DNA of 64,000 nt from Chondrosia reniformis (Eukaryota > Porifera > Demospongiae > Chondrillida > Chondrillidae): positions 2,888,001 to 2,952,000 of the forward strand of contig OX359202.1 in the NCBI GenBank assembly GCA_947172415.1, written 5' to 3'. The position numbers and the translations under genes were made by a program. The notes below the pieces were generated by a model that was given only the letters and a program-made list of their open reading frames with translations, did no database searches and was not told where the DNA came from. Below are positions 1 to 64,000 of the stretch, in pieces (position 1 is the first letter of the stretch; each line of letters opens with the position of its first letter).

Positions 1-1
1 T

Positions 2-1338
2 ATTCCATTTGACATTGTTGTGCACCACACTCGTGAGTTGCACAAACACAGAATGAAAATACGCCACAAACCTCCAGAACCATTTCATCTGTTTGTGACA
101 GGTGGAGCAGGCACTGGAAAATCACATGTAATTAGGGCTATTAAAGAGCATATGGAACGTTCTATGTCAGGGAGTCAAGAGATGCATGCCTGTATGTTGA
201 TGGCACCAACCGGGGTTGCAGCCTTCAACATTGGAGGCCTCACAATCCATAGAGCATTGCGGCTTCAGGTGGAGCATGGCAGAACTGCTCATCAATTGCA
301 GCTGAATGCCCTAGCCCTGCATGACTTGCCAGGAATCTGTGGCAAGGAGTGCACACCATCATCATTGATGAAATCAGTATGGTGTCTTACCAGAAACTGA
401 AGTCAGTTCACAGTCGACTGTGTGAGATTTATGGCAATGATGAGATCTTTGGTGGCTTGAATGTCATTGCAGTGGGTGACTTGTACCAGCTATCTCCAGT
501 GAACGGTAGTTTTATATTCAGTCAAAAACCTGGACGCTCATCGGGGCGACTGGCTTCACACCTTTGGAGGGATTTCTTCAAGGTGATTGAACTGGAAGTG
601 AACATGCGTCAGCAGAATGATGCTTCATTCTCAGAGATACTTAATCGGATCAGGACGGGCGTGCACACCAATGAAGATGTGAAAGTTCTTCAAGCACGTT
701 TGGTTTCGGGTGGGACTGTGGATTTGCCGGCTTCCCCATTTGATACAGCTCTGACATTGTATCCTCGTACAGTAGATGTTGATGGGCACAATGAAATGCA
801 GATAAAAAGTCTAGCAAAGAGCAGTCAAATCTATAGTATTGATGCCGAGCATGCAATATTAGAGAGTCGAGGGCAAATATTTAATACAATGAGGTTCCCA
901 AACGTCTCATTCCACAAGATAATAAAGACTGTGCTGCACTGCCCCGTATAGTGAGGCTAGCAGTTGGTGCTAGATTAATGTTGGGACGAAACATTAACTG
1001 TAGTGATGGCTTGGTGAATGGTGCCAGAAGAACAATTGTAGGCTTCACGTGGTCAAGAAATGCAAGGCATCAGAGTATGCCTGGTGAATTACCCACAGAG
1101 GTATATTTGAGATTCTTAGATCCCAATGTGGGGAAATTGTCATAGGTACCATGTTGTCTCGGAGGAACAGGATGTTGTACCAATTCAGCCTATTCCTGCA
1201 CGTTTCTATGGAAAGGAAGTTACACTCCTGCAGAGAACACAGATTCCCTTGATTCTGTGCTGGGCAGCAACTATTCACAAGTTGCCAGGATTGTCTCTTG
1301 ATGCAGCAGTCATGGATTTAGGGAAGGATGTATTTTAA
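2..1338 (+). pseudogene. PIF1-like Helitron helicase fragment
   Basis: In Helitrons the PIF1/RecD-type SF1 helicase unwinds DNA during rolling-circle transposition. Seen here: Walker A GGAGTGKS (about 101-124), Walker B IIIDEISM (about 358-381), the GDLYQLSPVNG motif (about 475-507), RLAVGARLMLG (about 955-985) and the motif near TIHK (about 1270). Reading moves through several frames. Two extra bases near 330 shift the frame in this copy only, and a TAG follows KLS at 1143. Motif VI (VALSRVR) is gone because about 290 bp present in the mirror copy (about 12445-12735) are missing near 1350. The protein cannot be functional. Confidence 0.85.
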
Positions 1339-1396
1339 CCTGGAATGGCCTAGTAACACTTAAGGGACACATGGCAAGGAGTATACATCGGAACCA

Positions 1397-2364
1397 TTGG
1401 TGGTTGGCAGTCAGTCTGCTCATTCAGACATCCCAATTACTTATGTTAAAACACTGGTGTTGTCACTGAAAACAACACTTGAAGCTTTAGTGACTAGTAA
1501 CACTTTGAATAGTGAATCAATAGTAAGGTGGTCAAAGTGTCATCACAGTGAATTAGAGACTATTCTTAAAGTGGTCAATCGTCCTTCCCGGGCAACTTTC
1601 AGTAATATGCATCATCAAGTGGATGTTGTAGTAAAAGACAAAGTCTTTCCAGCTTTTACGTCACAGTACATGCCAGTTTGCACTAAAGAAGGTGGAAATT
1701 GTATGTATCATATGCTATCTTTGGCCCTTTGTGGAACAGAGCAGTACATGTGCCACTTTAGATTGTTGACCGCTTAAAGCCTCATTATGCATCAACAACA
1801 TATGCTAGAAGTCATTCAGCCAACTGCTAGGATACTTCTACCGTTGCAGAAACGAGATACTGCTTCAGTTGCTAAAGCAGCAGAAGTACAGTGGCTGGAA
1901 CTACTTCGCAGTTCGATCACTGACAAGTCGTGGGAAACCAATTTCATCTGTATGCACTGGCAATGATTTTGGAGAGGTCCATTTGGTTGTATGGTGTGAT
2001 GTACAGCAGATGCCTTCAAGATGAAGGAAAGCAGCTCCAACCAATTAAGCAGGATGTAACACCTACTGAATTGCAAGATCTGTTTGAAATGAGAGACAAG
2101 AGGTTGAATAACAGCATTTGCTATCGCTCCGATGCAGTCCCAGAAGAACATGTTCCCCTTTTAGGATTTCTGGATTCCTCTCATTTCACTGCCATTCTTC
2201 CAATGGTTTGTGCAAAATGTTCCTTAGGGTTTGCTCCATTCACCACCTTCATGTCACAGTGGGCTCCTGAAGAGTATACACAAATGTGCCAACTACCATC
2301 ATCGGTTGCAGTGTTTGTGTATCATGGCAAGAGAATGGTAGAATACGGTAACTGCAAAGGCTGA
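1397..2364 (+). pseudogene. OTU-like cysteine protease domain of Helitron-1
   Basis: OTU proteases are deubiquitinase-type cysteine proteases. Some animal Helitrons (Helentron/Helitron2 kin) carry one C-terminal to the helicase. The Cys loop is KEGGNCMYHML, with the presumed nucleophile Cys codon at 1700-1702. The C-terminal His segment is LDSSHFTAILPM, near 2170-2205. An in-frame TAA at 1775-1777 separates the halves and is shared with the mirror copy at 12029-12031, so it predates the duplication. A further shift lies near 1930. The usual D of DGNC is replaced by G. Assignment rests on the paired Cys and His motifs and on their place after the helicase. Confidence 0.7.
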
Positions 2365-3314
2365 CGTGGTGATGTCAAGTTATTTAGAATTTAGCATTTG
2401 AGGCTACTTTCAACTCACTGCAGTATTTTGAAGTTTACGTATAATGTATTTTCTAAGTGTTTGTAAATTTTCTACATCAATTATTTATTTTGACAATAAG
2501 TCACACTCTACAGCAATACAGGGTGTTAGTATGAGTTCATATGTACTTTGTAATTTTGAATGTTTTCTCTGATGTGTGTTTGGCAGTGTCACAGTTATTG
2601 TCCTCTTTTGTGCTTTACTAAGAAGCAAGGATGCATGGAGCAGGCAATTTAAAAGCTTTCTGGTAAGTCAACAGTTTCAATTTCTTTAATTGTATACCTC
2701 ATTTGGCTTTCACTTACAAAATTCATTGCAAATTTCTAATTGTTCTCACATCATTGCAGGTCACTCCTTACCTTCACAACTAGAGAGAAAAAATATTATA
2801 GAAGAAGATACATGTTTTGAATTACTATGAACACATAACTTAGACCTGCATCGGGGAAACATGAGGAGTGAGCAAGCATTTCATTAGCAAGTGTAACAAG
2901 TAAGTGTACATATAATATGATTGCTAATTAACTCATGCACACTACTGCGAAGTGCTGTTAATATGTAAGTGTACTCTTTTCCTTCAGGTACCCAAATATT
3001 CCTTCCAACAAATCAATGCATTTCTGGGAAGCACCGGATAAACATGTTTGGAACCAAAGAAAGAAACCATACCCATACCATATCTGTCATATCTAATTTA
3101 TTGCACTATTAACTTACAAGTCATTATAGTGCATACTTCAGTGTTCGTGCAAAACACATGCTTGATAGTACCAAGAGCTAATACTCTTCCCTCACACTCT
3201 TTTTTCTGTTTCTAATGTACTTATTAATAGATAATTGATCATAGAAGTGTTTAATAGAATATACCAGTAGGATGAACATGATTGGTAATAATAATGCCAC
3301 AGCGACTGAAGGGA
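2365..3314 (+). other. Helitron-1 3' non-coding tail, copy A
   Basis: No coding signal. It is the mirror of 10006-11460 less the MITE at 10066-10549. The tail ends in the stem sequence GCCACAGCGACTGAA (about 3295-3310). At 3253 the site TATTAAACACT is the unfilled version of the piggyBac target that is occupied at 10062. Confidence 0.75.
3285..3314 (+). repeat. 30-bp direct repeat, left copy
   Basis: Identical 30 bp, beginning GTAATAATAATGCC and ending ACTGAAGGGA, occur here and at 9976-10005, exactly outside the satellite-cored element 3315-9975. They may be a long target duplication or a remnant of palindromic Helitron ends. Confidence 0.8.
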
Positions 3315-3317
3315 GCC

Positions 3318-3379
3318 AAGTAGTCCAAGTTCATTCGGGGGGCGGTAGCCCCACGAGTTTTTTTACTCGAACTACTTGT
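3318..3379 (+). repeat. U palindrome 1
   Basis: A unit of about 60 bp with arms AAGTAGT..AGTT and ACTCGAACTACTT, around an inner GC-rich stem GGGGCGGTAGCCCC. It would fold into a hairpin with a nested GC stem. Other copies are at 3514, 9721, 9916 and 47165. Confidence 0.75.
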
Positions 3380-3513
3380 TTATGCAACTAGCACATATAA
3401 CTACAAAATACTACTAGTTTATAACTATTTCATGTAACTAATACGTAAAATTATTACATATAACGAGTACATACAATAGTACATACAATGAGTACATCCA
3501 ACTAGAAAAAAAC

Positions 3514-3572
3514 AAGTATTTCGAGTTTAAAAAGTCGTGGGGCTGCGCCCCAAAATTAACTCAAACTACTCT
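3514..3572 (-). repeat. U palindrome 2
   Basis: Inverted copy of the U unit with the inner stem GGGGCTGCGCCCC. It joins directly to the terminal module at 3573. Confidence 0.75.
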
Positions 3573-3775
3573 GCCGCTTCGTTGGGATCTAATATATATT
3601 TTCGTAATATTAACGATTGAGGACGCTTAAATGTCCTGAACTTTATAAATAACGATGGAAAAGTTTCGTAAACTAAAGCTTCCTGAACGCCCCCATTTTT
3701 AAAAACGATGTATTAACGTATAAAATAAGTGTAATAATAGTTGTGCATGAAACGTATTATGTATTGCTTGTAATA
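3573..3775 (-). repeat. Terminal module M, left (inner end lost)
   Basis: Unique sequence inverted relative to 9520-9720. It carries landmarks CCGCTTCGTTGGG, GAGGACGCTTAAATG and ACGTATAAAATAAG. It lacks the GGGGCTGCC hairpin cap found on complete modules and passes straight into satellite. Confidence 0.75.
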
Positions 3776-6700
3776 GTTGTATGGGTTAGTTGTTTGTACT
3801 AGTTGTATGAACTAGTTCTATGTGCTAAATGTATGTACTAGTGGAAATCACTATTTATAAGTACTAGTTATAGGTAATAGTTATAGGTACTAGTTGTAGA
3901 TACTATTTGTACATACTATTTGTATATTCTAGTTGTATGTAAAAATAGTATATACTGTTTGTATGTATAAGTTGTATGCACTAGTTGGATGTACTAGTTA
4001 TACGTATTGGTTGAATGTTCTGTTTGTATGTACTAGTTTATGTACTAGTTATATTTGTATGTTCTAGTTATATGTTCTACTTGTGTGTACAAGTTGTATG
4101 TATTAGTTATGTATTAGGGGTTTGTAGTATTTATATGTACTAGTTATATGTGTATATATACTAACTGTATGTAAAATTTGTATGTACTAGATGTATGTTC
4201 TAGTTGTTTGTACCAGTTGCATGTACCAGTTGTATTTACTAGTTGTATGTTCTATTTGTATTTACAAGTTATATGTGTATGTTCTAGTTATCCTTACTAG
4301 TTCTTTTGTACAAGTTGTATCAATGAGTTTTATGTACTAGTTGTACGTACTAGTTGTATATTCTAGTTGTATCTACTAGTTGTGTGTATTGGTTGTATGT
4401 ACTAGTTGTATGTACTAGTTGTATCTACTAGTTGTATCTACTAGTTATATGTACTAGTTGTATGTACTGGTTGTATGCACTATTTATGTGTACTGGTTTT
4501 ATGTACAAGTTGTTTGTACTAGTTATGTGTTCGTTGTATGTAGTATCTATATGTACTAGTTATATGTGTAAGTACTAGTTAAATATACTAGGTGTATGTA
4601 AAATTTGTGCGTACTAGATGTATGTACTAGTTGTATGTACCAGTTGTCTGTACTAGTTGTATGTACCAGTTGCATGTACTAGTTGTATGTATTAGTTGTT
4701 TGTATTATTTTTATGTACAAGTTATATGTGTATGTTCTATTTATCCTTATTAGTTGTATGTACAAGTTGTAGGTACGACTTGTCTGTACTAGTTTTATGA
4801 ACTAGTTATATGTACTAGTTGTATGTACTAGTGGTAATCACTAGTTATAGGTACTAGTTATAGGTACCAGTTGTAGGTACTAGTTGTACATACTATTTGA
4901 ATATTCTAGTTGTATGTACAAGTAATGTGTACTGGTTGTATGTACTAGTTATATGTACTAGTTGCATATATTAGTTATGTACTAGTTGTATGGACTAGTT
5001 TAATGTACCGTTTGCATGTACTGTTGGTATGTACTAGTCGTATGTACTAGTTGTAGGTTTCTAGTGGTAATCAATAGTTATAGGTACTAGTTATATGTAC
5101 TATTTGTATGTACTAGTTGTACGTACTACTTGTATATTCTAGTTGTATGAACTAGAAATATGTATTAGTTGTATATACTAGTTTTATGTACTAGTTGCAT
5201 ATACTAGTTATGTACTAGTTGTATGGACTAGTTGTACGTACTCGTTGCATGTACTGGTTGAATGTACTAGTTGTATGTTCTGGTTAAATGTACTCTTTAT
5301 ATGTACTAGTTGTAGGTACAAGTTGTATGTATTAGTTGTACGTAATGGTTGAATGTACTGTTTGTATGTACTAGTGGTAATCACTAGTCATAAGAACTAG
5401 TTATATGTACTAGTTGTATGTACTAGTTGAACATACTATATAGTTATAAATTCTACTTGTATGTACTTGTATTATGTACTTGTTGTATGTACTAACTTTA
5501 TGTACTAGTTGAATGTCCTAGTTTTATTTACTAGTTGCATATACTAGTTATGTACTAGTTGTATGGACTAATTGTATGTACTGGTTGCATGTACTGATTG
5601 AATGTACTAGTTGTATGAACTGGTTGTATGTACTATTTATATGTACTTTTCGTATGTACTAGTTATATGTAGTTTTTATATGGACTAGTAATATGTACTA
5701 TTTATATGTACTAGTTATATGTGTATGTTCTAGTTATATATACTTGTTGTATGTACCAGTTGTATGTACTAGTTGTAAGTACTAGTTGTATGTTATATAT
5801 ATATGTACAAGTTATATGCGCATATTTTAGTTATCCTTAGTAGGTCTATGTACAAGTTGTATGTACGAGTTGTATGTACGCGTTTTTGTACTAGTTGTAT
5901 GACCTAGTTATATGTACTAGTTGAATGTACTAGTTGAATGTACTAATGGTAATCACTAGTTATAGTTACTAGTTATATGTTCTAGTTGCATTTACTAGTT
6001 ATGTACTAATTGTATGTACTAGTTGTATGTACTGGTTGTATGTACTGGTTGTATGTACTGGTTGTATGCAGTAGTTGTATGTACTAGTTGTATGAACTAG
6101 TTGTATGTATTAGTTCCATGTAGTAGCCGTATGTAGTAGGTGTATGTACTAGTTGTATGAACTACTTATATATATGAGTTTTATGAATTTGTTATATGTA
6201 CTAGTTATTGGTACTACTTGTATATGCTAGGTTTGTATTCGAGTTGTATGTACTGGTTGTATGTAGTAGTTGTGTGCACCAGTTGAATGTCTACGTTCTA
6301 GTTAAATGTACTAGCTGTATGTACTAGTTGTATGTACTAGTTGTACGTACTGGTTGTATGAATTAGTTATAGGTATTAGTTCTAGGTACTATTTATATGT
6401 ACTAGTTGTATGTACTATATATATGTACAAGTTATATGTGTATGTTCTAGTTATCCTTACTAGTGCTATGTAGAAGGTTTATGTTCGACTTGTATGTACT
6501 AGTTGTATGAACTTATTATATGCCCTAGTTGTGTGTACTAGTATTATGTACTAGTGGTAATCACTAGTTATGACTACCAGTTATATTCATTAGTTGTATG
6601 TACTAGTTGTACGTACTAGTAATATGTACTAGTTGCATGTACTAGATATATGTACTAACTGTATGCACTAGGTATTTGTACTAATTGTTTGTACTCGTGG

Positions 6701-9433
6701 TGTGGACTAGTTGTATGTACTGGTTGTATATACAAGTTTTATGTACTTGGTTTATGCACTATTTATATGTACTAGTTGTATGTACTAGTTGTATGTACTA
6801 TTTATATGTACTAGCTATATATGAATGTTCTAGTTATATGTACTAGTTGTATGTACAAGTTGTATGTACTAGTTGTTTGTTCTACTTTTATGTACTGGTA
6901 GAATGTACTGTTTATATGTACTAGTCATATGTGTAATGTCTAGTTATATGTACATGTTACTAGTTGTATATACTAGTTGTACGTTCTAGTACTAGTTATG
7001 TTTATTAGTTGGAAGTACTAGTTGTAGGTACTTGTTTTATGTACTAGTTGTACGTTCCAGTCATAGATATGTTTATTAGTTGGAAATACTAGTTGTATAT
7101 ATTAATAGAAGTTATATTTACCAGTTGTAGGAACTAGTTTTATGTTCTAGCTGTATGTACTAGTTGTATGTACTACTTGTATGAACTAGTTGTAGGTACT
7201 AGTTGTTTGTACTAGGTGTATTTACTAGTTGTATGTATTCGCTACAAGTTGTATGTACTAGTTTTTGTATGTACTAGTAGTAGTTATATTTGCTTGTTGT
7301 AGGTGCAAGTTTTATATATTAGTTGTATATACTAGTTTTATGTTCTAGTTTTATGTATTAGTTGTATCTACTTTTTTATTAATTAGTTGTAGATACTATT
7401 GTATGTATTAGGTATATGCACTAGTTGTATGTACTCATTACTAATTGTATGTACTAAGCTTATATACTAGTTGTATGTATTCGTTACTAGTTGTATGTGC
7501 TAGTTGCACATACTAGTACTAGTTATATTTTCTAGTAGTAGGAACCACTTGTATGTATTAGTTATATGTGAATGTTTTAGTTATGTGTACTAATGGAATA
7601 AGGATTTCTTCTAACTGCGTCGAACTTATCTTTGTAAAGGTTCATCTTTCGACTTTTAGAGTGTCTAGAGACGCAGACGCTCTAAAAGTCGAAAGATGAA
7701 CCTTTACAAAGATAATTATATGTACTAGTTGTATGTACAAGTTGTATGTACTAGTTGTATGTACTACTTTTATGTACTGGTAGAATGTCCTATTTAAATG
7801 TACTAGTCATATGTGTATGTTCCAGTTATATGTTCTAGTAATATGTACAAGTTGTATGTGCTAGTTTTATGTACTAGTTGTATGTACACGTTACTAGTTG
7901 TATGTACTAGTTGTACGTTCTAGTACTAGTTATGTTTATTAGTTGAAAGTACTAGTTGTGTGTAATTGTTGCTTGTACTAGATGTAGAAACTAGTTGCTA
8001 GCTTTATTTACTAGTTGTATGTACTAATACAAGATATATTTAAAAGTTGTAGGAACTAGTTTTATGTTCTAGCTGTATGTACTAGTTGTATGCACTACTT
8101 GTATGAACTAGTTGTAGGTACTAGTTGTGTGTGCTAGGTGTATTTACTAGTTGTATGTATTCGCTACTAATTGTATGTACTAGTTTTTTGTGTTTACTAG
8201 TAGTAGTTATATTTACTTGTTGTAGGTACAAAGTTTACGTATAACTTGTATATTCTAGTTTTGTGTTCTAGTTTTATGTATTAGTTGTATGTATTGGTTT
8301 ATTAATTAGTTGTAGGTACTAGTTGTATGTATTAGGTATATGCACTAGTTATATGTACTCATTACTAGTTGTAGGTACTAATTGCATGTACTAGTACTAG
8401 TTATATTTCCTAATAGTAAGAACTACTTGTATGTATTAGTTGTATGTTCTAGTTGTTGGACCTAGTTACTAGTTCTTTGTACTAGTTGTATGTACTTGTT
8501 TTATGTACTAGTTGTATGTACTAGTACTAGTTATCTTTACTAGTTGTATGTGCAAGTTTTATGTACTAGTAGCATGTACTACTTGTAGTGCTAGTTGTAT
8601 GAACTAGTTGTATGTACTAGTTGTTTGTAATAGTTGTATGTACCAGTTGTATATACTAGTTGTATGTACCAGTTGCATGTACTATATAGTTGTGTTTATT
8701 AGTTGTATGTACTATTCATACGTACAAGTTATATGTGTACGTTCCAGTTATCCTTACTAGTTCTATGTACAAGTTTTATTCAAGAGTTGTATGTATTAGT
8801 TGTATGAACAAGTAAATGTACTAGTTACATGTAAAAGTTGAATGTACTAGTTGTATGTACTAGTTGTATTTACTAGTTGTATGAACTAGTTTTATGTACT
8901 AGTTGTATTTACTAGTTGTATGTACTAGTTGTATATACTAGTTGTTTGTACCAGTAGCATGTACTAGTTGTATGCATTAGTTTTATGTACTATATATGTG
9001 TACAAGTTATATGTGTATGTTCTAGTTATCCTTCCTAGTTCTATGGACAAGTTGTATGTACGACTTCTATGTACTAGTTGTATGAACTTATATATGTACT
9101 AGTTGTATGTATTAGTATTATGCACTAGTTATAAATACCAGTTGTATGTACTAGTTGAATGCACTAGTTGTAAGTAATAGTTATATGTACTAGTGGTATG
9201 TACTAGTTTTATGTACTATATAGTTGCATGTGCTAGTTGCATTTACTAGTTAAATGTACTAGCTATACGTACTAGTAATATGTAATAGTTGCATGTACTA
9301 GATATATGTACTAGCTGTATGCACTAGTTATTTGTACTAGTTGTATGTACTAGTTTTATGTACTGGTTGTATGTACTAGTTGTAATCTTTAGTGATAGGT
9401 ATTAGTGATATGTAGTAGTTGTATGTACAAGTT
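3776..9433 (+). repeat. 13-bp satellite array (TAGTTGTATGTAC), core
   Basis: Hundreds of imperfect 13-bp units, mostly TAGTTGTATGTAC with ATATG, TTATG and similar variants, all in one orientation. Because 13 is not a multiple of 3, any apparent ORF is a satellite artefact. There is no gene. A perfect hairpin is embedded at 7626-7715. Confidence 0.95.
7626..7715. repeat. Perfect 36-bp inverted repeat (hairpin)
   Basis: Arms 7626-7661 and 7680-7715 (outer bases TTATCTTTGTAA, inner ACTTTTAGAG) are exact reverse complements around an 18-bp spacer. The sequence is unrelated to the satellite around it, so it is an inserted palindrome, perhaps a tiny MITE. About 25 bp of other non-satellite sequence adjoin on the left. 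Confidence 0.85.
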
Positions 9434-9720
9434 AGGGGCTGCTGCAGGCAGCCCCTTATATTGTTTTCATTTGCCGATTAGGTTGTACGGCTTCATGTTA
9501 GAAGTTCATGTTCATTAAAGATATTTATATATATACTACGTTTCATACAAAACTATTATAACACTTATTTTATACGTTAATACATCGTTTTTAAAAATGG
9601 CGGCGTTCAGGAAGCTTTAGTTTACGAAGCTTTTCCATCGTTATTTATAAAGTTCAGGACATTTAAGCGTCCTCAATCGTTAGCATTACGAATGTATATA
9701 TTAAATCCCAACGAAGCGGC
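9434..9720 (+). repeat. Terminal module M, right (complete)
   Basis: Starts with the hairpin cap GGGGCTGCTGCAGGCAGCCCC-like stem next to the satellite and ends at CCAACGAAGCGGC. Homologous modules are at 21969-22262, 38453-38725 (inverted) and 46855-47164. Confidence 0.85.
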
Positions 9721-9782
9721 AGATTAATTTGAGTTAATTCGGGGGGCACAGCCCCACAACTTTTTAAACCCGAAATACTTGT
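9721..9782 (+). repeat. U palindrome 3
   Basis: Completes an M-U unit of 349 bp (9434-9782) that has T on both flanks (GTT before, TTT after), as in the 46855-47226 unit. Confidence 0.7.
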
Positions 9783-9915
9783 TTTTTTTAGTTGGATGTA
9801 CTCATTGTATGTACTAGTGTATGTTCTCGTTATATGTACTAATTGTATGTATTAGTTATATGAACTAGTTATAAACTAGTAGTATTTTGTAGTTATATGT
9901 GCTAGTTGCATAAAC
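9783..9915 (+). repeat. Short satellite between U units
   Basis: Degenerate 13-bp satellite that is the inverted counterpart of 3381-3512, showing that the inverted repeat extends through it. Confidence 0.8.
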
Positions 9916-9975
9916 AAGTAGTTCGAGTTAAAAAATTCATGGGGCTACCGCCCCCAGAATTAACTCAAACTACTT
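9916..9975 (-). repeat. U palindrome 4
   Basis: Outermost unit at the right end, inverse of U1, with the inner stem GGGGCTACCGCCCCC. Confidence 0.75.
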
Positions 9976-10005
9976 GTAATAATAATGCCACAGCGACTGA
10001 AGGGA
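9976..10005 (+). repeat. 30-bp direct repeat, right copy
   Basis: Identical to 3285-3314. With the following TTCAGTCGCTGTGGC it forms a near-perfect palindrome (9978-10030), the original meeting point of the two mirrored Helitron-1 3' ends. Confidence 0.8.
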
Positions 10006-10065
10006 TTCAGTCGCTGTGGCATTATTATTACCAATCATGTTCATCCTACTGGTATACTCTATTAA

Positions 10066-10549
10066 CCCTTTAATGACCGCAGACGATATACATCGTCCTG
10101 ATAATTATATGCAGCCGATAACCGTTGATGATATACATCGTCATAGATAGGCGGTAGGCTTTCCCGGCAAATTATTAGCATATGCGCGGCCAAAGCAAAC
10201 TCTAATAGGTGTTAATTGGTCGTCAGACAGTTACACTTTACGATTAGTGCACACTGGTTGCAGGAACCTTCCCTCCGTGGCGAAAAAACTTCGAATTAAC
10301 CATATACGTACCGTGTGAGTGAAAAGAACTGACCAGGCTCTGAATGCGACCGCATAGGGTTAGGGTTAGGTTTAGTGCCTGGTCCGTTCTCTTCACTTGA
10401 TTTGAAAGGCTAAACTTGACGAGAATCCACTTCCTCAGTCGTAAAAACAACCTTACCTTACACGTGGCACTTACGTACATCATGTGGCCTTCGAAAAAGT
10501 CAGTCATAAGGTATAGGGCCGCCCACGCAATAAGTTGGCGCGGAAAGGG
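10066..10549. mobile_element. piggyBac-like MITE, 484 bp
   Basis: Flanked by TTAA at 10062-10065 and 10550-10553. The ends CCCTTT and AAAGGG are inverted. The mirror Helitron copy at 3253 shows the empty site with one TTAA. TTAA duplication and CCCTTT-type ends are hallmarks of piggyBac. There is no transposase, so it is non-autonomous. Internal motif GACGATATACATCGTC occurs twice near the left end. A second family member is at 39405-40165. Confidence 0.88.
10315..10397. repeat. Hairpin with telomere-like loop inside the MITE
   Basis: Arms near 10315-10338 and 10377-10397 (GAACTGACCAGGC and GCCTGGTCCGTTC) pair. The loop holds TAGGGTTAGGGTTAGG at 10355-10370, the animal telomere repeat. The sister MITE has the same at about 39694-39712. 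Confidence 0.75.
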
Positions 10550-10553
10550 TTAA

Positions 10554-11470
10554 ACACTCCTATGATCAATTATCTATTAATAAGTACATTAGAAACAGAA
10601 AAAAGAGTGTTAGGGAAGAGTATTAGCTCTTGGTACTATCAAGCATGTGTTTTGCAGGAACACTGAAGTATGCACTATAATGACTTGTAAGTTAATAGTG
10701 CAATAAATTAGATATGACAGATATGGTATGGGTATGGTTTCTTTCTTTTGTTCCAAACATGTTTATCCAGTGCTTCTCAGAAATGCATTGATTTGTTGGA
10801 AGGAATATTTGGGTACCTGAAGGAAAAGAGTACACTTACATATTAACAGCACTTCACAGTAGTGTGCATGAGTTAATTAGCTATCATATTATATGTACAC
10901 TTACTTGTTACACTTGCTAATGAAATGCTTGCTCCCACCTCATATTTCCCCAATGCAGGTCTAAGTTATGCGTTCATAGTGATTCAAAACATGTATCTTC
11001 TTCTACAATATTTTTTTCTCTCTAGTTGTGAAGATAAGGAGTGACCTGCAATGATGTGAGAACAATTAGAAATTTGCAATGAATTTTGTAAGTGAAAGCC
11101 AAATGAGGTATACAATTAAAGAAATTGAAACTGTTGACTTACCAGAAAGCTTTTAAATTGCCTGCTCCATGCATCCTTGCTTCTTAGTAAAGCACAAAAG
11201 AGGACAATAACTGTGACACTGCCAAACACACATCAGAGAAAATATTCAAAATTACAAAGTACATATGAACTCATACTAACACCCTGTATTGCTGTAGAGT
11301 GTGACTTATTGTCAAAATACATAATTGATATAGAAAATTTACAAACACTTAGAAAATACATTATACGTAAACTTCAAAATACTGCAGTGAGTTGAAAGTA
11401 GCCTCAAATGCTAAATTCTAAATAACTTGACATCACCACGTCAGCCTTTGCAGTCACCCTATTCTACCAT
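10554..11470 (-). other. Helitron-1 3' non-coding tail, copy B
   Basis: Mirror of about 2350-3255. No coding potential that holds in both copies. A 72-aa frame at 11177-11395 on the other strand has no match in pattern or context and is ignored. Confidence 0.7.
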
Positions 11471-12496
11471 TCACTTGCCATGATACACAAACACTGCAAC
11501 CGATGATGGTAGTTGGCACATTTGTGTATACTCTTCAGGAGCCCACTGTGACATGAAGGTGGTGAATGGAGCAAACCCTAAGGAACATTTTGCACACACC
11601 ATTGGAAGAATGGCAGTGAAATGAGAGGAATCCAGAAATCCTAAAAGGGGAACATGTTCTTCTGGGACTGCATTGGAGCGATAGCAAATGCTGTTATTCA
11701 ACCTCTTGTCTCTCATTTCAAACAGATCTTGCAATTCAGTAGGTGTTACCTCCTGCTTAATTGGTTGGAGCTGCTTTCCTTCATCTTGAAGGCATCTGCT
11801 GTACATCACACCATACAACCAAATGGACCTCTCCAAAATCATTGCCAGTGCATACAGATGAAATTGTTTTCCCCATGACTTGTCAGTGATCGAACTGCGA
11901 AGTAGTTCCAGCCACTGTACTTCTGCTGCTTTAGCAACTGAAGCAGTATCTCGTTTCTGCAACGGTAGAAGTATCCTAGCAGTTGGCTGAATGACGTTTA
12001 GCATATGTTGTGGATGCATAATGAGGCTTTAAGCGGTCAACAATCTAAAGTGGCACATGTACTGCTCTGTTCCACAAAGGGCCAAAGATAGCATATGATA
12101 CATACAATTTCCACCTTCTTTAGTGCAAACTGGCATGTACTGTGACGTAAAAGCTGGAAAGACTTTGTCTTTTACTACAACATCCACTTGATGATGCATA
12201 TCACTGAAAGTTTCCCGGGAAGGACGATTGACCACTTTAAGAATAGTCTCTAATTCACTGTGATGACATTTTGACCACCTTACTATTGACTCACTATTCA
12301 AAGTGTTACTAGTCACTAAAGCTTCAAGTGTTGTTTTCAGTGACAACACCAGTGTTTCAACATAAGTAATTGGGATGTCTGGATGAGCAGACTGACTGCC
12401 AACCACCAATGGTTCCGATGTATACTCCTTGCCATGTGTCCCTTTATTCGCAATCTTAACATAAGATTGTGACATGCACTTGTCATTGTGTACCAA
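11471..12496 (-). pseudogene. OTU-like protease domain of Helitron-1, copy B
   Basis: The N-terminal part ends with KEGGNCMYHMLSLALCG (presumed catalytic Cys codon 12104-12106). An in-frame TAA at 12029-12031 follows, then a 182-aa continuation in the same frame containing FHLYALAMILERSIWLYG, which fits the OTU central strands, and LDSSHFTAILPM with the presumed catalytic His. The same TAA is in copy A. The domain sits C-terminal to PIF1, as in other OTU-bearing Helitrons. A role in protecting transposase or partners from ubiquitin turnover is only a guess. Confidence 0.72.
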
Positions 12497-12615
12497 AGCA
12501 CTACTACCCTTTACTGCAGCACTTGATTTCTCCTCATTTTGACTACAAATCTGGACAAATGACCTGATATTAGCTCCTCTTTTTCTTATTCCTCACCACT
12601 ATGAGCAGATTCTTG

Positions 12616-13118
12616 TCATAGCCTTGCCATTTCCTCATGGACTCTCTTGTTTGCTGTCATCTTCTTTGGCTGAAAGTTCAGGAGGGCCACTCCATTCAGT
12701 GTGCGCACACGACTAAGAGCTACATAGGCCATTCCAGGTTCAAATAAATCCTTCCCTAAATCCATGACTGCTGCATCAAGAGACAATCCTTGCACCTTGT
12801 GAATAGTTGCTGCCCAGCAAAGAATCAAGGTAATCTGTGTTCTCTGCAGGAGTGTAACTTCCTTTCCATAGAAACATGCAGGAATAGGCTGAATTGGTAC
12901 AACATCCTGTTCCTCCGAGACAACATGGTACCTTTGACAATTTCCCCACATTGGGATCTAAGAATCTCAAATATACCTCTGTGGGTAATTCACCAGGCAT
13001 ACTCTGATGCCTTGCATTTCTTGACCACTTGAAGCCTACAAATGTTCCTCTGGCACCATTCACCAAGCCATCACTACAGTAAATGTTTCGTCCCAACATT
13101 AATCTAGCACCAACTGCT
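12616..13118 (-). pseudogene. PIF1-like helicase, C-terminal half, copy B
   Basis: Contains RLAVGARLMLGRN and SDGLVNGARGTFVGF, then, after a one-base shift near GKLS/GNCQ (about 12945), ATIHKVQGLSLDAAVMDLG and AYVALSRVRTLNGV, that is SF1 motifs V and VI with the arginine finger. Copy A has lost motif VI. The shift is shared by both copies. Confidence 0.85.
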
Positions 13119-13122
13119 AGCC

Positions 13123-14517
13123 TCAGTATACGGGGCAGTGCAACACAGTCTTTATTATCTTGTGGAATGAGACATTCGGGAACCTCATTGTATTAAATAT
13201 TTGCCCTCGATTATCTAATATTGCATGCTCGGCATCAATACTATAGATTTGACTGCTCTTTGCTAGACTTTTTATCTGCATTTCAATGTGCCCATCAACA
13301 TCTACTGTACGAGGATACAATGTCAGAGCTGTATCAAATGGGGAAGCCGGCAAATCCACAGTCCCACCCGAAACCAAACGTGTTTGAAGAACTTTCACAT
13401 CTTCATTGGTGTGCACGCCCGTCCTGATCCGATTAAGTATGTCTGAGAATGAAGCATCATTCTGCTGACGCATGTTCACTTCCAGTTCAATCACCTTGAA
13501 GAAATCCCTCCAAAGGTGTGAAGCCAGTCGCCCCGATGAGCGTCCAGGTTTTTGACTGAATATAAAACTACCGTTCACTGGAGATAGCTGGTACAAGTCA
13601 CCCACTGCAATGACATTCAAGCCACCAAAGATCTCATCATTGCCATAAATCTCACAGAGTCGACTGTGAACTGACTTCAGTATCTGGTAAGACACCATAC
13701 TGATTTCATCAATGATGATGGTGTGCACTCCTTGCCACAGATTCCTCAAGTCATGCAGGGCTAGGGCATTCAGCTGCAATTGATGAGCAGTTCTGCCATG
13801 CTCCACATGAAGCCGCAATGCTCTATGGATTGTGAGGCCTCCAATGTTGAAGGCTGCAACCCCGGTTGGTGCCATCAACATACAGGCATGCATCCCTTGA
13901 CTCCCTGACATAGAACGTTCCATATGCTCTTTAATAGCCCTAATTACATGTGATTTTCCAGTGCCTGCTCCACCTGTCACAAACAGATGAAATGGTTCTG
14001 GAGGTTTGTGGCGTATTTTCATTCTGTGTTTGTGCAACTCACGAGTGTGGTGCACAACAATGTCAAATGGAATACGCTGCTTTTTATTCAAACTTGCAAT
14101 GGGTTGCCTAAATTCCCTATCCATAAGGGAGTGTCTACTTATAGCTCCAATGTCGTCATCATTGTCATTTAGGAACATATGTTCTTCATCTATTGCACTC
14201 AGATTGTCATCATCAAGGCATGCTGGGTCCATGAAATGCTCTGGGTTCATCAACCCTCCTTCAGCCTCAATAAAGGGTTGTGCAGCATCCTCCCTTTGAG
14301 CCTGCTGTGCCATTGGGGCAACAACATCTTGGTAGGCATCGTCTTTCAAGGCTTGTAATTGCACAACAGCCTTCTGCACTTCATCTGCAAAGGCATGATT
14401 GTTAGCATTCAAACAACCATTTCTCCTTCTCTTACAATGAAAGCCTGCATTGCGAGAAGAGTGACCTTTCAACAGATAATCAAGTTCCTTCCTCCAAGGG
14501 ATGTATAGTAGCAGCAA
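13123..14517 (-). pseudogene. PIF1-like helicase, N-terminal half, copy B (464 aa)
   Basis: Longest helicase frame of Helitron-1. An acidic linker (IEAEGGLMNPEHFMDPACLD) precedes the helicase. Then come QRIPFDIVVHH, Walker A GGAGTGKSHV (near residue 180), APTGVAAFNIGG, Walker B IIIDEISMVSY and GDLYQLSPVNG. The frame is lost near 13190: the helicase continuation NEVPECLIP-QDNKD-LPRILRLAVGA reads in another frame, and the same defect is seen in copy A. The region corresponds to the C-terminal half of a typical RepHel protein. Confidence 0.88.
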
Positions 14518-14520
14518 ACT

Positions 14521-15096
14521 CTAGTAATAGTCATCACCATGACTTTCTACTGTCTGTACTGGGATTTGAAGACAGGCTTGCTTCCTTCTCAGACGAACCC
14601 AACCCATGTCATTCTGCAACTGGTTACGAGGCTGTGCTGGTCCATTTCCAACTTTCCCAACACCTCGTGTATCTACATCATACCACACTGCAAAGTGAGC
14701 CAAGGTCATGCTTGCAAATTCTGGTGTGTCAGGTCTAGAGGCATATCTATCAAAGATACCAGGGGCAAAAATATCAGAGGAATCATCCTCCAATTCAAGC
14801 AATTCAGACCTACTCTTGAGTAACCGCGTTCTCTTTTCTGGTCTGGTAGTGTTAAGGAATACAACTTTTCTTGAATTTTCTTTCAGAGGCAAGTGACACA
14901 ATCGATATGCTGCCTCCTGGGCGCTCAACTCACGATGGGTCAGCATTGTGTTGCCAATCTTTGACAGATGCTTTCTTGTTGAAGCCTGAGGAGGCAAGCT
15001 TTCCAATGCATCTCGGATAGCTTTCCTGACCTCTTCACTTTCTGATTTACACATGTAGGAGCACACATATGCATCTGTGCCATATACGGATCCCAT
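14521..15096 (-). pseudogene. Rep domain C-terminus (Y2) of Helitron-1, copy B
   Basis: Begins at GSVYGTDAYVCSYMCK, the two-tyrosine motif of the Helitron rolling-circle nuclease (Y-V-C-S-Y). It continues through a threonine/serine-rich linker to DDYY. The HUH half is absent because the copy is truncated by satellite at 15096. Two nearby copies keep it (29217 and 32412). Confidence 0.85.
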
Positions 15097-15506
15097 GGAA
15101 GTTGGAAGTATTAGTTGTATGTACTTTCTGTATGTACCAGATGTAGGAACTAGTTACTAGCTTATTTACTAGTTGTATGTACTAATACAAGTTATATTTA
15201 CCAGTTGTAGGAACTAGTTTTATGTTCTAACTGTATGTACTAGTTGCATGTACTACTTGAATGAATTAGTTGTAGGTAATAGTTGTATGTAGTAGGTGTA
15301 TGTACCTGTTGGATGATCTACTTATATATATTAGTTGTATTTATTTGTTATATGGAGTAGTTGTAATCACTAGTTATGGGTACTAGTTGTATATACTAGG
15401 TGTGTATTCTAGTTTTATGTACTGGTTGTATGTAGTAGTTGTATGTACTAGTTATATGTACCGGTTATATGTACTAGTTATATGTACTGGTTATATGTAC
15501 TAGTTA
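15097..15506 (+). repeat. 13-bp satellite array
   Basis: Degenerate TAGTTGTATGTAC units that start directly at the broken Rep end of copy B. No gene. Confidence 0.9.
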
Positions 15507-15508
15507 TA

Positions 15509-16382
15509 CGCAGGTAGAACATGTGCAAATCGCACACAAAAAGGGGCGTTTTGTGGTTTTAAAAGAATTTGTTCATATAACGGTGTCTCACAATTAAATG
15601 CGTAGGATGGTCATGCGCAAGGTACGTGACTTGATCGATGATTCGTTTTGACGAATAAAAATTATCAAAGTGCAGACACGTTGTATCTCTTTTGTTTCTT
15701 GGACGATAAGTTTTACTTCGCAACGGATGGCTTAAACAACTCGCTAATCGATCAAATCTCCAAATCGACTGTCAAAAGAGGATACGTATTCAATGACGTC
15801 CTAATTACCTCGTGACCTCAGTGTGACTTTGTCGAGAAGAATGAATTTTTTACGAGTTTATTTCTTTCAAAAAGGCGGTCATGTAAACGATGGATTATTG
15901 CTCCCACAATTTAAGGACCACTTCACAAAAGGTAAAACTCACTTTTCACTGCGTCGGTTTGTGATAGCTTCTTCCATTACTGATATGTGCAGGTTTTTGT
16001 ATTTATTTCTTATCAAAAATCCAAAGAAAGCTGCACATCCCGGGAATGAAATGGTATTTCAAAAGCCGACTTGGTGAAAATTTAGATATTGACGTTAGCA
16101 ATCTTTTAAGACCATTTTTGTACTTTTTAACTGTGATCTTCATGACCGCCTTTATAGTCGAAGTGCTTTTCGTACGCCCAAATGAATCTGTCTTTTCTAT
16201 ATCAATTAATAAAATACGAAGAAAAAAATAAGCCAGATCATTAGTTATTTAGTAAAATATTCCATGAGATGTTTTCTTTTATCAGAAATCTAAAAGAAAG
16301 GGAAAACATACAACTTAATTTAGATCTTTGTTTTTGACGGCCATTTTGTTTTCGGCCGGAAAATGCACATGTCCTACCTGCG
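15509..16382. mobile_element. TA-flanked element with 19-bp inverted ends, 874 bp
   Basis: The ends CGCAGGTAGAACATGTGCA and its inverse (one mismatch) lie between TA dinucleotides at 15507-15508 and 16383-16384, inside satellite. The TA duplication suggests the Tc1/mariner superfamily. Reading frames inside (84 and 61 aa on the plus strand, 15823-16231) show no DDE motif and no recognised domain. It is therefore called non-autonomous or of unknown origin. Confidence 0.72.
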
Positions 16383-16384
16383 TA

Positions 16385-19300
16385 AGTACTTGTTGTATGT
16401 TTTAGTTGTATGTACCAGTTGTAAATATTACTTAAATGTATTAGTTGAATATACTAGTTGTATGTACTTGTTCTATGTACAAGTTACTAGTTGTATGTAC
16501 TAGATTTACGTTCTAGTACTAGTTATGTTTATTAGTTGGAAGTATTAGTTGTATGTACTAGCTGTAAGTACTAGATGTAGGAACTAGTTACTAGTTCTAT
16601 TTACTAGTTGTATGTACTAATACCAGTTATATTTATCAGTTGTAGAACTAGTTTTATATTCTAGCTCTATCTACTAGTTGTATGTACTACTTGTATGAAC
16701 TAGTTGTAGGTACTAGTTGTATGAACTAGGTGTATTTACTGGTTGTATGCCCTAGTTGTATGCACTAGTTGTATATACAGTTTAAATGGACTAGTGATAT
16801 TTGTATGCTGTGGTTATATGTTCTAGTTGTATGTACAGGTTATATGTACTAGTTAAATGTAGTAAATTAATGTACTAGTTGTATGTACTAGTTGTGATCA
16901 CTAGTTATAGGTAATAGATATATGTACTAGTAGTATGAACCAGTTGTACACACTAGTTGTATATTCTAGTTGTATGTACTAGTAATATGTACTGGTTGTA
17001 TGTACTAGTTTTATGTACTAGTTGTATGCACTAGCTATCCACTAGTTGTAGGTTCTAGTACTAGTTATACAAGGTTCTAGGAAGGTTCGAGTTGTGTGTA
17101 CTAGTTGTTTGTTCTAGTTATATGAACTAGTTGTATGTACTACTTGTGTGTACTAATTTAATGTACTAGTTGTATGTACTAGTTGTATGTACTAATTGTA
17201 TGAATTAGTACTCTATTTTATTTACTATTTGTGTGTAGTAGTTATGTATCAGTTGTATGTACTAGTTTAATGTACTAGTTGTAAATACTAGTCGTGTGTA
17301 CCAGTTGAATGTACTACTTGTATTGTACTTGTTGTATTTTCTAGTACTATATATTCAAGATTCTAGGAACGTACGACTTGTATGTACTAGTAATATGTAC
17401 TAGTTTTATGTACTAGTTGTAGAAGTAGTTGTATGTACTAGTTGTATGTACTAGTTATATGTTCTATATAGTCTTACCCACTAGTTCTATGTACTAGTTG
17501 TAGCACTAGTATTATATGTTAGTCGTATCTAGTAGTGGTATTTACTAATTGTATTTACAATTTATATGTACTAGTTATATATGTATTTACTAGGCATATG
17601 TATTAGTTGTTTGTACTAGTTATGTGAACTAGCTGCATGTACTAGCTGTATGTACTAGTTGTAGGTTCTAGTACTATATAGCTCTACATGGTACTAGGTT
17701 GGTACTTGCTGCATGTATTAGTTGTTGGAACTAGTTCTAAGTACTAATTCTATTCACTAGTTGTATGTACTAGTTGTATGATCTAGTACTATATAGTTAT
17801 ATATACTAGTTGTATGTGCTAGATGTATGTACTACTTGTATGTATTAGTTTTATGTACAATTTGTATATACTAGTTGTATATCCTAGTTGTATGTACAAG
17901 TTGTAAATACTAGACATGTGTAGTAGTTGTATGTACTACTTGTATGTACTAGTTGTATGTCCTAGTTGTATGTACTAGTTACTAGTTGTATGTACTAGTT
18001 GTATATTCTAGTTGTAGGGACTAGTCATATGTACTAGTTATGTTTTAGTTGTATGTACTAGTTGTGTGGACTTTGTGCAGGTATTAGTTGTATGTACTAG
18101 TTGTATATACTAATTACTAGTTGTATGACCTAGTTGTGTGGACTAGTTGTATGTACCAGTTGTATGTACAGGTTGTATGTACTAGTTGTTTGTACTAGTG
18201 CTATGTACTAGTTGTAGTACTAGTTGTATCTACTCTTTATTTGTACTAGTGGTATGTACCTATTGTATGTACTAGTTGTATGTACAAGTTGTATGTACTA
18301 GTTGTATTTACTAATTACTAGTTGTATGACCTAGTTGTGTGGACTAGTTGTATGTACCAGTTGTATGTACAGGTTGTATGTACTAGTTGTTTGTACTAGT
18401 GCTATGTACTAGTTGTAGTACTAGTTGTATCTACTCTTTATTTGTACTAGTGGTATGTACCTATTGTATGTACTAGTTGTATGTACAAGTTGTATGTACT
18501 AGTTGTATTTACTAATTACTAATTGTTGTTCTAGTTGTATGTACTAGTTGTAGTCCTAGTTGTATGTACTAGTGGTCTATACTAATTTTATGTACTAGCT
18601 GTATGACTAGTTGTATGTACTAATTTTATGTAATAATTTTAAGAACTAGTTATATGTACTAGTTGTATGTACCAGTTGTATGTACTAGTTGTATGTACTA
18701 ATTGTATGTACTAGTTATAAGTGCTAGTTGTATATACACGTTACTAGATGTATGTACTAAACTAACGTTCTAGAACTAGTTATGTTTATTAGTTGGAAGT
18801 ACTAATGTTATGTAGTAGTTGTATGTACTAGATCTAGTTATTTTTCCTAGTTGTAGGAAGGACTTGTATGTACTAGTTGTATGAACTAGATGCAGAAATT
18901 AGTTACTAGTTGTATTTACTTCTTGTATATACTAATACTAGTGATATTTACCAGTTATAGGAACTACTTTTACGTTCTAGCTGTATGAACTAGTTGTATG
19001 TCCTATTTGTATGAACTAGTTGTAGGTACTAGTTGTATGTACTAGGTGTATTTACTAGTTGTATGAACTAGTTGTAGGTACTAGTTGCATTTACTAATTG
19101 TATATACTAGTTGTATGTATTCGCTACTAGCTTTAAATACTAGTTTTATGTTCTAGTTTAATGTATTAGCTGTACATACTAGTTATATTAATTAGTTGTA
19201 GGTACTAATTCTATGTATTAGGTATATGCACTAGTTGTATGTAGTCGTTACTCGTTGTATGTACTAGGTTTATGTATTAGTTGTATGTACTCGTTACTAG

Positions 19301-20070
19301 TTGTATTTACTATATAGTTGTGTGTACTAGTACTAGTTATATTTCATTGTTTTAGGAACTACTTGTGTGTACTCGTTGTACGTACTAGTTGTAGGACCTA
19401 GTTACTAGTTGTATGTACTAGTTCTGTGGACTAATTCTATGTACTAGTACCAGTTACATATACTAATTGTATGTGCTAGTTGTATGTACTAGTTGTAAGT
19501 ACTAGTTGTTTGTTTTAGTTGTATGCATAAGGTGTATGTACTAGTTGTATGTGCTAGTATAATTTACTAGTATTATATTCTATTTGTATGTATTAGTTAC
19601 TCGTTAAAAATTGTATCTACTTGTTCTAGGTACTAGTTCTAGTTATAATTTCTAGTTGTAGGTACTAGTTGTATGTACTAGTTGTATTTACTAGTTGTAT
19701 AAACTCTTTACTAGTTGTATTAACTAATTTTATGTACCATTAATAGTTATATTGACAAGTTGTAAGTACTAGTTGTATGTACTAATTCTATGCAATAGTT
19801 GTATGTACTAGTTTTATATACTAATTGTATGTACCAACTGTGTACTAGTTGCATGTACTAGTTTTATATACTAGGTTTATGTACTAGGTTTATGTACTAG
19901 TTGTTTGCACTAGTTGTATGTACTAGGTGTATGTACCAGTTGTTTGATCTAGTTGTATGTACTAGTTGCATGTACTAGTTGCATGTACTAGTTGTATGTC
20001 CTAATTGTAGGTGATAGTTATGTGTGTGTTCTAGTTATATGTGCTAGTTTTATGTACTAATTGTATGAAC
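16385..20070 (+). repeat. 13-bp satellite array
   Basis: Plus orientation, with local higher-order duplication (18111-18512). No gene. Confidence 0.93.
18111..18512 (+). repeat. Perfect 201-bp tandem duplication
   Basis: 18111-18311 and 18312-18512 read identical, both starting TAATTACTAGTTG. Surrounding units differ widely, so this is a recent unequal-exchange or slippage event. Confidence 0.85.
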
Positions 20071-20072
20071 TA

Positions 20073-20404
20073 CCGTAGTTCGGGAAATTTTCGTTGTTAA
20101 AATATTTTTAACAACGAATATTAACACGTTGTACAATCTACGTATATATGTAAACGCAACACAGCTGAGCGCGGCCAAAATGGCTCTACTGCGATACCTG
20201 CAGCGCAAGGACGGTTTACCGGACCCAAAGGGTTCACTTTCGTGAAAGCCGCGAACACAGAGATCCCTTTCGTAATCCTCTATTTCTCAACGTAATTACC
20301 TAACGTGTATAAATTTTCGTGGTAGCCCCCAGACCACGAAAATATTTTAACACGAAAATTTTTTCCACAAAAATTTCCGAACACGAAAATTTCCCGAACT
20401 ACGG
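20073..20404. mobile_element. MITE, 332 bp, TA target
   Basis: Inverted ends CCGTAGTTCGGGAAATTTTC (22 bp perfect) lie between TA at 20071-20072 and 20405-20406. Further ACGAAAATTT-type repeats lie just inside the right end. It has no coding capacity. Probably Tc1/mariner-like by target. Confidence 0.82.
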
Positions 20405-20406
20405 TA

Positions 20407-21968
20407 GTTCTTGGTATTAGCTATTTGTACTATTTGTACGTATTCGTAATATGTGCTAGTTGTATGTACTAGTTGTATGTACCAGTTTCATGTACTGGTT
20501 GTATGTATTATTTGCTTCTACTAGTTGTATGTACTAGTTAAATGTACTATTTATATGTACAAGTGATATGTGAATGTTGTAGTTATCTTTACTAGTTCTA
20601 TGTACAAGTTGTATGTACGACTTGTATGTACTAGTAGTAGGCACTAGTTATATGTACTAGTTGTATGTACTAGGTGTTAGTACTAGTTGTATGGACTAGT
20701 TGTATGAACTAATTACATGTACTACTTATATGTACTAGTTCTATGTAGTAGGTATATGGACTAGTTTTATGTAATAGTTAAATAATATACTAGTTGTAAG
20801 TACTACTTGTATACAATAGCTGTATGTACTGGTTGTATGTACTATTTCTATGAACTAGTTGTATGTATTAAGTGTATGTACTAGGTGTATGTACTAGTTT
20901 TTGGTACTAAGTGTATGTACAAGTTGTATTAACTAGATGTATGTACTACTTGTATGTACTAGTTGTATGTATTAGTTGTATGTCCCAGTTGTATGAACCA
21001 GTTGTATATACTAGTTCTATGTATATACTAACTGTATCTAGTGGGTGTATGTACTAGTTGTCCATACAAGTTCTAATTACAATTTTGACATTCTAGGTGT
21101 AGGAACTGGTTGTATGTACTAGTGTGTATACTAGTTATACGTACTAATTGTATGTGCTAGCTTTATAAGATAGTTATGTACTAGTAGTGTGTTCTAGTTA
21201 TATGTACCAGTTGTATGTACTAGTTGTATGTATTAGTTGTATGTACTGTTTATATGTACAAGTTATATGTGTATGTCCTAGTTATCTGTACTAGTTTAAT
21301 GTACAAGTTGTAGGTAATAGTTATACGTACTAGTTGTATGAACTAGTTATATGTACTTGGTGTACGTATTTGTTGTATGTTTTTGTTGTAAACACTAGTC
21401 ATAATGAACCAGTTACATGTACTATTTGTATGCACTGGTTGTTTGTTCTAGACATATGTTCTGGTTGTATGGACTAGTGTATGTACTGGTTATACGTACT
21501 AGTTGTATGTACTAGTTGTATGTACTAGTTGTATGAACTAGTTATATGTACTACTTGTATGTACTAGTTGTAGGTACTAGTTGTAAATACCTGGTGTATA
21601 TTCTAGTTGTTTGTACTTCTAATATATACTGGCTCTATGTACTAGTTACATATACTAGTTGTCTGCCCTAGTTTTCTGTACTAGTTGCATATACTAGTTA
21701 TGTACTAGTTGTATCTACTAGTTGTATGTCCTAGTTGTGGTTGTATATACTATTTATATGTACAAGTTGTATGTACTAGTTTTATGTACTATTTATATAT
21801 ACTAGTTATATATACTATTTATATGCACTAGTTATATGTGTATGCTCTAGTTATATGTACTACTTGTATGTAGAAGTTGTATGTACTAGTTGTATTTACT
21901 ACTTGTGTGTGCTAGCTTTATGTACTAGTTGCATATACTAATTGTATGTACTAGTTGTAGGTATTACT
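20407..21968 (+). repeat. 13-bp satellite array
   Basis: From about 21245 onward it is the left end of the giant palindrome and mirrors 38726-39352. At about 20880-20960 it holds the unfilled form of the site occupied by the MITE at 39405 (GTATTAACTAGATG). Confidence 0.93.
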
Positions 21969-22262
21969 AGGGGCTGCCATAGGCAGCCTCCTATATTGTT
22001 TTCATAACGCAATTTATGTATGGCTTCGTGTTATGGATTTATATATATAATACGAATTAATATGCAACTATTATAACACTTATTTTATACGTCGTTATAT
22101 GTATAATACGTGTTCATACAAAACTATTGTAACACCTAATTTATACGTCAACACATCGTTTTTGCAAATGGCGGACTTCATGAAGCTGAAGCTTTTCTAT
22201 CATGTTCAGGACGCTTAAGCTTCCAAAATCGTTTGGAATACCAGTAGATAACCATATTGAAG
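21969..22262 (+). repeat. Terminal module M at the Helitron-1 5' side, copy C
   Basis: Hairpin cap GGGGCTGCCATAGGCAGCC, then TATATTGTTTTCAT and an internal duplication of the TATAATACG..CAACTATT segment, ending CCAACGAAGG. It merges without a gap into Helitron-1 5' sequence. The following GTCCAAGTACTTTCAGTT looks like a diverged start of the U unit. Confidence 0.8.
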
Positions 22263-22489
22263 TCCAACGAAGGGTCCAAGTACTTTCAGTTAGAAGCGCA
22301 ATGAAGAAAGACAAGTAAGTTTGGTCAATATCTATGAATCCTCTTTTGATTTAAGTAAATACTGTAATAATAGGCCTATGTCAGTCTAGAAAGACGTTCT
22401 AATGTCTACGATCTGTGTAACCTCTGTCAGTGCTAAGTTGTTTTTGTAATTCTACCTGTACAGCCCGTAGGACTGATTTTGTAAACATT

Positions 22490-23400
22490 TTAAAGAAAGA
22501 CGTTCTATGTGTGTCTAAATTTGAACGAATGCAGCTTGGTAGAGCTATTCCACGTATGTCTGAGAGTTGTACGAGTGTAGCTTAGCACAGGCGTTCTACC
22601 TGTGTTTACAGTTGTACGAGTATAGCTTAGTAGAGCCTGACAGAGGCGTTGTAAGTGTATCTAAAGTTGCATGGGTGTAGTTTGACAGAAGTGTTCTTCG
22701 TGTGTCTAAGTTTGTACAAGTGTAGCTTAGCAGAGGCGTTCTACGTGTGTCTAAAGTTGTACTTAGCAGAGGCGTTCTACATACGTGTGTCTAGAGTTGT
22801 ATACGTGTAGCTGGAAAGAGGCGTTCTTAGTGTATCTATAAAGTTGTATGAGTGTAGCTTGATAGGGGTGTTCTAAGTCTGTCTGAAGTTGTTCGAGTGT
22901 ATAGCTTAGCAGAGGGGTTCTAAGTGTGTCTAAGGTTGTTCGAGTGTAGCTTAGCAGAGGCGTTCTAAGTCTGTCTAAAGTTGTTCGAGTGTATAGCTTA
23001 GCAGAGGGGTTCTAAGCGTGTCTAAAGTTGTACGAGTGTAGCTTAGCAGAGGGGTTCTACGTGTGTCTAAATTGTTCGAGTGTGACTTGACAGAGGCGTT
23101 CTAAGTGTGTCTAAAGTTGTTCGAGTGTAACTTGACAGAGGCGTTCTAAGTCTGTCTAAAGTTGTTTGAGTATAGCTTAGCAGAGGGGTTCTACACGCGC
23201 GTCCAGAATTGTGTGAGTGTAGCTTAGAAGAGGAGTTCTAAGTGTGTCTAAAGGTTATGAGTGTAGCTAACTTTGCTGGGGAGTTTAAGTCTATCTAAGT
23301 TGTATGAGTGTAGCTTGACAGAAGTGTTCTACGTGTGTCTAAGGTTGTACAAGTGTAGCATAGCAGAGGTGTTCTACCTGTGTCTGATGTTGTCTGTACT
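22490..23400 (+). repeat. 45-bp minisatellite, copy C
   Basis: About 20 imperfect units built on GTTCTAAGTGTGTCTAAAG, TTGTTCGAGTGTAGC and TTAGCAGAGGC (45 bp total). It is mirrored unit for unit at 37355-38215. The flanks 22263-22490 and 23400-24600 are AT-rich non-coding sequence in which I see no gene. Confidence 0.88.
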
Positions 23401-24628
23401 TATAGCACTACAACTGTAACTTTTCTCATTGTACAAATTGTGTAATCGATCATCGTCTTTACTCAACCCTTTTTTAATCGCATGTGACATAATAAGTCCT
23501 GCAATGGATTGATCTCATGCTCGTGAATGAGACTTGATTAGACATTAAACAACCTTAAAATTAATATTGGTTAATCGTCTTGACAATCTTTTATTTTCCC
23601 GAATCAGGTTAAATAATGAATAATTAATTACATAAACAATGCATATATATGTTTATAGTTCTACTGAAAGAAAATGTTCCCGCCTTCAGAAACATTTATT
23701 GAATGGAACGTATAAAGGAAAAAAAGAGAAAAACTATTAATTTTTTTACATATATTATACATTCAAGTGCATATTGTTTACCGTTGAACCCTTACTCCGT
23801 CTACTCACATTGCTTTTGAAGAGTTGCATCTTTTTCACCTCCCCCTGAAGCCAAAGTTGTAGAACCTACATCTCTACTAAAGTCTTACAGTACATTTAGG
23901 CTGTAAGTTTACTTCTAACTTAAATTAGATTTCCGTGTTTACAAACATGACAGTATTTGTTAATAAACTGTTTATAATAAACACTGTAATGTTTGTATCA
24001 TCTATTGATAATCATGCTTAGCAGTCATAAGAAGCGCACGGCAGAGACACCGACGGCGCCTGCCAAATGAATACACTAGTCTTTTGCGCTCTGAAGGCCT
24101 TCTTTTGATTTTTAGCCATATTACATGATATCCATAATTATGTCAGGCACCAGGAATCATCCCAGAACAGTGAACATGGAAAAAACAGTAAGAAAGGCTG
24201 CACAGAACACAAGCCAACTAAGCCATTATTGATTCCGTAAAGTGACAATATTGTATGTGTGAGTTTTATTGATAATTATGCGAGGAAATAACTGGGCGCC
24301 CAAATTTCTATTGCACTATTTAATTGCTGTATTTATAAAAATCGACAACACTAACTTCAAGCATGTCGCAACGAATTACTTCTTCAAGAGTTGATACTGA
24401 ACGTGTTTTTGGAAGAATCAGCGACAGCGGCAATAATGTTGAAGTGGCCATTTTTGAGTAAGTCAAAATCATCACTTCTGTTTACTATATAATAGTTATT
24501 ATTAGTTCAGAATTGTGCCTTCATGTGATTCTAGAAGACTGTGGGTGGGGCAGTTGTCTAGAGGTGGTGGGTGGGGCAGCTAGCTGCTCAAGGGGTGGCG
24601 CTAATCTTGATAGACAAGATCGAATGCA
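23401..24628 (+). other. Helitron-1 5' non-coding sequence, copy C
   Basis: Conserved with its mirror (36112-37354), but has no ORF or RNA structure that I recognise. It leads up to the TATA box at 24629 and probably holds the upstream promoter region. Confidence 0.6.
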
Positions 24629-24637
24629 TATAAAAAG
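24629..24637 (+). promoter_or_regulatory. TATA box of Helitron-1
   Basis: TATAAAAAG in a good context (GCATATAAAAAGGGC), about 80 bp before a consensus splice donor and 615 bp before the first long frame. Conserved in the mirror copy at 36103-36111. Confidence 0.6.
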
Positions 24638-24711
24638 GGCTAATGTGTTTAGAAGCCAAATTTTCAAAAATCTCAATAATTTTTTCACATGCAAACAATT
24701 GTATCTTTACG

Positions 24712-25224
24712 GTAAGTTGTTCTATGCTGTGTGACTGGGTGTTCTTTTGTATATATATTAGCTGCCTTTCTATTCTTTATTCCAGGCTACAGATGTCTGA
24801 AACATGAACAATACATAGTATATATGCACTCTAACACCACTCCATTTGCATACATCTCACATGAACAGACTGTCATGATAGGCACTATCTACAAACATAA
24901 TTACACTCAGTCTGTAATTTCTTGGCTCTGTTTCTTGAGTCAAAGTAAATCACCCCGTGGCTGGGGTCGATTACCTTGTGGTTGGGGTTGCTCACCCTGT
25001 GGCTGGGGTCAATTACCCTGTGGCGGGGGTTGCACACCCTGTGGCTGGGGTCAATTACCCTGTGGCTGGGGTTGTCCACCCTGTGGCTTGGGTTACTCAC
25101 CCTGTGACTGGGGTCCTGGACCCTGCTGCCGGGGTCCTGCACCCTCATTCTGGGGTCACTCACACTGTATCTGGAATGGATTGTCTTGTGTTTGGCAATC
25201 TGAAATATGTACTTCTACTTACAG
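24712..25224 (+). other. Candidate 5'-UTR intron, 513 bp
   Basis: Donor GTAAGT at 24712 (ACG|GTAAGTTG) and acceptor CTTCTACTTACAG ending at 25224. Joining would place ATG 25244 shortly after the junction. It contains the 21-bp minisatellite. In the mirror copy the donor reads GTAAAG, a weaker site. A 168-aa frame through it (24731-25237) begins with a hydrophobic stretch but has no ATG, so it is not called a gene. Confidence 0.5.
24945..25165 (+). repeat. 21-bp minisatellite, about 10 units
   Basis: Unit close to CACCCTGTGGCTGGGGTCAAT. Read in frame it gives heptads like PCGWGQL. The mirror copy (35650-35795) has about three units fewer. A related pair of units lies beside Helitron-2 at 58850-58895. 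Confidence 0.88.
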
Positions 25225-25243
25225 TATGATGCATTAAATAAAA

Positions 25244-26143
25244 ATGTACACTGACCTGAATGAAATGAACCTTGATGGCTTCACAATCCTCATGTCAGTA
25301 ACATATGAGCCTCGCCATGGTCATTTTACAACTAATTCCTTGGAGTACCATGACATTCCAATGAAGCATTATCATTTGGTTTTTGTATTGCACAAGAATA
25401 TGTGCATCCATCAACGAAGACAATGGTTCAGGTGTACATTGCATCACCTGCTACGCAGAAGGCGCTACTGTAAGGGCAACTTTCGCTTAGCTCGTTCATT
25501 AAGTATACTGCTATTGTTGGGTGGAGATGTTGAACTGAACCCAGGCCCACGTCAGAATGAGATACATGATGAACTGACAATGCCTACATCAGCTGTTAAT
25601 CCAGTTATGGACCAAACTGGAATTGACAGTCAAGAATACATGGACAGTGCAATAAAGAAATGTTCTACACTGGCCATGCTGTCAGCATGTCAGAGAAAGC
25701 GGCTAGATGCTGAAACAGTTGAAGAGCACCGTATAAGATTATTAAAAATGTCAGAGAACCAGAGACTGCGGCTGCAATATGAGAGTGAGAAGCAACGTGC
25801 TGTGAGGCTTGCTGCACTCACTGAAAATAACAGGAAACGGCTGTACTCAGAAACCAAGGAAGATCGTGCAACAAGACTTGCCACCCTCTCTGAAAATCAG
25901 AGTAAGAGGTTGCAGTCAGAAAGCAATGAAGATCGTGCTGCAAGACTTGGTACCCTCTCTGAAAATCAGAGGAAGAGGTTGCAGTCTGAATCGACTAAAA
26001 ACCAGCAGTCAAGACTGAGCAGCAGTAACAAATTTAAGAAAACAAGATTGATTAATGAATCTAAAGAAAAATACTCTAAGACTGGAGAGAGAAAAAGAGC
26101 AAGCAAGATTAAGAATGCAAGCATGGAGGAGGCAAAAACGTAA
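25244..26143 (+). CDS. Helitron-1 N-terminal protein with 2A motif and 23-aa repeats
   Basis: A frame of 299 aa from ATG 25244. Residues 1-90 are basic with a hydrophobic end (SILLLLGG), followed by DVELNPGP, the 2A ribosome-skipping signature (25526-25549). Then come five 23-residue repeats with the core LSENQRKRLQSE, highly charged and probably a long helix. The last 30 residues look out of frame: the overlapping frame (LKKNTLRLEREKEQARLRMQAWRRQ, 26061-26258) continues the charged pattern and also appears in the mirror copy, so a shift near 26050 is likely. Charged N-terminal repeats of this sort occur in animal Helitron proteins. Function unknown; perhaps nucleic-acid binding. Confidence 0.65.
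   Translation: MYTDLNEMNLDGFTILMSVTYEPRHGHFTTNSLEYHDIPMKHYHLVFVLHKNMCIHQRRQWFRCTLHHLLRRRRYCKGNFRLARSLSILLLLGGDVELNPGPRQNEIHDELTMPTSAVNPVMDQTGIDSQEYMDSAIKKCSTLAMLSACQRKRLDAETVEEHRIRLLKMSENQRLRLQYESEKQRAVRLAALTENNRKRLYSETKEDRATRLATLSENQSKRLQSESNEDRAARLGTLSENQRKRLQSESTKNQQSRLSSSNKFKKTRLINESKEKYSKTGERKRASKIKNASMEEAKT
25526..25549 (+). other. 2A ribosome-skipping motif (DVELNPGP)
   Basis: Codons GAT GTT GAA CTG AAC CCA GGC CCA match the D-V/I-E-x-N-P-G-P consensus exactly and are preceded by the usual hydrophobic run. In the 2A mechanism the ribosome fails to form the Gly-Pro bond, releasing the upstream peptide. The octapeptide survives in the mirror copy (about 35355-35378), but its upstream part is deleted there. 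Confidence 0.8.
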
Positions 26144-26222
26144 CTCAGAAGGAGAAATAACCAGTAGTGTGCCATGTACTAGCATTGTTTCAAATACCAA
26201 GGTAAATGTGACCCGCATTCGC

Positions 26223-27053
26223 ATGTGCAACATGTCTACGAATTTCCGATTTTTGTAAACGTTATATTAGCGCCTACAGAGGTGTCACATTCCAGGCGGA
26301 AGTGTCTCTAGCATGTGACCTGTGCGTGAAGTGGAGCAACAGCCACTGAAACGTCACGAGGCATCACTACTCGTTATCTATGTTAAATTATCAATTGTGA
26401 AAACTTATGATAGTATAGCGGAGGAAGGCCAATAAAGGCCTTCGTGACCGAAACGTTCTATTTTTCTTTTGATTATACTACGATAATAATCCAAAGAAGA
26501 ATAGAACGTTTCGGTCACGTAAGCCTTAATTCCACAGCTATTATCTATGTCGTATAATAGCTGAGGAAGTAAGGCCTATACGTGACCGAAACGTTCTATT
26601 TTCTTTTGATTATACTTGGTTAATTGTTCATACATTCTCGCCATTGATAATTACATAGATATTAGTAGACATGCAATATGCTTACTGTTTTCACTTACCT
26701 CTTACGACAACAAAAAACTTCGATCAAGGGGCGCTACCGAGAAGCCATACTTGACATATCAACTTCGGAAGTCTAATGTTTATTTAACGTGTTACCAAAT
26801 ATTTGGGTGCATATGCAACGTCATAGACGTCATTGTATGACGGCTTGGCAATACTACCAGTATTAGGCTGACTGTCACGTGACAATACCGTTATTCGAAG
26901 GAGAAGAGACAAATGGAAAACGAACCGATTACCAGACAGTGGAGGATTGTATATCAAACCATTTTTTGACATCAATCTCTTCAGTAAGTAACAGCCTAAA
27001 AGTTGTATGTATACTCCTGGAATATTCCCTTGTTTAACTGAGATATGAAGTAC
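26223..27053. repeat. Private 830-bp segment with inverted motifs in copy C
   Basis: Absent from the mirror copy, where a 110-bp coding segment stands in its place (34581-34690). It contains three copies, in alternating orientation, of GTGACCGAAACGTTCTATTT (26443, about 26492-26520 inverted, 26581) and the hairpin CAGCTATTAT/ATAATAGCTG (26536-26562). Its right part (about 26890-27050) is an imperfect inverse of 27090-27265. It looks like one or more MITE-type insertions. No gene. Confidence 0.6.
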
Positions 27054-27419
27054 TAGAGGCGCCCGATTAAGGTAAGAAAACACGTTTTCGATTATAATTC
27101 AAAAACTAAAGGGAATTTAAAAGGAGTATACATACAATCGTTAGATATCATTATCCTTCATAGATTGGTGTCACCATTTATTCTATTTTCGTATTTTCCA
27201 CTGTCTGGTAAAACGTTTTTGCCGATTTGGCACCTATCACTTACGGCCGCTTCCCTTCTCCTTTAAGCCTGCAATCGTGACGCTGTTGTAGCCAAAATAT
27301 TAAGAAAGAATAGCGCTTCAATTCTATATAATTTGTTTAACGATACGATGTTTCTAAAGTAAAATAGAATAAATTAAAAAAGAGTCTTACTTAGTGAGTT
27401 TTTTTGAAAATTTGCGGAG

Positions 27420-27704
27420 GTGTTGACATGTTCCACTAGCGTTAGTTCAATTTACGAATCCACTGATGGGTTGGCGAGTGACAGTTTGAAGGAAGTTCAA
27501 AGAGATTTAACCCAAAGTGATGATTCAGTCATGGATGATACTGGTAAGGAAAATCTTATCAGCCAAAAGTCTGAAGAGGTGGACATGGAAGTGGGTGGAA
27601 GTGTAATTGAGTCTGGTGTTGTTACTGCATCTGCTGTGCAAGTACCAAGACTTGAGATTTCAATACCATCAAAACAAGGTTTAAAGTTGAAAAAACTTAC
27701 ATAA
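27420..27704 (+). pseudogene. Acidic linker region of Helitron-1 protein, copy C
   Basis: A frame of 94 aa, serine- and acid-rich (SIYESTDGLASDSLKEVQR, DDSVMDDTGKENL). It is possibly an exon: a GGTAAG donor-like site occurs within it at about 27546. The first 110 bp occur twice in the mirror copy. The downstream frame shifts near 27700 into the zinc region. Confidence 0.5.
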
Positions 27705-28137
27705 ATTTGAAAAAGCAATTCTTAAGGGGCCGACTCATAAGTGTTTGTCATGTGAAAGGTCGTGCTATGAGCAGTTGGGTGCCCTGTACAGCTGCGATGT
27801 GGCAAATGATCTACTTGCTGTGGTGAATGAATCAGTTCAAGAAAGTATAGAAAGTGTTTGGTTGTGTAACAAGTGCATGAGTGCTATGGAAAGAAAGAAA
27901 ATTCCAGCAGGATCACAGTTTAATAAAATGAAAGTACCAGAGGTCCCTTCAGTGTTCATTGGACTAAACACATTAGAGCAGCGTTTGATTTCAAAGGCTA
28001 CTGTTTTCATGAAAATGGTCGTTTTGCCAAGGGGTGGACAAAGGGCTGTTAGAGGCCAGGTAATCAACTTTCCCTCTAATGTTGACTGTGTCATTTCAGA
28101 GCTCCCTCGTTTACCCAGTGGTGAAGATATTCCTTAA
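27705..28137 (+). pseudogene. Zinc/DUF6570-like region of Helitron-1, copy C
   Basis: FEKAILKGPTHKCLSCERSC and WLCNKCMSAM supply paired cysteines of a likely zinc-binding fold. VPSVFIGLNTLEQRLIS and LPRGGQRAVRGQVINFPSNV resemble DUF6570, which precedes the Helitron-like N domain in many animal Helitron proteins. An in-frame TAA at 28135-28137 ends the frame, yet the same frame continues meaningfully afterward. The mirror copy has the same stop. Confidence 0.72.
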
Positions 28138-29069
28138 ATTCAGCAGCCAGACTCTATTGGAAGTAAACCAAATGGCTCTGTCCCTGATACAATTTACCAT
28201 ACCTGTCGATACTCCAATGTGATGCAAGCTCTGAAATGGTTAAAGCAACATAACCCCTTGTATGGTGACATCACCATCACTAAGATGTCAGAACACATGT
28301 TCAACCATAAAGAAGAAAAAGTCACTGACGGTGAAAATGTGAATGAAGATATTTTAGAAATGGATGAAACAGGAATTGTTAGGTTGGATGCTCTCCAGCC
28401 CGTTGTAGAGGCTGTTGACTTGATACAAGGTAGTATACCAATAGAACAACAGATACATAAGTTGCAGAGAGTAACAACCACACCACTAAGTATATTTGAG
28501 AATCAAAATGATTTAGAAGTATTGGCTTTTCCGACCCTTTTCCCCAATGGTGAAAATGGCTTTGACACCATCCGAGAAGTCAAAGTTACACCTCTAGAAT
28601 ATTTTCAAACAAGAATGCTTAGTGCTGACTCAAGATGGGCATGTCATCCTGCTTATATCTTTTGGGCCTGTAACATTGTAGAAGCCCTGAAGTTGCTGAG
28701 CAGCATTTCCATTGCTATGAGGATGCGATCATTCAGAATAGGCCACTGTGAGAAGTCTAACAAGGAAACCAATGAGAAGGAGCTACCCACAGCTGGTTTT
28801 CTGCAAGGATGCCTGGAAAATAACCCTCACTTGCGTGAAAATTGTTATAGCTTCATGAGAGATATTCGTGGCACACAGGCTTATTGGAACTCAGTAAAGA
28901 TCCAGCTATTTGCCATGATTCGCACCCTAGGTCCTCCCACATTCTTTGTCACACTGAGGCTGACCAAAATACTTGGGTGGACTTGATGATAGTGCTAAGC
29001 AGGAATATGGGTCAGAATCTGTCAGAGGAACAGGCAGCTAATTAATCAGCCAGTGAGAGGAGAGAACTG
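28138..29069 (+). pseudogene. Helitron-like N domain of Helitron-1, copy C
   Basis: After the stop the frame runs on (IQQPDSIGSKPNGSVPDTIYH), then has a 255-aa stretch with LAFPTLFPNGENGF, REVKVTPLEYFQTRML and ADSRWACHPAYIFWACNIVEA, which is diagnostic of the Helitron helicase-like N-terminal region upstream of the Rep core. A frame change near 28975 leads to VDLMIVLSRNMGQNLSEEQAAN, then an in-frame TAA (29042-29044), then SASERRELMRTNP. The TAA is shared with the mirror copy. Confidence 0.83.
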
Positions 29070-29480
29070 ATGAGGACAAATCCAGTGGTTACAGCTAGGC
29101 ATTTTGCACATCGCTTTCAGTGCTTCCTCAGGGAAGTGATTAAAGGATCTGGGCAACCTATTGGTGAGGTAGTTAACTACTTTTGGAGAATTGAATTCCA
29201 GTTGAGGGGATCTCAACATGTCCATTCCATGTGGTGGATAAGGGATGCTCCAAACTTAGATACTACAGCTGGAAGGCAGATTGCTCCACAGTACATTGTT
29301 AGGTACATTTCTGTGAATATTCCAACACAAGGTTGCAAAGATGAAGAACTTCGTTCATTGGTGTTGAGAGTGCAGCAGCACCATCATACATCAACTTGCA
29401 GGAAAGCAACAGGAAGGGGAAAAATGTGGCAGACGGCCGATTTGATTTTCCTCAACCTCTGTCAGAAGATACACGGCTGA
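29045..29480 (+). pseudogene. Rep nuclease, HUH half, copy C
   Basis: DPVT-like NPVVTARHFAHRFQCFL is followed by IEFQLRGSQHVHSMWWIRDAP. The HVH at 29217-29225 is the HUH metal-binding motif of rolling-circle nucleases. The frame is lost near 29390-29400, after VQQHHHTSTC, in both mirror copies. Confidence 0.87.
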
Positions 29481-30232
29481 AAAGCCATGATGATCCTGGA
29501 AACAAGTCCAGGTTCTATGTCTTGAAGAGATCAGCAGGGGAAGAAAACTGCAATCCATACTATACACACCTTCTGAAGGCATGGAAAGCTAAGATGGATA
29601 TACAATTGATTGGATCAGTATATGGTACAGCTGCATATGTGTGTTCCTACATGTGTAAATCAGGAAGTGAAGAGGTCAGGAAAGCTATCCGAGATGCATC
29701 GGAAAGCTTGCCTCCTCAGGCTTCAACAAGAAAGCGTCTGTCAAAGATTGGCAACACAATGCTGACCCATCGTGAGTTGAGTGCCCAAGAGGCAGCATAT
29801 CGATTGTGTCACTTGCCTCTGAAAGAAAATTCACGAAAAGTTGTATTCCTTAACACTACCAGACCAGAAAAGAGAACGCGGTTACTAAAGAGTAGGTCTG
29901 AATTGCTTGAATTGGAGGATGATTCCTCTGATATTTTTGCCCCTGGTATCTTTGATAGATATGCCTCTAGACCTGACACACCAGAATTTGCAAGCATGAC
30001 CTTGGCTCACTGTGCAGTGTGGTATGATGTAGATACACGAGGTGTTGGGAAAGTTGGAAATGGACCAGCACAGCCTTGTAACCAGTTGCAGAATGACATG
30101 GGATGGGTTCGTCTTAGAAGGAAGCAAGCCTGTCTTCAAATCCCAGTACAGACAGTAGAAAGTCATGGTGATGACTATTACTACAGTTTTCTACAGTTTT
30201 GCCTTGGAGGAAGGAACCTGATTATCTGTTGA
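29396..30232 (+). pseudogene. Rep nuclease, Y2 half and linker, copy C (278 aa)
   Basis: CNPYYTHLLKAWKAKMDIQL leads to GTAAYVCSYMCK. The two tyrosines (codons 29636-29638 and 29648-29650) are the catalytic pair that nicks and joins DNA in Helitron transposition. The following region (QASTRKRLSKIGN, LSAQEAAYRLCHLPLK) fits the Rep-to-helicase connector. In this copy the end (YYYSFLQFCLGGRN) has an 11-bp duplicated CTACAGTTTT segment and stops early. Confidence 0.88.
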
Positions 30233-30521
30233 AAGATCACTTTTCTGCAATGCAGGCTTTCATTGTAAGAGAAGGAGAAATGGTTGTTTTGAATGCTAAC
30301 AATCATGCCTTTGCAGATGAAGTGTAGAAGGCTGTTGTGCAATTACAAGCCTTGAAAGACGATGCCTACAAAGATGTTGTTGTCCCAATGGCACAGCAGG
30401 CTCAAAGGGAGGATGCTGTACAACCCTTTATTGAGGCTGAAGGAGGGTTGATGAACCCAGAGCATTTCATGGACCCAGCATGCCTTGATGATGACAATCT
30501 GAGTGCAATAGATGAAGAACA
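30233..30521 (+). pseudogene. Start of helicase linker, copy C (truncated)
   Basis: Acidic linker (LQALKDDAYKDVVVPMAQQAQ, FIEAEGGLMNPEHFMD) in front of the PIF1 domain. An in-frame TAG follows ADEV at about 30325. Cut at 30521 by the palindrome junction, so no helicase motif is present. Confidence 0.8.
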
Positions 30522-31105
30522 CCACACCCACTGGAATGACATTCAAGCCACCAAAGATCTCATCATTGCCATAAATCTCACACAGTCGACTGTGAACTGA
30601 CTTCAGTATCTGGTAAGACACCATACTGATTTCATCAATGATGATGGTGTGCACTCCTTGCCACCGATTCCTCAAGTCATGCAGGGCTAGGGCATTCAGC
30701 TGCAATTGATGAGCAGTTCTGCCATGCTCCACCTGAAGCCGCAATGCTCTATGGATTGTGAGGCCTCCAATGTTGAAGGCTGAAACCCCGGTTGGTGCCA
30801 TCAATATACGGGCATGCATCTCTTGACTCCCTGACATAGAACGTTCCATATGCTCTTTAATAGCCCTAATTACATGTGATTTTCCAGTGCCTACTCCACC
30901 TGTCACAAACAGATGAAATGGTTCTGGAGGTTTGTGGCGTATTTTCATTCTGTGTTTGGGCAACTCATGAGTGTGGTGCACAACAATGTCAAATGGAATA
31001 CGCTGCTTTGTATTCAAACTTGCAATGAGTTGCCTAAATTCCCTATCCATAAGGGAGTGTCTACTTATAGCTCCAATGTCGTCATCATTGTCATTTAGGA
31101 ACATA
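30522..31105. other. Single-copy spacer at the centre of the giant palindrome
   Basis: Copy C ends at 30521. About 3 bp of filler follow, then copy D begins at 30525 in reverse and reaches the mirrored point GTTCTTCATC at 31106. The 584-bp spacer is therefore helicase sequence that only copy D has. Confidence 0.8.
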
Positions 31106-31290
31106 TGTTCTTCATCTATTGCACTCAGATTGTTATCATCAAGGCATGCTGGGTCCATGAAATGTTCTGGGTTCATCAACCCTCCTTCAGCCTCAATAAA
31201 GGGTTGTGCAGCATCCTCCCTTTGAGCCTGCTGTGCCATTGGGACAACAACATCTTTGTAGGCATCGTCTTTCAAGGCTTGTAATTGCAC
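30525..31290 (-). pseudogene. PIF1-like helicase N-terminal fragment, copy D
   Basis: Acidic linker, QRIPFDIVVHHTHEL, Walker A GGVGTGKSHV (V where copies A and B have A), APTGVSAFNIGG and Walker B IIIDEISMVSYQ, ending at GLNVIPVG. Past 30525 the frame merely reads the opposite strand of copy C. Confidence 0.85.
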
Positions 31291-31299
31291 AACAGCCTT

Positions 31300-32235
31300 C
31301 TACACTTCATCTGCAAAGGCATGATTGTTAGCATTCAAAACAACCATTTCTCCTTCTCTTACAATGAAAGCCTGCATATCAGAAAAGTGACCTTTCAATA
31401 GATAATCAGGTTCCTTCCTCCAAGGGATGTATAGAAGCAGCAAACTGTAGTAATAGTCATCACCATGACTTTCTACTGTCTGTACTGGGATTTGAAGACA
31501 GGCTTGCTTCCTTCTAAGACGAACCCATCCCATGTCATTCTGCAACTGGTTACAAGGCTGTGCTGGTCCATTTCCAACTTTCCCAACACCTCGTGTATCT
31601 ACATCATACCACACTGCAGAGTGAGCCAAGGTCATGCTTGCAAATTCTGGTGTGTCAGGTCTAGAGGCATATCTATCAAAGATACCAGGGGCAAAAATAT
31701 CAGAGGAATCATCCTCCAATTCAAGCAATTCAGACCTACTCTTTAGTAACCGCGTTCTCTTTTCTGGTCTGGTAGTGTTAAGGAATACAACTTTTCTTGA
31801 ATTTTCTTTCAGAGGCAAGTGACACAATCGATATGCTGCCTCCTGGGCACTCAACTCACGATGGGTCAGCATTGTGTTGCCAATCTTTGACAGACGCTTT
31901 CTTGTTGACGCCTGATGAGGCAAGCTTTCCAATGCATCTCGGATAGCTTTCCTGACCTCTTCACTTCCTGATTTACACATGTAGGAACACACATATGCAG
32001 CTGTACCATATACTGATCCAATCAATTGTATATCCATCTTAGCTTTCCATGCCTTCAGAAGGTGTGTATAGTATGGATTGCAGTTTTCTTCCCCTGCTGA
32101 TCTCTTCAAGACATAGAACCTGGACTTGTTTCCAGGATCATCATGGCTTTTCAGCCGTGTATCTTCTGACAGAGGTTGAGGAAAATCAAATCGGCAGTCT
32201 GCCACATTTTTCCCCTTCCTGTTGCTTTCCTGCAA
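31300..32235 (-). pseudogene. Rep nuclease, Y2 half and linker, copy D (311 aa)
   Basis: Same as 29396-30232, but the frame continues through YSLLLLYIPWRKEPDYLLKGHF to ADEV, showing what copy C lost at its end. Y2 tyrosines in AAYVCSYMCK are near 31981-31995. It ends at the same TAG (about 31300) as copy C. Confidence 0.88.
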
Positions 32236-32584
32236 GTTGATGTATGATGGTGCTGCTGCACTCTCAACACCAATGAACGAAGTTCTTCATCTTTGCAACC
32301 TTGTGTTGGAATATTCACAGAAATGTACCTAACAATGTACTGTGGAGCAATCTGCCTTCCAGCTGTAGTATCTAAGTTTGGAGCATCCCTTATCCACCAC
32401 ATGGAATGGACATGTTGAGATCCCCTCAACTGGAATTCAATTCTCCAAAAGTAGTTAACTACCTCACCAATAGGTTGCCCAGATCCTTTAATCACTTCCC
32501 TGAGGAAGCACTGAAAGCGATGTGCAAAATGCCTAGCTGTAACCACTGGATTTGTCCTCATCAGTTCTCTCCTCTCACTGGCTG
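32151..32584 (-). pseudogene. Rep nuclease, HUH half, copy D
   Basis: GSQHVHSMWWIRD with the HUH histidines near 32406-32414. The start is bounded by the shared in-frame TAA at about 32585. Frame loss after HHHTSTC is identical to copy C. Confidence 0.87.
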
Positions 32585-32644
32585 ATTAATTAGCTGCCTG
32601 TTCCTCTGACAGATTCTGACCCATATTCCTGCTTAGCACTATCA

Positions 32645-33493
32645 TCAAGCCCACCCAATTATTTTGGTCAGCCTCAGTGTGACAAAGAATGTGGGAGGAC
32701 CTAGGGTGCGAATCATGGCAAATAGCTGGATCTTTACTGAGTTCCAATAAGCCTGTGTGCCACGAATATCTCTCATGAAGCTATAACAATTTTCACGCAA
32801 GTGAGGGTTATTTTCCAGGCATCCTTGCAGCAAACCAGCTGTGGGTAGCTCCTTCTCATTGGTTTCCTTGTTAGACTTCTCACAGTGGCCTATTCTGAAT
32901 GATCCCATCCTCATAGCAATGGAAATGCTGCTCAGCAACTTCAGGGCTTCTACAATGTTACAGGCCCAAAAGATATAAGCAGGATGACATGCCCATCTTG
33001 AGTCAGCACTAAGCATTCTTGTTTGAAAATATTCTAGAGGTGTAACTTTGACTTCTCGGATGGTGTCAAAGCCATTTTCACCATTGGGGAAAAGGGTCGG
33101 AAAAGCCAATACTTCTAAATCATTTTGATTCTCAAATATACTTAGTGGTGTGGTTGTTACTCTCTGCAACTTATGTATCTGTTGTTCTATTGGTATACTA
33201 CCTTGTATCAAGTCAACAGCCTCTACAACGGGCTGGAGAGCATCCAACCTAACAATTCCTGTTTCATCCATTTCTAAAATATCTTCATTCACATTTTCAC
33301 CGTCAGTGACTTTTTCTTCTTTATGGTTGAACATGTGTTCTGACATCTTAGTGATGGTGATGTCACCATACAAGGGGTTATGTTGCTTTAACCATTTCAG
33401 AGCTTGCATCACATTGGAGTATCGACAGGTATGGTAAATTGTATCAGGGACAGAGCCATTTGGTTTACTTCCAATAGAGTCTGGCTGCTGAAT
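32645..33493 (-). pseudogene. Helitron-like N domain, copy D
   Basis: 255-aa frame plus upstream continuation, matching 28138-28986 with few changes (for example MGSF for MRSF and IIGWA for ILGWT). Motifs FPTLFPNGENGF and HPAYIFWACNIVEA are present. Confidence 0.83.
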
Positions 33494-33925
33494 TTAAGGA
33501 ATATCTTCACCACTGGGTAAACGAGGGAGCTCTGAAATGACACAGTCAACATTAGAGGGAAAGTTGATTACCTGGCCTCTAACAGCCCTTTGTCCACCCC
33601 TTGGCAAAACGACCATTTTCATGAAAACAGTAGCCTTTGAAATCAAACGCTGCTCTAATGTGTTTAGTCCAATGAACACTGAAGGGACCTCTGGTACTTT
33701 CATTTTATTAAACTGTGATCCTGCTGGAATTTTCTTTCTTTCCATAGCACTCATGCACTTGTTACACAACCAAACATTTTCTATACTTTCTTGAACTGAT
33801 TCATTCACCACAGCAAGTAGATCATTTGCCACATCGCAGCTGTACAGGGCACCCAACTGCTCATAGCACGACCTTTCACATGACAAACACTTATGAGTCG
33901 GCCCCTTAAGAATTGCTTTTTCAAA
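33494..33925 (-). pseudogene. Zinc/DUF6570-like region, copy D
   Basis: 130-aa frame, one visible substitution from copy C (ESIEN for ESIES), with CERSC and CNKCM cysteines. Ends at the TAA shared with copy C. Confidence 0.72.
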
Positions 33926-33926
33926 T

Positions 33927-34211
33927 TTATGTAAGTTTTTTCAACTTTAAACCTTGTTTTGATGGTATTGAAATCTCAAGTCTTGGTACTTGCACAGCAG
34001 ATGCAGTAACAACACCAGACTCAATTACACTTCCACCCACTTCCATGTCCACCTCTTCAGACTTTTGGCTGATAAGATTTTCCTTACCAGTATCATCCAT
34101 GACTGAATCATCACTTTGGGTTAAATCTCTTTGAACTTCCTTCAAACTGTCACTCGCCAACCCATCAGTGGATTCGTAAATTGAACTAACGCTAGTGGAA
34201 CATGTCAACAC
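33927..34211 (-). pseudogene. Acidic linker region, copy D
   Basis: Identical 94-aa frame to 27420-27704. The segment 34083-34192 is the downstream member of a 110-bp direct repeat. Confidence 0.5.
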
Positions 34212-34574
34212 CTCCGCAAATTTTCAAAAAAACTCACTAAGTAAGACTCTTTTTTAATTTATTCTATTTTACTTTAGAAACATCGTATCGTTAAACAAAT
34301 TATATAGAATTGAAGCGCTATTCTTTCTTAATATTTTGGCTACAACAGCGTCACGATTGCAGGCTTAAAGGAGAAGGGAAGCGGCCGTAAGTGATAGGTG
34401 CCAAATCGGCAAAAACGTTTTACCAGACAGTGGAAAATACGAAAATAGAATAAATGGTGACACCAATCTATGAAGGATAATGATATCTAACGATTGTATG
34501 TATACTCCTTTTAAATTCCCTTTAGTTTTTGAATTATAATCGAAAACGTGTTTTCTTACCTTAATCGGGCGCCT

Positions 34575-34790
34575 CTAGTACTTACCAGTATCATCCATGA
34601 CTGAATCATCACTTTGGGTTGATTCTCTTTGAACTTCCTTCAAACTGTCACTCGCCAACCCATTAGTGGAGTCGTAAATTGAACTAATGCGGGTCACATT
34701 TACCTTGGTATTTGAAATAATGCTAGTACATGGCACACTACTGGTTATTTCTCCTTCTGAGTTACGTTTTTGCCTCCTCCATGCTTGCAT
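34575..34790 (-). pseudogene. Duplicated linker exon upstream, copy D
   Basis: 71-aa frame (MQAWRRQKRNSEGEITSSV to DDSVMDDTGKY). Segment 34581-34690 repeats 34083-34192 with about five changes, including N for D in STNGL. It ends ACTG|GTAAGTACT, a strong donor-like site. About 390 bp separate the two members (mirror of about 27054-27440). Confidence 0.55.
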
Positions 34791-34886
34791 TCTTAATCTT
34801 GCTTGCTCTTTTTCTCTCTCCAGTCTTAGAGTATTTTTTGTTTAGATTCATTAATCAATCTTGTTTCTTAAATTTGTTACTGCTGC

Positions 34887-35382
34887 TCAGTCTTGACTCC
34901 TGGTTTTAGTCGATTCAGACTGCAACCTCTTCCTCTGATTTTCAGAGAGGGTACCAAGTCTTGCAGCACGATCTTCATTGCTTTCTGACTGCAACCTTTT
35001 ACTCTGATTATCAGAGAGGGTGGCAAGTCTTGTTGCACGATCTTCCTTGGTTTCTGAGTACAGCCGTTTCCTGTTATTTTCAGTGAGTGCAGCAAGCCTC
35101 ACAGCACGTTGCTTCTCACTCTCATATTGCAGCCGCAGTCTCTGGTTCTCTGACATTTTTAATAATCTTATACGGTGCTCTTCAACTGTTTCAGCATCTA
35201 GCCGCTTTCTCTGACATGCTGACAGCATGGCCAGTGTGGAAGATTTCTTTATTGCACTGTCCATGTATTCTTGACTGTCAATTCCAGTTTGGTCCATAAC
35301 TGGATTAACAGCTGATGTAGGCATTGGCAGTTCATCATGTATCTCATTCTGACGTGGGCCTGGGTTCAGTTCAACATCTCAC
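34887..35382 (-). pseudogene. 23-aa repeat protein with 2A octapeptide, copy D
   Basis: Frame MPTSAVNPVMDQTG followed by five 23-residue LSENQxKRLQSE repeats, matching 25580-26010. The 2A octapeptide codons are intact just upstream, but a 90-bp deletion removes the preceding hydrophobic stretch and puts TGA directly before DVELNPGP. Frame is lost near 34900. Confidence 0.65.
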
Positions 35383-35649
35383 CTGAACCATTGTCTTCGT
35401 TGATGGATGCACATATTCTTGTGCAATACAAAAACCAAATGATAATGCTTCATTGGAATGTCATGTTACTCCAAGGAATTAGTTGTAAAATGATCATGGC
35501 GAGGCTCATATGTTACTGACATGAGGATTGTGAAGCCATCAAGGTTCATTTCATTCAGGTCAGTGTACATTTTTATTTCATGCATCATACTGTAGGTAGA
35601 AGTACATATTTCAGATTGCCAAACACAAGACAATCCATTCCAGATACAG

Positions 35650-35795
35650 TGTGAGTGACCCCAGAATGAGGATGCAGTAGGGTCCAGGACCCCAGTCAGA
35701 GGGTGAGTAACCCCAGCCACCGGGTTATTGACCCCAGCCACAGGGTGAGCAACCCCAGCCACAGGGTAATTGACCCCAGCCACGGGGTGATTTAC
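35650..35795 (-). repeat. 21-bp minisatellite, shorter mirror copy
   Basis: Fewer units than 24945-25165; otherwise the same GTGGCTGGGGT core. The units lost are internal, as expected from slippage. Confidence 0.85.
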
Positions 35796-36102
35796 TTTGA
35801 CTCAAGAAACAGAGCCAAGAAATGACAGACTGAGTGTAGTTATGTTTGTAGATAGTGCCTATCATGACAGTCTGTTCATGTGAGATGTATGTAAATGGAG
35901 TGGTGTTAGAGTGCATACATACTATGTATTGTTCATGTTTCAGACATCTGTAGCCTGGAATAAAGAATAGAAAGGCAGCTAATATATATACAAAAGAACA
36001 CCCAGTAACACAGCATAGAAAAACTTTACGTACAAATACAATTGTTTGCATGTGAAAAAATTATTGAGATTTTTGAAAATTTGGCCTCTAAACACATTAG
36101 CC

Positions 36103-36111
36103 CTTTTTATA
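36103..36111 (-). promoter_or_regulatory. TATA box of Helitron-1, mirror copy
   Basis: Reverse complement of the TATAAAAAG at 24629, same spacing. The downstream donor is changed to GTAAAG, so splicing of this copy may fail. Confidence 0.55.
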
Positions 36112-37354
36112 TGCATTCGATCTTGTCTATCAAGATTAGCGCCACCCCTTGAGTAGCTAGCTGCCCCACCCACCACCTCTAGACAACTGCCCCACCCACA
36201 GTCTTCTAGAATCACATGAAGGCACAATTCTGAACTAATAATAACTATTATATAGTAAACAGAAGTGATGATTTTGACTTACTCAAAAATGGCCACTTCA
36301 ACATTATTGCCGCTGTCGCTGATTCTTCCACAAACACGTTCAGTATCAACGCTTGAAGAAGTGATTCGTTGCGACGCGCTTGAAGTTAGTGTTGTCGATT
36401 TTAATAAATACAGCAATTAAATAGTGCAATAGAAATTCGGGCGCCCAGTTATTTCCTCGCATAATTATCAATAAAACTCACACATACAATATTGTCACTT
36501 TACGGAATCACTGATGGCTTAGTTGGCTTGTGTTCTGTGCAGCCTTTCTTACTGTTTTTTCCATGTTCACTGTTCTGGGATGATTCCTGGTGCCTGACAT
36601 AATTATGGATATCATGTAATATGGCTAAAAATCAAAAGAAGGCCTTCAGAGCGCAAAAGACTAGTGTATTCATTTGGCAGGCGCCGTCGGTATCTTTGCC
36701 GTGCGCTTCTTATGACTGCTAAGGATGATTATCAATAGATGATACAAACATTACAGTGTTTATTATAAACAGTTTATTAACAAATACTGTCATGTTTGTA
36801 AACACGGAAATCTAATTTAAGTTAGAAGTAAACTTACAGCCTAAATGTACTGTAAGACTTTAGTAGAGATGTAGGTTCTACAACTTTGGCTTCAGGGGAG
36901 GTGAAAAAGATGCAACTCTTCAAAAGCAATGTGAGTAGACGGAGTAAGGGTTCAACGGTAAACAACATGCACTTGAATGTATAATATATATAAAAAAATT
37001 AATAGTTTTTCTCTTTTTTTCCTTTATACGTTCCATTCAATAAATGTTTCTGAAGGCGGGAACATTTTCTTTCAGTAGAACTATAAACATATATATGCAT
37101 TGTTTATGTAATTAATTATTCATTATTTAACCTGATTCGGGAAAATAAAAGATTGTCAAGACGATTAACCAATATTAATTTTAAGGTTGTTTAATGTCTA
37201 ATCAACTCTCATTCACGAGCATGAGATCAATCCATTGTAGGACTTTTTATGTCACATGCGATTAAAAAAGGGTTGAGTAAAGACGATGATCGATTACACA
37301 ATTTGTACAATGAGAAAAGTTACAGTTGTAGTGCTATAAGTACAGACAACATCA
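36112..37354 (-). other. Helitron-1 5' non-coding sequence, copy D
   Basis: Mirror of 23401-24628. Nothing recognised in it on either strand. Confidence 0.6.
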
Positions 37355-38215
37355 GACACAGGTAGAACACCTCTGCTCTGCTACACTTGTACAACCTTAG
37401 ACACATGTAGAACACTTCTGTCAAGCTACACTCATACAACTTAGATAGACTTAAACTCCCCAGCAAAGTTAGCTACACTCATAACCTTTAGACACACTTA
37501 GAACTCCTCTTCTAAGCTACACTCACACAATTCTGGACGCGCGTGTAGAACCCCTCTGCTAAGCTATACTCGAACAACTTTAGACAGACTTAGAACGCCT
37601 CTGTCAAGTTACACTCGAACAACTTTAGACACACTTAGAACGCCTCTGTCAAGTCACACTCGAACAATTTAGACACACGTAGAACCCCTCTGCTAAGTTA
37701 TACAATCGAACAACTTTAGACAGACTTAGAACGCCTCTGCTAAGCTACACTCGAACAACCTTAGACACACTTAGAACCCCTCTGCTAAGCTATACACTCG
37801 AACAACTTCAGACAGACTTAAAACGCCCCTGTCAAGCTACACTCATACAACTTTATAGATACACTAAGAACGCCTCTTTCCAGCTACACGTATACAACTC
37901 TAGACACACGTACGTAGAACGCCTCTGCTAAGTACAACTTTAGACACACGTAGAACGCCTCTGCTAAGCTACACTTGTACAAACTTAGACACACGAAGAA
38001 CACTTCTGTCAAACTACACCCATGCAACTTTAGATACACTTACAACGCCTCTGTCAGGCTCTACTAAGCTATACTCGTACAACTGTAAACACAGGTAGAA
38101 CGCCTGTGCTAAGCTACACTCGTACAACTCTCAGACATACGTGGAATAGCTCTACCAAGCTGCATTCGTTCAAATTTAGACACACATAGAACGTCTTTCT
38201 TTAAAATGTTTACAA
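37355..38215 (-). repeat. 45-bp minisatellite, copy D
   Basis: Mirror of 22490-23400, unit for unit with scattered changes. Confidence 0.88.
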
Positions 38216-38452
38216 AATCAGTCCTACGGGCTGTACAGGTAGAATTACAAAAACAACTTAGCACTGACAGAGGTTACACAGATCGTAGACATTAGAACGT
38301 CTTTCTAGACTGACATAGGCCTATTATTACAGTATTTACTTAAATCAAAAGAGGATTCATAGATATTGACCAAACTTACTTGTCTTTCTTCATTGCGCTT
38401 CTAACTGAAAGTACTTGGACCCTTCGTTGGACTTCAATATGGTTATCTACTG

Positions 38453-38725
38453 GTATTCCAAACGATTTTGGAAGCTTAAGCGTCCTGAACATGATAGAAA
38501 AGCTTCAGCTTCATTAAGTCCGCCATTTGCAAAAACGATGTGTTGACGTATAAATTAGGTGTTACAATAGTTTTGTATGAACACGTATTATACATATAAC
38601 GACGTATAAAATAAGTGTTATAATAGTTGCATATTAATTCGTATTATATATATAAATCCATAACACGAAGCCATACATAAATTGCGTTATGAAAACAATA
38701 TAGGAGGCTGCCTATGGCAGCCCCT
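38453..38725 (-). repeat. Terminal module M at the Helitron-1 5' side, copy D
   Basis: Inverse of 21969-22262, including the CCTATGGCAGCCCCT cap at 38711-38725. Confidence 0.82.
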
Positions 38726-39352
38726 AGTAATACCTACAACTAGTACATACAATTAGTATATGCAACTAGTACATAAAGCTAGCACATACAAGTAGTAAAT
38801 ACAACTAGTACATACAACTTCTACATACAAGTAGTACATATAACTAGAGCATACACATATAACTAGTGCATATAAATAGTATATATAACTAGTATATATA
38901 AATAGTACATAAAACTAGTACATACAACTTGTACATATAAATAGTATATACAACCAGTACATACAACTAGTACATACAACCAGTACATACAACTAGTACA
39001 TACAACTAGTACCTACAACTAGTACATACAAGTAGTACATATAACTAGTTCATACAACTAGTACATACAACTAGTACATACAACTAGTACATATAACCAG
39101 TACATACACTAGTCCATACAACCAGAACATATGACTAGAACAAACAACCAGTGCATACAAATAGTACATGTAACTGGTTCATTATGACTAGTGTTTACAA
39201 CAAAAACATACAACAAATACGTACACCAAGTACATATAACTAGTTCATATAACTAGTTCATACAACTAGTACGTATAACTATTACCTACAACTTGTACAT
39301 TAAACTAGTACAGATAACTAGGACATGCACATATAACTTGTACATATAAATA
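38726..39352 (-). repeat. 13-bp satellite array, minus orientation
   Basis: Units read GTACATACAACTA. This is the outer end of the right palindrome arm, matching about 21245-21968 inverted. At 39353 the array flips to plus orientation, which marks the palindrome edge. Confidence 0.9.
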
Positions 39353-39404
39353 GTAGGTGTATGTACTAGTTTTTGGTCCTAAGTGTATGTACAAGTTGTA
39401 TTAA

Positions 39405-40165
39405 CCCTTTAATGACCGTTGACGATATACATCGTCATGATAATTATGTGCAGCCGATAACCGTTGACGATATACATCGTCATAGTTAGGCGGCAGGCTT
39501 TCCCGGTGAATTATTAGCATATGCGTGGCCAAAGTAAACTCTAACAGGTGTTAAGTGGTCGTCAGACAGTTGCACTTTACGATTAGTGCACACAGGTGGC
39601 AGGAACCTTCCCTCCGTGGCGAAAAAAGCCTACGAATTAACCGTATACGTACCGTGTGAGTGAAGAGAACTGACCAGGCTCTGAATGCGACCGCATAGGG
39701 TTAGGGTTAGGGTGAGTGCCTGGTCCATTCTCTTCACTTGATTCGAAAGGCTAAACTTGACGAAAATCCACTTCCTCAGTCGTAAAAACAACCTTACCTT
39801 ACACGTAGCACTTACGTACATCACGTGGCCTTCGCAAAAGTCAGTCATAAGGATTCAGCCAAGGATTCATAGAAGATCAAGATAAAGAAAAAGACAAAGA
39901 CTCCCAGGATCACTGATGAAGGGTGGAATTCCCAGAAACGGCTGTCTGACCCAGTGGAGAAGAAGATGAAAGAAGGGAGAAGAAGGAAGAAAAGACTACT
40001 GTATCTTCATCTAAAGCTCTCTCTAAAGCTCTCTAAAGCTCTCTTTAGGTTTAGTTCCCTTATAGGCTCTTTTTACAGAATAGGCATATAGCATGTAGGA
40101 AAATGGTATCTTAGATTTTTCATAAGGTATAGGGCCACCCACGCAATAAGTTGGCGCGGAAAGGG
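39405..40165. mobile_element. piggyBac-like MITE with nested insertion
   Basis: TTAA at 39401-39404 and 40166-40169; ends CCCTTTAATGACCG and GGCGCGGAAAGGG. About 95 percent like 10066-10549 by eye, enlarged by a nested retroposon. The unfilled satellite site is visible near 20930. Telomere-like TAGGGTTAGGGTTAGGG lies near 39696. Confidence 0.88.
39853..40119 (+). mobile_element. Short retroposon-like repeat (short form 1) nested in the MITE
   Basis: Flanked by TCATAAGG at 39845-39852 and 40120-40127, an 8-bp target duplication confirmed by the empty MITE at 10504-10512. The body has CACTGATGAAGGGTGGAATT and ends CTTAGATTTT. It has no inverted ends and no ORF. Related copies are at 47970-48208 and inside 52133-52960. 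Confidence 0.75.
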
Positions 40166-40169
40166 TTAA

Positions 40170-40825
40170 CTAGATGTATGTACTACCTGTGTGTACTAGT
40201 TTTATGTACTAATTATATATACTATATGGATGCACTATTCATATGTACTATTTATATATTTATGTACTAATTATATGTAGTAGGTGTGAACTAGTTATAG
40301 GTCCTAGTTTTATGTACTCGTTCTATGTACTACTAGTTGTATGAACTACTAGTATGTACTATGTTTATGTACTATTTATATGTACTAGTTATATTTTCAT
40401 ATATTAGTTATATGTGGTAGATGTGTGAACTAGTTATATGTACTAGTTGCAAGTACTAGTTGTATGTACCAGTTGTATGTACTAGTTGTATGTATATACT
40501 AGTTGTATATACTAGTTGTATATGCTAGTTGTATGTACTATTTATAATTATTAGATAAAAGTTTATGTACTAGTTATATGTAGTAGGTGTATGTACTATT
40601 TATATGTCCTAGTTGTTTTTTCTAGTTGTGTGTAGTAGTTATGTACCAGTTGAATATACAAGTTGTACGTTCTAGTATTATGTACTCATTCTGTGAGCTA
40701 GTTGTATATACTAGTTTCTAGTTTTATGTACTAGTTGTATGTGCTAGTTTTATGTACTAGTTTTATTTACTAATTGTATGTACTATTTATAATTTAAGGT
40801 ATGTGTATTTACTAGTTATATGTAG
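40170..40825 (+). repeat. 13-bp satellite array, plus orientation
   Basis: No gene. Left end of a 3-4 kb inverted repeat whose other arm lies at about 49060-51520. Confidence 0.9.
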
Positions 40826-40830
40826 TAGGT

Positions 40831-41817
40831 ATGAAAAATAAAAAAAATGGCGGTAACACAGCAGTCGACAGCTCTTGCGTTTGATGGTTTCTATGGCGAG
40901 CTAGCCCGGCTAGGGCTCCCCCTTCCTTTGGTGGCAAGCCTAAAGTTGAACAACCTCACGCTTGAGAGCGCTATGTGGAATGTGAGATGTTCCGCAACGG
41001 GTTTCTCGGTGAGCCTTTTCTGGCCATCTAGAGGTGCGAAGAAGAAACGGCGCCCCAGGAGACGTAGGCAGACCACCCAGGCTAAGTCCAGCCAAAGCAT
41101 AGCCAAGCCTGAACACAGTGGGGAGAGGGATTCAGCGCACAACTGTTCTGTGGGTGTTCGGCCTGTGCAGAACGATCCCCTGGCCACTCCTGATGGTGCC
41201 CCTTCTATCCCAGTGCCGGCTCTTCCACCCGACACGCCATCAGTCAGTAGAGCGGTTGATAACGTTCTAAACGTGTCAGAAGGCTATGATGAAGAGCTGG
41301 CGATGTTGGACAAGGTAGTCCAAGTTGGTAGCACTGTGTGTTCTCAGGCTGAGTTTGAGCTGAGGGACACTGGACCAGCATTGAGGTTTAGAACCACTAG
41401 AGGAATGGCCCTAACTCCTATCAGGATGGCAAGCCTAGATGAAGTTGGTGAAGATTCCCTTATTGACGAAGAAAGTACTCGGAAGTACCTTGAATCCTGT
41501 AAGAGTGCGGAGTATGTGCGTGTGGATGGGAAGCCAGGTCTCACTATACATCGGGGACGGTGCCGTTTCTGGACACCAATTGTAGTGTCCTCAGAGGTGG
41601 TCGGAACCGAGCCCGACTAACCATTGTTTATCTGTAATGATTTTTTTGTGTGTGTTCAATTTATAAATTATAATAACAATTTAGAACCTGTGTATTATTT
41701 CATGTATATCTCTATCTTTTTGCATTGTACTTGATCCAGGACCTGCATGAAAATCCACCGATGATGTGGATGCAGCACTCCTGATGACAAATAAAAATAT
41801 CTATCTATCTATCTATC
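40831..41817 (+). mobile_element. LINE-like retroposon with 257-aa ORF and TATC tail
   Basis: Flanked by TAGGT (40826-40830 and 41818-41822). The inverted satellite arm at about 51222-51260 shows the same place without the insert. The 3' end has AATAAA-like ATAAAAATATC and (TATC)n, as found on some LINE and SINE tails. It has no reverse transcriptase, so it is non-autonomous or heavily 5'-shortened. More GC-rich than everything around it. Confidence 0.72.
40847..41620 (+). CDS. 257-aa basic/proline-rich protein of the LINE-like retroposon
   Basis: Intact frame from ATG at 40847, in a good eukaryotic start context (A at -3, G at +4), to TAA after EVVGTEPD. Residues 43-60 read SAMWNVRCSATGFSVSLFW. 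A strongly basic run KKKRRPRRRR (about 65-75) follows, then a Ser/Pro-rich low-complexity part and an acidic C-terminal half ending GRCRFWTPIVVSSE. The basic stretch suggests RNA or DNA binding, as in LINE ORF1 proteins, but I do not recognise the family. An intact frame in an otherwise decayed region suggests young age or selection during spread. Confidence 0.6.
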   Translation: MAVTQQSTALAFDGFYGELARLGLPLPLVASLKLNNLTLESAMWNVRCSATGFSVSLFWPSRGAKKKRRPRRRRQTTQAKSSQSIAKPEHSGERDSAHNCSVGVRPVQNDPLATPDGAPSIPVPALPPDTPSVSRAVDNVLNVSEGYDEELAMLDKVVQVGSTVCSQAEFELRDTGPALRFRTTRGMALTPIRMASLDEVGEDSLIDEESTRKYLESCKSAEYVRVDGKPGLTIHRGRCRFWTPIVVSSEVVGTEPD

Positions 41818-41822
41818 TAGGT

Positions 41823-43970
41823 GCATGTACTAGTTATATGTCCTAGCTATTAGTCATAGTTGTATGGACTAGTTGAATGTGCTAGTTGTATTTACTAATT
41901 GTATGTATTAGTTTTTGAGTACTATTTAGTATGCACTAGTTGTATGTACTAGTTGCATGTACTAGTTTTAAGTACTTATTATAAGAACTAGTTGTATTCA
42001 CTAGTTTTATGTACTAGTCCTAGTTATATTTAGTTGTTTTAGGTACTAGCTGTATGTAAAAGTTGTATGTAATAGTTGCATGTACTAATTGTTTGTTCTA
42101 TTTGCATTTACAGTTGTAGGTTCAAGTCCCAGTTGCATTAGGTACTGGGGAGGTGCTAGTTGTACGTACTAGATACTAATTGTATGTACTAGTTGTATGT
42201 ACTAGTTGTATGTCCTAATTGTATGTACACTTACTCTGTACTAGTTGTATGTTTATACTAGTTGTATGTATTAACTTTGTACAAGTTGTATATACTAGTT
42301 GTATGTACTAGTTTTTTGAACGAGTTGTAGGTTCTGGTACAAGTTATACTAGGAACTAGGAAGGAATTCGTTCTATATACTACTTGTTTGTTTGTTTGAA
42401 CTAGTTTTATGTTCTAATTCTTTGTACTAATTGTATGCACTAGTTGTAGGTTCAAGTCCTAGTTATATTAGGTACTAGGGAGATGATAGTTGTATGTACT
42501 AGATACTAATTGTATGTACTAGTTGTATGTACCAGTTGTGTGTAATTGTCCTATTTGTATGTACTATTTATATGTACTATATATATGTTTATGTACTAGG
42601 TATATATCCTATTTGTATGTACTAGGTGGTATGTGCTGGTTGTATGTGCTAATTGTATGTACTTGTTGTATGTACTAATACTAGTTATATTTACTAGTTG
42701 TAGGTGCTAGTTGTATGTACAAGTTGTATGTGGTAGTTGTATGTGCTAATTGTATGTTCTAGTTGTATGTACTAGTTGCATGTACTGGTTATATGTACTA
42801 GTTAATAGTTGTGTGAACTAGCTTTACGACCTAATTTTAAATACTAGTTGTATGAACTAGTTGTTTGTATATAATAGTTGAATGAATTAGTTAAATGTAC
42901 TAGTTATATTTACTATATGGATGCACTATTCATATGTACTAGTTATATATTTATGTATTATTTATATGTACTAGTTATATTTTCATGTTTTAGTTTATGT
43001 GGTAGATGTGTGTACTAGTTATATGTACTAGTTGCAAGTACTAGTTGTATGTAGTAGTTGTATGGACTAGTACTAGTTATATTTACTAGTTGTAGGTTCT
43101 AGTTATATGTACTAGTTGCAAGACTAGTTGTAGGTTCTAGTTGTATGTTCTAGTTGTATGTATATACTAGTTGTATGTACTAGCTATGTACAGGTTGTCT
43201 CTTCTAGTTGTATGTACTAATTGTATGTACAAGTGGTAGGTTCTTTTACTAGTTATACTAGTTGCTAGGAAGGTACTAGTTGTATGTAGTAGATACTAGT
43301 TGTATGTACTAGTTGTATGAACTACATGTATGTACTATTTATAATAATTAGGTAAAAGTGTGTGTCCTAGTTATATGTAGTAGGTGTATGTACTATTTAT
43401 ATATCCTAGTTGTTTTTCCTAGTTGTGTGTAGCAGTTATGTACTAGTTGAATATACAAGTTGTACGTTCTAGTATTATGTACTCATTATGTGAACTAGTT
43501 GTATATACTAGTTTCTAGTTGTATATACTAGTTGTATGTACTCGTTGTATGTACTAATTGTTTGTACTAGTTGTATTCACTAGTTTTACGTACTAGTCCT
43601 AGTTATATTTAATAGTTGTAGGTACTACCTGTTAAAAGTTGTATGTAATAGTTGTATGTACTAATTGTTTGTTCTATTTGTATGTACTAGTTGTATGTAC
43701 TAGTTATGTACCAGTTGTATGTACTAGTTGTATGTATTTACTAGTTATAAATAATAGCTATGCACTAGTTGTATATACAAGTTGGACGTTCTAGTATAAT
43801 GTACTCATTATGTGAACTAGTTGTATATACTAGTTTCTAGTTGTATGTACTAGTTGTATGTACTCGTTGTATGTACTAATTGGATGATGATTCACTAGTT
43901 TTATGCACTAGTCCTAGTTATATTTAGTAGTTGTAGGTACTACCTGTATAGAAGGTGTGACTATGACATA
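41823..43970 (+). repeat. 13-bp satellite array, plus orientation
   Basis: Part of the left arm of the inverted satellite repeat; matches about 49390-51220 reversed (for example the CCCAGTTGCATTAGGTACTG block near 42127 and its inverse near 50940). No gene. Confidence 0.92.
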
Positions 43971-44295
43971 CAACTACTTCATAAAACTATCATAAAGCGA
44001 GTACAAACAACTAGTGCATACAACTTGTACATACAATTGGTTCATATCTAGTAAATACAACTAGTACATACAACTAGTACATCAAACTAGTACATACAAT
44101 TAGTACATACAACTACCACATACAAGTTGTACATACAACTAGCACCTACAACTAGTAAATATAACTATACAGCTAGTACATAGGAGTAGTACATATACCT
44201 AGTACATAAACATATAAATAGTACATATAAATAGTACATACAACTTGTACATCCAACTAGTACATACAATTAATCACTAGTACATACAACTAATT
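43971..44295 (-). repeat. Inverted satellite segment
   Basis: The array turns to minus orientation at AGAAGGTGTGACTATGACA and back to plus near 44295. It mirrors 49060-49380. No gene. Confidence 0.82.
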
Positions 44296-46854
44296 ATCTG
44301 TACCAGTTACTAGTTGTGTGAACTAAATGTACCTACTAATTTTATGTACTAGATGTATGTACTCTTTGTATGTATATACTAGTTTTATGTACTAGTTAAT
44401 TGTACTTGGGTTATATATATATACTAGTTGTATGGACTCGTTTCTAGTTGTATGTACTAGTTTTATGTACCTGTTCTATGTACTAGTTATATGTGCTATT
44501 TATAATAACTAGGTATATTTGTATGTACTAGTTGTATGTACTATTTGTATGTACTAGTTGTGTACCAGTTGTGCGTAATAGTTGTATGTACTACGTGAAT
44601 GTAGTGGTTGTATGTTCTAATTGCTTGAACTAGTACTATGTACTTATTGTATGTACTAGGTATGTAGTAGTTACTAGTAACTAGTTGTAAGTACTAGTTG
44701 TAAGTACTAGTTGTATGTACTATGTCTATGTACCAGTTGTTGCTTCTTGTACTACTTATACTATGTACTAAGAAGGTTCTAGTTGTATGAACTAGATACT
44801 TGTTGCATGTACTAGTTATATGTACCAGTTATAAGTACTAGTAGTGTGTACTAGTTATATTCACTAGCTGTATGTAATATTTTGGTGTAGTAATTGTATG
44901 CACTAGTTATGTACCAGTTTTAGGTAATAGTTGTATGTATATACCAGTTGTTAATATTTGCTATGTACTAGATGTATATTTAAGTTGTATGTTCTATATA
45001 GTCTTATGTACTCGTTCAATGAACTAGTAGTATTTACTAGTTTCTAGTTGTATGTACTAGTTGTAAGTACTAGTTGTATGTATTATGTGTATGTACCAGT
45101 TGTTGATTCTTGTACTAGTTATACTATGTACTAGATAGGTTCTATTTGTATGTACTAGACACTTATTGCATGTACTAGTTTTATGAACTAGTTTTATGAA
45201 CTAGTTGTATGTACTGTTTATATGTACTAGTTATATGTACCAGTTATATGTACTAGTTTTGTGTACTAGTAGTGTGTACCAGTTATATTTACTAGCTGTA
45301 TGTACAATTTGTATGTACTAATTGTATGCACTAACTGTATGTATTAGTTGTATGTACTCAATACTATTTGTATATACTAGTCGAATGTAGTAGTCATTTG
45401 GACTGGTAGAATGTATAAGTAGTGTGTAATGGTTTTATGTACTAGTTATATGTACTAGTTGTATGTACTAGATGTTTGAACAAATTTTAGGTTCTAGTAC
45501 AAGTTATATTAGTTACTAGAAATAAACTAGTTCTATGAACTACTTGTTTGTTAGTGTGAACTAGTTTTCAGTACTAGCTGTATGTATTATATTTATGCAC
45601 TAGTTATATATATGCGTATGTACTAGTCATATGTAATAGTTATGTGTACTATATAGTTATATGTACTAGTTGTATGTACCAGTTTTGTGTAATTGTTGTA
45701 TGTACTAGTTTTATAAACTATTTATATGTACTAGTTGTATGTACTACTTATATGTACTCGTTACATTTGTATGTACTATTGTATGTACTAGATATAAACC
45801 AGTTGTATGTACAAGATGTATGCACAATTTCTTTGAACTGGTATATTCTAGTATTATGAACTAGTTGTATGTACTAGTTGTATGTACTAGTCGCATGTAC
45901 TGGTTATATGTACTAGTTACTAGTTGTATGAACTAGTTGTACCTATTAATTTTATGTACTAGTTGTATATACTAGTTGTATGTATAAACCAACTGGATGT
46001 ACTAGTTAACTGTACTAATTTTATATTTATACTAGTTGTATGTACTAGATTCTAGTTGTATGTACTGTGTGTATTTACTTTTCATATATACTAGTTATAT
46101 GTTTATGTATCAGTTTTAAGAACTAAATGCATGTACTATTTTTATAAACTAGTTATATGTGTATGTACTGCTTACATGTAGTAGTTTTATGTACAAGTTG
46201 TATGTACTAGTTTTTCTGTACTGGTTTAATGTGCTAGCTGTATGTACTAATTGTAGGTTCTAGGACTAGCTGTAGTAGGGACTAAATAAGAAATTAGTTG
46301 CATGTACTAGTTGTTAGTCCAACTTTTACGTACTAGTTGTATATACTAGTTCTATGTACTAGTACTAGTTATATCTACTAGATGTAGGTTCTGGTTGTAT
46401 GTGGTAGTTGGATGTAGTAGTTGTCTGTCCTAATTGTTTGTACTAGTTGTATGTACTAGTTGTATGTATACACTAATTGTAAGTACTAGCTATGTACTAG
46501 TTGTATGTATATACCAGTTTGTTGTTTATGTAGTAGTTGTATATGCTAGTTTTATGAACTCGTACTATGTACAAGTTGTATATACTACTTATGTACAAGT
46601 TGTATGTACTACTTATGTACAAGTTGTATGTACTAGTTATGTGCCCGTTGTACATACTAGTTGTATGGATATACTAATTGTATGCAGTTTATATGTACTA
46701 GTTGTATATACAAGTTGTATGTTCTAGTATTATGCACTCGTTCTATGAACTAGGTGTATGTATTAGTTTCTAGTTGTGTGTACTAGTTGTATTTACTAGT
46801 TGTATGTACGTTTAGTGTGTACTTGTTGTATGTACCAGGTGTTTGTACTATTTT
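44296..46854 (+). repeat. 13-bp satellite array, plus orientation
   Basis: Includes partial higher-order repeats (about 44640-44800 and 45040-45190). Frames of 71 and 97 aa here are satellite read-through. No gene. Confidence 0.92.
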
Positions 46855-47226
46855 AAGGGGCAGCCCCCTCTATTGTTTTCATGACGCGATTTATGTAAGA
46901 CTTCATGTTACGGATATATATATAATACGAGTTCATACGCCACTATTATAACACATTTTATACGTCGAATTATGTATAATACGAGTTCATACGCAACTAT
47001 TGTAACACTTAATTTATACGTCAATACATCGTTTTTGCAAATGGCGGCGTTTAGGAAGCTTTAGTTAACGAAGCTTTTCTGTCGTTATTTATAATTTTCA
47101 GGACACTTAAGCGTCCTCAATCGTTAGGATTAAGAATAGTATATCAAAGCCCAACGATGCGGCCAAGTAGTTCGAGTAAATTTGGGAGGCGGCAGCCCCA
47201 CGAGTTTTTAAACTCGAACTACTTGT
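46855..47226 (+). mobile_element. M-U unit, 372 bp, Helentron-like non-autonomous insertion
   Basis: Complete module (46855-47164) plus U palindrome (47165-47226) within satellite. The related satellite at about 48620-48650 lacks it: ACTATTTT joins TATATTCCAG directly. The insertion thus lies between T and T, without target duplication, starts AAGGGGCAGCC and ends ACTACTTGT. T-T insertion without duplication and a GC-rich hairpin near one end fit Helentron/Helitron2-type elements. Confidence 0.65.
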
Positions 47227-47969
47227 TATATACCAGTTATATGTGTATGTACTGGCTATATGTAGTAGTTGTATGTAACAGTTGTATGTACAAGTTGCCT
47301 CTACTATGTGTATGCGCTAGCTGTATGTACTAGTTGTAGGTTCTAGAACTAGTTATATTAGGTAGGCTTTAGTTGTATGTACTAGTTGTTAGAACTAGTT
47401 TCCTGTTTATGTAGTGGTTGTATATACTAGTTGAATGTACTAGCTGTCTATACTAGTTGTGTGTACTCGATACTATTTGTATGTACCAATCAAATGTAGT
47501 AGTTGTATGTACTAGTGATTAATTGTATGTACTAGTTGGATATACTAGTTGTATGTACTAGTTGTATGTACTGGTGACTAATTGTATATACTAGTTGTAT
47601 GTGCCAGTTGTGTGTAATTGTACTAGTTGTGTGTACTATTTATATGTACTATTTATATGTTTATGTACAAGGTATATATTCTACTTGTATGTACTAGTTG
47701 TATGTGCTGGATGTATGTACTAATTGTATATACTTGTTGTATGTACTAATACTAGTTATATTTACTAGTTGTAGGTGCTAGTTGTATGTACAAGTTGTAT
47801 GTGGTAGTTGTATGTACTAATTGTATGTACTAGTTTATGTACTAGTTGTATTTACTAGATATGAACCAATTGTATGTACACGTTGTATGCACTAGTTGTT
47901 TGTACTCGCTTTATATATAATAGTTTTATTAAGTAGTTGTATGTCATAGTCACATGTACTAGTTATATG
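47227..47969 (+). repeat. 13-bp satellite, higher-order copy 1
   Basis: From about 47236 to 47955 it matches 48640-49376 in the same orientation (shared irregular blocks GCCTCTACTA, GTTTCCTGTTTATG and GACTAATTG). No gene. Confidence 0.88.
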
Positions 47970-48208
47970 AAAAATCTAAGATACCATTTTCCTACATGCT
48001 ATATGCCTATTCTGTAAAAAGAGCCTATAGGGGAACTAAACCTAAAGAGAACTTTAGATGAAGATACAGGAGTCTTTTCTTCCTTCTTTTCCCTTCTTTC
48101 ATCTTCTTCTCCACTGGGTCAGACAGTGGTTTCTGGGAATTCCACCCTTCATCAGTGATCCTGGGAGTCTTTGTCTTCTTCTTTATCTTGATCTTCTGTG
48201 AATCCTTG
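47970..48208 (-). mobile_element. Short retroposon-like repeat (short form 2)
   Basis: 239 bp, reading on the minus strand CAAGGATTCACAG to CTTAGATTTTT. Related unfilled satellite at about 45915 (TTATATG|TACTAG) shows no target duplication. No ORF. Confidence 0.75.
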
Positions 48209-49380
48209 TACTAGTTACTAGTTGTGTAAACTAGTTGTACCTACTAATTTTATGTACTAGTGTATGTACTCTTTGCATGTATATACTAGTTTTATGTACT
48301 AGTTTCTAGTTGTATGTACTAGTTTTATGTAGCCGTTCTATGTTCTAGTTGTATGTACTATTTATAATAACTGGTATATGTGTATGTACTAGTTGTATGT
48401 AGTAGGTGTATGTACTAGTTATATGTCCTAGTTGTTTGTACTAGTTGTATGTTCTAGTTGAATGTACTAGTTGTATGTACTAGTTGTATGTTCTATTTGT
48501 GTGTACTGTTAGGATGTACTAGTTGTATGTTCTAATTGCATGTACTAGTTGTATGCACTAGTTTTATTAAGTATTTCTATTTATATTTACTGTAGGTACT
48601 TGTTGTATGTACCAGGTGTATGTACTATTTTTATATTCCAGTTATATGTGTATGTACTGGTTATATGTAGTAATTGTATATAACAGTTGTATGTACAAGT
48701 TGCCTCTACTACGTGTATACGCTAGCTGTATGTACTAGTTATAAGTTCTAGAACTAGTTATATTAGGAACTAATTAGGCTTTAGTTGTATGTACTAGTTG
48801 TTAGAACTAGTTTCCTGTTTATGTAGTGGTTGTATATACTAGTTAAATGTAATAGCTGTCTATACTAGTTGTGTGTACTCGATACTATTTGTATGTACCA
48901 ATCAAATGTAGTAGTTGTACGTACTAGTTGTATGTATTAGTTTTATGTACTAGTGATTAATTGTATGTACTAGTTGGATGTACTAGTTGTATGTACTAGT
49001 TGTATGTACTGGTGACTAATTGTATGTACTAGTTGTATGCACCAGTTGTGTGCAATTGTACTAGTTGTGTGTACTATTTATATGTACTCTTTATATGTTT
49101 ATGTACTAGGTATATGTACTACTCCTATGTACTAGCTGTATGTACTTGTTGTATGTACTAATACTAGTTATATTTACTAGTTGTAGGTGCTAGTTGTATG
49201 TACAAGTTTTATGTGGTAGTTGTATGTACTAATTGTATGTACTAGTTTGATATACTAGTTGTATGTACTAGTTGTATTTACTAGATATGAACCAATTGTA
49301 TGTACAAGTTGTATGCACTAGTTGTTTGTACTCGCTTTATAATAGTTTTATGAAGTAGTTGTATGTCATAGTCACACCTT
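48209..49380 (+). repeat. 13-bp satellite, higher-order copy 2
   Basis: Second copy of the roughly 730-bp block, then the turning point at 49380 where orientation changes. No gene. Confidence 0.9.
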
Positions 49381-52132
49381 CTATACAGGTAGTACCTACA
49401 ACTACTAAATATAACTAGGACTAGTGCATAAAACTAGTGAATCATCATCCAATTAGTACATACAACGAGTACATACAACTAGTACAAACAACTAGAAACT
49501 AGTATTTGTAACTAGTTCACATAATGAGTACATAATACTAGAACGTACAACTTGTATATACAACTAGTGCATAGCTATTATTTATAACTAGTAAATACAT
49601 ACAACTAGTACATACAACTGGTACATAACTAGTACATACAACTAGTACATACAAATAGAACAAACAATTAGTACATACAACTATTACATACAACTTTTAA
49701 CAGGTAGTACCTACAACTACTAAATATAACTAGGACTAGTACATACAACTAGTATCTACTACATACAACTAGTACCTTCCTAGCACCTAGTATAACTAGT
49801 AAAAGAACCTACCACTTGTACATACAATTAGTACATACAACTAGAAGAGACAACCTGTACATAGCTAGTACATACAACTAGTATATACATACAACTAGAA
49901 CATACAACTAGAACCTACAACTAGTCTTGCAACTAGTGCATATAACTAGAACCTACAACTAGTAAATATAACTAGTACTAGTCCATACAACTACTACATA
50001 CAACTAGTACTTGCAACTAGTACATATAACTAGTACACACATCTACCACATAAACTAAAACATGAAAATATAACTAGTACATATAAATAGTACATAAATA
50101 TATAACTAGTACATATGAATAGTGCATCCATATAGTAAATATAACTAGTACATTTAACTAATTCATTCAACTATTATATACAAACAACTAGTTCATACAA
50201 CTAGTATTTAAAATTAGGTCGTAAAGCTAGTTCACACAACTATTAACTAGTACATATAAACAGTACAAGCAACTAGTACATACAACTAGTACATACAACT
50301 AGGATATCCAACTAGAACATACAATTAGTACATACAACTACCACATACAACTACCACATACAACTTTTACATACAACTAGCACCTACAACTAGTAAATAT
50401 AACTAGTATTAGTACATACAAGAAGTACCTACAATTAGCACATTCAACCAGCACATACCGCCTAGTACATACAAATAGGATATATACCTAGTACATAAAC
50501 ATATATATAGTACATATAAATAGTACATACAAATAGGACAATTACACACAACTGGTACATACAACTAGTACATACAATTAGTATCTAGTACATACAACTA
50601 TCATCTCCCTAGTACCTAATATAACTAGGACTTGAACCTACAACTAGTGCATACAACTAGTACAAAGAATTAGAACATAAAACTAGTTCAAACAAACAAA
50701 CAAGTAGTATATAGAACGAATTCCTTCCTAGTTCCTAGTATAACTTGTACCAGAACCTACAACTCGTTCAAAAAACTAGTACATACAACTAGTATATACA
50801 ACTTGTACAAAGTTAATACATACAACTAGTATAAACATACAACTAGTACAGAGTAAGTGTACATACAATTAGGACATACAACTAGTACATACAACTAGTA
50901 CATACAATTAGTATCTAGTACGTACAACTAGCACCTCCCCAGTACCTAATGCAACTGGGACTTGAACCTACAACTGTAAATGCAAATAGAACAAACAATT
51001 AGTACATGCAACTATTACATACAACTTTTACATACAGCTAGTACCTACAACAACTAAATATAAATAGTACTAGTACATAAAACTAGTGAATACAACTAGT
51101 TCTTATAATAAGTACTTAAAACAAGTGCATACTAAATAGTACCCAAAAACTAATACATACAATTAGTAAATACAACTAGCACATTCAACTAGTCCATATA
51201 ACTATGACTAATAGCTAGGACATATAACTAGTACATGCACCTACTACATATAACTTGTAAATATACATACCTTAAATTATAAATAGTACATACAATTAGT
51301 AAATAAAACTAGTACATAAAACTAGCACATACAACTAGTACATAAAACTAGAAACTAGTATATACAACTAGCTCACAGAATGAGTACATAATACTAGAAC
51401 GTACAACTTGTATATTCAACTGGTACATAATTACTACACACAACTAGGAAAAACAACTAGGACATATAAATACACAATAGTGCATCCATATAGTATATAT
51501 AACAAGTACATAAAACTAGTACATGCAACTAGAAACTTGTACATACAACTGGTATATATATATATAAAACTAGTACATTTAATTAGTTCATACAACTATT
51601 ACATACAAACAACTAGTTCAAACAACTAGTATTTACAATTAGGTCGTACAACTAGTTCACACAACTATTAACTAGTACATATTGCAACTAGTACATACAA
51701 CTAGTACATACGACTAGTTCATACAACTAGTAACTAGTACATATAACTAGTACGTTCAACTATGACAAACAACTAGTTTTTACAATTTGTTCGCGCAATT
51801 AGTTCATACTACTAGTAACTTCTACATACAACTAATACATACAACTAGTACCTAAAACTAGTAAATTAAGCTAGTTCTAGTACATACCACTAGTACATTC
51901 AACTAGTACTTTCAACTAGTACATTTAACTAGTACAAACAATTTCTACATATAACTAATACATAAAAATATAACTAGTTAAATAAATATTGCATCCACAT
52001 AGTACATACAACTAACACAAAAAACTAGTAAATACAACTAGAAACTAATACATTCAACTAGTATATATATAAAATTAGTACATTTAACTAGTACATACAA
52101 CTGGTATATACATACAACTAGTACATTACAAC
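49381..52132 (-). repeat. 13-bp satellite array, minus orientation
   Basis: Right arm of the inverted repeat to about 51520. The satellite then continues. Frames such as 51408-51629 are artefacts. No gene. Confidence 0.92.
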
Positions 52133-52960
52133 AATCAATTTATCACAAAGTATATGATAAGCAAGAGGACTTTAACTTTTATATAGTAAATTTCCCCCCT
52201 TTAGATAGTAATATTCCTAAAACCGCAGCCTATGGTGTCTTTATTTCACAACTAATTAGGTATTAGAATATGTAGTGACTTCTCCAGTTTTCAGGTTAAA
52301 AGTTTGCAGTTATGCAGTAGGCTTATTAAGCAGGGTTACAAATACTTTAAGCTAAAATCAACCCTTAAAACCTTCCTATCCCAGCAGTCTCTAGTTAGAA
52401 TCAAGTATAAGCAAAAAGTAGCTAGTATGCTTAAGGACTGTCTTCTGTAACCCCATATTGTGTTACCCCACCTCCAAAGAAATGTTACTACTAAAAGACC
52501 TAAGGATAGACTTATGTAATATGTCCTACTTGTGTCTATAGTTATGCTGAGTCTGTTTTACCTATACAAGCAAGAATGCTAATAGATTTATAATTAATTC
52601 ATAAAAGTTAAATGGACCTACCTTTCTTTCAAAAAATTAAATTTCATCATGTGTCTTAGTTAACACCTTATTTAACTTTTGGCGCCAAAATAGTGTATAT
52701 AAGGCCCTAGCATAGAGAGCCAAGGATTCACAGAAGATCAAGATAAAGAAAATGACAAAGACTCCCAGGATCACTGATGAAGGGTAAAATTCCCAGAAAT
52801 GGCTGTCTGACCCAGTGGAGAAGAAGATGAAAGAAGGGAAAAGAAGGAAGAAAAGACTCCTGTCTCTTCATCTAAAGCTCTCTTTAGGTTTAGTTCCCCT
52901 ATACGCACTTTTACAGACTAGGCATATAGCATGTAGGAAAATGGTATCTTAGATTTTTAA
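52133..52960 (+). mobile_element. Long form of the short retroposon family, 828 bp
   Basis: Bounded by TACAAC (52127-52132 and 52961-52966), a probable 6-bp target duplication in satellite. The last 240 bp equal the short forms. The first 590 bp are unique and AT-rich, ending in GGCGCC and a TATA box. Class unresolved: a retroposon with its own promoter, or a lone long terminal repeat without the usual TG/CA ends. No protein frame. Confidence 0.6.
52696..52702 (+). promoter_or_regulatory. TATA box of the long-form retroposon
   Basis: TATATAA in GTGTATATAAGG, 22-25 bp upstream of the point (52718-52721) at which the two short copies begin, so those copies probably start at the transcript start. 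Confidence 0.5.
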
Positions 52961-55900
52961 TACAACTAGTACATAAAATTAATAGGTACAACTAATTCAT
53001 ACAACTAGTAACTAGTACAAATAACTAGTACATGGGACTAGTACATACAAGTAGTATATATACCTAGTACATACACATATATATAGAACATTTAAATAGT
53101 ACGTACAACTAGTATATATAACTAGTACAAACAAATAGTACATACACAAATACAAATGTAACGAGTACATATATGTAGTACATACAACCAATACATACAA
53201 CTAGTACATTTAAAGAGTACATACAACTAGTACATACAACAATTACACAAAACTGTTACATACAACTAGAGCATATAACTAGTACATATAACTAGTATAT
53301 ACAACTAGTACCTCCCTAGTACCTAGTATAATAATTGACTAGAACCTACAACTAGTATATACTACTAGTACATGCAACTAGTACATGCAACTAGTACATG
53401 CCACTAGTACCTATACCTAGTACATATAACTAGTTCATATGACTAGTACATACACATATAACTAGTACATAAATATAATACATACAACTAGTAGAGAAAA
53501 CTAGTTCACACAAACAAACAAGTAGTTCATAGAACTAGTTCATTCCTAGTACTTAGTATAACTTGCACTAGAACCAAAAAACTAGTTAAAACATCTAGTA
53601 TATTCAACTATTACATAAAATTAGGCAATAGTACATACAACTAGTACATACAACTAGTACATACAACCAGTTCATATAACTAGTATACAATTAGTACATA
53701 CAACCAGTTCATATAACTAGTACATACAACTATTACACACTACTTATACATCCAACTAGTACAAAAAACTACTACATTTTACTAGTACATACAAATAGTA
53801 TTGAGTAAATATATACAACTAGTACATACAACTAGTGCATACAATTAGTACACACAAATAGTGCATACAGCTAGTAAATATAACTAGTACATACTACTAG
53901 TACATAAAACTAGTACATATAAAGAGTACACACAACTAGTTCATAAAACTAGTTCATACAACTAGTACATGAAACAAGTATCTAGTACATACAACTAGTA
54001 CAAGAATCAACAACTGGTAAATTCACATAGCACATACAACTGGTACTTACAACTAGTTCATATGACTAGTACATAACTAGTACATACAATTAGTACATAG
54101 AACTAGTTTAAACAATTAGAACCTACAACTACTACATACACCTAGTATATACAATTTGTATATACAATTTTGTACATACAAATAGTACATACAACTAGTA
54201 CATAAAACTACCCCATACAACTATTAACTAGTACATACAACTAGTACATTTAAATAGGACATACGAATCGTACTAGCAACTAATAAATACAACTGGAATT
54301 AGTACATAAAACTAGTACATACAACTACTACTAACAACTAGTAACGAGTATATACAACTAGTACATTGAACTAGTACGCACAACATGTACATGCAACTTG
54401 TACATACAATTAATAGATAAAATTAGTACATATAACTACTACATACAAATAGTAACGAAAACATACAACCAACACATTGAACTACTACACACAACTTGTA
54501 CATAAAACTAGTAAATAGTACAATCAGCTAGGACATACAACTGGTACATTCAACTGGTATATACAACTAGGTCATAAAACTACTTTATATAACAAGCACA
54601 TACAAGTAGTTTCTAGTGCATATAACTATATAGTACCTACCGAGTACCTAGTTTAACTATATAGTACTAGAACCTACAACTAGTACATACAACTAGTGCA
54701 TACAATTAGTACACACAAACAGTACGTACTGCTAGTAAATATAACTAGTACATACTACTAGTACATAAAACTAGTACATATAACTGGTACATATAACTAG
54801 TACATATAAACAGTACATACAACTAGTTCATAAAACTAGTTCATACAACTAGTACATGCAAGAAGTATCTAGTACATACAAATAGAACCTACCAAGTCCA
54901 TAGTATAAGTAGTACAAGAATCTACAACTGGTACCTACACATAGAACATACAACTGGTCCATACAACTAGTACAAAGAACTATAAACTAGTAAATACTAC
55001 TAGTTCATAGAACGAGTACATAATACTATAGAGAACATACAACTTGAATATACATCTTGTACATAGCTAATATTAAAAACTAGTATATACATACAACTAT
55101 TAAGTACAACTGGTACATAACTAGTACATACAAATAGTACATAGAACTAGTAAATACCAAATAGTACACACACCTAGCACATACAATTAGTACCTACAAC
55201 TAGTACATTCAATTAGTCCATACAACTAGGACAAACAACTAGGACATATAACTAGTACATACATCTACTACATATAACTAGTAAATACACATATACCTAG
55301 TAATTATGAATAGTACATACAACTAGTACATACAGCTAGTGCATATAACTACTACATATAACTAGTACACAAAAATATAACAAGTAAATACACATATAAC
55401 TGGCACTTATAAATAGTACATACACATAGTTCATACAATTAGTACATACAACTATAAACTAGCACAAACAACTAGTTCATAGAACGAGTACATAATACTA
55501 GAACGTACAACTTGTATATACAACTAGTGCATAGCTATTATTTAAAACTAGTGTTTACATACAAGTAGTACATACAATTGATACATAACTAGTACATACA
55601 ACTAGTACACACAAATAGAACAAACAATTACTACATAGAACTATAACATACAACTTTTACATACAGCTAGTTCCTACAACTACTAAATATAACTAGTGAA
55701 TACAAGTAGTATATTCAATTAGAACATACAACTATATAGTACATGCATCTAGTACATACAACTAGTACATACTAAATAGGACCCACAACTAGTACATACA
55801 ATTAGTACATACAACTAGAACATTCAACTAGTCTATACAACTAGGACAAACACCTAGGACATATAACTAGTACATACACCCACTACATATAACTAGTAAA

Positions 55901-57448
55901 TACACATACCTTGTAATTATTAATAGTACATACAACTAGTAAATACAACTAGTACATAAAACTAGCACATACAACTAGTACATAAAACTAGAAACTAGTA
56001 TGTACAACTAGCTCACAGAATGAGTACATAATACTAGAACACACAACTTGTATATTCAATTAGTACATAACTACTACACACAATTAGGAAAAACAACTTG
56101 GACATAGAAAGAGTACATACACCCCCTACATATAACTAGTATATACACTTTTACCTAATAATTATAAATAGTACATACCACTAGTACATACAACTAGTAC
56201 ATACAACTAGTATCCAGTACATACAACTAGTACCTTCCTTGCACCTAGTATAACTAGTACAAGAACCTACCACTTGTTCATACAACTAGTACATACAACT
56301 AGAACATACAACCAGTACATAGCTAGTACATACAGCTAGTACCTACAACTAGTACATATAACTAGTACTAGTCCATACAACTAGTACATACAACTAATAC
56401 TTGTAATTAGTACAAATAACTAATACACAATCTACCATATATACCTATTACAGAAAAATATAACTAGTACATATAAATAGTACATAAACATAGTACATAG
56501 AGGTAGTTCATACAACTACTAGTACATAGAACGAGTACATAAAACTAGGATCTACACACTTACTACATATAATTAGTATATAAATATTTAACTAGTAAAT
56601 ATGAATAGTGCATCCACATAGTATATATAACTAGGATATTTAACTTGTTCATACAACTATTATATACAAACAACTAGTATTTACAATTAGTATTTAAAAT
56701 AAGGTCATAAAACTAGTTAACACAACTATTAACTAGTACATATAACCAGTACAAGCAACTAGTACATACAACTAGTACCTACAACTAGTTCATAAAACCA
56801 GTATTTACAATTAAGTTCATACAACTAGTATTTACTATTAGTAAGTTCAACTAGTTCATACAACTAGTTCATACAACTAGTAACTAGTACATATAACTAG
56901 TACATTCAACTAGTGCATACAACTAGGACAAACAACTAGGATATATAACTTGTACATACACCAACTACTTATAACTAGTAAATAAACATATACCTTGTAA
57001 TTATAAATAGTACATACAACTAGTACATACAGCTAGTGCATACAACTAGTATATATAACTAGTTCACAAACATATAGCTACTACATACATATAACTGGTA
57101 CTTATAAATAGTACATACACATAGTACATACAAATAATAGATACAAATAGTATATACATCTGCTACATATAACTAGTACCTACAACTTGTAAATATAAAT
57201 AGAACTACTTCATAAAACTTGTGCATACAACTAGTACATGCAATTAGTACATACAACCAGTACATCCTAACAGTACACAAATAGTACATACAACTAGTAC
57301 ATTCAACTAAACCATACAACTAGTACAAACAACTAGGACATATAACTAGGACATGCACCTACTACATACAACTAGTACATACACATATACCTAGTATTTA
57401 GAAATAGTACGTACAACTAGAAACTAGTCCATACAACTAGTATATATA
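52961..57448 (-). repeat. 13-bp satellite array, minus orientation
   Basis: Same unit in reverse (GTACATACAACTA), with higher-order blocks shared with 43-46 kb in inverse order (for example the TATTATTTA-containing block near 55550 and 49580). No gene. Confidence 0.92.
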
Positions 57449-58215
57449 AGAGAACAATAAAAATTTTCTACAAAAATAGTGAAGATGTAGGGATGGCACA
57501 AAAAGTATAGGAACAAGGAAGGGATGTTACACATTGAAGTTTTATATAGCCATGCATAAACTATACAAGCAAGGATGTTGCACCATATCCCTACATATGG
57601 CAGCATTGGCATAGGAACTGGGACAAATGAAGCTGCAGTACCCTAACGTGTACACTTGGATATAACCATTCAGGAATGAACCACTGCAAATGGTGTTTTC
57701 ATATCCAAGCATAGCTAAAGGATCTGTATTTGTATATAGCTAAAGGCCATGAGAGGTTATTTATGTATTATTATTTCAAATGCACTCCACACAAAGACAT
57801 GCAATGAAATTATCAGTGAGTATAAAGGCTGTAAATAAATACATAGGGAAGTAGGACAGAGTCACGATTTCTCTTGAGTATAAAGATTTTTGCTACACGT
57901 TATGTGTAAATTTTAAGTGGTTCAAAGGAATAAAACATTTGTTTGCACTATATCTATAGCTATAAGAATGGAAGGAACAAGGCTACCTGTATACCTATGT
58001 ATACCTATGTACATCGGAAATAGACACCAATTTCTAGTGGGAGGCACAACATGCAAAATGCTGCCATATGTAGGGATATGGTGCAACATCTTTGCTTGTA
58101 TAGTTTATACATGGCTATATAAAACTTCAATGTGTAACATCCCTTCCTTGTTCCTATACTTTTTGTGCCATCCCTACATCTTCACTATTTTTGTAGAAAA
58201 TGTTTATTGTTCTCT
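57449..58215. mobile_element. Element with about 155-bp terminal inverted repeats, 767 bp
   Basis: 57449-57609 and about 58060-58215 are inverse copies with few mismatches, starting AGAGAACAAT. The middle (57610-58060) is non-coding. It lies exactly at the border between satellite and non-satellite DNA. No clear target duplication and no transposase, so the superfamily is unassigned. Frames of 62 and 122 aa are the same inverted-repeat sequence read from each side. Confidence 0.78.
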
Positions 58216-58849
58216 AGTTTCTGTACTTTTTATGGAGCACAAGCTGATATATAATTTAGGGTTAACCTCCATGCATACCCTATAATTAATTCTTCATTAA
58301 TTTACATCTTACATATTTAAATATAATAAACTTTGTGGCTTCCAAATGATTCAGATTATCAAAACAAAAGTAATTTAAGTGCAGTCGAATGTCATCTGTA
58401 TATTGTCAATGCAGTTAGTAAAGGATAGTGAAAGGTGCACCATGTTCATGGTGTAATTGTAAGATGTACTTGGCGTCAAATCTTTGACTCTTAATTAAAG
58501 GAATTTTTCTTCATTTCACGCAACTTCATTTATAGTAGGAGAATTCTGCAAGGACAAGAGTGAAAAGTGTCTATCAACATTTGATTGTGAACCAACATAT
58601 GATAATGGCAATTATAATAGAAAATTTAATGAGTTCTTACCCTTTCAATTGGAGTATATGGGCACTTGAGAACTAGCAAATTGTGTAAAATGTATGTAAA
58701 CTTTATTGTAGAAAATGTATAAAATTAATATTATAAGCAATAATAGATCAAAGGCTCAAGTAGGCAGAGCATTCACTGTATATAGGCAAATTTACCATCT
58801 CTCTATCCCAGCCAAAGAGCAAGCAATGCACCAACGTCACTGTGTACAC
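58216..58849. other. AT-rich non-coding stretch
   Basis: No gene, RNA or repeat seen on either strand. Probably the 3' flank or tail of Helitron-2, which is read leftward. Confidence 0.5.
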
Positions 58850-58895
58850 TATACTCCAGCCACCCATTTACAACTCCAGCCACAGAGTTAACCAC
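58850..58895 (-). repeat. Two 21-bp units like the Helitron-1 minisatellite
   Basis: On the minus strand: CTCTGTGGCTGGAGTTGTA followed by ATGGGTGGCTGGAGTATAG, phase 21. Compare GTGGCTGGGGTTGCTCACC near 25040. Confidence 0.6.
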
Positions 58896-58943
58896 CTCGG
58901 TCACAGCCCTATAAACATGCACAATACATAAACCCTGTGTGTC

Positions 58944-59640
58944 TCAAGTCGCTGCCTTCACCACAGATGAGACTACCTCAAAATGCTGTGGAAAATGCAC
59001 AATGTACATTGACTTTGCAATGCTGTCAACTGGCAAAGTATGGTCCAAGTGGTAAGGACTATACAGTAGCCAGCTATCAGAACTGGTGTCAAACACATAA
59101 ATATTAGTCTGCAATAAATGAGGATTTCTACATCTGTACCCCATGCTCCATCCCTGTCCATGTGTGTGTCCTGTATGTACTCAGCAATACTGTTCTGAGT
59201 TACATGTGCTCCTAGCAAAAGGGTTGCAATCTTTTGCATATGGTTGATGATTGCATTTCTAACTGCAAGATGGCCTTCTTGTGACCCTGTGATGATCATT
59301 GAGAATGAACGGAAAAGACAGTTGCCATCTGGAAGCATCCGTCTCACTGTCTGGAAGTTGGTCCGTCTCAGAGGGCAGCCTGGTGTTCCATGCCCAAATC
59401 GACAAGGTTGTTGGTACTGGACACCTACCCTACTGCATGCTTTATTTTGCCACTTAGAATCAACTGGATGGAACCTAAATGAGCATCGTTCCAATTGACT
59501 CCAACCTCTGTTGTTGCTGTCAATTTCCATACATGGCTTCTCTGCAAGTTGCCTTTTATTTTGCTTTATCTGGCAAGGTGGTCTCTTTCGAGCATTTTTG
59601 GAGCTTGCAGTTGTACCTTTCAGACTCTTCTTTTGCTTTT
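58944..59640 (-). pseudogene. OTU cysteine protease domain, Helitron-2
   Basis: Textbook OTU Cys loop RRMLPDGNCLFRSFS (Cys codon 59318-59320). DRDGAWGTDVEI follows. After a frame change near 59120-59135, LLQTNIYVFDTSSDSWLLY and PQHFEVVSS supply the C-terminal His of the catalytic pair. The frame change is the only clear lesion. A Cys-rich lead-in (CRFGHGTPGCPLRR) precedes it. Confidence 0.85.
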
Positions 59641-61474
59641 TAGGGTCAGGTGGGATTGTGCAAGTACCGCTGAGCTTTCTCTTTCTAATGCTACTTTGTT
59701 CAGGTGGCAAAGCATAGACCATCAAGTCTGGTCTATGCAATTGTCGTAACCTGTTAATTTCCAGCAGACACTTTGAGCTAACGATAATTGACTTTCTATC
59801 AAAGGCAACCAGGTGCACCCCATAAAGTGATCTTACTCGTGACAGTGCAACATAGGCCATACCTGAACTGAAGACCTGGTCAGAAAGATCCATCATGGCA
59901 CAGTCAAGACAAAGACCTTGACACTTGTGGATTGTTACAGCATAAGCCAATATCAGTGGAAACTGTTCCCTGTAAACATAGACTCTTATCATTACAAGAA
60001 ATCTGCTTTTGACCTTTTCTACTTCATACTCTGTGCTCATGTGGTCAAACTTCACTGTCACTTTGTGTGCACCAATGGCCACAACTGTGCCAAGTGCGCC
60101 ATTAACCAACCCCAAGCTTGTGTTAGTATTCCTACGCAACATGACTCTTGCCCCAACAGCAATATGAAGCACAGCCTCTAAACCAGCAGTTAGGTTGCAG
60201 TCTTTGTTCAGTCTCTTCAGCTCTTCTGCTTCTTTTTTGCTCCATTTGTGCATGCCTTTAGTTTCATCTACTTCATCAGTGCAGCAAATTTCAACAGTCT
60301 TGCACTCTAACTTGCTGAGCATTTCATTGTTGAACTCTTCGCATGCCTTTCGTGTAGGAAATAGGCATACAGGCGACTTCCCAGAGTGCATCAGTTCCTC
60401 AAATTTATCAGCTATTGGACCATGGATAACTCTCTCTTCCAGAGTTTTAACACATTCTTCAGACACACAACCACGTCGGATTTCATCCAGAATTCCACAG
60501 AATTGTGTGTCCTTTCTCTGACGTTCGTTGATTGTCAGCTCATCATATTCTACAGTTTCCTTCCAGATGTTTACTGAAGTCATGCAACCTAGCTTTGATA
60601 AAACTGCTTTGTTGTTCAGTTTGTCAAACACAGGTGCACCATTGACTGGGGGCAGCTGCAGAAGATCACCCACAAAGAGAATATTGATGGACCCAAACCA
60701 ATTGTCAGTCCCAAATACTTCTTCCAGGCACAAATGAAGATAGGCCAGGTTGAGACTAGATAGCATAGACACTTCATCAATTATGAAAAGTTTCACATCT
60801 CAAAGTGTCGTTCTCATGATCTTCAATGAGTCTCGCGGCAGTCCCCAATAGCCAGCTTCTTTTACCTCATGCTCAATGGGTAACTGAAACAAACGATGCA
60901 CAGTAACGCCACCAACATTAAAGGCTGCAAGCCCTGTTGGTGCAGCCACTGCACAGAGAAGTGTCTGGTACTTGTCTTTCCATATTGTAGCCACCTGAGC
61001 TCTGATGGCTTCAATAAGGAAAGATTTTCCAGTCCCTCCAACTCCGCTAACAAACATTTGCAGTGGTTGCAATTGTGAGCATTTACACACTCCAGACTCA
61101 TGTTTTTGTTGGTGTAGAAGGTGTTCAGACATGCGTTTAAAGACACGTGACTGGTCTGCATTCAATTTGTCAATTCGCTCTTCAAGGCTGATTTCATCAG
61201 TACAATTTACTTGCAGCTCCTGCACATCATTCATAGCTGCTGTTGCTTCCCCAACAATTTGGGGTCCTTTGTCCTTGTCCTCTTTGTCAACAGAGAAAGT
61301 TGCCTCTTCTTGTCTAGCTTCATTAATCTCCTTCACTTTAGCATTCGCTTTCAGCATTTGCTGCAATCTGTCATGGTGGCTGTACATGTCAGGGTTGGCC
61401 TCTACTAAATGAGCAAAGGCTTTTTCAGCAGATTCATTCTCTGCAAGTAGATTACCAAAGGAGAAAGAATACAT
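59641..61474 (-). pseudogene. PIF1-like helicase, Helitron-2
   Basis: Walker A VSGVGGTGKSFL (about 61024-61059), APTGLAAFNVGGVTVH, Walker B LFIIDEVSML (near 60770-60795), GDLLQLPPVNGAP, IAVGARVMLRRNTN, AVTIHKCQGLCLDCAMMDL and AYVALSRVRSLYGV: all SF1/PIF1 motifs in order. The one lesion seen is an in-frame TGA at about 60809-60811, immediately before DVKLFIIDE. A basic region (KRKLSGTC, KKQKKSLKG) links to the OTU. Confidence 0.88.
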
Positions 61475-62660
61475 ACTGGGGATCTTTTTGAAAACGAGAG
61501 TCCTTGTTTAGCAGCCGAGATTTGGCATACTCACTGGAGGAGATTTTTAATTCACGTGGGTGAAACTCACCAAACCTACCGCTTGGGAACAGATGAGGAA
61601 AGCACATAACATCCAGGAATTTTTGGCGATTGTCAAGTGCATCCTCCTTTACACTAAGCAGTTTGTACTGTTCACTATCAGAAACTGTAGACTGCTTCAC
61701 ATTCAAACTACGAATGGTGTATGACTGAAAGCTGGACACATCTTCCTTACTAGCCTTTACTAACATGGTACTGGTTGCACTGTCTGCAGTTTCAATGACT
61801 TGTTGTGCAACCTCATTAATGCTTGTGTCAGCAACTTCTTTGTAAAGCCAATTTATTTCTCTTAGTTTTCGAATGGCAGTCTTGACTGCACTCACATCAA
61901 CTATGCTACGCCAAATGACCTTCTTCTCTGAAGGTATTCCATTGACCATGATGTACAATTCAGGGTCAGGCAATGGCACATGTGGATCTTGGTCAGATTT
62001 CTGCGAGAGTGAATTGCTCTCTTGGTTGACAGACTTCACATTTCCTAATGTTTCCAAAGTTTTTTTCAAAGGTAGGGGAAGAAAGAACATGGTTCCCTTA
62101 CAAGCTTTTAGTGAATTGTAAATAGGCACTTTGGCTGTGTATGTGCCTAACCTTACAAATGTCTGAAATGCTTTCGCTCGTTGAATCAGCTGTCTACTCA
62201 AAACATCCAATTTAGCTAGTTCTGCAGGCATTGGCTCAGTTATCAAACCATTCAGAATACAGCGCGAAGGTACCTTGTTGTCATTCAGAATTGATCGGCA
62301 GTATTGGCACACATACAGAGAATCAATTTCAGTTTCATTGTTCTGCTCAAGTATGTACTTCTTTAATTGCTGCCAGACCTTTGTCACAAACTTTAAGGCA
62401 CTCTTCTTCATGCTTGTGACATTCTTTCGTTGGTGCAAACGCCCACAACAGCAACATGCATACTCTGGGTCATCACCAACCTCCTTCTCTAGTTTAGTAA
62501 TCAGAGTGGCATGCTTTACTTGAAGCAAGGGTTCCAGACTAGGAAGACCTGCTGCCAAGTTCTCTTGAGATGATTCACACTCACTCTGATATAGTTCCTC
62601 ACAGTGACTGATGCCAGCAGCATCCATTAGTAGATCAAAATCTACTAAACCGAGTGCCAC
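61452..62660 (-). pseudogene. Zinc/DUF6570-like and Helitron-like N region, Helitron-2 (402 aa)
   Basis: Cysteine pairs in YACCCCGRLHQRKNV and YVCQYCRSIL, then LSRQLIQRAKAFQTFVRLG (compare Helitron-1 LEQRLIS) and LDVMCFPHLFPSGRFGEFHPRELK, KDSRFQKDPQYVFFLLW. The last motif is where the Rep core should start, but the frame ends at TAA 61452 and the next DNA is helicase linker. The Rep domain has been cut out. Confidence 0.8.
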
Positions 62661-63236
62661 ATCAATGGCATAAATTTGGCGATGGTGGTTTCTTGCAGAA
62701 TATAGAACCTTTGCATTCGTGGGTAGTGAGTGGAAGCAGCACTGAATGTTCTAAGCAGACTACTGCACATTCCAATGGCACAGGGAAATGGGTGGCCTAG
62801 CAGCTCATGGAACTGCTCTTGCTCATCCAGTTGACTGGTAAATTTAGCTGCAAAGCACTGATCTGTATGGTGTCCATGCTGACATCCCTTGTTGATGGAC
62901 TCTAGTCCATTTCTAAGCTCTTGCATGGAATTTTTGAAAAGTTCCTTTGCTGCAACAATGGAACTATATAATCTCTTCATCTGTTGGCAGTTTGCACTCT
63001 TCTGTGCACTTCCACTTTTTGGGACGCATTGTATTTTTGTCTCTGTCACCCACTTCCTCAGCAGTGCAGCATTGTCTATACTCATCCACTGGTATGGAAT
63101 TGTTTTGCTTCATTGGCATGTAAGCGGTATCATAAAAGAATGGCTCTGACGAAGAAGTGTGCCACCTTTCTCCCAAATTCAATGATGACAGTTCAAAAGA
63201 ATTTATCACTCGAACACACTTCAGCAACTGTCCCAC
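62645..63236 (-). pseudogene. Linker region of Helitron-2 protein
   Basis: Overlapping frames of 146 and 90 aa (CSVDEYRQCCTAEEV, WKCTEECKLPTDEE, LESINKGCQHGHHTDQC) switch at about 62990-63080 and 62650, implying at least two shifts or small introns. No known domain. His/Cys-rich segments could bind metal. Confidence 0.5.
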
Positions 63237-64000
63237 TCTCTCTCTGCGCTTCTTGACTACCCTGTCTTCGTGCAGTGATTCTGCAAACAGTTTTTGTCAA
63301 GACACCTTTTGACAATTTCCTTGCAATATTTTCATGACTTTGCTTAAAGTCTTTCCTTAATTCCAGTCTCAAGGAAGGCTTTGAAAATAGCTTTTTTTGC
63401 AAATCTGTTACATACTGCTGCCTAGCATATGCTTTTGGATCATTCAAAGCATATTTATCTCTACGATAAATATTCACATGCTCCTTTTTCTGTTCATAAT
63501 TTGATTTTGATGCAGCTATTTTCATCCATCGTCTTTTAACATAATTTGCTCTTGAGACAGCTTTTCTCACACCTGAGTTGCATTTGTACCTTTTTCTATC
63601 TGCAGCTTTCTTTGCTTCTGGGTTGAAAGTGTAACGTGCTTTAGCCACAGCCTTCCTAACTTCAGAGTTAGGCAAGTAGTTGGCTTTAAAAGCAGACTTC
63701 CTGGCTTCTGGATCAGAAAAGTAACTTGCTTTAGCAGCAGCTTTCTTTGCTTCTGGATTGACAGCGTAATGTCCTTTAGCTGAAGCCTTCCTAGCTTCAG
63801 AATTAGCAGAGTAGTTTACTTTAAAAGCAGATTTCCTGGCTTCTGGATCAGCAAAGTGTCTTGCTTTAGCTGCTGCTTTCTTTGCTTCTGGATTGATAGC
63901 GTAACGTGCTTTAGCTGCTGCTTTCTTTGCTTCTGGATTGATAGCGTAACGTGCTTTAGCTGCAGCTTTCTTTGCTTCTGGATTGATAGCGTAATGTGTT
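63193..64000 (-). CDS. 15-aa lysine-rich repeat N-terminus of Helitron-2 (5' end outside window)
   Basis: Open from the window edge to TAA at 63193. Ten or so 15-residue units with the core NPEAKKAAAKARYAI, alternating with DPEARKSAFKANY and NSEARKASAKGHY, fill 63510-64000 at the DNA level as 45-bp repeats. Strongly basic and helical in character. Similar NPEK-type repeats occur in animal Helitron proteins; DNA binding is plausible. No ATG is visible, so the true start lies to the right of the window. Confidence 0.7.
   Translation of the reverse strand, partial: THYAINPEAKKAAAKARYAINPEAKKAAAKARYAINPEAKKAAAKARHFADPEARKSAFKVNYSANSEARKASAKGHYAVNPEAKKAAAKASYFSDPEARKSAFKANYLPNSEVRKAVAKARYTFNPEAKKAADRKRYKCNSGVRKAVSRANYVKRRWMKIAASKSNYEQKKEHVNIYRRDKYALNDPKAYARQQYVTDLQKKLFSKPSLRLELRKDFKQSHENIARKLSKGVLTKTVCRITARRQGSQEAQRESGTVAEVCSSDKFF

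Follow-up and report, generated by a model that had tools for sequence, protein, structure and literature searches.

A Helentron-armed palindrome around 13-bp satellite DNA in the sponge Chondrosia reniformis, probably formed by inverted duplication and copied between chromosomes

Two Helentron 3' parts face each other across 13-bp satellite DNA in the genome of Chondrosia reniformis, and the palindrome that they form probably arose by inverted duplication within the satellite; the HINE and the Helentron in its arms would be later insertions, and the block would then have been copied between chromosomes. Observed directly were the anatomy of the unit, the empty Helentron sites, the junctions common to several copies, the facing pairs at four places and the identities between arms. 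The window, that is, the whole stretch analysed, comprises 64,000 nucleotides (C14:2888001-2952000) of an assembly of 117.4 Mb in 15 contigs, 14 large ones and C15. COX1 lies on C15 and contains eight in-frame TGA codons, which read as W under code 4; its protein has a sponge-like look. PTEN-type genes gave no help with the species.

The unit under study spans positions 3312-9976 of the window. A one-way 13-bp satellite of 5.6 kb had been predicted at 3315-9975, enclosed by inverted modules of about 460 and 540 bp and by mirrored Helitron 3' ends, and these features were confirmed. The satellite spacer (3769-9433, + strand, about 5.7 kb) has period 13 with 436.8 copies and 67% matches by TRF, and a single direction throughout, as judged by polarity scan. 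The modules measure 453 bp (3312-3764) and 545 bp (9432-9976), and the 3' end at 3312-3380 (+) faces that at 9913-9976 (-) by profile matches. When the window was aligned against itself, 3251-3764 and 9529-10065 were inverted copies with 88.3% identity over 538 bp; this length and identity exclude a chance origin.

Each module is composed of a HINE and the 3' end of an autonomous Helentron, separated by about 130 bp of satellite. On the left, the 3' part of a Helentron copy, recognised by the 3'-end profile and by homology to the C3 copy and the right arm, occupies 1-3380 (+) and extends beyond the left edge of the window to about -2261. It is followed by about 130 bp of satellite in reverse polarity (3381-3510, -) and a truncated HINE (3511-3764, -), which matches model positions 98-353 of 353 by profile and whose inner edge is the inverted-duplication junction common to C14 and C3. 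On the right, a complete HINE (9432-9783, +; model positions 4-353) lies in satellite, followed by about 130 bp of satellite in forward polarity (9784-9912, +) and the 3' part of the right Helentron copy (9913-15096, -), with its 3' end at 9913-9976 and a helicase at 13123-14517; this copy abuts satellite and is cut at 15096. The spacer itself contains a hairpin, MITE-like repeat, recognised by reading (7600-7716, no strand assigned), pieces of which recur at loci L036 and L054. The predicted modules are inverted and of the right size, but in the left one the HINE is missing its first third, and the repeat exceeds the modules, extending well past them (e.g. 1362-3254 against 12444-10550, 98.0%). 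A foreign insert of 485 bp (10066-10549) is present in the right arm on C14 and absent from the left.

The rest of the window contains further satellite and inverted pairs. A satellite array occupies 16382-21963 (+; TRF and polarity scan), and a second palindrome (21322-39361, centre about 30523) consists of two Helentron 5' parts with satellite of opposite polarity at its outer ends. The same modules had been predicted to cap satellite at 21969, 38725 and 46855; instead, longer elements of autonomous type have their 5' ends at 21967 and 38727, and the HINE recognised by profile match at 46857-47227 (+) has same-polarity satellite on either side and caps nothing. A third inverted pair lies in satellite (41818-43642 against 51243-49374, 90.9%), and satellite polarity changes from forward to reverse at 49367-49446. 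Arrays in the window total 26.9 kb, slightly short of the 28 kb or so that had been estimated.

Alignment of the M module (M and U being the names given to the modules in the prediction) with other genome copies reduced it to an element of about 350 bp that also occurs without satellite. In the orientation in which its longer partner is coding, the element begins with TTTTAGGGGCTGCC..GGCAGCCCC and ends with GGCAGCCCC..GAGTTTTTAAACTC..ACTACTTGTT. Its subterminal inverted repeats are palindromic (GGGGCTGCC..GGCAGCCCC near the 5' end and GGCAGCCCC 28 nt from the 3' end), and the 3' palindrome GAGTTTTTAAACTC lies 12 nt from the 3' end. The target is T-rich: among 34 places, 31 of the 32 flanks readable on the 5' side have a T next to the element, as do 23 of 28 on the 3' side. 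Palindromic subterminal inverted repeats, a palindrome near the 3' end and a T-rich target are HINE features as described in PMC4067079, and because it has them the element is a HINE, a non-autonomous Helentron. Its 5' and 3' profiles also match both ends of the longer element on C3. The modules are of Helitron type, as predicted. No 13-bp array was present inside the HINE in the copies aligned.

The U module resolved into the 3' end of this longer element, which has HINE-type ends, and an adjoining 130 bp or so of satellite. The C3 copy is about 11.2 kb end to end (C3:2877151-2888344), and its decayed frames gave matches to STPRs, DUF6570, Helitron_like_N (E 7e-26) and OTU; the copies in the window matched PIF1 and Helitron_like_N. 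Rep and PIF1-type helicase domains (PF14214 and PF05970) are thus present, and no match to an endonuclease domain was seen in the Helentron frames scanned, all from decayed or partial copies. We name the element of about 11 kb Helentron; since the frames scanned gave no endonuclease domain, Helitron2 is a possible alternative identity. A search with the Helentron Rep returned 152 matches, and those listed all lie at 2.5-6.5 Mb of their contigs. Copies on C1 have long frames in the same search.

The original prediction held that the satellite spreads as cargo of a rolling-circle element, and the counts of modules and satellite, applied to the refuting conditions that came with it, speak against it in both directions. 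Satellite did not adjoin the HINE at 34 of 38 exact-match places. These places form sets of 34 and 4, with six hand-picked places (L109-L114) excluded from the count; satellite lay on at least one side at 3 of the 34 (L086, L096 and L098) and at 1 of the 4 (L026), and no satellite-like window was seen in 31 of the 34 HINE stretches of 901 bp, one end or neither being readable at 7 of the 34 places. Genome-wide, 201 HINE 5' ends were found at ≤3 mismatches. Among the 100 listed, 15 fell in satellite zones as first drawn and 19 in widened zones, which total 14.0 Mb or about 12% of the genome, indicating that HINEs are spread genome-wide.

Conversely, 21 stretches of satellite, each about 3 kb long, were sampled, and 16 of them had no module. 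A HINE or a Helentron end was found at the other five, by profile at L033, L037, L055 and L056 and by BLAST, which covered 14 of the 21 places, at L054. The 21 places were obtained by merging 30 loci; they include three pairs whose members overlap or almost abut even after merging, and one intronic array. Candidates for satellite-bearing mobile elements were also rejected individually: L041 is a minisatellite in an apparent intron of an ankyrin-type gene family, and the flanks of the short isolated arrays L048, L052 and L056 have no common ends.

Where HINEs are embedded in satellite, the flanking satellite had the same polarity on both sides in 12 of 12 cases examined; the copy at window position 9432, L009 and L012 represent a single insertion among these, and L110 and L112 were hand-picked. 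Satellite register across the 12 insertions showed scattered offsets and was not simply conserved, so that an empty site is demonstrated for the Helentron and not for the HINE. Taken as a tandem core or cargo of Helentron or HINE, spread by rolling circle as in oyster Cg_HINE, the satellite would account for the facing Helentron ends that enclose it at four places and for the few HINEs (L028, L086 and L098) with satellite on one side only, as capping predicts, and oyster Helentrons do carry arrays (PMC7492417). Against this stand the two counts above and the empty Helentron sites, which are plain satellite. Facing 3' ends, moreover, cannot form a single rolling-circle unit, which also counts against cargo. 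The cargo reading is not supported, and we regard it as very unlikely.

The order of insertion could be read from the empty sites. At L009 (C9) and L011 (C7), satellite continues past the shared HINE at the point where the Helentron 3' end sits elsewhere, the filled counterparts being both arms in the window and the copies on C3, C2 and C11. Satellite likewise continues at L012, L017 and L018, with 20 bp absent at the Helentron insertion spot. Genome-wide, C7, C9 and C10 have two empty copies apiece (two of these six at 3 mismatches), and there are ten filled Helentron junctions. Beyond the right C3 Helentron, satellite resumes the empty-site segment about 200 bp on, by eye. As regards a target-site duplication, the empty Helentron site is visible, but on C3 the flank at the 5' end of this insertion has undergone rearrangement. 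Because the empty sites are plain satellite, the satellite and HINE predate the Helentron, and the layers were probably formed with satellite as the oldest, HINE next, and then Helentron, palindrome and interchromosomal copying.

The unit of Helentron, satellite and Helentron recurs, as had been predicted. Facing filled junctions, 6.1-8.0 kb apart, occur on C14, C3, C2 (5.587/5.595 Mb) and C11 (3.117/3.124 Mb), and single filled junctions on C2 (5.740 Mb) and C8. The inner junction of C14 is matched by C3 alone (two genome matches within 3 mismatches), and the C14 spacer is 83.9% identical to that of C3 and 67-70% to two other arrays in the window. The C2 block mirrors that of C14, its spacer being reversed at the places sampled and its HINE-adjoining satellite 96.1% identical in mirror image; the C11 spacer is forward, in the C14 orientation. 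C2 and C11 have in common an insertion within the HINE (97.4% over 2.8 kb). Most simply, with inner junctions read on C3 and C14, a single ancestral block would have reached the four chromosomes by copying, along two lineages.

Identity between the arms over the 3'-terminal 4.2-4.6 kb is 99.91% on C3 and 98.13% on C14, and that between C3 and C14 is 97.47-97.85%. On C3, it is 99.8-100% toward the spacer and declines to 97-99% farther out. Because arms are closer within a block than between blocks and identity is highest inward, the arms appear homogenised by arm-to-arm conversion. Palindromes of the Y-chromosome type undergo arm-to-arm gene conversion, and in them too the two arms of one palindrome resemble each other more than they resemble those of another copy; here, the position is pericentromere-like, the arms are transposons and the spacer is satellite. 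The near identity of the C3 arms, in a highly repetitive region, might also be expected of an assembly artefact made by fold-back reads or misjoined repeats. The C14 arms, however, differ by 1.9%, and the insert in the right one is absent from the left; the asymmetric inner junction is common to C3 and C14, and C2 and C11 have another block variant in common. An artefact is accordingly the least probable of the explanations considered.

Movement of the tail-to-tail unit as a whole, as a composite, fold-back-like transposon with inverted ends of about 11 kb, was also weighed. The four units are on different contigs, and both orientations along the contig are represented; the left unit on C3 begins exactly at a Helentron 5' end adjoining satellite, as such an element might be expected to do. 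Both outer ends of the C14 block, on the other hand, are cut inside the Helentron, and because C14 has neither outer Helentron end, transposition of the whole block is disfavoured. The right outer flank on C3 resumes the empty-site satellite segment, as noted above, and related HINE-satellite segments are common to several contigs, and so were copied, even where there is no Helentron. We consider a composite transposon improbable. On C3, the satellite that precedes the 5' end of the left Helentron is forward, whereas that which follows its 3' end is reverse; no single insertion can give such chimeric flanks.

For the preferred reading, inverted duplication followed by copying between chromosomes, the following course may be proposed. 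A HINE, mobilised by Helentron enzymes, would have entered older satellite at a T-rich site, and the satellite-HINE segment would then have been copied onto other chromosomes. In one such copy, an autonomous, roughly 11-kb Helentron would have inserted 130 bp from the HINE. Inverted duplication would next have put a second copy of the 3' part of the Helentron, with the adjoining short satellite and a partial HINE, across about 5.7 kb of satellite, leaving two tail-to-tail Helentrons. This may have taken place by break repair, in which a broken Helentron invaded an oppositely oriented one; repair synthesis would have left through the Helentron 3' end and the 130-bp satellite into a partial HINE, and ended by a switch back to local satellite. 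Such a route would account for the chimeric flanks as well as for the truncation of the HINE on the left. The whole block would have spread among at least four chromosomes by ectopic recombination, and its arms would continue to convert each other.

Genome-wide, the satellite was searched with a three-unit pattern at ≤3 mismatches, with the same pattern read backwards as the control. The pattern gave 47,279 matches against 0 in the control, and since the window holds 139 for 26.9 kb of array, the genome may contain about 9 Mb of 13-bp satellite, by crude extrapolation from this one window. Among the matches listed, each of the 14 large contigs has a single internal satellite zone, with few matches on C12-C14, and one extra cluster is present on C3 (6.98-7.16 Mb). 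From their position, we infer that these zones are pericentromere-like. Neither a described 13-bp example of this kind nor a sponge centromere satellite was found in the open-licence literature.

Satellite symmetry was also seen on a larger scale than the four facing blocks of the genome and the three inverted pairs of the window. Satellite of + polarity tends to lie to the left of - satellite: among the exact matches listed, the mean probability was 0.784 over 11 contigs, a value reached in 0 of 2000 shuffles, and in a stricter set, from which the first satellite-pattern list was left out and in which neighbours were collapsed, it was 0.725 over 10 contigs (3 of 5000 shuffles); both tests use the matches listed, and the shuffles ignore kinship of neighbouring arrays. 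The tendency was seen on 8 of these 10 contigs (C1-C8, C10 and C11) and was contrary on C3 (0.40) and C10 (0.38). A fourth satellite pattern gave just 11 matches, too few to repeat the polarity test. A shared inversion site was seen for one inner junction, on C3 and C14 only. It is conceivable, though doubtful, that the pericentromeres are macro-dyads, with polarity mirrored in each zone and with converting, exchanged Helentron palindromes that seed and maintain the symmetry.

Macro-dyad symmetry of satellites has been described for Tribolium and is called exclusive to it so far in PMC13081366 (2026). As in that beetle system, the satellites here are pericentromere-like in position, with inverted subarrays and palindromes of kilobases to tens of kilobases. 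Tribolium satellites are 110-bp-derived, whereas those of the sponge have 13-bp units and Helentron arms, and, unlike in Tribolium, conserved inversion sites are seen here for two blocks only; a word search of the text available of PMC13081366 found no Helitron. Were the sponge zones macro-dyads, they would, going by the claim made in that paper, be the first such example beyond Tribolium, with rolling-circle elements as arms.

The elements themselves compare well with known ones. The HINE/DINE-1 elements and Helentrons described by Thomas et al. (2014; PMC4067079) are alike in their subterminal palindromes, 3' palindrome and T-rich target, and in a non-autonomous element that has the ends of a longer Rep/helicase element. 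The 3' subterminal repeat, however, lies 28 nt from the end here and 38-60 nt in the mite families, and, unlike the Helentrons described there, the present one has an OTU domain and no endonuclease domain in the frames scanned. Pacific oyster Cg_HINE (PMC7492417) is alike in that Helentron-family elements adjoin satellite DNA; its arrays are central repeats of the element, whereas the sponge HINE has no 13-bp core and its satellite was pre-existing. According to a review's summary of Xiong et al. (2016), plant Helitrons similarly gather near centromeres, as tandem arrays of truncated Helitrons, whereas single insertions in foreign satellite are seen here.

Helentrons and HINEs are known, as are large palindromes and insertion into satellite; what sets the present case apart is the combination, together with the sponge host. 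The story of a packaged satellite gives way to a sequence of events based on junctions, from satellite through HINE, Helentron and palindrome to interchromosomal copying. The small genome of this animal makes palindromes, conversion and interchromosomal exchange traceable from one junction to the next within pericentromere-like DNA, and the finding suggests that large satellite dyad symmetry, so far called exclusive to Tribolium in PMC13081366, may be wider.

The right Helentron arm (9913..15096, minus strand), which is the 3' part of a rolling-circle element and forms one side of the first palindrome, is interrupted by a repeat at 10066-10549 that includes a short stretch resembling GGGTTAGGG. 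This repeat is absent from the Helentron copy on contig C3, and a second copy (93.6% identity) lies at 39399-39852, beside the second palindrome. The inner arms of the latter (27048-34583) share 99.1% identity over 3.5 kb, whereas identity between the arms falls to about 93% in the outer part, a difference that again resembles arm-to-arm conversion.

Within the satellite, a MITE-like hairpin repeat was found at 7600-7716, and pieces of it were also seen near arrays elsewhere, at loci L036 and L054; it is one more element inserted in or beside the satellite. An open frame of 257 amino acids (40847-41620) is flanked by satellite arrays and gave no match in a Pfam search at E 0.01. At 58973-63999, another, different Helitron was identified, with matches to PIF1, OTU and DUF6570 and containing a 45-bp coding repeat.

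Near-perfect 13-bp arrays of differing lengths were also present at C3:6.96-7.16 Mb (loci L041, L116, L117, L118 and L006), apparently within an intron of an ankyrin-type gene that has been duplicated; in the paralogue at L006, only about 1.5 units are present. These arrays are possibly either the seed of the satellite or a transplant of it.

For most contigs tested, among the matches listed for the pericentromere-like satellite zones of C1-C11, plus-strand satellite tended to lie in the left part of the zone and minus-strand satellite in the right part; the same pattern, plus left and minus right, was recorded at about 49.4 kb in the window. Judging by this tendency in polarity, the zones look as if they were mirror-built.
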